A DNA stretch of 41,051 bases from Thioalkalivibrio sp. (lineage in GTDB: Bacteria > Pseudomonadota > Gammaproteobacteria > Ectothiorhodospirales > Ectothiorhodospiraceae): contig SKJG01000145.1 in assembly GCA_007116035.1 (NCBI GenBank), forward strand, positions 1 through 41,051, written 5' to 3'. The position numbers were made by a program, and so were the translations under genes. Of this stretch, positions 1-41,051 are shown in pieces. The notes beneath the pieces were generated by a model. The model worked only from the letters and a program-made list of their open reading frames with translations. It searched no databases and was not told where the DNA came from. Each line of letters opens with the position of its first letter. Position 1 is the first letter of the stretch.

Positions 1-281
1 AGGACCTGCAGCAGCACTGGGCTGCCATGCCCCTGGAGCTCCACGACATCCTCGCCGGTGTAGGAATGCGGGCCTGGAAAGGCGATCACGATACCATCGT
101 CGATCAGGGCACCGTCGGCCGCACGCAGACGGCGGTGGCTGGCCCGCCGCGACCGCAGATCCGGGCCGGCGATCCTCTCCGCCAGCGCCAGCGCCCGCGG
201 ACCCGACAGCCGGATGACCCCGATGCCGCCGACCCCGGGCGGCGTGGCCAGGGCGACGATGGTATCGGCTTCGCCGGACAA
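1..281 (-). CDS. mnmE: MnmE (TrmE) tRNA modification GTPase, N-terminal part
   Basis: MnmE works with MnmG to build the cmnm5 group on the wobble uridine of certain tRNAs. Only the first 93 codons lie in the window; the gene runs off the left edge. The translation starts [16 protein letters not shown] and continues with [12 protein letters not shown] and later [17 protein letters not shown], both typical of the N-terminal tetrahydrofolate-binding domain of the family. No ATG is available, so the start is a TTG at 281-279, four bases after the yidC stop. The GTPase domain is outside the window. The position directly downstream of yidC is the usual one in Gammaproteobacteria. Identification is firm; the TTG start is the only reasonable choice but is inferred. 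Confidence 0.9.
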
Positions 282-285
282 GGAG

Positions 286-1974
286 TCAGTTCTTCTTTTC
301 GGCGGCCGCTGTGATCTTGCGTGTGATCACGTACTGCTGCCCGATCGAGAACAGGTTGTTGGTGAACCAGTACAACACTAGACCGGCCGGGAAGAAGGCA
401 AAGAAGACCGTGAAGACCACGGGAAGCGCCATGAAGATCTTCTGCTGGATTGGATCCATCGGCGGCGGGTTCAGCTTGTACTGGATGAACATCGTCAGGC
501 CCATCAGCAGCGGCAAGATGAAAAACGGATCGCGGGTCGAGAGATCCTGGATCCAGAGCATCCACGGCGCCTGGCGCAGCTCGACGCTCTCCAGCAGCAC
601 CCAGTACAGGGCGATGAACACCGGAATCTGCACCAGAATCGGCAGGCAGCCACCCAACGGGTTGATCTTCTCCTTCTTGTACAGCTCCATCAGGGCGGTG
701 TTCATGCGCTGCTTGTCGTCCTTGTAGCGCTCCTTCATCGCCTGCAGTTTCGGCGCCACGGCGCGCATGCGTGCCATCGAGCGGTAGCTGGTCGCCGACA
801 GATGGAAGAAGGCGAGCTTGATCAGGATGGTCAGAATGATGATGGACCAGCCCCAGTTGCCCACGAAGTCGTGGATCACGCGCAGCAGCCAGAACAGCGG
901 CTTGGACAGGAAGGTGAAGATGCCGTAATCGACGGTGAGTTCCAGGCCGGGTGCGATCTCGCGCAGATCGGCCTGGGTCTTCGGTCCCACCCAGAGGCGG
1001 GTGGAGAAGAGACCGGAGCCACCGGGCGCGATGGTGATCGGTTCTGCGGAATGCATTCCGATCAGGTAATCGGTTCCGACGCCGGCGGCGCCCGGTACCG
1101 CGCGGCCATACATGGCGTTGATTTCGTCCTGACCCGGGATCCAGGCGCTCATGAAGTAATGCTCGATCACCGAGATCCAGCCGCCCTCGACTCGTTTCTC
1201 GAGCGGAGAGTCGCGTAGAGACTCGAAGCTCTCCTTGTTGTACTTCCCGTCGAAGTAGGCGGCTCCGGTAAAGGTGTAGAGGAAGAACGCAGCGCGTGGT
1301 GGTGTCGGGCCATGGCGCAACTGCCGGTACTGCCGCCCGATCCAGGTGCTGTCGCCGCGGTTCTCGACCTGGTGCTCGACCTCGATCAGGTGGGTGCCGC
1401 GCTGGAAGACGAAGGTCTTGGTCACGGTCACGCTGCCGTCCTCGGAGGTCCAGGTCATCGGCACCCGCAGGCTGTCCTGACCCGGGCCCATCTCGAAGCG
1501 CTCGGCATCCACGCGGAAGACGGCGTGGTGCGAGGGCGCCCGGTCGCCGGCATCGACGCCGGCGATCCGGTCGTGGGTCAGCCCGCTCTGTGCGACGTAG
1601 CCGCGCACGCGCTGGTCGAACAGGCGCACCGGAACGTCGGGTTCGGCCGGGTCGACCGGGAAGCCCAGGAGATCGGCGCGGACGATCGTGCCACCGCGGG
1701 TGTCGATGCTCAGATCCAGAAGGTCGGTGCGCACGGTGACCTGCCGGTGCGTCGGGTCGGCCAACAGCTCGGGCGGTGCCGCTGGATCGATGGCGTCCGC
1801 CTCCATTGGCGGGGCCTCGGGAACATCCTCGGGCCGCTCCGGCGGGGCATCGACCATGGCGTCGGGACTGCGGTCCAGTTCCGGACGCTCGCCGTAATCC
1901 GCGTTCCAGGCCTGCCACATCAGGAACAGGACGAAGACCAGGGACAGCCAGAGGATGGGACGCAGGTTTTCCAT
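286..1974 (-). CDS. yidC: YidC/Oxa1 membrane protein insertase
   Basis: YidC inserts and folds inner-membrane proteins, alone or with SecYEG. The 562-residue product has the gammaproteobacterial layout: an N-terminal membrane anchor (about residues 5-22, [17 protein letters not shown]), a large periplasmic domain (about 60-340), then a C-terminal hydrophobic core of about five membrane segments. A basic cytoplasmic stretch ([20 protein letters not shown]) sits before the conserved [21 protein letters not shown] region, whose ends are at about residues 430-455. The open frame extends 36 codons upstream, but MENLRP matches family N-termini and is preceded by a GGAAG-like ribosome site, so I start at 1974. 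It lies 8 bp after yidD and 4 bp before mnmE, consistent with one operon. Confidence 0.97.
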
Positions 1975-1982
1975 GAGTACGG

Positions 1983-2225
1983 TTACTTCCGGGATTCGTG
2001 GTTCGGGGTCTTCTCGGGTACGGGGTCGTAACCGCCCTCGGCCCAGGGATGGCAGCGGGCAATCCGCTTCACGCCCATCCACAGGCCGCGCGATGCCCCG
2101 TGCCGGGTGATCGCCTCAGCGGCGTACTCCGAGCAGGTCGGATGATACCGGCAATGCGGGGCCATGAACGGCGAAATCGCGTACTGGTACACGCGGATGG
2201 GCATCAGGAGCATGGCGCGCATCAT
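1983..2225 (-). CDS. yidD: YidD membrane protein insertion efficiency factor
   Basis: YidD is a small peripheral membrane protein that assists YidC-dependent insertion. The 80-residue product shows the family core: [27 protein letters not shown] followed by [28 protein letters not shown], with the three conserved cysteines (C-x6-C ... RCHPW). These motifs are diagnostic. The start at 2225 overlaps the end of rnpA by four bases (ATGA), implying translational coupling. The gene order rpmH-rnpA-yidD-yidC-mnmE is the conserved one. No oddities were seen. Confidence 0.95.
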
Positions 2226-2590
2226 TTCAGGTTCTCCAGGAGCCGGTCGAGTTCGGCCCGCAGTTCGGCAGGTTCCGCCCCGGCGATCCCGGCCCGGGAC
2301 AGGACGATGATGTCGACCGGCGGCAGGCCCTGCCTGCGCACCCGGAAAGCCTCGCGCGCGACGCGCTTTATCCGGTTGCGATCCACCGACCGGCGCGCAT
2401 GCTTCTTGGAAATCGCTAGACCCAGGCGGGCTGCCGGCCCGTCGGGTTCCTGTTTTCGATACAAGACCATGAACCGACCGCCAGGGATACGCCGTGCCCG
2501 TGCAAAGACCCGCTGATACTCTCGACCGGCGAGCAAACGCCCCGAACGCGGAAACCCCTGATCCGTGGTCCGGACCGGGGCCGTCGTCAT
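2222..2590 (-). CDS. rnpA: Ribonuclease P protein component
   Basis: RnpA is the basic protein subunit of RNase P, which trims the 5' leader of precursor tRNAs together with the rnpB RNA. The 122-residue product has [17 protein letters not shown] at the N-terminus and the RNP signature around [16 protein letters not shown] (about residues 70-85), which contacts the RNA. Longer in-frame starts exist upstream, but they would run into rpmH. The ATG at 2590 leaves about 12 residues before the conserved FPR motif, close to family norms. It follows rpmH by 49 bp and overlaps yidD by ATGA. Confidence 0.95.
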
Positions 2591-2639
2591 CGGCCCGCCC
2601 GGTACAAGCGCATTCGGGCAGGCTCGCCGAACACGCCGA

Positions 2640-2774
2640 CTACGGACAGAGGCGCTTGCGGCCCTTGGCCCGGCGGGCGTTGATGATCTTGCGGCCGCTG
2701 CGGGTGGCCATCCGCGCGCGGAAACCATGGGTCCTGGCGCGGTGGAGTCGACTGGGCTGGAATGTCCGCTTCAT
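2640..2774 (-). CDS. rpmH: 50S ribosomal protein L34
   Basis: L34 is a small, highly basic protein of the large ribosomal subunit. I translated the complement of this stretch and obtained 44 residues beginning [18 protein letters not shown], then [23 protein letters not shown], ending in Cys-Pro before a TAG stop. Length and sequence match the family along its whole length. The gene is the first of the minus-strand operon and is divergent from dnaA, with 187 bp between them. The start at 2774 is certain because the family begins MKRT. Confidence 0.97.
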
Positions 2775-2813
2775 GGCGAGGTATCCGAAATTCAAAACGT
2801 TAAGGGGCGCTGA

Positions 2814-2842
2814 AAGCTACCCGGGCAGGCCTTCAAAGTCAA
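2814..2842 (-). promoter_or_regulatory. Possible sigma-70 promoter for rpmH-rnpA operon
   Basis: Reading the minus strand, TTGACT (2842-2837) matches the -35 consensus at five of six bases. It is followed after 17 bp by TAGCTT (2819-2814), a weak -10. It would start transcription about 30-40 bp before rpmH. Spacing is ideal but the -10 is poor, so this is tentative. Confidence 0.35.
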
Positions 2843-2961
2843 TCCTTGGTGCGCTTCGCGTGCCGACAACGGACCCACCCTCGCGGCCTCCGGCAAGCGG
2901 TGGCACGCCGGGGTCGGATGCGCGTAGACTCTCTCGGTGGTCTCTCCCCCGGAGTTGGTGC

Positions 2962-4302
2962 GTGCCTGCGAATACCCTGTGGACAGCTTGCTTGGATCGC
3001 CTGCAGGGTCAACTTTCCGAGCAGCAACTGAACACCTGGCTGCGCCCCCTGCATGCGCAGGAGACGGAGGGCCACCTACGCCTGCTGGCGCCGAACCAGT
3101 TCGTGCTGGAGCACGTGCGCGACCATTTTCTGCCCGTGATCCGGGGAGCGGTGGATGAAGTCGGCCAGGGTGAGCATCCCTGGAAGGTCGCCCTCGGCAT
3201 CGGTGGCCCTGAAGTTGGCCAACCGGCCGCGGAACCGGCTCGCGCTGGTCGGCAGGCGCTGCCCGTACGGCCCGCCGGCCCGGTCTCGAACCTGAATCCC
3301 GGATTTACCTTCGAGACCTTCGTCGAGGGCAAGTCCAACCAACTGGCCCGGGCAGCCAGCCTGCAGGTCGCCGCCAATCCCGGGGTCGCCTACAACCCGC
3401 TGTTCATCTACGGCGCGGTGGGCTTGGGCAAGACCCACCTGATGCACGCCATCGGGCACCGCATCCTGGATCGGATTCCCGATGGGCGGATCATCTATCT
3501 GCACTCTGAACGCTTCGTGGCCGACATGATCAAGGCGTTGCAACACAACGTCATCGATGAGTTCAAGCAGCATTACCGCACCGCCGACGCCCTGCTGATC
3601 GACGACATCCAGTTCTTCGCCGGAAAGGAGCGTTCGCAAGAAGAATTCTTTCATACATTCAATGCGTTACTAGAGGGTCAGCAGCAAATCATCCTGACTT
3701 CGGACCGCTACCCCAAGGAAGTGGAAGGCCTGGAAGAGCGGCTTCGTTCGCGTTTCGGCTGGGGCCTGACGATCGCCATCGAGCCGCCCGAACTCGAGAC
3801 CCGGGTGGCGATCCTGCAACGCAAGGCGGAGCAGTCGGGCGTCGAACTGCCAAGCGAGGTCGCCTTCTTCATGGCCAAGCGGATCCGCTCCAACGTCCGG
3901 GAACTCGAGGGATCGCTGCGCAGGGTCATGGCCAATGCGCATTTCACCGGCAAGGCGATCACGGTCGAGTTTGCGCGCGACGCGCTGCGGGACCTGCTGG
4001 CCGTGCAGAGCAAACTGGTCACCCTGGAAAACATTCAGAAGACCGTAGCGGATTATTTCCGGGTCAAGGTCAGCGACCTGCACTCGGCGCGTCGTAGCCG
4101 ATCGATCACCCGGCCACGCCAGATGGCGATGGCCCTGGCCAAGGAACTGACGCAACACAGCCTGCCGGAGATCGGACAGGCCTTTGGGGGTCGCGATCAC
4201 ACCACCGTCATTCACGCCTGCCGCAAGGTGGCCGAGTTGCGCGAGGGGGACGCGAACGTCGATAACGACTACCGGATCCTGTTGCGCACACTGAGCAGTT
4301 GA
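2962..4302 (+). CDS. dnaA: Chromosomal replication initiator DnaA
   Basis: DnaA binds 9-mer boxes at oriC and melts the origin as an ATP-bound oligomer. I start at GTG 2962 ([21 protein letters not shown]), preceded by GGAG at 2951-2954; the open frame runs further upstream but without family similarity. The product is 446 residues. Domain I is about 1-75, followed by a short Pro/Ala/Arg-rich linker (about 83-108). The AAA+ domain has Walker A GAVGLGKT (151-158), Walker B LLIDDIQF (211-218) and the RLRSRF arginine-finger region (261-266). Domain IV ends with the DnaA signature [13 protein letters not shown]. It is followed by a 211-bp spacer carrying DnaA boxes and then dnaN. Confidence 0.97.
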
Positions 4303-4307
4303 GAGCC

Positions 4308-4316
4308 TGTGGATAT
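4308..4316 (-). promoter_or_regulatory. DnaA box (8 of 9 to consensus)
   Basis: TGTGGATAT is the complement of ATATCCACA and differs from the TTATCCACA consensus at one base. It lies six bases after the dnaA stop codon and faces the opposite way to the box at 4365. Confidence 0.6.
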
Positions 4317-4364
4317 CGTGTGCGTAGGTATTGATGGGTACGAAGGATCGCGGAAAGAGACCGA

Positions 4365-4373
4365 TTATCCACA
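4365..4373 (+). promoter_or_regulatory. DnaA box (perfect consensus)
   Basis: TTATCCACA is identical to the high-affinity E. coli R1/R4-type DnaA box. It sits 49 bp from the reverse-oriented box at 4308 and just before the AT-rich tract that leads into dnaN. Confidence 0.75.
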
Positions 4374-4513
4374 GGCTGAACACAGGTTGAAGGCGCGGTA
4401 AATACATCGCAAGCAACTGATTTACATGTGAAAATAAATACTTTTCCCGGATCTGACCGGTGCTTATTACTACAGTCTTCAAATATCTAAATACATAATA
4501 GGAAACCAGTGAT

Positions 4514-5614
4514 ATGGAGCTCACGTTCAACCGGGACAGCATGACGGATGCGCTGCAGCGCATCGTTGGAGCCGCCGAAAAGCGCCTGACGATGCCGATC
4601 CTGGGGAATGTCAGGATTCGCTCCGTCGACGACGGAATCCAGCTCGATACCACCGATCTGGAACTGGCTTGGTTGGCAAGGACACCCGGCGAGGCTTCGG
4701 TTGGGGTCGATTGCTCGGTCTCGGTCCGGAAACTGTTAGACGTCGTACGCGCAGCGCCTGCGGAAGCGATGGTTCACGCCCGGATTGATGGCGAAAGGCT
4801 GGTCGTCGGATTCGGTGCGTCACGGTTCAGCCTGGCGACCCTGCCTGGAGGGGATTTTCCGGAGCTGGAGTCGGCCGAGATCGAGCATTGGCTCACGGTA
4901 CCGCAGCGGCTGCTGCGAAGGCTGATCGAGGCGACGATGTTTTCGATGGCGCAGCAGGATGTGCGCTATTACCTGCAGGGGCTGCTGCTGGTGGCACAAG
5001 GGGCAACGCTGCGTTCCGTCGCCACCGACGGGCATCGTCTGGCGCTCACCGAAGCCGACCTGGAGAAACCGCTGCCGACCGACCAGGAGTGCATTATTCC
5101 GCGCAAGACCATTCAGGAACTTCGGCGCAATCTGCTGGATGACGAGACACCGGTCCAGGTGGGATTTGCACCGGGACAGGTCGCGTTTGACTTTGGCACC
5201 GCGAAATTGACCAGCAAAGTGATCGAAGGCCGCTTTCCCGATTACGAGCGAGTGATTCCCAAAGATCAGCCGTGCATCCTGATCGCGGAGCGTGAGGATC
5301 TTCGCCAGGCGCTGAACCGCGTTGCCATCGTGGCCAACGACAAGTTTCGTGGCGTTCGGCTGATGGCCGGTCCCGAGGGCTGCAGGGTTGTCACGCACAA
5401 CGCGGAACGCGAAGAAGCCGAGGAGGCGCTGCCGGCACGGTACGAAGGAGACGAGATCGAGATCGGCTTCAACCTGACCTACCTCGTCGATGTGCTGGGG
5501 GCGATCGCGGCAGACCAGATCCGGATCGAGCTTCGAGACGGCAATTCTTCGGCGCTGGTGATGGCAGAGCCACCGGACCGGGCACGCTACGTCGTGATGC
5601 CGATGCGGCTATAG
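4514..5614 (+). CDS. dnaN: DNA polymerase III beta subunit (sliding clamp)
   Basis: DnaN forms the ring-shaped dimeric clamp that tethers DNA polymerase III and many repair proteins to DNA. The product is 366 residues, the usual length. It starts MELTFNRDSMTDALQRIVGAAEKR and ends VMPMRL, the typical clamp C-terminus (xMPMRL). The three-domain clamp repeat is recognisable, with KLLDVVRAAP and the SKVIEGRFPDYERVIPK segment at about residues 234-250. An AGGAAA ribosome site (4500-4505) sits eight bases before the ATG. It follows dnaA in the conserved order, but recF does not follow immediately: 701 bp of repeat-rich DNA intervene. Confidence 0.97.
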   Translation: MELTFNRDSMTDALQRIVGAAEKRLTMPILGNVRIRSVDDGIQLDTTDLELAWLARTPGEASVGVDCSVSVRKLLDVVRAAPAEAMVHARIDGERLVVGFGASRFSLATLPGGDFPELESAEIEHWLTVPQRLLRRLIEATMFSMAQQDVRYYLQGLLLVAQGATLRSVATDGHRLALTEADLEKPLPTDQECIIPRKTIQELRRNLLDDETPVQVGFAPGQVAFDFGTAKLTSKVIEGRFPDYERVIPKDQPCILIAEREDLRQALNRVAIVANDKFRGVRLMAGPEGCRVVTHNAEREEAEEALPARYEGDEIEIGFNLTYLVDVLGAIAADQIRIELRDGNSSALVMAEPPDRARYVVMPMRL

Positions 5615-5648
5615 TTTCAGGATCCCGGGTTCCGGCCCCGCGGATTTC

Positions 5649-5664
5649 CGATGGGTACCCATCG
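5649..5664. repeat. Perfect 16-bp palindrome after dnaN
   Basis: CGATGGGTACCCATCG reads identically on both strands and lies 34 bp after the dnaN stop. There is no T-run, so it is not a standard terminator. It could be a protein-binding site or a stem for transcript ends. Confidence 0.5.
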
Positions 5665-5803
5665 ACGGATGATCCTGACCCACCAGGCGAACGGAGTAGC
5701 CCACGGGCAAGGGTAACGGCGGCGGATGGGAGTCCATCACCCCTATGGCGCTTCGCCAATCCGCCCCGACGCAAGCCATGTTTTTCAGCGTGAAAGGTTG
5801 TAG

Positions 5804-5829
5804 GTCGGGTTAGCGTCGCGTAACCCGAC
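5804..5829. repeat. GTCGGGTTA hairpin repeat, copy 1
   Basis: GTCGGGTTA and TAACCCGAC form a perfect 9-bp inverted repeat around an 8-base loop. The same arms recur at 5885 and 22969, all in non-coding DNA, so this is a dispersed palindromic repeat family of the REP type. Confidence 0.6.
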
Positions 5830-5884
5830 GTTCTGGAATGCCGGGGACAACGCTGCCTAGTGGGCCATGGGTGGGTAGGAGACG

Positions 5885-5916
5885 CGTCGGGTTACGCCCG
5901 TTGGGCTAACCCGACG
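5885..5916. repeat. GTCGGGTTA hairpin repeat, copy 2
   Basis: CGTCGGGTTA and TAACCCGACG form a perfect 10-bp inverted repeat with additional CCC/GGG pairing inside the loop (ACGCCCGTTGGGCT). It is the second copy of the family, 81 bp from the first. Confidence 0.6.
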
Positions 5917-6070
5917 TACCGTTTTCGGCTTGTCATCGTCAGGGGTGGCACCGGGCCATGAGCGTTAGGGTGCAGGTTACGGCCAGGCTTGTCCCAGGAT
6001 CCACGCCGCGACGGCGGGTGAAATCCTGCACTCGCGCTATGCGGTGCCGGAGTCAATCGAACTCCCCACA

Positions 6071-6088
6071 GCGGCGGCAAGCCGCCGC
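6071..6088. repeat. GCGGCGGC hairpin repeat, copy 1
   Basis: GCGGCGGCAAGCCGCCGC is a perfect 8-bp stem with an AA loop, followed by ACTCCCTAGGC. The same hairpin with nearly the same tail (ACTCCACAGGC) occurs at 19314, so it is a dispersed element. Confidence 0.6.
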
Positions 6089-6159
6089 ACTCCCTAGGCG
6101 CTGCGGGTTCCATCATTCGGGGTGGCGCTCCGAGGCCATGAGAGCTAGCGTGAAACACA

Positions 6160-6237
6160 GCCACGGAAGAACACGGACAGGACGGAAAATGAAAGGCATT
6201 CAAACTCTCTTCCGTGTGTTTCCGTGTTTTCCGTGGC
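6160..6237. repeat. CCACGGA/TCCGTGG inverted repeat, copy A
   Basis: This 78-bp imperfect palindrome begins GCCACGGAAGAACACGGA and ends TTTCCGTGTTTTCCGTGGC, with a central segment containing AAAATGAAAGGCATTCAAAC. Copy C at 17204 carries the same centre in reverse complement, so the unit is a true dispersed repeat and not a chance hairpin. Each arm contains repeated ACGGA units. Copy B lies at 7804. Confidence 0.7.
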
Positions 6238-6315
6238 TCGCCTTTTCAGGGTTAGGTGTGGGAGATCGCCATGATCGCTGGGATACCGTAATGCCAATGC
6301 TGGGCAAGCCACGAC

Positions 6316-7401
6316 ATGCTGGTTGAACTTTGGCTGCGTGGCGTGCGCAATCTGGCGGAGTGCCGCGTACGGCCAAGCGCCGGATTGAGTGTGTTCGTGG
6401 GTGCGAACGGCTCCGGCAAGACCTCGCTGCTGGAAGCCGCGTACGTGCTGGGACTAGGAAGATCTTTCCGGACGCACCGGTTGGCACGGGTCGCACAGAG
6501 TGGCGCGACCGAATTTGCCATGGCGGCGGAGCTTGACGACGCTCACCATGGCCGGTCGCGGGTCGCGGTGGAATGGTCCGGACAGCGACGGTCCCGATTG
6601 AACGGCCAATGGATGGAAGGCCACTGGGAAATCGCGCGGCGACTCCCGTTGGTTGCGGTCCACGCGGACTCCTTCGAATTGCTGACCGGCCCGCCGGAAG
6701 AGCGCCGCAGGCTGTTGGACTGGGGTGGTTTCTATGTCGACACCGACTTCGCGCGCGAATGGCGGACATGGCGACGCGCACACGAGCAGCGGAATGCCGC
6801 CCTGCGCCAGCACGATGAAAGGGGCGCGGAACGGTTCGAGGGCGTGGCCGCCAGTGCCGGAACCCGGTTGACCGAAATGCGTGCACGGTTCGTTCAGGAT
6901 CTGGCACAGCACCTGCGGGGCCCTACCACCGAGTCGCTGCGACAGGGGCTGCAGGGCGAGATTGAAGTGGCCTTCCGCCAGGGATGGCCCGACGGCGAAG
7001 ACCTTGTAGCGGCTTTTGCCCGCAGTCGATCCAGTGATCTCGAACGGGGGTTCGCGCAGACCGGGCCCCAGAAAGCCGATATCGAGATCCGGGTCGCGGG
7101 CCGCTCGATCCGAGAGGCGTCGCGGGGTGAACAGAAGCGGGTGTTGAACGCGCTGGTCGTCGCGCAAGGAAAGGTTCTGGTGTCCAGTGCACCAGCAGGC
7201 ATCGCGCCACTGCTGCTGCTCGATGACGCGGTTGCCGAGATGGACGAACCGGGGCTCGAGGGAGTCATGAGTGTAGTGGCGCAGTTGGGCTGGCAGTGCC
7301 TCGCGACCACCGTCGACGAGACCTGGGCGTTCGACGCGGCGGCAAGCCAATCGGACGCGACGATGTTTCACGTGAAACATGGAGTCATTACTCCCGGGTG
7401 A
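6316..7401 (+). CDS. recF: DNA replication/repair protein RecF
   Basis: RecF is an SMC-like ABC ATPase that loads RecA at single-strand gaps with RecO and RecR. The 361-residue product shows Walker A GANGSGKT (29-36), the family segment PLVAVHADSFELLTGPPEERRRLLDW (about 111-136), TGPQKAD (about 251), the ABC signature SRGEQKR (about 270) and Walker B LLLLDDAVAEMD (about 296-307). The ribosome site before ATG 6316 is weak, so the start is less certain. Unusually, a perfect parS palindrome is embedded in the last codons (7363-7380, read as MFHVKH), which may be why the C-terminus is longer than the usual end near the conserved D-loop region. Confidence 0.95.
   Translation: MLVELWLRGVRNLAECRVRPSAGLSVFVGANGSGKTSLLEAAYVLGLGRSFRTHRLARVAQSGATEFAMAAELDDAHHGRSRVAVEWSGQRRSRLNGQWMEGHWEIARRLPLVAVHADSFELLTGPPEERRRLLDWGGFYVDTDFAREWRTWRRAHEQRNAALRQHDERGAERFEGVAASAGTRLTEMRARFVQDLAQHLRGPTTESLRQGLQGEIEVAFRQGWPDGEDLVAAFARSRSSDLERGFAQTGPQKADIEIRVAGRSIREASRGEQKRVLNALVVAQGKVLVSSAPAGIAPLLLLDDAVAEMDEPGLEGVMSVVAQLGWQCLATTVDETWAFDAAASQSDATMFHVKHGVITPG
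7363..7380. promoter_or_regulatory. parS: parS site 1 (ParB/Spo0J binding), inside recF 3' end
   Basis: ATGTTTCACGTGAAACAT is a perfect 18-bp palindrome containing the core TGTTTCACGTGAAACA, the conserved bacterial chromosomal parS motif bound by ParB. ParB loads here and spreads to organise origin segregation with ParA and SMC. It lies within the recF coding sequence near its end. A second copy follows 666 bp away. The parAB genes are not in this window. Confidence 0.9.
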
Positions 7402-7626
7402 CGCCACGGCGGTGCGCGAACCGAGCTGCGGGGTGCCGCGCCTTTAGTCAGCCACGCACGAAGAAGCATCCCGCCCCGAAATTGGATGCGATACTGAAAT
7501 CCAGAGCGCAAAGCGACACCGGGCTTGTTCCGCGAAATCCTCGAAGCAGATACCAAGCTGCCTGATGATGATCCGTGACCTCCGCTGGTGGTCAGATTTT
7601 GTGTGGTCTCAGAGACCGTGGTTGGT

Positions 7627-7755
7627 GGAGGCCAGATCCTGCCGATGGGTTGGGCAGCGTGAAGTCGGCGAGAGCTCGCCTCCCACGCGGAACGGTGAGG
7701 TTGAGAGGACGTGGTACACGATAGACTCGCCCGAGGCGCTTTCGTGACCATCAGG
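7627..7755 (-). repeat. Dispersed ~130-bp element, copy 1
   Basis: On the minus strand this runs CCTGATGGTCACGAAAGC ... ATCGTGTACCACG ... GGAGGCGAGCTCTCGCCGA ... AACCCATCGGCAGGAT ... TGGCCTCC. Copy 2 at 26939-27071 on the plus strand has the same blocks in the same order at almost the same spacing. The distal half is an imperfect inverted repeat (GGAGGC...GCCGA against its complement). Both copies are intergenic and in opposite orientations, which suggests a non-autonomous mobile element. Confidence 0.65.
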
Positions 7756-7803
7756 ATCTGTCGGAGCGCAAAAATCTCTAGGTCAACTGAACGTGCAAAT
7801 TGG

Positions 7804-7891
7804 GCCACGGAAAAGCACGGATGCACACGGAAGCCATAGGAGATCATGGCGTGAACCATCCATTCCGTGGATTTCCGTGTTCGTCCGTGGC
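7804..7891. repeat. CCACGGA/TCCGTGG inverted repeat, copy B
   Basis: This 88-bp unit begins GCCACGGAAAAGCACGGA and ends ATTTCCGTGTTCGTCCGTGGC. The arms match copies A (6160) and C (17204), but the central segment differs, so it is the most diverged of the three. Confidence 0.6.
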
Positions 7892-8026
7892 TCATTGATA
7901 TCCCCCGGGGCGTCGTGCCGCTGGGGATGACAGTTAGCCGGAAGCCACGGCTGAATAGCCTGCTTCGGCGAAGAGAGCGCCTGCACTCTCCGATGGCGCG
8001 ACTCTCCCGAGCGGCGAAGGCCCCCC

Positions 8027-8048
8027 TGATGTTTCACGTGAAACATCA
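8027..8048. promoter_or_regulatory. parS: parS site 2 (ParB/Spo0J binding), upstream of gyrB
   Basis: The 16-base parS core TGTTTCACGTGAAACA (8030-8045) is embedded in a 22-bp perfect palindrome, extended by TGA on one side and TCA on the other. It lies in non-coding DNA about 117 bp before the gyrB start. Together with the site in recF it makes a pair of ParB-loading sites a few kilobases from the probable origin. Confidence 0.92.
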
Positions 8049-8116
8049 ACGCGACTGCAACCGTGCCCCAACGCCGGCCACCCAACCCCGCCAGAAGCGC
8101 ACCAGGACCCCGGTGA

Positions 8117-10597
<2,481 letters not shown>

Positions 10598-10687
10598 GCC
10601 GTGACCGGGATCCGCGCGTGCCCAGTTGCCGGGTTCGCGGACCCAGCAGGCTTCTCGTAGATTCACGATTCAATCTTGGAACTCGCC

Positions 10688-11263
10688 ATGGGTCTTGGAA
10701 CGATCTTGATTCTGGTTCTCCTGCTCGCCGCGGGTCTGTACACCGTGGTGATCTACAACGCGCTGGTCGCGGTGAAGCACGCGGTGTCCCAATCCTGGGC
10801 GAACATCGATGTTCTTCTGAAGCAGCGTAATGATGAACTGCCCAAGCTGGTGACCGTGGCGCGGGAGTACATGGCCTACGAGCAGGAGACCCTCGGGCGG
10901 ATCACCCAGGCACGCAGCCGGGCCGAGGCGGCCCAGCGCAGCGGTGACATGGCCGCGCTCGGCGCTGCCGAAAACGAGATCCGCCTCGGCCTGGGCCACT
11001 TCTTTGCCGTCGCCGAGGCCTATCCCGAACTCCGCGCGAACGAAACCTTCAACCAACTGGGCCGCCGTATTTCGGGGCTCGAGAATGCCATTGCCGACCG
11101 GCGCGAGTTCTACAACGCCGCGGTGAACCGCAACAACGTCCGTATCGAGCAGTTCCCCGATGTGCTGGTCGCGCGCTTCTTCGGCTTCAAACCCTTCGAC
11201 CTGCTCGAGTTCGATGCCTCGGAACTCCAGGACGTCGACCTCGGTGCACTCTTCCGGACCTGA
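10688..11263 (+). CDS. lemA: LemA family membrane protein
   Basis: LemA-family proteins have one N-terminal membrane anchor and a long helical bundle; their molecular role is not well defined. The 191-residue product starts MGLGTILILVLLLAAGLYTVVIYNALV, with the membrane helix at about residues 4-22. It continues with the family motifs WANIDVLLKQRNDELPKLV, FFAVAEAYPELRANETF and EFYNAAVNRNNVRIEQFP. ATG 10688 is preceded by GGA at good spacing; an in-frame TTG at 10676 is a weaker alternative. The next gene, 18 bp away, encodes a GIDE-like membrane protein, a pairing seen in other Proteobacteria, so the two probably act together at the membrane. Confidence 0.92.
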   Translation: MGLGTILILVLLLAAGLYTVVIYNALVAVKHAVSQSWANIDVLLKQRNDELPKLVTVAREYMAYEQETLGRITQARSRAEAAQRSGDMAALGAAENEIRLGLGHFFAVAEAYPELRANETFNQLGRRISGLENAIADRREFYNAAVNRNNVRIEQFPDVLVARFFGFKPFDLLEFDASELQDVDLGALFRT

Positions 11264-11281
11264 CGTCTTCAGGCCTGACCG

Positions 11282-12199
11282 ATGGTGTCCGAGTTGCAGC
11301 AATGGTTCGTCCTCGCAGACAGCGCCGACTTCGGTTTTGTCGTCGCGGGACTGTCGGTCCTGACCGCCGCCGGTCTCTACGGCTTCCTCCGTTACAGCCG
11401 CCTGTTGCGCCTGATCGCCGACACCCCGACCGCACGCATCCGCTCCGCGCCCCAGGGATTCGTTCAGTTCGAGGGTACGGCCGACTGGTTGCCGGGACCG
11501 GAGATCGTCGCACCGCTGACAGGCCTTCCCTGTGTATGGTATCGGTACCGCATCGAAGAGCGTCGCGGTGGCGGAAGGAACCGGCGCCGCGTGGTCATCG
11601 ACCAAGGTCGCTCCGACGACCTCTTCCGCCTCGACGATGGCACCGGCGCATGCGTGGTCGATCCGGATGGGGCGATCGTCATCCGTCCGGAACGGGATAT
11701 CTGGCATGGCGCGAGCCGGACCCTGAACATGGGGCCTGGGAGTGCCTCGCGCGGGTTCGGTGGGGGGCGTTATCGGTACGTCGAGGAACGCGTACCGGCG
11801 CGCCGGGAGGTGCTGGTGGCGGGTGAGTTCTCGACCCGCCGCCACGAGGGGCTGAGTCGCAGCGAGCGCCTGCGCGAGCTGCTTGGGCGCTGGAAGAACG
11901 ATCCGGATATCATCCGTCAATACGATTCGGACCGCGATGGGCGACTTTCGATCCAGGACTGGCAGCGCGTGCGCGCCGCAGCGGCTGTCGCGGTCGATCG
12001 GGAGATGGCGGCCGAGGAACGGCCCGATGCCGTCCACGTCATTCGCCGTGGGGAGCGCGGCACGCAGCGCCTGCTGGTGATTTCTACCCTGAGCGAATCC
12101 CAGCTTCTGTTCCGCCAGCGCCTGCGGGCTTATGGTTCGGGTCTGGTGTTCATCGTCGCCGCGAGCCTGTTTCTGTGGGCGGTGACCGCCCGTTTCTGA
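11282..12199 (+). CDS. GIDE-domain-like membrane protein with an EF-hand-type loop
   Basis: Residues 18-38 (FVVAGLSVLTAAGLYGFLRY) and 286-303 are membrane helices. The central part between them resembles the GIDE (MULAN E3-ligase-like) domain found in bacterial proteins encoded beside lemA: LIADTPTARIRSAPQGFVQFEG, then GLPCVWYRYRIEER, and later a segment with PDGAIV. No RING finger is present, so ubiquitin ligase activity is not implied. An EF-hand-type calcium-binding loop occurs at 215-226 (DSDRDGRLSIQD), with acidic residues at loop positions 1, 3, 5 and 12 and Gly at 6. Spacing to lemA is 18 bp and to prlC 23 bp, indicating one operon. The exact function is unknown; domain assignment is by recognition only. 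Confidence 0.75.
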   Translation: MVSELQQWFVLADSADFGFVVAGLSVLTAAGLYGFLRYSRLLRLIADTPTARIRSAPQGFVQFEGTADWLPGPEIVAPLTGLPCVWYRYRIEERRGGGRNRRRVVIDQGRSDDLFRLDDGTGACVVDPDGAIVIRPERDIWHGASRTLNMGPGSASRGFGGGRYRYVEERVPARREVLVAGEFSTRRHEGLSRSERLRELLGRWKNDPDIIRQYDSDRDGRLSIQDWQRVRAAAAVAVDREMAAEERPDAVHVIRRGERGTQRLLVISTLSESQLLFRQRLRAYGSGLVFIVAASLFLWAVTARF

Positions 12200-12222
12200 A
12201 CTTTTTCCACGAGGGAGTTGCC

Positions 12223-14268
12223 GTGTCGAACCCGCTTTTAGCCACCGAATCCTTGCCCGTCTTCCGCAGCATTCGCCCGGAGCACGTCGAGCCTGCCGTG
12301 GATACCGTCCTTGCCGAGAACCGCAAAGCGATCGAAGAACTGTTGGCCGGCCTTCCAGAGGATCCCCAATGGGATGACCTCGTCGTTCCGCTGGAACGGC
12401 TCGATACGCGGTTGGACGATGTCTGGTCGCCCGTGCGGCACCTGAACTCGGTGATGAATACCGACGAGCTGCGGGCCGCCTACAACGCCTGCCTGCCGAA
12501 GCTCTCGGAGTACGCCAGTGAGATGTCCCAGAACGCCGCGCTCTACGCAGCGTTCGACCGTCTGGCGCGCAGTCCGGGATTTGCGACCGAGCCGGCGGAT
12601 CGCCGCAAGCTGGTCCAGGACGCCCTGCGCGACTTCCACCTCAGCGGCGTCGACCTGCCCGAGGATCGCAAGGTGCGCCTGCGCGAGATCAATGCCCGCC
12701 TCTCGGCGCTGACCGCGCGCTACGAGGAAAACGTTCTCGACGCGACCCAGTCCTGGACCCTGCATCTTCCCGATGCCCAGCGCCTCGGCGGTGTGCCCGA
12801 GTCCTCCCGGGCGATGCTCGCCCAGAACGCGCGGGGACGTGAGCTGGACGGCTTCGTGATCACGCTGGACTTCCCCAGCTACTACGCGATCCTGACCCAT
12901 GCGGACGACCGTGACTTGCGTCAGCAGGTCTACACCGCCTACGCGACCCGCGCTTCGGATCAGGGCCCCGACGCGGGCCGCTTCGACAATACGGAGCCGA
13001 TGCTGGAGATCCTGCAGCTGCGCGAGGAAAAGGCGCAGCTCACCGGTTTCGCCCATCACGCGGAGCGCTCGCTGGCGACCAAGATGGCCGACACCCCGGA
13101 GACCGTCGAGTATTTCCTGCGCGACCTCGCGACCCGCGCCCACGCGCCCGCTGAGGCAGATCTCGAGGACATGCGGGACTACGCTCGCGTGAGCCTCGGC
13201 ATGGGCGAGCTTGAGGCCTGGGACTACGGGTACGTCGCCGAGAAGATCCGCGCGGACCGACTCGGGCTGAGTCAGGAGATGCTGAAGCCCTACTTCCCGG
13301 CCGACCGCGTCGTCGGCGGGCTGTTCGGCCTCGTCGAGCGCCTGTTCAACGTCAGCATCACTCCTGACGAAAGTGTCGAGACCTGGCACGACGACGTGCG
13401 CTATTACGTGATCCGCGATGCCGGCGGCGACGAGCGCGCGGGCTTCTATTTCGACCTCTACGCGCGCACGGGCAAGCGCGGGGGCGCGTGGATGGATGTC
13501 TGCCGCAGCCGTTTCGTGAGCCGCGAGCATGCCCAGTTACCGGTCGCGTACATGACCTGCAATTCGACGCCGCCGGTGGACGGCAAGGCCGCTCTGTTCA
13601 CGCACGACGAGGTCGTGACCCTCTTCCACGAGTTCGGGCACGGCCTGCACCACATGCTCACGCGGGTCGATCATCCGGAGATCGCCGGGATCAGCGGGGT
13701 CGAGTGGGACGCGGTGGAGCTGCCCAGCCAGTTCATGGAGAACTGGTGCTGGGAGCGGGAGGCGCTCGACCTCTTCGCCCGCCATCATGAGACCGGGGAA
13801 GTGATGCCCGAAGACCTGTTCCAGCGCATGCAGGGCACCCGGCATTTCCAGACCGCGCTGCAGCTGCTCCGGCAGGTGGAGTTCGCGCTGTTCGACATGC
13901 GCCTGCATTCCGGGTCAGCCCCGGAGTCCGCGACCGCCATCCAGGAACTGCTCGATCGTGTGCGCGACGAGGTGGCGGTGATCCGTCCGCCCTCCTTCAA
14001 CCGGTTCCAGCACGGCTTCGCGCACATCTTCGCCGGCGGCTACGCGGCGGGCTATTACAGCTACAAATGGGCCGAGGTGCTTTCCGCCGACGCCTTTGCG
14101 CGCTTTGAGGAGGAAGGTCTGTTCTCGGCCGAAGTGGGTGCCGCGTACCTGCACGAGATCCTCGAGGTCGGCGCGTCCCGCCCCGCGCTGGAGTCGTTCA
14201 AGGCTTTTCGCGGACGCGAACCGAGCATCGACGCGCTGCTGCGCCACAGCGGTCTGGAGGCGGCGTGA
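12223..14268 (+). CDS. prlC: Oligopeptidase A (M3 family zinc peptidase)
   Basis: Oligopeptidase A is a cytoplasmic metallopeptidase that degrades short peptides, including cleaved signal peptides. I start at GTG 12223 (VSNPLLATESLPVFRSIRPEHV), preceded by GAGGGA; this gives 681 residues, essentially the length of E. coli PrlC. The M3 zinc motif HEFGH lies at 469-473 (TLFHEFGHGLHHML), with the downstream glutamate in the GVEWDAVELPSQFMENW segment. The C-terminal FAHIFAGGYAAGYYSYKWAEVLSADAF stretch is typical of the family. It overlaps the xth start by four bases (GTGA), so the two are translationally coupled. Confidence 0.95.
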   Translation: MSNPLLATESLPVFRSIRPEHVEPAVDTVLAENRKAIEELLAGLPEDPQWDDLVVPLERLDTRLDDVWSPVRHLNSVMNTDELRAAYNACLPKLSEYASEMSQNAALYAAFDRLARSPGFATEPADRRKLVQDALRDFHLSGVDLPEDRKVRLREINARLSALTARYEENVLDATQSWTLHLPDAQRLGGVPESSRAMLAQNARGRELDGFVITLDFPSYYAILTHADDRDLRQQVYTAYATRASDQGPDAGRFDNTEPMLEILQLREEKAQLTGFAHHAERSLATKMADTPETVEYFLRDLATRAHAPAEADLEDMRDYARVSLGMGELEAWDYGYVAEKIRADRLGLSQEMLKPYFPADRVVGGLFGLVERLFNVSITPDESVETWHDDVRYYVIRDAGGDERAGFYFDLYARTGKRGGAWMDVCRSRFVSREHAQLPVAYMTCNSTPPVDGKAALFTHDEVVTLFHEFGHGLHHMLTRVDHPEIAGISGVEWDAVELPSQFMENWCWEREALDLFARHHETGEVMPEDLFQRMQGTRHFQTALQLLRQVEFALFDMRLHSGSAPESATAIQELLDRVRDEVAVIRPPSFNRFQHGFAHIFAGGYAAGYYSYKWAEVLSADAFARFEEEGLFSAEVGAAYLHEILEVGASRPALESFKAFRGREPSIDALLRHSGLEAA

Positions 14269-15035
14269 AGATCGCAAGCTGGAACGTCAATTCCCTGAAG
14301 GTGCGCCTGCCCCAGGTCGTGTCCTGGCTCGAGCACCAGCAGCCCGACGTGTTGGCCCTGCAGGAGACCAAGCTCAGCGACGAGAACTTTCCGCTGGAGG
14401 CGATCACGGCGGCCGGATACCAGGTCGCCTTCTCGGGGCAGAAGACCTACAACGGGGTGGCGATCCTGGCGCGCTCCGAGATCCTCGACCCGGTCACGGA
14501 TCCCCCGGGGCTCGATGACGCGCAGCGCAGGATCCTCGCCGGCACCGTGAACGGTATCCGTGTCGTGAACCTGTACGTGGTGAACGGCGAGGCGGTGGAC
14601 TCGGAGAAGTACGCCTACAAGCTCGATTGGCTACGGCGGGTCCACCTCTGGTTGCAGGACGAGCTGGAGGCGTACCCGAAGATGGTCGTGCTGGGTGATT
14701 TCAATATTGCGCCGGAGGATCGGGACGTCCACGATCCGGAACTCTGGCGCGGCCAGGTGCTCTGCTCAGCGCCGGAGCGCGAGGCGCTCCAGCGCATCCT
14801 GGATTTGGGTCTCGCGGATTGCTTCCGCCTCGAGGAAAAGCCGGCGGAACAGTTCAGTTGGTTCGACTACCGTGCGGCGTCCTTCCGGCGGAACCGCGGC
14901 CTGAGGATCGATCTGGTCCTGGCGAGCGCGCCACTGTTGCAACACTGTCGCCACGGTTCGATCGACCTCGAGCCCCGTGCCTGGCAGCGTCCCTCCGATC
15001 ACGCGCCGGTCATTGCCGAGTTCGCCGACCCCTGA
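14265..15035 (+). CDS. xth: Exodeoxyribonuclease III (AP endonuclease)
   Basis: This DNA-repair enzyme cuts at abasic sites and removes 3' blocking groups. The 256-residue product has the endonuclease/exonuclease/phosphatase-family catalytic set: WNVNSLKVR (Asn7), LQETKL (Glu34), the GDFNIAP motif (about 144-150), RIDLVLAS, and the terminal SDHAPVIAEF. The start is GTG at 14265, overlapping the prlC stop. The gene closes the lemA-to-xth run and faces the convergent UPF0114 gene across 22 bp that hold a perfect palindrome. It could be named xthA or exoA; I cannot separate the subfamilies by eye. Confidence 0.93.
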   Translation: MKIASWNVNSLKVRLPQVVSWLEHQQPDVLALQETKLSDENFPLEAITAAGYQVAFSGQKTYNGVAILARSEILDPVTDPPGLDDAQRRILAGTVNGIRVVNLYVVNGEAVDSEKYAYKLDWLRRVHLWLQDELEAYPKMVVLGDFNIAPEDRDVHDPELWRGQVLCSAPEREALQRILDLGLADCFRLEEKPAEQFSWFDYRAASFRRNRGLRIDLVLASAPLLQHCRHGSIDLEPRAWQRPSDHAPVIAEFADP

Positions 15036-15039
15036 GGGT

Positions 15040-15055
15040 CGGCAGCGCGCTGCCG
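15040..15055. terminator. Palindrome between convergent genes, possible bidirectional stem
   Basis: CGGCAGCGCGCTGCCG is a perfect 16-bp palindrome occupying most of the 22 bp between the convergent xth and UPF0114 stop codons. The position suggests a shared transcript-end stem, but no T-run follows on either strand, so intrinsic termination is uncertain. Confidence 0.4.
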
Positions 15056-15057
15056 TG

Positions 15058-15576
15058 TCAGAGGCCGCCCGCCGAGACCTTGCCGTCGCCCTTGTCGGTG
15101 TAGTAGTCCATCACGCCCATCAGCACCGCCGACACCACGAAAGTCAGGTGGACGACCACGTACCAGAGGAGCTTGTCATTGGGTATGGTCTCGATGTTCA
15201 TGAAGGCCTTCAGCAGGTGGATCGACGAGATCGCGACGATGGCCGCAGCGACCTTCAGTTTCAGCGAACCCGCGTCCAGTTTCCCCAGCCAGGATGAACG
15301 CTTGTGTTCGGCTACGTTGAGCTTGCCCACGAAGGTCTCGTAGCTGGAGTACATCACCATGATGATCAGCCCGGCGATCAGCACGATGTCGATCAGCGCC
15401 AATGCCATCAGGATCAGGTCCATCTCACGGATGGTGAAGATCACCGGCACCAGATGAATCAACTCCTGGTAGAACTTGATCACCAGGGCGAGCAGCATGA
15501 AGCTGAGCCCGATGTAGATGGGCGCCAACAGCCACCGGCTGGCCAGCATGGCTTTTTCCAGGCCACGTTCGATCAT
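15058..15576 (-). CDS. UPF0114 (YqhA-like) inner membrane protein
   Basis: The product is a 172-residue protein with four predicted membrane helices at about 13-36 ([21 protein letters not shown]), 50-76, 105-127 and 136-158. The motifs [15 protein letters not shown] at the start and [22 protein letters not shown] in the middle are typical of the UPF0114/YqhA family. Its function is not established. It is divergent from ubiD, with 53 bp between them, and convergent with xth. The start at 15576 ([15 protein letters not shown]) fits the family N-terminus. Confidence 0.88.
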
Positions 15577-15629
15577 GGATACTCTCCCCGTATTGTTTGG
15601 AAGCCCTATTCTAGGATGTTTGCCAGCCC

Positions 15630-17105
15630 ATGACTCAGAAGATCAGATACCGCGATCTGCGCGACTTTATTACCCTGCTCGAGGCCCGCGGCGAGTTGCG
15701 CCGCGTTCCGCTCGCGGTGGATCCGAAGCTGGAAATGACCGAGATCTGCGACCGCGTCCTGCGGGCCGGCGGACCCGCGCTGCTGTTCGAGAAGCCCAAG
15801 GGTTTCGATACCCCCGTCCTCGGCAACCTCTTCGGGACCCCGGAGCGAGTGGCTCTCGGCATGGGAGCGGAGTCCGTCGAGGCGTTGCGCGAGATCGGTA
15901 AACTCCTGGCGTTCCTGAAGCAGCCGGACCCCCCCAAGGGCCTGAAGGCCGCCTGGGAGTCGCTCCCGATCTTTCGCAAGGTGCTCGATATGGCACCCAA
16001 GCGAGTCCGCTCGGCGCCGGCCCAGGAAAAGGTGATCGAGGCGGCCGACGTCGATCTCGGGGCCCTGCCGGTACAGACCTGCTGGCCTGGCGACGCCGGG
16101 CCGCTGATCACCTGGGGCCTGGTCGTCACCCGCGGTCCGAACCAGAAGCGCCAGAACCTGGGCATCTACCGCCAGCAGGTGATCGGCCGCAACCGGGTGA
16201 TCATGCGCTGGCTGTCCCATCGGGGCGGCGCGCTGGACTTTCGCGACTGGACCGAGGCGCATCCCGGCGAGCCGTTCCCGATCGCGGTCGCCCTGGGGGC
16301 GGATCCCGCGACCATCCTGGGTGCGGTCACGCCCGTTCCCGACACCCTCTCCGAATACGCCTTTGCCGGCCTGTTGCGCGGCAGCCGGACCGAACTCGTG
16401 CAGTGCCTCGGTTCCGACCTGGAGGTGCCCGCCTCCGCGGAGTTCGTGCTCGAGGGCCACATTCATCCGGGCGATACCGCGCCCGAAGGCCCGTTCGGCG
16501 ACCACACTGGGTACTACAACGAGGTCGACGACTTCCCGGTCTTCACGATCGAGCGTATCACCCACCGCAGGGATCCGATCTATCACAGCACCTACACGGG
16601 CCGTCCGCCGGACGAACCGGCGATTCTTGGCGTGGCCTTGAACGAGGTCTTCGTTCCGATCCTGCAGAAGCAGTTTCCCGAGATCGTCGATTTCTACCTG
16701 CCCCCCGAGGGTTGTTCCTACCGGCTCGCGGTGGTCAGCATGCGCAAGCAGTACCCGGGCCACGCAAAGCGGGTGATGATGGGGGTCTGGTCATTCCTGC
16801 GCCAGTTCATGTACACGAAGTTCGTCATCGTCGTCGACGAGGATGTGAACACACGCGACTGGAAGGACGTGATCTGGGCGATCACCACGCGGATGGATCC
16901 GGCCCGCGATACGGTCCTGATCGAGAACACCCCGATCGACTATCTCGATTTCGCCTCCCCGGTCTCAGGGCTCGGCTCGAAGATGGGACTCGACGCAACC
17001 AACAAGTGGCCCGGGGAGACCACCCGCGAATGGGGTCGCCCGATCACCATGGATCCCGCCGTGAAGCAACGCGTCGACGAACTGTTGCAACAGTTGCAAC
17101 TTTGA
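15630..17105 (+). CDS. ubiD: UbiD 4-hydroxy-3-polyprenylbenzoate decarboxylase
   Basis: UbiD removes the carboxyl group from the prenylated 4-hydroxybenzoate ring in ubiquinone synthesis, using prenylated FMN made by UbiX. The 491-residue product starts [26 protein letters not shown] and carries the family segments [61 protein letters not shown] and [14 protein letters not shown], essentially as in E. coli UbiD (about 497 aa). The catalytic region with the E-x-x-x-P-F-G-D pattern is intact. A short AGGATG ribosome site precedes the ATG. A CCACGGA palindrome (copy C) lies downstream. Confidence 0.96.
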
Positions 17106-17203
17106 TGCATCACAGGATTCCGTTCCCTGGCGCACGCACGGAGCCCGGGTTTGAGTCGCCTCATGCGCATCGACTTGGGCCACCACAGGCGATGAAAAAG
17201 CGG

Positions 17204-17271
17204 GCCACGGAAAACACGGAAAGACACGGAAACGGGTTTGAGTGCCTTTCATTTTCCGTGTTGTCCGTGGC
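17204..17271. repeat. CCACGGA/TCCGTGG inverted repeat, copy C
   Basis: This 68-bp palindrome begins GCCACGGAAAACACGGA and ends TTTTCCGTGTTGTCCGTGGC. Its reverse complement matches copy A at 6160 through the centre (AAAATGAAAGGCACTCAAAC against AAAATGAAAGGCATTCAAAC). It lies between the convergent ubiD and epimerase genes. The rest of this 204-bp gap shows nothing further. Confidence 0.7.
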
Positions 17272-17309
17272 GGCATTTTCAAGCTGAAAGGCCCCCCCTG
17301 CGTGCGCGG

Positions 17310-18164
17310 TCAAACGCGCAGGCTCGCCGTGATCCCAGCCACGGCGTTGTCGTAGCGCGGCGACCAGTTCAGGGCCTCGCGGATACGGCTGGAGTCGATC
17401 CGGCGCTGCTCGCGCAGGAAGCTCGCCATACCCGGGTGCGCCGCATAGTAGGCCTCGAGATCGGGGATACAGGGCGGCAGCTTCACCCCGATCCGGTCGG
17501 CAACCGCCTGGGCGAAGTCGGTACTGCTCATGTGTTCGTTGTCGGCGAGGTTGAAGAATCCCGTGGGCGCGTCATCCTCGAGCAGACGCAGGATCACGTC
17601 GACGATGTCGTCCCGGTGAATGCGGTTGCCCGGCGGGCAGATCTCGGGGCACGGGACCTGCAGCCCGGCGCGGATCTGTTCCTCGCGGAGCCGGCCGGGG
17701 CCATAGATCCCTGGCAGTCTCAGCACCGCCCACCGGGTTCCCCAGCGCTCGGCGGCGCCGACCAGGGCGCGTTCCGCATCGAGGCGGCGCAGCGCCCGGG
17801 CGGTCGCCGCGCGCAACGGCGCGTCCTCGTCGACGACGGCGCCGTCCTGATTGCCATACACCCCGGTGGTGCTCGCATACACGAAACGATCGGGCGGCCC
17901 ATCGTCCAGGGCAGCAAGCACCTTGCGCAGCCGCGGGTCGCCTTCGCTGTCCTTCGGCGGCGGTGCGAGATAGACGACTCGGCGCGTGCCCAGGCCGGCC
18001 AGATCGACCACCTCGGCATCCAGATCGACCCTGCGAATCCGCGGGTTGCCTTCCGCCTGCCGGCGCAGGCCGACCCACGGTGTCCCCCGCTCCTCCAGCG
18101 CGCGGGCCAGCGCTTGACCCACGTATCCCAGCCCCACGATCAGGATCTCCCCGTTTCTCGACAT
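17310..18164 (-). CDS. NAD(P)-dependent SDR/epimerase-like protein (YeeZ-like)
   Basis: The product is an extended short-chain-dehydrogenase fold protein of 284 residues. It has the Rossmann motif GLGYVGQALARAL (GxGxxG) at the N-terminus, then VVYLAPPP, FVYASTTGVYGN (the catalytic Ser-Thr and Tyr-x3-Lys region, although the Lys is not obvious), LRLPGIYGPGR and HRDDIVDVI. This pattern matches YeeZ-like nucleoside-diphosphate-sugar epimerases, whose substrate is unknown. I prefer ATG 18164 (MSRNGEILIVGLG); a GTG two codons upstream at 18170 is an alternative with a better-spaced GGGG. It is divergent from the reductase gene at 18244. Confidence 0.8.
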   Translation of the reverse strand: MSRNGEILIVGLGYVGQALARALEERGTPWVGLRRQAEGNPRIRRVDLDAEVVDLAGLGTRRVVYLAPPPKDSEGDPRLRKVLAALDDGPPDRFVYASTTGVYGNQDGAVVDEDAPLRAATARALRRLDAERALVGAAERWGTRWAVLRLPGIYGPGRLREEQIRAGLQVPCPEICPPGNRIHRDDIVDVILRLLEDDAPTGFFNLADNEHMSSTDFAQAVADRIGVKLPPCIPDLEAYYAAHPGMASFLREQRRIDSSRIREALNWSPRYDNAVAGITASLRV

Positions 18165-18201
18165 CCCCACGACACCCCGGCTTGTTTGCGTTTACCGGGC
18201 G

Positions 18202-18213
18202 ATTGTCGACAAT
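18202..18213. promoter_or_regulatory. ATTGTCGACAAT palindrome, possible operator
   Basis: A perfect 12-bp palindrome lies in the 79-bp gap between the divergent epimerase and reductase genes. TTGT-N2-ACAA half-sites are used by some GntR/FadR-type repressors. The identity of any binding protein is a guess. Confidence 0.3.
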
Positions 18214-18243
18214 TCGACGCTTGTTCACCAGCAGGGCGGATGC

Positions 18244-19284
18244 ATGGCGTTCCACGTGACGGTACGGCCGGCCAATCATGAGTTCACGGTCGAAGACGAC
18301 GAAACGGTACTCGAGGCCGCCCTGCGGCAGGGCTTTGCGTTTCCCTATGGCTGCCGCAACGGCGCCTGCGGCTCCTGCAAGGGCCGCATCCTCTCCGGCG
18401 AGATCAGCTATGGCCCGAAGCGACCACCTGGCCTGACCGAGGAGAACGAGGCGGCGGGCTTCGCCCTGTTCTGCCAGGCGGTGCCGGTCGACGATCTCGA
18501 GATCGAGGTACGGGAAATCGGCGCGGCGCGGGACATCGTGATCAAGACGCTGCCCTGCCGCGTGGCCTCACGCACCCTGCTCGCGCCCGACGTGGTCGAA
18601 CTGCGCCTGCAGCTCCCGGCGACCGAGCGCCTGCAGTTCCTCGCCGGGCAGTATCTCGACATCCTTCTCAAGGGTGGCGACCGCCGCAGCTATTCGCTGG
18701 CCAACGCCCCGCACGATGACAAGCAACTCGTCCTGCACATCAAGAAAGTCCCGGGCGGGCGATTCTCCGATGCTGCCTTCCACGAGATGAAGGCCAAGGC
18801 CCTGCTGCGCATCGAGGGGCCGCTGGGCAGCTTCCTCCTTGACGAGGCGTCCGAGCGGCCGCGACTCTTCGTCGGCGGGGGTACCGGCTTCGCGCCCCTG
18901 AAGGGGATGCTGGACCACCTGATGGAAACCGGCCTGGATCGGCCCCACCATCTGTTCTGGGGCGCGCGCGACGCCGCGGGCATCTACGCGCCCGAGTGGC
19001 TGCAGGAGCAGGCACAGCGCGGCGCCGGTCACTTCCAGTTCACCCCGGTCCTGTCCGACGTTCCTGCAGCCGAGGTCGCGGGCTTCCCCGCCGCCTCGGG
19101 CTGGCTGCACGACGCCGTGCTGGCGGTTTACCCGGATCTGTCCCATTTCGACGTCTACATGGCCGGGCCGCCGCCGATGATCAACGCGGCGAGGGCCGCC
19201 TTTCTGAACGCCGGCCTGTCCGAGGAGCAGCTGTTCTACGACAGCTTCGAACCCGCGGTTCAGCCCGAGGCCACCGCGAGCTGA
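18244..19284 (+). CDS. 2Fe-2S flavin reductase (CDP-6-deoxy-delta-3,4-glucoseen reductase/phenol hydroxylase reductase type)
   Basis: This is an electron-transfer protein with an N-terminal plant-type 2Fe-2S domain fused to an FAD/NAD(P)H reductase. The four cluster cysteines are at 37, 42, 45 and 77 (CRNGACGSC ... C). The FAD site RSYSLAN lies around residues 141-147, and the NAD-binding start GGGTGFAP around 211-218. The C-terminus DVYMAGPPPMINAARAAF is typical of the ferredoxin-NADP-reductase family. The 346-residue length fits AscD/E3-like and phenol-hydroxylase P5-like proteins. Members of this group are common near ubiD in related genomes, where a link to quinone or flavin reduction has been supposed; the substrate here is unknown. 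It starts at ATG 18244, only 79 bp from the divergent epimerase. Confidence 0.88.
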   Translation: MAFHVTVRPANHEFTVEDDETVLEAALRQGFAFPYGCRNGACGSCKGRILSGEISYGPKRPPGLTEENEAAGFALFCQAVPVDDLEIEVREIGAARDIVIKTLPCRVASRTLLAPDVVELRLQLPATERLQFLAGQYLDILLKGGDRRSYSLANAPHDDKQLVLHIKKVPGGRFSDAAFHEMKAKALLRIEGPLGSFLLDEASERPRLFVGGGTGFAPLKGMLDHLMETGLDRPHHLFWGARDAAGIYAPEWLQEQAQRGAGHFQFTPVLSDVPAAEVAGFPAASGWLHDAVLAVYPDLSHFDVYMAGPPPMINAARAAFLNAGLSEEQLFYDSFEPAVQPEATAS

Positions 19285-19588
19285 ACCGCCCAGCCCTCTG
19301 TCCGACCCCGAAAGCGGCGGCAAGCCGCCGCACTCCACAGGCCGAGCCCGAAGCGCTGTGGAGTGCGGGATCTTGCTCCCGCTGTCTGCCCCGAAGTTAG
19401 CCGTGCCGCAAGTACGCGTGACGTACCGCGCGGCCCAGATCGCGATCAGAGGTCGCTCCTACGAGAGGCGTACTGCCCCGTAGGGCGGGTAGCAGCGCTG
19501 GGCAGTGCCGGCGCTTCTTCGCGCTGTCTGCGTGTGCCGAAGCCGTTGCCCGCTGCGCGCATCCGGCTGCCGCTGTCACCGCGTGTTC
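19285..19588. other. Repeat-rich gap between convergent reductase and hemD genes
   Basis: There is no gene. The gap contains the GCGGCGGC hairpin (19314-19331), an 11-bp perfect inverted repeat GCACTCCACAG/CTGTGGAGTGC (19330-19340 and 19356-19366), and GCGGGA/TCCCGC (19365-19382). These stacked stems probably form a compound palindromic element. The remaining DNA up to 19588 shows only short GC-rich stems. Confidence 0.55.
19314..19331. repeat. GCGGCGGC hairpin repeat, copy 2
   Basis: The stem GCGGCGGC-AA-GCCGCCGC is identical to that at 6071 and is followed by a near-identical ACTCCACAGGC tail. It is the second copy of this dispersed family. Confidence 0.6.
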
Positions 19589-20386
19589 TCAGCCTTCCAG
19601 CAACGCCACAACCGCCCGAAACATCGCGGCGTCCGTCGGATCGTCGGCTGTCGTGATCGTCCCGTGGAAGCCCAGCTCTCCCGCCAGCTCGGCGACCCGC
19701 GTCGCGCCAACCACCAGCGGCGTCCGCAGCAGGACCTCGCGCCCCCGCGGCTCCAAGATTGCGACGAGGTTGCGCAGGCTCTCGCCACTGGTCACGGTGA
19801 TCGCGTCGATGGCGCCGGCCTTCAGCGGACCCTCGAGCGGTTCCGGGTCCAGATCGGGGATTGCACGCCGGTACGCCTCGGCATAGGTCACATCGGCACC
19901 CCGGTCGCGCAGCGTCTCGGCCAGGTGCTCGCGCCCGCCGTCGCCGCGAAAGATCACGACCTTGCGTCCGCTGAGATCCTGCAGCGCGGGCTCCTGCAGC
20001 AGCGCCTCGCTGTCGAAGCGGGACTCGGGGACGATGTCTGCTGCCCGACCGTGCTCCTGCAACGCCCGGGCCGTCCGCGCGCCGATCGCGGCGACCTGGA
20101 GCCGGGCCGGCCACGGCCCCCGGGCCAGCGCGGCTGGGAGCACCCGCTGCACCGCGTTGGCGCTGACGAACACGGCGAAGTCGAAATCGTCAAGCGCATC
20201 CAGTACGGCCCCGAGTCGCCCCGGATCGTTCGGCCCCTGGATCTCGATCACCGGAAAGCGGGTCACCTTGGCCCCCGCCGCCACCAGTCTCGCGCAGAAG
20301 GGACCGGCCTGCGCCGCGGGTCGGGTCACGACCAGGTGACGCCCTGCCAGGGCTCCCGCCGCGTTCTCCGGGACTTGCGGTTTCAC
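19589..20386 (-). CDS. hemD: Uroporphyrinogen-III synthase
   Basis: HemD closes and inverts ring D of hydroxymethylbilane, made by HemC, to give uroporphyrinogen III for haem, sirohaem and cobalamin. The 265-residue product starts at GTG 20386 (VKPQVPENAAGALAGRHLVVTRPAAQ), four bases after the hemC stop. It shows the family pattern LVVTRP near the start, FDFAVFVSANAVQ in the first domain, and IDAITVTSGESLRNL with VVGATRVAELAGELGF in the second. Sequence conservation in HemD is low, but the position after hemC and these blocks make it clear. A longer in-frame start exists upstream but lies within hemC. Confidence 0.93.
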   Translation of the reverse strand: MKPQVPENAAGALAGRHLVVTRPAAQAGPFCARLVAAGAKVTRFPVIEIQGPNDPGRLGAVLDALDDFDFAVFVSANAVQRVLPAALARGPWPARLQVAAIGARTARALQEHGRAADIVPESRFDSEALLQEPALQDLSGRKVVIFRGDGGREHLAETLRDRGADVTYAEAYRRAIPDLDPEPLEGPLKAGAIDAITVTSGESLRNLVAILEPRGREVLLRTPLVVGATRVAELAGELGFHGTITTADDPTDAAMFRAVVALLEG

Positions 20387-20390
20387 GCGT

Positions 20391-21311
20391 CTACCGGTTC
20401 GCTTGTGCGAGCAGTTCCCCGGCGCCCTGGGCGAGCAGGTCCTCCGCCAGGGCGACCCCGAGTGCCTCGCCTTGGTCCCGGGACCCACGGATCTCGGCCC
20501 GCAGGATGCGGCTGCCATCGACCGCGCCGACCAGCCCGCGCAGGTGCAGTTCGTCGCCGTTCAGCAGTGCGTGCGCCGCCAGCGGCACCTGGCAGCCGCC
20601 CTCGAGCCGTCGGTTGAAGGCGCGCTCGGCACGCACGCGGATGCTGGTGTCCGCGTGACCCAGCCCAGCGATCAGCGTCATCACCTCGGCATCGCCCTCC
20701 CGGCACTCGATCGCGATCGCACCCTGTCCGACGGCAGGCAGGCTGAGCTCGGGTTCCAGCCGGGTGCGAATCCGGCGGTCGAAGCCGAGCCGTTTCAGAC
20801 CGGCGGCGGCGAGCAGGATGGCGTGGTACTCGCCGGCATCCAGTTTTGCCAGGCGGGTGTTCACGTTGCCGCGCAGGTCGGTCACCACGAGGTCCGGCCG
20901 CCGTGCCCGCAGCTGGCACTGCCGGCGCAGACTGGAGGAACCCACACGGGCCCCTTCGGGCAGCTGATCCAGGTGCCCGAAGTCGTTGGAAACGAAGGCG
21001 TCCAGGGGGTCCTCTCTCTCCAGGATCACCGGCAGCACCAGGTTCTCCGGCAGTTCCATCGGCACGTCCTTCACCGAGTGCACCGCGATGTCCGCCCGGT
21101 CCTCCAGCATGGCCACTTCGAGCTCCTTCACGAATAGCCCTTTGCCCCCGATCCGGGCCAGCGGCGCATCGAGGATGCGGTCGCCCTGGGTGGTCATGGT
21201 GACCAGTTCGACCTCGAGCCCCGGGTGCAGCCGCCGCAATTCACTCGCGACGTGCTCGGCCTGCCAGACGGCCAGGGGACTCTTTCGGGTGGCGATACGG
21301 AGACTGTTCAT
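20391..21311 (-). CDS. hemC: Porphobilinogen deaminase (hydroxymethylbilane synthase)
   Basis: HemC joins four porphobilinogen molecules into hydroxymethylbilane. The 306-residue product has the start [18 protein letters not shown], the catalytic Asp at 82 ([11 protein letters not shown]), the arginine-rich substrate region GSSSLRRQ (124-131), and Cys240 in [11 protein letters not shown], which holds the dipyrromethane cofactor. These are all intact. It overlaps nothing; hemD follows four bases later on the same strand, forming a hemC-hemD unit divergent from argH by 174 bp. A TATACT -10-like hexamer (21365-21360, minus strand) could drive it. Confidence 0.96.
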
Positions 21312-21359
21312 GGGTCATCCAGGCTGAGGGCCGTCGCGCGACCGTGGGCTGAACCCTCA

Positions 21360-21365
21360 AGTATA
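21360..21365 (-). promoter_or_regulatory. Possible -10 element for hemC
   Basis: On the minus strand TATACT lies about 50 bp before the hemC ATG. No convincing -35 is seen at 17 bp, so this is only a possible promoter. Confidence 0.3.
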
Positions 21366-21447
21366 GCCGGGCCCGTGGACCATGCGGAAAGCGCGTCGCC
21401 GATGCAGCACAGCCAGACGCGCCGGAGCAAGGCGGCCCAGTACAGGA

Positions 21448-21456
21448 TGGTACAAT
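21448..21456 (+). promoter_or_regulatory. Possible extended -10 promoter for argH
   Basis: TGGTACAAT fits the extended -10 pattern TG-N-TATAAT with one mismatch, 29 bp before the argH start. A -35 match is lacking, which an extended -10 can compensate for. No ArgR box was recognised. Confidence 0.4.
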
Positions 21457-21485
21457 CGGGCGCCGTATCCTCAGCGAGACGCCCG

Positions 21486-22919
21486 ATGCCGCAGGACAAA
21501 GCGCCCGACTCCCCGGTCAATCCCGCCGCCAAGCTCTGGGGCGGGCGGTTCAGCGAGGCGACCGATGCCTTCGTGGAGGCGTTCACCGCCTCGGTGGGCT
21601 TCGACCAACGCCTCTATGCGCAGGACATCACGGGTTCCATCGCCCACGCGCGGATGCTCGCGGCGGTGCAGGTCCTGACCGAGAACGAGGCCGATGCGAT
21701 CGTCCGCGGCCTGGAGGCGATCCGGGCCGAAATCGAGTCCGGCGAATTCGCCTGGAGCGTGGCGCGCGAAGACGTGCACATGAACATTGAGGCGCGGTTG
21801 ATCGAGAAGATTGGCGAGACCGGGAAGAAACTGCACACCGGTCGCTCGCGCAACGATCAGGTCGCGACCGACATCCGTCTCTGGCTGCGCGAAGCGATTG
21901 ACGCGCTGGTGGTCGAACTGCGCCGGTACCAGCGCGGCCTGCTCGACCTGGCCGAGCGTGAGCACGCGACGGTGATGCCCGGTTTCACCCATCTGCAGAC
22001 GGCCCAGCCGGTGACCTTCGGCCATCACATGATGGCCTGGTACGAGATGCTCGAGCGCGACGCCGAGCGCCTGGCCGACTGCCGGCGCCGGGTCAACCGG
22101 TTGCCCCTGGGCGCCGCGGCGCTGGCGGGCACCAGCTACCCGCTGGATCGCGAGCTCACCGCGCGGCTGCTCGGCTTCGACGGCGTCTGCCGCAACTCGC
22201 TGGACGCGGTCAGCGATCGCGACTTTGCGATCGAGTTCGCCGCTAGCGCCTCGCTGATCATGATGCACCTGTCGCGCCAGGCCGAGGAGCTGATCCTCTG
22301 GGCCAGCGCCCAGTTCGCCTTCATCGACCTGCCGGACCGCTACTGCACCGGCTCGTCGATCATGCCGCAGAAGAAGAACCCGGACGTCCCGGAACTGGTG
22401 CGCGGCAAGACCGGGCGCGTCTACGGCCACCTGATCGGTCTGCTGACCCTGATGAAGGGCCAGCCGCTCGCCTACAACAAGGACAACCAGGAAGACAAGG
22501 AGCCGCTGTTCGATACCGTCGACACCCTGGCCGGCAGCCTGCGCGCCTTCGCCGACATGGTGCCGAACCTGCGCGTGCGCGCGGAGAACATGCTCGAGGC
22601 CACGCGGCGCGGCTTTGCCACCGCGACCGACCTGGCCGATTACCTGGTCGGCAAGGGCCTCCCGTTCCGGGATGCGCACGAGGTGGTCGGACTCGCGGTG
22701 CGGCTGGCGTCCGCACGCGGCTGCGACCTCGCCGACCTGGCGCTGGAGGAACTGCAGGGATTCGATGCGCGCATCGAGGACGACGTCTACGACCTGCTGA
22801 CCCCCGAGGGCTCGGCGGACGCGCGCGACCTGCTCGGCGGCACCGCACCGGCTCAGGTCCTGGCCCGCATCGCCGAGGCCCGCGAACATCTCGCCCACGT
22901 GGCCGGGCCCGGGCGCTAA
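21486..22919 (+). CDS. argH: Argininosuccinate lyase
   Basis: ArgH splits argininosuccinate to arginine and fumarate, the last step of arginine synthesis. The 477-residue product (start [25 protein letters not shown]) has the superfamily regions TGRSRNDQV (118-126), the HLQTAQP segment with His169, and the signature [12 protein letters not shown] (289-300) with catalytic Ser291. The frame is open further upstream, but ATG 21486 places LWGGRF at the usual distance from the start. It is monocistronic as far as seen: divergent from hemC, and convergent with the gene at 23036 across a repeat-bearing gap. Confidence 0.96.
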
Positions 22920-22968
22920 CTGTCGCCGCAGGCGACCACCCCTGACAATGAACCACCACAAACCGTAG

Positions 22969-23022
22969 GTCGGGTTCGCCCGACGGGCGTAACCCCGACG
23001 GGCCTTGCTCGCGATTGCGAGC
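22969..23022. repeat. GTCGGGTTA repeat copy 3 plus GCTCGC hairpin
   Basis: GTCGGGTT (22969-22976) pairs with AACCCCGAC (22991-22999), the same family as 5804 and 5885. It is followed at once by the perfect stem GCTCGC-GATT-GCGAGC (23007-23022). Both lie between convergent argH and the minus-strand gene at 23036 and may end transcripts, although no T-run is present. Confidence 0.5.
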
Positions 23023-23035
23023 CCGCTAGGGGAGT

Positions 23036-23527
23036 TTATTCCAGGTAGGACTCGATCACCTGCCACGTCACGTTGCCGTGGGCGATGTCATATTCGAGTA
23101 GCATCTGGCCCCGGATGTGGCCGTCCTCGAAGGCGGCCAGTACCCAGCGGTCGTTGAGGACGTGGATGCCCTCGGGGACAAAATACATCTGACCTCCAAG
23201 CACCGGTTCGTGGGGGATCAGGTCGGGCTGCGCAACCAGATCACGCCGCAGCTGCAGTTCCGGGCGAGCGATCCCGCGCCGCTGCATGGCCTGGATCTGT
23301 GCGTTGGTCAGGCCGACATCAGCCGGCCGGGGCACCTCGTCGCGGGTGTACCGCGCGAGCTGCATCTGTGCGTCCAGCAGGGCTCGGTTCGCATCGGTCA
23401 CGTCCTGTTCCAGGCCGATCCCGCGGGCGACATAGATCGCCAGCACGACGACGAAGAAGAGCATGAAGCCCAGCCAGACCAGGCGCTCAGTGAATTGGAG
23501 CCCCTGGGCGTTGGTTTCATCGGACAT
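23036..23527 (-). CDS. Single-pass membrane protein of unknown function
   Basis: The product has 163 residues. A single membrane helix at about 16-34 (LVWLGFMLFFVVVLAIYVA) is preceded by a short polar N-terminus, so the rest probably faces the periplasm. That part starts with a helix rich in Gln and Asp (EQDVTDANRALLDAQMQLARY) and ends with a compact region containing MYFVPEGIHVLNDRWVLAAFEDGHIRGQMLLEYDI. I do not recognise the family. It follows the lipoprotein gene by 18 bp on the same strand, so the two are probably cotranscribed, downstream of the secretion genes. Its role in secretion is only suggested by position. Confidence 0.7.
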   Translation of the reverse strand: MSDETNAQGLQFTERLVWLGFMLFFVVVLAIYVARGIGLEQDVTDANRALLDAQMQLARYTRDEVPRPADVGLTNAQIQAMQRRGIARPELQLRRDLVAQPDLIPHEPVLGGQMYFVPEGIHVLNDRWVLAAFEDGHIRGQMLLEYDIAHGNVTWQVIESYLE

Positions 23528-23545
23528 CGATGTCTCTCCGGACCG

Positions 23546-24178
23546 TCACTGCGCAGCGAGGGTCATCAGCAGGCGCGCAGCGTCGGCGGCGGCCTGGGTG
23601 CGTGGATAATGCTGCAGCACGTACTCGGCCCGTGCCTGCGCCAGGCTCCGGTCGCCCCGGTTGTGGGCCTGTTCGGCGAGCGTCATTTCGGCGTCGGCAA
23701 TCCCCTCGCGCAGGCGGACCATGCGTGGTGCGAGGTCTTCGGCGTATTCGGACATCGGCCGTTCGCGCAGATAGGTCGCCACCTCGCGCCCGAGGGCACG
23801 GCCCTCGCGAATGCGTGCTTCCGGATTCGCGCGCCCCGCCCTGACCCACTCGCCGAACCCGGCCAGCGCATGCAGGTAGGCCGCGTAGTCCGTATCCGGA
23901 TGGTTGGGGCGTTCCGCCAGGAAGGCTGCAGCGGCCTGGCGGGCGCGGACGAAGTCACCGCTCTGCAGGCAAACCTGCCCGACCTGCAGCCTCCGGTCCG
24001 CCCCCGCCGCCACGCCCATGTCCATCCGGCTGAAGGCGGCGCGGCAGTCCCCGGCCTGCAGCGCGCCGGCGAGTTCGTCCGTTGGCGCCGGCGCCCGGGG
24101 ATCGTCCGGAACGGTCGCGCAGCCCGCTAGCCAGAGCAGCGGCAACAGGAGCAGGAGGCGGTAGAGCAGTGCAGGCAT
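23546..24178 (-). CDS. Outer-membrane-type lipoprotein with helical repeats
   Basis: The product has 210 residues. The N-terminus MPALLYRLLLLLPLLWLAGC is a lipoprotein signal with lipobox LAGC, so Cys20 should be lipidated; residue 21 is Ala, not Asp, which favours export to the outer membrane. The mature part is helical and resembles tetratricopeptide repeats (VCLQSGDFVRARQAAAAFLAERPNHP; LAEQAHNRGDRSLAQARAEYVLQHYP). The family is not identified. It lies 58 bp after gspN on the same strand. T2SS pilotins are also small lipoproteins, but this one is longer and I see no pilotin signature, so that role is speculative. Confidence 0.75.
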   Translation of the reverse strand: MPALLYRLLLLLPLLWLAGCATVPDDPRAPAPTDELAGALQAGDCRAAFSRMDMGVAAGADRRLQVGQVCLQSGDFVRARQAAAAFLAERPNHPDTDYAAYLHALAGFGEWVRAGRANPEARIREGRALGREVATYLRERPMSEYAEDLAPRMVRLREGIADAEMTLAEQAHNRGDRSLAQARAEYVLQHYPRTQAAADAARLLMTLAAQ

Positions 24179-24211
24179 GGGCGTGTTTCAGTCCGAGGGG
24201 ATAACCCCGGC

Positions 24212-24217
24212 ATCATA
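24212..24217 (-). promoter_or_regulatory. Possible -10 element before the lipoprotein gene
   Basis: Minus-strand TATGAT matches the -10 consensus at five of six bases, 33 bp before the lipoprotein start. CTGAAT at 17 bp upstream is a poor -35. It may give the two downstream genes separate expression from the gsp operon. Confidence 0.3.
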
Positions 24218-24236
24218 GCGCGGATCGAACCAGCAT

Positions 24237-25199
24237 TCAGCCGCTGGCCGCGATCGGGAAGCGTGACCCAGCCGGGGCGCAAGGAACCGTAATCGGGTGC
24301 AGGGCTGGACAAGCTCTCCACGGTGCTGCAACGGGTCCGGCATGTGCGACGGCGCGAAGGCCCGCCCATCCGTGGCCCGTCGACGGAGGATCTGAACGCC
24401 GTCCAGGACGCGAAAGAACGGTATCGCCGTATCGGCCCTGGAGCTGCAAGCGGTAGCTGCCGTCCGGCTGCGGGCGGGCGATCGCATCCAGGGCCCCGGT
24501 CAGCGCGCGCTCAACCCCGGGCCCGGCGCGGAGTTCGAGGTCCACGCGATAGTCGCCGGCGGGGTGCCAGGAGGCGGTCCCGGTGGCCGCGAGCCCCGAC
24601 TCCGGCCCGGATTCGATCCACACGCCGAGCGCGCCCTCACGGGCCTCCAGCTCGGCACGGTATTGGCCCAGCGGCATGGTGCGGGGCAGGCCGGCCGCGG
24701 CCTCGGCCCAGTGCAGGGTGCCTTCGGCATCCTGGAAGCCCGCGTCGGCACTCCAGCGGATGCGCCCGATGTCGAGCGCGACCCTCCCGTCCAGCAGCAC
24801 CGGCAGGTCGAGCCAGGCCTGGAGCCGGCCGGCGTGCAGTTCGCCGCGCACGGCGCGGGCCGCGGCATCGCCACGTCCGAGTCGCAGGTGGCCCTGCAGC
24901 CGGTCCGGACCCGCCTGCCAGTCCAGCGCCAGCCCCAGCCGGCCGCGCAGCAGCGATCCGGGCTGCCAGCGCCATGCGACCGCACCGACATCCTGGCCGT
25001 TCACCCGCACCGGACCCGCCCGGCCGCGCCACACCGGACCCGACAGCGTGCCTGGATCGAGGGCAAATGGCAGATCCAGTCCCGGCTCGGCCAGCCGCCA
25101 GGCGAGGCTGGCCGGAAACAGCAGCACCAGCGCGACCAGGTACGCGGCGAGCACCAGCGCGCCGGCCCCGGCGATCTGCTTCGCGTGCGGGCGCATCAT
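24237..25199 (-). CDS. gspN: Type II secretion system protein N
   Basis: GspN is an accessory inner-membrane protein of the T2SS. The 320-residue product begins with a membrane helix (about residues 10-32, AGALVLAAYLVALVLLFPASL) followed by a periplasmic region with the typical GxVWxGRAGPVRVNGQDVGAVAWRW segment. The recognisable domain ends near residue 258 (YRLQLQGRY). The last 62 residues are rich in Pro, Arg, Ala and Cys and do not look like GspN; a lost stop or a small indel may have extended the frame. The start ATG at 25199 overlaps the gspM stop by ATGA. Family GspN proteins are usually nearer 250 residues. Confidence 0.85.
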   Translation of the reverse strand: MMRPHAKQIAGAGALVLAAYLVALVLLFPASLAWRLAEPGLDLPFALDPGTLSGPVWRGRAGPVRVNGQDVGAVAWRWQPGSLLRGRLGLALDWQAGPDRLQGHLRLGRGDAAARAVRGELHAGRLQAWLDLPVLLDGRVALDIGRIRWSADAGFQDAEGTLHWAEAAAGLPRTMPLGQYRAELEAREGALGVWIESGPESGLAATGTASWHPAGDYRVDLELRAGPGVERALTGALDAIARPQPDGSYRLQLQGRYGDTVLSRPGRRSDPPSTGHGWAGLRAVAHAGPVAAPWRACPALHPITVPCAPAGSRFPIAASG

Positions 25200-25690
25200 G
25201 AACGGCCGTTCGCGGATTCGATGCGCAGCTGGGCGTTGACCCGTCCCGGTTCGTTGCCCCGGTCGATGCTCAGGCTGACGACCCGCAGGCCGTGGCGGCT
25301 CTCCAGGGTGGCCAACCAGCCGACGAGCGCGGTGTAGGGTGCGCCTTCCAGTTCGGCCTCCACCGCCGATTCCAGCGGGCGCACGCGGCGCAGGGCCGAA
25401 CCCAGGCCGGCGGATCGGGCCGAGACGTCGACCACCCCCAGCGGTGAGCCAGTCGTCCGCGCGGCAGGCGTCGCCCCGGCGGCTCGGGCCTGGGCGCGCA
25501 CCGCGGGCTCCTGTGCTTGCATCCATGCCTGCTCATTCACCAGTGTCTGCAGTTGGCTGTTGAGCGCGCTGCGGCGTTCCAGGCCCGGTTCGACCACGAA
25601 GAGAAAAGCGATCACCAACAGCAGTGCCAGCCCGGCCAGCATCACGATCCGACGCTCGCGCGTGGCCAGGCCATCCCACCAGACCATCAC
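25196..25690 (-). CDS. gspM: Type II secretion system protein M
   Basis: GspM is a bitopic inner-membrane protein that joins GspL and the GspE ATPase in the assembly platform. The 164-residue product has a short cytoplasmic N-terminus (MMVWWDGLATRERRIVM), one membrane helix (about 16-34, LAGLALLLVIAFLFVVEP), a coiled helical region, then a ferredoxin-like periplasmic fold ending LRVVSLSIDRGNEPGRVNAQLRIE. Length and layout fit the family. It overlaps gspL and gspN by ATGA on both sides. Confidence 0.93.
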   Translation of the reverse strand: MMVWWDGLATRERRIVMLAGLALLLVIAFLFVVEPGLERRSALNSQLQTLVNEQAWMQAQEPAVRAQARAAGATPAARTTGSPLGVVDVSARSAGLGSALRRVRPLESAVEAELEGAPYTALVGWLATLESRHGLRVVSLSIDRGNEPGRVNAQLRIESANGRS

Positions 25691-26904
25691 GACCCACCCC
25701 CTTCGATTTGCAGCCGCGCGCGCACGCCCTGTTCATCGGACTCGGCCGAGAGGATCCGAACCGTGGCATCGGTACCCTCGCGCAGGCGGCTGCGCAGGCT
25801 GTCCAGGGCCGAGATGCTGTCCAGATCCAGCTCCAGTTCCAGGCGGCTGCCATCGCCACGCAACTGGCGCAATTCCACCCCGGCCTGGGCCAGGACCGGC
25901 GCTGCGCGGCCGAGCCGGTCTGCAATCGGGCCGGCGCCGGCAGCGGTGTCGGTGCCGGCGTCCAGGACCTGTCGAAACTGTCCGACCGGATCGATCATCC
26001 GGGTGTTGGGCAGCGTGGCCTCGAACAGGTCGGCGATGGCGAGATCGACGCGCGCGACCTCCCGTTCCAGCTGCCGGACTTCCAGCCACAGCGAGCCGGT
26101 CCACAGCAGGACCAGCGCCGCCGCGATCGCTGCGGGGACGCGCCAGCGGGACCACGCCTCCGCGCCGGAGCCGGCGGGGGTATAGGAGCCGGTCAGCAGG
26201 TTCAGTCCCGGGCGGCGCCCCAACGCAGGCGCGATCAGGGTCAGCAGGTCGCCATCCCAGCCCGGCGCCCTGACCTCGGTGCCGTCGCCGATGTCCGTGA
26301 CCGCCAGCTCGGGCGGCCCGTGCCAGGCGATCGCCATCTCCTCGCCCTGCTGCGTCTTCCACTGCTGCAGCCACCAGGGCAGGACCTCGTCGGCCAGCGC
26401 CAGCGGTTCGCCCCCGGGAACGCTCACCAGGCAGCGGTCGCCGGCCCAGTAGAGCTCGAGCCGGTCTGGCGGCGCCTCGGGCAGCAGTGCCGTGTCGGGG
26501 ATCAGGACCTGGGCGTCGATCCCGGCCTCGCGCAGCCACTCGAGCCAGGCGTCCATGTCCCGACGGGCGGCCACCGCCGCCTGCAGTCGTCCGTCGGGCA
26601 GCCGCGGCCCCGGAACGATGTGCATCGCCTCCAGGTCCTCACTCAGGCGCTCCTCCAGCGCGTAGGGCAGCGCCTGCCGCTGAGCCGATCGGGAGCGTGC
26701 GGGGATGGCCACGTGGTACAGCAGCACGCGTTCACCCGGAACCAGCGCCAGGACCCGGTCGCCGCGCTGGATCGCCGCGGGGATCTCGGCCAGCGGGGCC
26801 GATCCACGTTCGAGGACGCTGCCGTTGCCGATCCGTGCCCAGGAGAGGCTGCCCTCGGGGAAGGCCGCCTCGGGCTCCGGCAGGGTCAGCACAAACCAGT
26901 TCAT
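25687..26904 (-). CDS. gspL: Type II secretion system protein L
   Basis: GspL anchors the cytoplasmic ATPase GspE to the inner membrane and contacts GspM. I start at ATG 26904 (MNWFVLTLPEPEAAFPEGSLSWARI), preceded by GGAGG; the frame extends nine codons upstream without support. The 405-residue product has an actin-like cytoplasmic domain (about 1-245), with ALPYALEERLSEDLEAMHIV as the family-specific segment, a membrane helix (about 261-280, VPAAIAAALVLLWTGSLWL), and a periplasmic ferredoxin-like domain. It is separated from gspK by a 364-bp non-coding gap. Confidence 0.93.
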   Translation of the reverse strand: MNWFVLTLPEPEAAFPEGSLSWARIGNGSVLERGSAPLAEIPAAIQRGDRVLALVPGERVLLYHVAIPARSRSAQRQALPYALEERLSEDLEAMHIVPGPRLPDGRLQAAVAARRDMDAWLEWLREAGIDAQVLIPDTALLPEAPPDRLELYWAGDRCLVSVPGGEPLALADEVLPWWLQQWKTQQGEEMAIAWHGPPELAVTDIGDGTEVRAPGWDGDLLTLIAPALGRRPGLNLLTGSYTPAGSGAEAWSRWRVPAAIAAALVLLWTGSLWLEVRQLEREVARVDLAIADLFEATLPNTRMIDPVGQFRQVLDAGTDTAAGAGPIADRLGRAAPVLAQAGVELRQLRGDGSRLELELDLDSISALDSLRSRLREGTDATVRILSAESDEQGVRARLQIEGGGS

Positions 26905-27268
26905 CGGGGACCCGCCTCCGACCCCGTGCATGCCACGACCTGATGATCACGAAAGCTCCGCAACCCGTTCTGTCGTGCACCACGCACCGTCCACATGGGC
27001 CGCCCCTCGTAGGAGGCGAGCCCCCTCGCCGATCCGGAGCCGGAAAACCCATCGGCCAGGGGCTGGCCTCCTACAGCCGGACCCCATGAAACAACAGGAA
27101 TCTGACCGTCCGCGGAGCTTGCATGATCATCACCTCCCACGAAATCCGGGAGGCCCGCCAGGCTGCGCGCCGACAACCGCCCAACCCGATGCCGTCGAAG
27201 GATCGACCCGGGCCTGCCGAAGGATCTGTGCAGCGTTCCCCTGAGGGCTTGGCGCGTTGTCACCGAAT
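26905..27268. other. Non-coding gap splitting the gsp operon
   Basis: This 364-bp region between gspK and gspL carries copy 2 of the ~130-bp dispersed element (26939-27071). From 27072 to 27268 I see no supported gene; a 48-codon plus-strand frame (from about 27123) has no convincing ribosome site. All other junctions in this operon are overlaps or short, so the gap is probably an insertion. Confidence 0.55.
26939..27071 (+). repeat. Dispersed ~130-bp element, copy 2
   Basis: On the plus strand this runs CCTGATGATCACGAAAGC ... GTCGTGCACCACG ... AGGAGGCGAGCCCCCTCGCCGAT ... AACCCATCGGCCAGGGGCTGGCCTCC. It matches copy 1 (7627-7755, minus strand) block by block. The distal part is a strong imperfect inverted repeat: the arms at about 27010-27033 and 27051-27073 agree at roughly 20 of 23 positions. 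Confidence 0.7.
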
Positions 27269-28069
27269 CTAGTTCTCGCAGGAAGTGAACTCGCGTACCA
27301 CAGTACGCCCGTTGGGCGCATCGAGTACGGCGCAATGAAAGAAGTCGCGCTGCGGCAGGCGGGCAACCAGCGACAGCCGGAAGTAGCGCAGGCCTTCGGT
27401 CTGCTCGCCTTCCTGCACGCCAGCCGCGTCACGCACGACGTCCGGAGCGCGCTCCATGTCGATCAGGTTATCCGTTCCCGGCCGTGCGGTCACGTAGGGC
27501 GCGATCGCGTCCCACATTTCCGGTGTCATGCCCTGCACGCGATTCAGCTCGGACGCCAGCAGAAAGGGCCGGTTGCCGCTGCGTTCCGGCGGCGTGCGTA
27601 GCCGGTAGACCGGGTCGTCGGTCTCCGGGTCCATCCAGTCGCGGATGGCTGCCGCGAGCTGCTCGCCCTGCCAGGCGGCGATGTTCGCCTCGGACCCGGC
27701 GCGGGCCACCAGGTCCGCAAAGGCGGCGACCGGCGCGTCTTCGACGCGGGCCAGGCTGTTCAGGTTGAACCGGCAGTGCAGGTTCTCCAGGCTCGCGATC
27801 AGGTCGATGCCGTCGATCACCAGTGGCACCGGCGGGGACACGCAGGTGTCCCAGGGCAGCTCGTTCAGGTTCGGCCACTGCTCCAGCAGGCGCAGGGCCA
27901 TGACCTCGGCGCCGAGCAACAGGCTGCGCGCGAGATCCTGCTCGAAGACCAGTCCGGAGCGCTGGATCTGGGTGTGGTCGCGCACACTCATCCCGATCGC
28001 CGCGGTGACCGCGATCGCGACCACCAGCAGGGCGGTGATCAGCGCGACGCCTCGCTGCCGCCGTCTCAT
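27269..28069 (-). CDS. gspK: Type II secretion system minor pseudopilin K
   Basis: GspK is the tip protein of the T2SS pseudopilus, forming a complex with GspI and GspJ. The 266-residue product has a prepilin-like N-terminus MRRRQRGVALITALLVVAIA: cleavage after Gly7 and a hydrophobic helix. The usual Glu at position 5 of the mature protein is absent, which is normal for GspK. The family segment WMDPETDDPVYRLRTPPERSGNRPFLLASELNRV (D-x-x-x in the calcium region) is present. At 266 residues it is shorter than the common 300-330. It overlaps gspJ by ATGA and is last before the gap. Confidence 0.93.
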   Translation of the reverse strand: MRRRQRGVALITALLVVAIAVTAAIGMSVRDHTQIQRSGLVFEQDLARSLLLGAEVMALRLLEQWPNLNELPWDTCVSPPVPLVIDGIDLIASLENLHCRFNLNSLARVEDAPVAAFADLVARAGSEANIAAWQGEQLAAAIRDWMDPETDDPVYRLRTPPERSGNRPFLLASELNRVQGMTPEMWDAIAPYVTARPGTDNLIDMERAPDVVRDAAGVQEGEQTEGLRYFRLSLVARLPQRDFFHCAVLDAPNGRTVVREFTSCEN

Positions 28070-28698
28070 ACACCCCCCGGCAGGGCCAGGTGCCGCTCGA
28101 CCCGGCCCAGGCCCGGCACCTCGAGGATGATCTCCACCAGCGCCGGCAGCGTGCGCTGCGGGTCGGCCCCGCGCAGCGGCGGCCAGCTGTCCAGGACTTC
28201 CTCGCCGCGCGCGCCCGGGTTCACGAAGCGCAGCTCCATCAGCACGGGCTCACGGCCGTCCCGGGTGTCGCGGGCGGCCAGGAAGACCCGCGCCATCGGC
28301 TCGGTATCGTCACCCGCGTCGATCACGTCCCAGAGCCGCCGCTCCAGGCCTTCCTCGGTCACCCGCCAGCCGATCCGGCGCAGCCGGTCGGTGCCGCCGC
28401 TGCCCGTGCGCACCAGTTCCAGTTCGGGCTCGGTGGCCAGCGGGCTGTAGCGCAACGCAGGCTGGCGGTCGCCGAAGCGGTCGCGCGGCTCGACCGTCGC
28501 GACCTGGCGCAGGTCGCGCTCGAGGACCGCCAGGGTCACCTGCAGCTCGGCCAGCACGCCGCCGCGCAGCCGGGTCTGGCTGTCGGCGTTCAGCACCGCC
28601 TGCAGGCCGCCGTAGGCGAGCGCACTGACCACCGCGAACACCGCCACCGCGATCAGCAGTTCGAGCAGCGTGAAGCCGCGTACGCGGGTCCGCTTCAT
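28066..28698 (-). CDS. gspJ: Type II secretion system minor pseudopilin J
   Basis: GspJ is a minor pseudopilin of the tip complex with GspI and GspK. I start at ATG 28698 (MKRTRVRGFTLLELLIAVAVFAVVSALAYGG), giving 210 residues; the open frame upstream runs inside gspI. The prepilin peptidase site is RG|FTLLE with Glu5, followed by a hydrophobic helix. The segment LAELQVTLAVLERDLRQ is typical. It overlaps gspI and gspK by ATGA at both ends. Confidence 0.95.
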   Translation of the reverse strand: MKRTRVRGFTLLELLIAVAVFAVVSALAYGGLQAVLNADSQTRLRGGVLAELQVTLAVLERDLRQVATVEPRDRFGDRQPALRYSPLATEPELELVRTGSGGTDRLRRIGWRVTEEGLERRLWDVIDAGDDTEPMARVFLAARDTRDGREPVLMELRFVNPGARGEEVLDSWPPLRGADPQRTLPALVEIILEVPGLGRVERHLALPGGV

Positions 28699-29099
28699 GG
28701 CAGCAGGTACCCGACGGCGCGGGCGCGCACATCCGCGGCCGGGCCGCTGGCGGGCCACACCGTGACCTCGACGCGCAGCACCGGCGGCAGCTCCAGCGGC
28801 GCCTCGGGCACTTCCTCCCGGATCTCGACGCGATACTCCCAGTCCTGGCCCGCCTGCCGCAGGCTGCCCTGGCCGGTCCCGGGTCGCGGCAGCAGCAGGC
28901 CGGCCTCGTAGCGTGCAACCAGGTTCTGTCCGACCCAGTGCGCAAGGGTGCGCTCCTGCAGATAGTGGGTATTGCGGGTGTGCTCCGAGCCGGCCTTCAC
29001 CAGCGCCCCCAGTGCCACCGCGAGGATGGCCAGCGCGACCAGCACCTCCAGCAGCGTGAAGCCGCGCGCTGCGTGCAATGGGGCTCGCCCCGGCGTCAT
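28695..29099 (-). CDS. gspI: Type II secretion system minor pseudopilin I
   Basis: GspI is the minor pseudopilin that starts tip assembly by recruiting GspJ and GspK. The 134-residue product has the leader MTPGRAPLHAARG followed by FTLLEVLVALAILAVALGALV, with cleavage after Gly13 and Glu5 of the mature form present. The NLVARYEAGLLLP stretch also fits the family. It overlaps gspH and gspJ by ATGA. Confidence 0.95.
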   Translation of the reverse strand: MTPGRAPLHAARGFTLLEVLVALAILAVALGALVKAGSEHTRNTHYLQERTLAHWVGQNLVARYEAGLLLPRPGTGQGSLRQAGQDWEYRVEIREEVPEAPLELPPVLRVEVTVWPASGPAADVRARAVGYLLP

Positions 29100-29632
29100 C
29101 GCAGCGTCTCCAGCAGCAGCCGTCCGTCGCGCGCACCGGTCACGCGCAGGATGTCGCTGGCCCCCCCGGCGGGCCGCATCTCCAGTTCGAAGGGAGTCAG
29201 TTCGCCGGCGCCGTTGAACAGGACCTGGGGGCGATCGGCGCGGTCGTCCAGCGGGACCACCCGGCCTTCCTGGCGCAGGCGCAGTTCGACGCCCAGGTGC
29301 TCCACCGAGCGGGGTCCCAGGGGCGCGCGGTCGAGTTCGATCCAGGTCACGCGGGCGTCATCGAGAAAGACCTGCTCCAGGAACGCATAGCCGTTGCGCG
29401 AGAAGCCCAGTGCGCGGGCCTGGCCGGTCAGCAGGCTCTCGTCGCGTGCCAGCCCCGCCAGTTCCACCAGCCGCCGCGCCTCCTGTTCCATCTGGCGCGA
29501 GGCGCCGCCGCCCACCGCCAGCACCGCGAAGCCGACCAGCAGGCCGAAGATCAGCAGCACCACCAGCAATTCGAGCAGCGTGAAGCCCCGGCGCCGCTGC
29601 CGCCTGCCGCTGCTGGCCGTGCCCGTTGTCAC
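29096..29632 (-). CDS. gspH: Type II secretion system minor pseudopilin H
   Basis: GspH is a minor pseudopilin that links the tip to the GspG filament. The 178-residue product starts at GTG 29632 and has the leader RRQRRRG then FTLLELLVVLLIFGLLVGFAV, with Glu5 present. The following GGASRQMEQEARRLVELAGLARDESLLTGQARALGF segment is typical for GspH (helix, then the residues that mirror RLxxLLxxARxEA). The start codon is not ATG and its ribosome site is weak, which may limit expression. It lies 8 bp after gspG and overlaps gspI. Confidence 0.94.
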   Translation of the reverse strand: MTTGTASSGRRQRRRGFTLLELLVVLLIFGLLVGFAVLAVGGGASRQMEQEARRLVELAGLARDESLLTGQARALGFSRNGYAFLEQVFLDDARVTWIELDRAPLGPRSVEHLGVELRLRQEGRVVPLDDRADRPQVLFNGAGELTPFELEMRPAGGASDILRVTGARDGRLLLETLR

Positions 29633-29640
29633 CCGGGAGC

Positions 29641-30102
29641 TCAGAAGTCGTCGAGGTTCCAGTTGCCGATCTCGGCGTTGATCCCGGTGCCGCCGCGGCG
29701 GCCGTCGGCGCCGAAGCTGAAGATGTCGATGTCACCGCGGGTACCCGGGTTCAGGTACTGGTAGTCGTTGCCCCAGGGGTCCTTGGGCAGTCGGTCCATG
29801 TAGCCACCGGAGCGGTAGTTGCGCGGCTCGGGCCCGGTGCGCGGCCGCTCGACCAGCGCCTGCAGCCCCTGGTTGGTGTCCGGGTACACGAAGTTGTCGA
29901 GGCGGTACAGGTTCAGCGCCGATTCGAGCGCGCGGATGTCGCTCTTGACCTTGGTGATGCGGGCGTCGTCCGGGCGGTCCATCACCCTTGGCACGACGAT
30001 GGCGGCAAGGATGCCGAGGATCACCACGACCACCATGATCTCGATCAGGGTGAAACCGTGGCTGCGGCCGCGGACGGTGCTGGGGTATTGCATTGGGGAC
30101 AT
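29641..30102 (-). CDS. gspG: Type II secretion system major pseudopilin G
   Basis: GspG is the major subunit of the periplasmic pseudopilus. The 153-residue product has the leader MSPMQYPSTVRGRSHG followed by FTLIEIMVVVVILGILAAIVVPRVM, with Glu5 present. The C-terminal part carries the calcium-site loop and the signature LPKDPWGNDYQYLNPGTRGDIDIFSFGADG, diagnostic for GspG. Start alternatives are ATG 30102 or 30093; both keep the leader. It begins three bases after the gspF stop. Confidence 0.97.
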   Translation of the reverse strand: MSPMQYPSTVRGRSHGFTLIEIMVVVVILGILAAIVVPRVMDRPDDARITKVKSDIRALESALNLYRLDNFVYPDTNQGLQALVERPRTGPEPRNYRSGGYMDRLPKDPWGNDYQYLNPGTRGDIDIFSFGADGRRGGTGINAEIGNWNLDDF

Positions 30103-30105
30103 GAT

Positions 30106-31317
30106 CTAGTTCACCAGTTGGTTCAGTTCAAAGATGGGCAGCAGGATAGCCAGCACGATGGTCAGCACCACGGCGCCCATGGTCACGATCAGCAGCGGCT
30201 CGAACAGGCCGACCACCATCGCGATGCGGGTCTCCAGTTCGCGCTCCTGGGTCTCGGCGGCCCGCTCCAGCATCTCGTTCAGCTTGCCGCTGGACTCGCC
30301 GCTCCGGATCAGGTGCACCGTCATCGGCGGAAAGTACCCGCTCTGTTCCAGCGCACGGCCGATGCTGCTGCCCTCGCGCACGCGCGCCGCCGCAGCCGCC
30401 ACCGCCGCCCGCATCGGCCGGTTGCCGATCACTTCGCCGCTGGTGCGCAGGGCCTCCAGCAGTGGGACACCGCTGGCCGCCAGAATGCTCAGTGTGCGTG
30501 CGAAGCGGGCGGTGTTCAGGCCGCGTGCCAGGCGCCCGACCAGCGGCAGGCGCAGCAGCAGGGCATGATACCGGTAACGCCAGTGTTCGTGTCGCAGCAG
30601 GCGGCGCAGGCCGAACAACAGCACGACCAGGCCGGCCAGCGCCCACAGCCCGAAGTCGCGCAGGGCGTCGCTGGTCGCGATCAGGGCGACGGTCAGCCAC
30701 GGCAGTTCCTGACCGATGCCGGCGAAGACCTGCACCACCTCCGGCACCACGAACGCGAGCAGGGCCACGGTGACGCCGATCGCGACCAGGGTCAGGATCA
30801 GCGGGTAGAACAGCGCGAGACTGATCTTCTGGCGCAGCGCGTTGCGGCTCTCGGTGTAGTCGGCGAGCCGCTCCAGCACCAGGTCCAGATGCCCGGACTG
30901 CTCGCCGGCGGCGACCGTGGTCCGGTAGAGTTCGGGAAAAACGCGGGGAAACGCGGCCAATGCCGACGCCAGCGCATGCCCCTCCATCACCCGCGTGCGC
31001 ACCGCGGTCAGCACGTTGCGGATCCGCGCCTTCTCGGTCTGCCGCGCCACCGTGCCGAGGATCTCCTCGACCGGCAGCCCGGCGCGGGCCAGCGTGGCCA
31101 TCTGCCGTGTGGCCAGCGCCAGGTCCAGCGGGCTGATGCCGCGCCCGCCGAGGGTCAGGCCGCCGCTGCGGGCCTGCTCGCGGACTTCCTCGACCTGCAG
31201 CGGGTTCAGGCCATCCTGACGCAGCCGGGCGCGGACCGCCCGGGCCGTATCGCCCTCGGCGACGCCCTTGCGCCTGCGGCCGCCGGCATCCAGCGCCTGG
31301 TATTCAAACGCGGGCAT
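30106..31317 (-). CDS. gspF: Type II secretion system inner membrane protein F
   Basis: GspF is the polytopic core of the inner-membrane platform that contacts GspE and GspL. I start at ATG 31317 (MPAFEYQALDAGGRRRKGVAEGDTARAVRARLRQDGL), giving 403 residues; the frame is open 16 codons further. It has two homologous cytoplasmic domains, each followed by membrane helices, with the conserved LATRQMATLARAGLPVEEIL segment (about 72) and ARFARTLSILAASGVPLLEAL (about 270). The C-terminus has the helix IVTMGAVVLTIVLAILLPIF. It lies 70 bp after gspE. Confidence 0.96.
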   Translation of the reverse strand: MPAFEYQALDAGGRRRKGVAEGDTARAVRARLRQDGLNPLQVEEVREQARSGGLTLGGRGISPLDLALATRQMATLARAGLPVEEILGTVARQTEKARIRNVLTAVRTRVMEGHALASALAAFPRVFPELYRTTVAAGEQSGHLDLVLERLADYTESRNALRQKISLALFYPLILTLVAIGVTVALLAFVVPEVVQVFAGIGQELPWLTVALIATSDALRDFGLWALAGLVVLLFGLRRLLRHEHWRYRYHALLLRLPLVGRLARGLNTARFARTLSILAASGVPLLEALRTSGEVIGNRPMRAAVAAAAARVREGSSIGRALEQSGYFPPMTVHLIRSGESSGKLNEMLERAAETQERELETRIAMVVGLFEPLLIVTMGAVVLTIVLAILLPIFELNQLVN

Positions 31318-31387
31318 GGCGGCGCAACGGGACGGCCGGCTGGAACCGGCGGGGGCAGGTGCCACGGAGCTGCAGGGTCACCGCTAG

Positions 31388-32908
31388 TCAGTCCTCACGG
31401 GTGACACGAACGACTTCTTCGATCGAGGTCGTGCCGTCGAGGATGCGGCGCACGCCGTCGGCGCGGATGTTCGGCGTCGACATGCGGACATGCTCAGCCA
31501 TCGCGCGTTCACCAATTCCGTCGTGGATCATCTGGCGCAGCGTATCATCGACTTCGATCAACTCGTAGATCCCGGTGCGGCCCCGATACCCCAGCCCGTT
31601 GCACTTCGGGCAGCCGCGAGCCCGGTGGATCAGGGGCGGGTCGGACAGGTCCAGGCCCAGCTGGATGCACTCGCTGTGGGTGGCGACGGCCGGCTTGCGG
31701 CAGCTGGTGCACAGCACACGCACCAGGCGCTGGGCCAGGATCCCGTTCAGCGTGGACGCCAGCAGGAAGGGTTCCACGCCCATGTCCCGCAGACGGGTGA
31801 TCGTGCCAATCGCCGAATTGGTGTGCAGGGTCGAGAACACCAGGTGTCCGGTCAGGCTCGCCTGGACCGCGATCTGCACCGTCTCCAGGTCGCGGATCTC
31901 GCCGACCATCACCACGTCCGGGTCCTGGCGCAGGATCGCGCGCAGTCCGCGTGCGAAGGTCATGTCGACCCGGGTGTTGATCTGGGTTTGGCCGATGCCG
32001 TCGAGGTAGTACTCGATCGGATCCTCCACCGTCAGGATGTTGCGGCTGCGGTCGTTCAGGCGCATCAGGGCGGCGTACAGCGTGGTGGTCTTGCCCGAGC
32101 CGGTGGGACCGGTCACGAGCACGATACCGTGCGGACGGCTGATCACCCGCTCCATGCCCAGGTACTGCTCTTCGGCCATGCCCAGGTGGCGCAGTTCCAG
32201 GCGCCCGGCCTGCTTGTCGAGCAGCCGCAGCACCACCCGCTCGCCGTGCCCGGAAGGCAGCGTGGAGACGCGCACGTCGACCGGGCGGCCGGCGACGCGC
32301 AGGGAAATGCGCCCGTCCTGGGGCAGGCGCTTCTCGGCGATGTCGAGCCGCGCCATGACCTTGACCCGGGAGACGATCAGCGGCGCCAGGCTCACCGGCG
32401 GGTTCAGCACCTCGCGCAGCACGCCGTCCACACGCAGACGCACCGAAAGGCGGGTCTCGAAGGGTTCGATGTGGATGTCGGAGGCGTTCTCGCGCACGGC
32501 CTCGGTCAGCAGGGCGTTGATCAGGCGGATGATCGGTGCGTCGTCCTCGGCCTCGAGGAGGTCCTGCGGTTCGGCCAGGGACTCGGCCACGCTGAGCAGG
32601 TCGCCGCCCTCGTTCAGGCCCTCGACAAAGTTCATCGCGTCGTTGCTGCTGCGCTCGTGCTGCTCGCGCAGCCTCAGGTCGAACTCGTCGGTACTCAGCG
32701 GCTCGAGCTGCAGGCGCTCCGCGCTGCGCCGGCGGATCTCGAGCACCGCCATCGGGTCCGCATCGGCGCGCAGGTACAGGGTGCGGCGGCCATTCACCAC
32801 CGGTCCCGGCAGCACCCCGGAGCGGCGCGAGAAGCCGTAGCCCGGGCTGAGCGGCTCGGCAGGGCCTGCGCCCACGGTCATGGTTTCGGGATCCGGCAGG
32901 GCGCTCAT
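31388..32908 (-). CDS. gspE: Type II secretion ATPase E
   Basis: GspE is the cytoplasmic ATPase that powers the pseudopilus. The 506-residue product (start ATG 32908, overlapping the gspD stop by ATGA) has Walker A GPTGSGKT (267-274), the Asp box around [10 protein letters not shown] (291-300), Walker [15 protein letters not shown] (327-340) and the His box TLHTNSA (360-366). The zinc-binding pair CTSC (400-403) and CPKC (433-436) separates GspE from twitching ATPases. The frame extends 41 codons upstream, but that part overlaps gspD and is not GspE-like. The first 120 residues are a reduced N-terminal domain that binds GspL. Confidence 0.97.
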
Positions 32909-34896
32909 CGATACCGGGGCGGTACGCCGAGCGGATTCAGTTCCGCGAACGGCGGCGGCAGGCGGGTCAGTTCCTCGAGGCGCGGGTTCGTCTCGGAGAA
33001 CGGGGGCGGCAGGTAGGTCAGTTCCCGCCACTCGGGCAGCAGCAGGGTATCGTCGTTGATGCCGCGTCTGCCCCGCTGGGCCTCGAGCAGTTGCTGGCGA
33101 CGGATGTAGCTGTATTTCTCGCTGGTTAGCTCGGCCCCGGTGGCGTTGGTGCGCACGATCCGAGGGTACAGGAAGACCATCAGGTTGAGCTTCTCCGTGC
33201 TCTCGCTGTCGTAGCGGAACAGGCGCCCGAGGCCGGGGATGTCGCCGAGCCCGGGGACCTTGTCGCGGGTCTCGATCCGGTTCTCGGAAATCAGGCCGCC
33301 GAGCACGAGCATCTCGCCGTCGTCCACCATCACGTGGGTGCGCAACGAGCGGGTGTTGGTGACCAGATCGCGGGCGTCACCCGTCGGCGCAAGGGAGGAG
33401 ACCTCCTGCTCGACCTCGAGCCGGATCGCGTTCCCCTCGTTGATCTGCGGCCGTATCCGCAATTTGACGCCGATGTCCTCGCGGCGGATGGTGTCGAAGG
33501 CCTGGCCGGAGTCCTCGACCGAGCGGCCGACCACGAACGGCACGTTCTGGCCGACGACGATCTCGGCCTCCTCGTTGTCCAGGGTCAGCAGGCTGGGTGT
33601 GGACAGGATGTTGCTGGACGTGTCCCCCTGCAGGGCGCTGATCAGCAACGCGATCTGGGTGCTGCCGCTGCTGCCGATGCCGCCCAGGGAAATGCCGTCC
33701 CCGGGGTTGGGGGGTGCCGCGACGTCACCGTCCAGAAAGGCCCGCACGCCCGACGCGAGCCGCAGCAGGCCGCGTCCGTCGCGGTCGAAGTTGATCAGTC
33801 CGAAACCCGAGCTCGGCGATCCCGCAGCCCACTGCACGCCAAGCTGCCGGACGCGATCGGAGGAGATCTCGGCGATCACCGCCTCCACCATCACCTGCGC
33901 CCTGCGGATGTCCAGTCTTTCGATGATGTCGGCGTAATCCTGTGTATCCTCCGGCGCGCCGAAGATGACCACCGCGTTGGTGCTCTGGTGCGCCTGGATG
34001 CGCACCGAGCCTCCGGTGCGCCGGGCGTCGGCGCCGGCCTCCTGCCGGGTTTCGGCGATGCCGCGCAGCACCTCCACCACGTCCTCGGCCTGAGCGTAAC
34101 GCAGGTAATGGACCTGGGTGTTGCCCACCGCAACCGCCGTATCCAACTGCGAGATCAGCGCACGCAGCGGGATCCGGCGCTCCGGGTCGCCGGACAGGAT
34201 GATGGCGTTGGCGCGCTCGTCGGCCAGTACGCGCACGCGTCCCCGGGCGGCGGGTCCGTCGCCGGTTCCGGTCTCGAGTTCGCGCAGCTTGGTGGCCAGG
34301 CTCGCGGCATTGGCGTGGCGCAACTGAATGACCTCGAAGCCTTCGGGTACCGGCTGGTCGATGCGCGCGACCAGCTCCCGGATGCGGCGCACGTTGGCCA
34401 CCGTATCCGAGACCAGCAGCGAATTGGTTTCGGTAGCGGCCGCCAGGTGCCCGCCCTGAGGCACCAGCGGGCGCAGGATCGGCACCAGCTGCGCTGCGCT
34501 CACGTGTTCCGTGTGGATCACGTGGGTCACGATCTCGTCGTCGCGCAGGCGCTCGTGGGCGAACAGGTTGGGAATGTCGCCCTGCTTGGCCTGCACGTCG
34601 GGGACGATCTTGGTCGCCGCGCCGCTGGGCACTGCGGCGAAACCGTAGACCTTCAGCACGCCGAGGAAGAGGTCGTACAGCTCATCGCGCGCCACGGGAC
34701 GGCCTGAGACCACACTGACGCGCCCACGGACCCGGGGGTCGATGATGAAATTGGTGCCGGTCTCTTCGGCAACGAGGTCGATCAGCGTCTGGATTTCGGC
34801 ATCGCGCAGATTCAGCGTCAGCGTGTCGGCTTGCGCCACCGGCACCAGCCAGGAAAGCGCGGCAAGGACGAGCATCGGCAGTAATCTGCGAAACAT
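32905..34896 (-). CDS. gspD: Type II secretion outer membrane secretin D
   Basis: GspD forms the outer-membrane channel. The 663-residue product (ATG 34896; a TTG four codons earlier is weaker) has a signal peptide to about residue 24 ([23 protein letters not shown]), N-terminal N0-N3 domains ([13 protein letters not shown] ... [14 protein letters not shown] ... [16 protein letters not shown]), and the secretin core with NVPFVVG and [14 protein letters not shown] (about residues 555-570), the conserved gate region. After the core comes an unusual tail: two 14-residue repeats (625-638 and 642-655) of the form ELTxLPPPFxExNP. That tail is where pilotin-binding S-domains normally lie. The gene overlaps gspE by ATGA and starts eight bases after the gspC stop. 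Confidence 0.96.
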
Positions 34897-34904
34897 AGAG
34901 GCTC

Positions 34905-35774
34905 TCAATCGACCAGCTCGATGCTGAGGGGCAGCGCCTGGCCGTCACGCTCGACCACGAGTTCCACACGCAGTTGGCCGGCCAGATCCTGAAACAGGCG
35001 ATCAGCGTCATCGATCGCCGACAGCGGTATGCCATTAACGGAAGTTATCACGTCGCCGGGTCGGAGTCCGGCCTGCTGGAACTGCCGGGCATTGCGCGTC
35101 GGGCTGACCTCCAGTCCGTGCAGCACACCACCCTGGATCACGGGCCGCGCCCGTACCGTCTGCAGCAGGCGCTCGGGATCGCCGAGCCACTCGGAGCGCT
35201 GTATGCGCGGCTCGTCGGTCGCGTTGGGGGCCGGTGCCGGGGCTGCCGTCCGGACGGGTGCCGCGCTGGCCGGTGCACCTGCCGTGCTGCCGTCCGAGCG
35301 CGGGAGGCGCAGGGTCTCGTAGCCGCCGTCGCGCTCCAGGATCACACGGTCGATGTGGATCTGGTGCAGCCGGGCCTGACCGCCACCCACCGCATCGCCA
35401 ACCCGATACAGGCGCTCGGGGCTGCCACTCTCGACGATAATCGCGTGGCCCTGCTCCGGGGCGTCACTGGCCATCAGGCCCACCAGGCGTAGCCGCAGCC
35501 GCGTCTCCGGGGCCACCACGGGTTCGGGTGCGGCGCGCTCGCCGAGCACCCCGAACAGCGGCAGCCTGGCAACCGTGGCGAAGGGCGACTCGGTGGCGGC
35601 GGCCGTCGTCGGCGCGACGCTCTCGGCCGTGATGTCGACCGTCGCCGTCGGCCGCACGTCGGGCTCCAGCGCCTGCCAGGTCAGCTGCGCCGCCATCACG
35701 CCCAGGCCCAGCAGCAAGAGCACGCTGACGACGCGGGGCAGGACGGACGGTGGGGTCGTTGCAATGGCCAACAT
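34905..35774 (-). CDS. gspC: Type II secretion inner membrane protein C
   Basis: GspC is a bitopic inner-membrane protein that connects the platform to the secretin. The 289-residue product has a short cytoplasmic N-terminus, a membrane helix (about 13-31, RVVSVLLLLGLGVMAAQL), the HR region with LPLFGVLG and LRLRLVGLMASD (about 70-103), a linker rich in Ala, Pro and Thr (about 160-187), and a C-terminal PDZ-like domain with AGLRPGDVITSVNGIPLSAIDD (about 239-260). It is the first gene of the gsp operon. Its start at 35774 is followed upstream by a 375-bp gap to gpmI. Confidence 0.94.
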   Translation of the reverse strand: MLAIATTPPSVLPRVVSVLLLLGLGVMAAQLTWQALEPDVRPTATVDITAESVAPTTAAATESPFATVARLPLFGVLGERAAPEPVVAPETRLRLRLVGLMASDAPEQGHAIIVESGSPERLYRVGDAVGGGQARLHQIHIDRVILERDGGYETLRLPRSDGSTAGAPASAAPVRTAAPAPAPNATDEPRIQRSEWLGDPERLLQTVRARPVIQGGVLHGLEVSPTRNARQFQQAGLRPGDVITSVNGIPLSAIDDADRLFQDLAGQLRVELVVERDGQALPLSIELVD

Positions 35775-36149
35775 CTCTCTTCAGGGCCTCCCGGCAGGCG
35801 CACCAAAAGCCGGTCGGCGCGTCGCGTCATCCGGGTCGGGGCGTTCCATCGGCAGGCGGCTCAGGCGATTCACACGACGAATGTAGCAGAGGCGAATGCC
35901 AGGGCGCTCGTATCTTTTTCGCCCTTTTTTCCCGCGTGAATCGCGCCTTTATACCAGTCAGTACCTTACGGAATTTACCTGACGCGAGTTCGCAGGCAGC
36001 CCCGAGCGCGCGTCTCCAAGCCCCAAACCCAGGAGCCAACGCTCGGACTCCGCAGGGGTTCGTGACGTGCGCCGGCGCGTCGCTGGACGCAGCGCGATGA
36101 TGGAGTGCCGGAACTCGCTCCCGCTTTGGTCCGGCCCGGGAGCGGCGGA
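35775..36149. other. Gap between gpmI and gspC
   Basis: This 375-bp stretch lies downstream of gpmI and upstream of gspC, both on the minus strand, so it should hold the gsp promoter. I could not find a convincing -35/-10 pair. It contains the AT-rich segment CTTTTTCGCCCTTTTTTCCC (from about 35921), and near 36101-36150 a GAGTGCCGGAACTCGCTCCC palindrome-like sequence that resembles the element at 19361. No gene is supported. Confidence 0.45.
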
Positions 36150-37700
36150 TCAGGCCTGCGCCGGGAGCTCCTCCAGCAGCAGGCTGTGGCCCCCCATGTT
36201 CTTCGGCTGAGGAACGCCCATGAGTGCGAGCACGGTGGGCGCCACGTCGGCGAGGCCGCCGCCGGTGGTCAAGCGCCAACGGCTGCTATCCATCACCATG
36301 CACATCACCGGATACGTGGTGTGCTGGGTGTGCGGCTCGCCGGTGACCGGATCGACGTACTCGTCGCAGTTGCCGTGATCGGCGGTCAGGATCACGGAAT
36401 AGCCCTGGGCCTTGGCCGCATCCAGGACCCGCCCGACCTGGGTGTCCAGGGTTTCCACCGCCTTGATCAGCGGTTCGCGCATCGCGGTGTGGCCGACCAT
36501 GTCGCCGTTGGCGAAGTTGACCAGGATGAATCCGTAGCGCCCCTTTTCCATCGCGGCGATCGTCTCGTCGGCGACCTCGGCCGCGCTCATCTCCGGCTGC
36601 TGGTCGTAGGTGTCTACGCTCGGCGAAGGCACCATCACCCGGTCCTCCCCCGCCAGCGGCTCCTCGCGGCCGCCGTTGAAGAAGAAGGTGACGTGCGCGT
36701 ACTTCTCCGTTTCCGCGCAATGGAACTGCGGAATGCCCGCCGCCGCGATGACCCCGCCCAGCGTGGTGCCGGGGCGCTCCGGGGGGAACGCGATCGGGGC
36801 CAGGAAGCGGGGTTCGTACTCGGTCAGACAGGTGACGAACACCGGGTGGAAATCGCCGCGGTCGAAGCCCGTGCAGTCTTCCATCGCCAGGGCGGCGGTC
36901 AGCTGCCGCGGCCGGTCGTTGCGGAAGTTGAACAGGATGCAGACGGCCTCGGTGCCCAGCGGCGCCGGCTCGCCGACGATGCGCGGCTTGATGAACTCAT
37001 CGGTCTCGCCCGCCTCGTAGGCCGCCTCGATCGACGCGCGGGCGGTTTCGGCCGTTTCGCCCTCGGCGAACGCGATCGCGCGAAAGGCGCGCTCGGTGCG
37101 CTCCCAGCGCTTGTCCCGATCCATTGCGTAGTACCGGCCGCACACGGTGCCGATCCGCCCGCCGGCCTGCTCGAGCTTCTGCTCGAGTTCCGGGAGATAG
37201 TTCAGCGCGGAGCGCGGCGGCGTATCGCGGCCATCGGTGATCATGTGCACGATGGGCTGGACTTCCTGCTCGCGGCAGATCTCGATCAGCGCGAGGAGAT
37301 GCCGCATGTGGCTGTGCACGCCGCCGTCGGAGACCAGGCCGATCAGATGCAACGGCTGGTTTCGGGACCGGGCCGCGGAGGCCGCGCTGACCAGTGCGTC
37401 GTTGTGATGGAAGCTGCCGTCATCAATGGCGTCATCGATGCGCACCAGGTCCTGGCGCACGATGGTGCCGGCCCCCAGCGTCAGGTGCCCCACCTCGGAA
37501 TTCCCCATCTGCCCATTGGGCAGCCCGACGGCGCGGCCGCAGGCATCCAGCGTGGTGTGGGAATGCGTGGACAGGTACTCGTCCAGGCGCGGCGTGTCGG
37601 CCTCGGCGTAGGCGTTGTTCACCTTGCTCGGGTTCACGCCAACGCCGTCCATGATGATCACGATCACGGGGCGACGTGGTGTGGGGCGCGGTTCAGCCAT
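36150..37700 (-). CDS. gpmI: 2,3-bisphosphoglycerate-independent phosphoglycerate mutase
   Basis: GpmI interconverts 3- and 2-phosphoglycerate in glycolysis using two manganese ions. The 516-residue product (start MAEPRPTPRRPVIVIIMDGVGVNP, ATG 37700) has the alkaline-phosphatase-superfamily Asp18, the phospho-acceptor Ser68 in GQMGNSEVGHLTLGAG, and the C-terminal metal site TADHGNCDEY and later HTTYPV. The frame is open 78 codons further upstream without similarity. It is convergent in direction with nothing nearby and divergent from the glycosyltransferase at 38079. Confidence 0.97.
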   Translation of the reverse strand: MAEPRPTPRRPVIVIIMDGVGVNPSKVNNAYAEADTPRLDEYLSTHSHTTLDACGRAVGLPNGQMGNSEVGHLTLGAGTIVRQDLVRIDDAIDDGSFHHNDALVSAASAARSRNQPLHLIGLVSDGGVHSHMRHLLALIEICREQEVQPIVHMITDGRDTPPRSALNYLPELEQKLEQAGGRIGTVCGRYYAMDRDKRWERTERAFRAIAFAEGETAETARASIEAAYEAGETDEFIKPRIVGEPAPLGTEAVCILFNFRNDRPRQLTAALAMEDCTGFDRGDFHPVFVTCLTEYEPRFLAPIAFPPERPGTTLGGVIAAAGIPQFHCAETEKYAHVTFFFNGGREEPLAGEDRVMVPSPSVDTYDQQPEMSAAEVADETIAAMEKGRYGFILVNFANGDMVGHTAMREPLIKAVETLDTQVGRVLDAAKAQGYSVILTADHGNCDEYVDPVTGEPHTQHTTYPVMCMVMDSSRWRLTTGGGLADVAPTVLALMGVPQPKNMGGHSLLLEELPAQA

Positions 37701-38078
37701 GATGCGTTCCAATCGGTTGCCGGAAAGCCCACATAGTACCAATGCCGGATAAGCCCATGTTGACCACCCCGCGGGAAGCGGAGGAAAACGCCAAAAGCGC
37801 CCCCATCCGCACCGCTCGTGACAGCCGGTCGCATCCCCCCCGCCCTGGATCGCGGCTGGAAGGCGCACTAGGAGCGCGCCTCGCGCGCGACTGGGGCGAC
37901 TTGCGGAACATTGGTGAGAATCAGGAAAACCCAAGTCAGCGTGCGGGGTCAGTGCCGAAACGTACCTGAGATCGTGAGACTATCCTGGCTGCGGTATCCC
38001 GCCTGCGCAGGGTGCAGCCCTGCGCCTTGGAGTGGGGACCGTCATCCGCCGGCAGGCGCAAATCGAGGAACAAGTTGA
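37701..38078. other. Spacer between divergent gpmI and glycosyltransferase genes
   Basis: No gene is supported in these 378 bp. The leader of the glycosyltransferase gene contains a perfect 8-bp stem GCGCAGGG/CCCTGCGC with a TGCAG loop (38005-38025) and a GAGGAAC ribosome site shortly before the ATG. No strong promoter was recognised. Confidence 0.45.
38005..38025. repeat. Perfect 8-bp hairpin in the glycosyltransferase leader
   Basis: GCGCAGGG and CCCTGCGC flank a five-base loop, 53 bp before the start codon. It could be a leader stem in the mRNA. There is no T-run. Confidence 0.4.
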
Positions 38079-39008
38079 ATGGCAGATCAGCCGAGGTCTT
38101 CGAATGGCGGCGCGCGGGTGGCGGTCGTCATGCTGACCCTCAACCAGCGCGACACCACGCTGCGCGCGTTGCGCAGCCTGATGCCCCAGGTGGGGGAGCG
38201 GGATCGAGTGCTCGTTTGGGACAACGGCTCCGCAGATGGCACGGTACAGGCGGTTCGAGAGGCCTTTCCAGAAGTGCTTGCGCACCACCATCCGGAAAAC
38301 CTGGGGGTTGCCTCCGGACGCAATGCCGGGGCCAAGATGGCCATGTACACCTTCGACCCCGAGTATTTGCTGTTCCTCGACAACGACCTCGTACTGCAGC
38401 CCGGTTACCTCGCTGCGATGATCCAGACGCTCGACACAAAGCCGACCGTGGGCCAGGTGCAGTCGAAGTTGCTATACCTCAATGAGCCGAACCGCATCAA
38501 CGACGGCGGCGGCTGCCAAATCAATTTCTGGCTGGGGCGGACCAAGCCGGTAGGCTTTCGGCAGCTTGATCGTGGTCAGTGGGATCAGCCAGCACCTTGC
38601 ATCTCCTGTGGGGGGTCAATGATGGTGCGCGCCGGCCTGTTCTCCGAGCTGGGTGGCTTCGACGGCCTTTTCAATCCGTTCGGGCCCGAGGATCTCGACT
38701 TCTCGCTGCGACTGCAGGAGCACGGATTCCAGGCGCTCTACGACCCGCGAGCAGTGGCCTTGCACGAGGTCGGTCACACCTACGATCGCGCGACCCGATG
38801 CGCCAAAACCTACGCGCGCTCGCGGACCGAGGTCTGGCTGCGTTTCCTACGTCGTCACGGCACACCTGCGCAGCGCGCCGGGTTCTTTGTGATTGGCACG
38901 CCGCTATTCGCTGCCAGACTGGCGTACCGGGAGCTGTCGCGCGGTGACTTTGGAGCCGCCGTGGACTCGCTGCGCGGAATGTTCGAGGCGTTCCGCACTA
39001 CCAGTTAA
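38079..39008 (+). CDS. Family-2 glycosyltransferase
   Basis: The 309-residue product moves a sugar from a nucleotide donor to an unknown acceptor. It has the GT-A fold pattern: VAVVMLTLNQRDTTLRALRSL, the VLVWDNGSADGT nucleotide site (about 44-55), HHPENLGVASGRNAG, the DxD motif DND (101-103, LLFLDNDLVLQPGY), and the acceptor-side ELGGFDGLFNPFGPEDLDFSLRLQEHGF (ED). This matches rhamnosyl/GlcNAc-type GT2 enzymes that build surface polysaccharide or lipopolysaccharide. No membrane segment is obvious. It faces the regulator at 39473 and the partial membrane protein at 40769, which suggests a polysaccharide cluster, though a 464-bp gap separates it from the regulator. Confidence 0.88.
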   Translation: MADQPRSSNGGARVAVVMLTLNQRDTTLRALRSLMPQVGERDRVLVWDNGSADGTVQAVREAFPEVLAHHHPENLGVASGRNAGAKMAMYTFDPEYLLFLDNDLVLQPGYLAAMIQTLDTKPTVGQVQSKLLYLNEPNRINDGGGCQINFWLGRTKPVGFRQLDRGQWDQPAPCISCGGSMMVRAGLFSELGGFDGLFNPFGPEDLDFSLRLQEHGFQALYDPRAVALHEVGHTYDRATRCAKTYARSRTEVWLRFLRRHGTPAQRAGFFVIGTPLFAARLAYRELSRGDFGAAVDSLRGMFEAFRTTS

Positions 39009-39472
39009 ATTTCCTAGTTCACCACCACTGGTGGCCATCTCGTCGTCAACGCGGAAAAAGGAACGATCGGACGATTTTGTTGACAGGAGGCGGGTCATTG
39101 CAGCGCCGCCGGGATCGTGCGGATCCTGGGTCAATCCATGATGTCTACGGGGGTTTGGAAACCGTGCGAGGCCCAGCCGATGGTGTTCCTCCGCGGCCCA
39201 TCCCCCGAGATGCTCGTCTCCTACGAAAGGCTTACCCTGAATGGAATGCCAAATTCTGCCTTTACCCAGCACCATATCGACCACCCTGGCCGTCTCCAAC
39301 TGCCACATGGCGAGATTTGGCTATATACTAAGATAATGACCACAGAAACCCCGCCGCGTGCCGGCGCTTCAGGCGTATGCCTCGGCGCTCCCGGGAACTC
39401 TCCCGGCAACCTGCGCCAGCGCATCCCGCAGGGCGACAGGCCCACGAACGGATGGCAAGGAGACCTTAGGCA
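39009..39472. other. Spacer upstream of the LuxR-type regulator
   Basis: No supported gene. TATACT (39324-39329) lies about 145 bp before the regulator and could be a -10. CCGGGA-ACTC-TCCCGG (39391-39406) is a perfect stem in the putative leader. An AAGGAG ribosome site is near 39456. Confidence 0.4.
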
Positions 39473-40111
39473 ATGAGCATCGGCATCGTGCTTGCGGAAC
39501 ATCATCCGATCGTGATCGAAGGGTTGAAGAGCCTGATTGAAGGCGAACCGGACATGGACATCGTGGCCGCCTGCAGTAGTGGCGCAGAGGCGCTGGAGGC
39601 CCTGCGGGAGAAGCCCGCGGACGTGCTCCTGGCCAGCCTCGGTCTGCCGGATATGAGCGGGCTCGACCTGCTGCGCACACTGCGGGTCGAGGAACTGGGC
39701 ACGCGCTGCGTCCTCTTCGTGGGCAGCATCGGCGACGAGGACGCAGCGGAGGCCATGCGCCTGCGGGTCGAGGGCATCCTGCTCAAGGAAATGCCGACCC
39801 GATTGGTGCTTCAGTGCATCCGAAAGGTGCACGACGGGGGCCGCTGGGTGGAGACCCAGTCCATGACGCGCGTCGTCGACCGCCTGCAGGCGCAGCAGAA
39901 CGGCCGCGGCGAGTTCCTCGACCGCCTCTCACCGCGCGAACAGGAAGTCACCCGCCTGGTGATGTCCGGCCTCAACAACAAGGACATCGCCGCCACGCTC
40001 TCCCTGAGCGTCGGCACCATCAAGATCCACCTGCACAATATCTACGAAAAACTCGGCCTGCGCTCCCGCCTCCAACTCGCCGCCTTCGCCCGCGAAAAAG
40101 GCTTCGACTGA
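39473..40111 (+). CDS. LuxR/NarL-type regulator with a degenerate receiver domain
   Basis: The 212-residue product has a receiver-like domain (about 1-120) and a LuxR-type helix-turn-helix (about 148-205: LSPREQEVTRLVMSGLNNKDIAATLSLSVGTIKIHLHNIYEKLG), so it should bind DNA. In normal receivers the N-terminal acidic pair is DD and the phospho-acceptor is Asp; here the pair is Glu9-His10 (AEHHP) and the acceptor position is Ser55 (LLASLGLPDMSG). Switch residue Ser85 and Lys105 are kept. It is therefore probably not phosphorylated in the usual way and may work constitutively or through another signal. A ribosome site AAGGAG precedes the ATG. No partner kinase lies next to it. Confidence 0.9.
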   Translation: MSIGIVLAEHHPIVIEGLKSLIEGEPDMDIVAACSSGAEALEALREKPADVLLASLGLPDMSGLDLLRTLRVEELGTRCVLFVGSIGDEDAAEAMRLRVEGILLKEMPTRLVLQCIRKVHDGGRWVETQSMTRVVDRLQAQQNGRGEFLDRLSPREQEVTRLVMSGLNNKDIAATLSLSVGTIKIHLHNIYEKLGLRSRLQLAAFAREKGFD

Positions 40112-40160
40112 GCCCACGGGACGAACCCAGGGGTCGGACCAAGCCAAACCACTGATGTAA

Positions 40161-40198
40161 AAGGGAAATCGGCTAGAATATACCCGCGATTTGCCCTT
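40161..40198. repeat. Inverted repeat after the regulator gene
   Basis: AAGGGAAATCG (40161-40171) and CGATTTGCCCTT (40187-40198) are complementary except for one bulged base. They flank GCTAGAATATACC, which holds a TAGAAT -10-like motif. It could be an operator over a promoter or the transcript end of the regulator. Confidence 0.45.
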
Positions 40199-40353
40199 AT
40201 ACGGCCGTTTTTGCCGGTGAGTGCGTTGTTAAGCTGAGAAGGTGGTATCGGTGCCCTGTTCAAGGGTGCCGAATGGAGCCGCTACGGCGCCACCCGCCCG
40301 CACCGAGGGTGATCATCGGCAACTCAACCACGACGTGGGTCTGCCGACACATG

Positions 40354-40375
40354 TGGTCACTCTCCTGCCGCAAAT
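40354..40375 (+). promoter_or_regulatory. Direct repeat 1, possible activator-binding site
   Basis: TGGTCACTCTCCTGCCGCAAAT matches the repeat at 40406 at all but about three positions. It lies roughly 157 bp before the start predicted from the sigma-54 match, a normal distance for an enhancer-binding protein site. Confidence 0.5.
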
Positions 40376-40405
40376 CGTCACCTGCTGGCAAGCAACAGGC
40401 CGTTC

Positions 40406-40428
40406 TGGTCAGTCTCCTGCCGTTAAAT
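40406..40428 (+). promoter_or_regulatory. Direct repeat 2, possible activator-binding site
   Basis: TGGTCAGTCTCCTGCCG plus TTAAAT repeats the motif at 40354. Start-to-start distance is 52 bp, about five helical turns, so both would lie on the same face of the DNA. Confidence 0.5.
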
Positions 40429-40495
40429 ACCATGATGGCCTCAAGATCTGCCGGCCCTTGCCGCTAACAGAGTTAAGCCCAACGAGTAGACACAG

Positions 40496-40511
40496 CGGCA
40501 CAGGAATTGCT
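40496..40511 (+). promoter_or_regulatory. Sigma-54-type -24/-12 promoter
   Basis: CGGCACAGGAATTGCT fits the consensus TGGCAC-N5-TTGCW with one mismatch in TGGCAC and correct spacing between the GG and GC pairs (10 bp). It lies in non-coding DNA with two upstream direct repeats, the layout of an enhancer-dependent promoter. The leader to the next gene would be about 245 bases, which is long. Confidence 0.5.
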
Positions 40512-40768
40512 CGCGGGTTATTGGGAGGGCGCAGCGCCAAACGGAGCGGCGGCTGCCCCACTCGGTGCACTTTGCAGACTGCTCTGCCTGAAACACGTCT
40601 TTATAGTGCGGCGAGGGGTGGAGTTGCAGCACTGACGGGCCAGGGTCATCGCCACAAGTTACAACAGGGTTTCCATAGGATGAAGCGAGATCAAACGAGC
40701 GCTACTGGCCGACCCGTGAGTTCCAGTCAGTACGCAAGATCACGGGCGAGCCACGGACCGCGTTGCAG

Positions 40769-41051
40769 ATGAGGCGTTCGGCCAACAGGCGGTTTGCCAG
40801 CGGCGAGGATATCAACCAGGTCTCGGCAGCCAAGGCCGCGCCCGCTCAGCCGCTCTCGGTTGCCCCGTCCGCGGGTACCCGCAGGCCCCTGCGGCTGCGG
40901 CATGGGCACATCCAGTTCCTCGGGCGGGACGTGTCCAGCTCGATGATCCTGCTCCTGCTGGCAGAATTCCTGATCCTGATGGGCGCTCTATCCCTGGCGG
41001 CCCTTCCCGCGGTCCAAAGCGTGTTTTCGACCCAAGGGGTTGGCCCGCAGG
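40769..41051 (+). CDS. Membrane protein, N-terminus only; possibly an exosortase/EPS-type sugar transferase
   Basis: The frame is open from 40769 (ATG) to the right edge, giving 94 codons. The first 45 residues are polar, rich in Ala, Arg and Pro (MRRSANRRFASGEDINQV). Then HGHIQFLGRDV leads into a membrane helix at about 59-80 (MILLLLAEFLILMGALSLAAL). The pattern of a short HIxxF motif followed by a hydrophobic LLxxLExLxxMGA segment resembles the start of sugar transferases linked to exosortase (PEP-CTERM) systems. That is an impression from the N-terminus only; the catalytic domain is outside the window. The ribosome site is weak, and TTG 40763 is an alternative start. Confidence 0.55.
   Translation, partial: MRRSANRRFASGEDINQVSAAKAAPAQPLSVAPSAGTRRPLRLRHGHIQFLGRDVSSSMILLLLAEFLILMGALSLAALPAVQSVFSTQGVGPQ

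Follow-up and report, generated by a model that had tools for sequence, protein, structure and literature searches.

An intergenic spacer of ~650 bp in Thioalkalivibrio sp. carries two nearly identical direct repeats, set in helical phase upstream of a candidate -24/-12 (sigma-54) promoter element, and the gene that follows is homologous to sugar transferases of the EpsB/TIGR03013 kind. The spacer is probably regulatory. At a probability of roughly 0.45, we read it as the control region of the transferase gene: a regulator would bind GTCA sites at TGGTCAC (40354), TCGTCACC (40375), and TGGTCAG (40406), which share a face of the helix; sigma-54 RNA polymerase would start at about 40522 from CGGCACAGGAATTGCT; and the gene would be activated through looping by an NtrC-type activator of the genome other than PrsR. 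The sigma-54 start, taken by itself, is a fair guess at near even odds.

The window analyzed, 41,051 nucleotides long, is the whole of contig C80 in an assembly of 3.03 Mb and 186 contigs, and the genome is 99.7% complete. The genes dnaA, dnaN, and recF lie consecutively at 2494-7398, a row that usually marks the chromosomal replication-origin region, and a type II secretion operon is found farther along on the minus strand (about 24240-35774). The spacer is preceded by a + strand gene for a LuxR/NarL-type response regulator (39473-40111; Pfam Response_reg and GerE) and followed by the transferase gene, also on the + strand, which begins with TTG at 40763 or ATG at 40769. Multiple sequence matches place a dispersed REP-like repeat (AGGGGTCGGACCAAGCC..., listed without a strand) at 40130-40216, outside the promoter; it has many copies of 72-100% identity in the same genome and in several relatives.

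Since the window spans its contig from end to end, the downstream gene is cut at 41051 and is represented by its 5' part (40763-41050). The 96 residues of its product, which lie mostly ahead of the profile start, match no family in a profile search. G014, a relative of the same genus, has a 522-aa protein whose N-terminus is 51% identical to them over 81 residues; this protein matches TIGR03013 with 547 bits against a cut-off of 393. TIGR03013 describes sugar transferases of exopolysaccharide systems; its family name refers to the XrtA/PEP-CTERM system. The initial annotation had proposed a sugar transferase here, and this part of the guess is supported, since the nearest homologue, in the syntenic G014, is of the TIGR03013 (EpsB-type, EpsB_2) family. 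The gene probably starts exopolysaccharide synthesis. Synteny with G014 takes in gspD, gspC, phosphoglycerate mutase (iPGM), the LuxR-type regulator (ORF L149:5002-5796), an extra gene, and the transferase. The extra gene, absent from the window, encodes a 345-aa protein without an NCBIfam match (L149:6007-7044) and is located between the regulator and the transferase.

The repeats, TGGTCAcTCTCCTGCCG (40354) and TGGTCAgTCTCCTGCCG (40406), were located by repeat and pair searches and are identical at 16 of 17 positions, with starts 52 bp apart, or 4.95 helical turns. Copy 1 (TGGTCACTCTCCTGCCG) occupies 40354-40370 and copy 2 (TGGTCAGTCTCCTGCCG) occupies 40406-40422, both on the + strand; a further GTCA half-site, TCGTCACC, lies at 40375-40382 (+), 21 bp after copy 1. 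This is the only direct pair in the window of 17 nt with at most one mismatch and within 200 bp. First-order Markov shuffles gave a mean of 0.1 such pairs per window, and 0 of 2000 shuffles gave one for the spacer. The in-phase pair that had been described thus stands, far beyond chance for the spacer, while its positions, initially put at -157 and -105, required correction. A sigma-54 transcript starts 12 nt past the GC, whose C lies at 40510 in the -12 element; +1 is therefore predicted near 40522, and the repeat starts move to about -168 and -116.

Sites of NtrC-type enhancers usually have dyad symmetry and share one helical face some 100-200 bp upstream. The phasing and the distance of the repeats fit this arrangement, but no dyad symmetry was found in them. 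The initial annotation had made recurrence of the repeat before other sigma-54 promoters a test of its reading, and a whole-genome motif scan gave a negative outcome. The motif precedes no other gene genome-wide, the only near copy lying inside a LysR-type gene. Across a collection of 84,980 species genomes, the pair turned up in just two places, both unrelated coding tandem repeats, one in Lederbergia and one in a Dehalococcoidia MAG; viral contigs scanned for the 17-mer held 31 single copies; and a search of the spacer DNA against plasmids, phages, and 369 genomes of the class returned chance-level matches only.

These searches also bear on a non-regulatory origin, in which the repeat block would have arisen as a small local duplication or been left behind by the end of an IS21-type insertion sequence. 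Ends of the IS21 type carry several transposase-binding repeats. IS21-family ends in this genus do bear short direct repeats, and the spacer is rich in dispersed elements (the REP-like repeat at 40130-40216, and a palindromic insert in G014), both of which are consistent with such an origin. However, the ends from the genus differ in sequence and have a period of 22-23 bp, and their likeness to the block is at chance level; the outcomes for plasmids, phages, class genomes, and species genomes also count against such an origin. We consider a relic or duplication improbable, and the IS21 end in particular, an idea that came from the TGGTCA repeats, was not supported.

The candidate -24/-12 element, CGGCACAGGAATTGCT (40496-40511, +), has the highest -24/-12 score in the window, 14.45, by a matrix that follows the general consensus with approximate weights. 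Its match is exact as quoted in the initial annotation, and the chance estimate given there, ~0.3 per window, agrees well with shuffled windows, which yield 0.27 equal sites on both strands; for the + strand of the spacer, P is about 0.006. The element keeps the GG-N10-GC core and, relative to TGGCAC-N5-TTGC, has one mismatch in 10 fixed bases (C for T), a level expected 3.1 times per window by chance. Copy 2 is separated from the -24 element by 73 bp. The distance from the site to the start codon is 251-257 bp, leaving a leader of about 245 nt in which no RNA element was recognized by an Rfam search and whose fold is no better than that of shuffles. One rpoN gene (PF04552, contig C86) is present in the genome, and the NtrC-like PrsR profile finds about 24 matches there, from which an activator for the site might be drawn.

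By sequence comparison, conservation of the promoter features with G014 appears modest. The best ungapped match to the G014 spacer is a 39-bp block over the first repeat (40344-40382, +; L149:7234-7272) with 28/39 positions identical (72%) and a score of 17 that was reached by 1 of 600 shuffles. The block spans TGGTCACT of the first repeat and the GTCACC 21 bp later, and thus the further half-site is matched in G014; most of the TCTCCTGCCG half of the repeat differs there, and copy 2 is not recognizable in the G014 spacer. Spacings between the GTCA sites are 21 and 31 bp in the window, compared with 11 and 10 bp in G014. G014 also has a weaker -24/-12-like site, CGGCATGGAAACTGCT, 86 bp before the transferase start; its score has a P of about 0.05, and its resemblance to the window site a P of 0.026. 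Between the block and this site lies a dispersed palindromic element of 117 bp (L149:7359-7475) that has CTGTAGGTCG at its ends; its first 31 bases are also found in L016, on contig C16 of the genome under study. With the 117-bp insert left out, the distances from repeat to promoter come to about 168 and 142 bp. In a scan of 29 regions upstream of homologues in the order, with L154 left out, no other -24/-12 site came near the score in the window, and the other homologues in the order have neither the repeat block nor a comparable site. Since the block and the -24/-12-like site are matched in G014 alone, the evidence from conservation is one relative deep.

Between the -24/-12 site and the gene sits a 116-bp element (40525-40640, +) whose TATAGT-bearing sequence, TTTATAGTGC, is a possible sigma-70-type start. 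The core of this non-coding element is about 80% identical to a region before another gene (contig C103; also in G018), and it was located at window 40525-40640, at L008:1498-1614, and, on the reverse strand, at L003 296-381. It is common to only two loci of the genome, each some 130-600 bp before a gene, and keeps CTYTATAGTG (TATACT in C103). Transcription might come from a sigma-70-type promoter within this element (CGTCTTTATAGTGCGGC), in which case the -24/-12 match would be due to chance and the repeats would be bound by an ordinary repressor or response regulator of the kind that recognizes direct repeats spaced by about one or two turns. The retention of CTYTATAGTG before another gene in C103 and G018 is in keeping with such a promoter, as are the GTCA spacings in the two genomes and their lack of a dyad. 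So is the presence of TTATAGTGC about 40 bp ahead of the likely start of a second TIGR03013 gene in the genome (contig C143), whose product shares 43% identity with the G014 protein. However, the alignment score between the window spacer and the promoter of that second gene is within the shuffle range, the TATAGT has no -35-like hexamer, a consensus scan found no sigma-70 promoter with both hexamers in the spacer, and the repeats lie about 200 bp upstream of TATAGT. We hold a sigma-70 start with a conventional regulator to be somewhat unlikely. The two spacers also share the 15-mer TTGCCGCTAACAGAG (= YTGCCGCTAAYAGAG), which is present exactly twice in the genome (G000), at window 40458-40472 (+) and at C143:1626-1640, each time upstream of a TIGR03013-type gene. 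The match may be of chance origin, as one of this length between spacers of that size is not rare (0.1 by a rough hand estimate).

Sigma-54 control of the transferase gene is favored by the unique repeat pair, the top -24/-12 match, the presence of rpoN and of activators, and the G014 block with its weaker site. Against it count the choice of the site from 41 kb, where chance gives 0.27, the long leader, the TATAGT element, the lack of motif recurrence and of a dyad, the unrecognizable copy 2 in G014, and the finding that other homologues of the order have no comparable site in a usable position.

The exosortase connection fared less well. The initial annotation had linked the promoter to PrsK-PrsR/exosortase regulation, and the name of the downstream family, TIGR03013, which refers to the XrtA/PEP-CTERM system, speaks for a PrsR-dependent PEP-CTERM promoter. 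Yet no exosortase (PF09721) matched in this 99.7%-complete genome, and none was found in G014 (67% complete) or G018. PrsR (TIGR02915) is likewise missing above its cut-off, the best score in the genome being 412 versus 502.6, even though 17 of the 30 genus genomes have PrsR above cut-off and 17 have an exosortase. The XrtA/PrsR reading thus does not apply to this genome, and the promoter is not part of that system.

The published PEP-CTERM motifs lead to the same view. Motif 1, a 17-mer terminating in TTTACA, is followed after 32-92 bp by the -24/-12 site; this site, motif 2, is 23-221 bp away from the start codon (Haft et al. 2006, PMC1569441). The likeness to our spacer consists in a repeatable 17-nt upstream motif tens of bp before a -24/-12 site, a long non-coding spacer, and an exopolysaccharide context (PMC1569441), and the 73-bp gap from copy 2 falls within the published range. 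The repeat, in contrast, has the form TGGTCA-S-TCTCCTGCCG and ends in TGCCG rather than TTTACA; the distance to the start codon exceeds the published range at about 251-257 bp; and the gene is a probable sugar transferase in a genome without PrsR or exosortase, whereas the published motifs precede PEP-CTERM genes (PMC1569441). The TTTACA plus -24/-12 pattern was absent from all 30 genomes of the genus; this pattern may be too strict, since even the PrsR-bearing relatives lack it. A PrsR-dependent promoter is accordingly mostly refuted on the missing proteins, the motif end, and the start-codon distance, and we consider it very improbable.

Other systems resemble the proposed sigma-54 control of the transferase in part. 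In Aquincola tertiaricarbonis, pepA is RpoN-dependent with a mapped -24/-12 start (TGGCAC, CTGCTT), while the exopolysaccharide biosynthesis genes themselves seem independent of RpoN1 (PMC9850573). Both cases place a -24/-12 site before an exopolysaccharide-linked gene; the start is mapped there and predicted here, and pepA, unlike the transferase, is a PEP-CTERM gene (PMC9850573). In Burkholderia cenocepacia, the enhancer-binding protein BerB and RpoN control the Bep exopolysaccharide (PMC9684580). An enhancer-binding protein and sigma-54 turn on exopolysaccharide there, as is proposed here, but BerB acts via berA and not directly at a sugar transferase promoter (PMC9684580). Relatives in the same genus have TIGR03013-type (EpsB_2) loci with the same kind of protein (e.g., contig C155 of G038), but in these loci PrsR is encoded within a few kb, and the region upstream of the transferase lacks a comparable -24/-12 site.

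Nothing here is outside the known kinds of bacterial promoters. The spacer probably holds an ordinary regulated promoter, lineage-specific and of a known kind, possibly one of the sigma-54 class. It is doubtful that one lineage of the genus controls an exosortase-free TIGR03013-type transferase through a new type of sigma-54 enhancer, built of in-phase GTCA direct repeats in place of dyads. Sigma-54 control of exopolysaccharide is already known, and the practical gain is modest. Should the site be in use, it would provide a case of a sugar transferase gene under direct sigma-54 control, probably acting at the entry step of exopolysaccharide synthesis, in a lineage from which the exosortase/PrsR system was lost or always absent, and would help to separate the control of polysaccharide from that of PEP-CTERM proteins.
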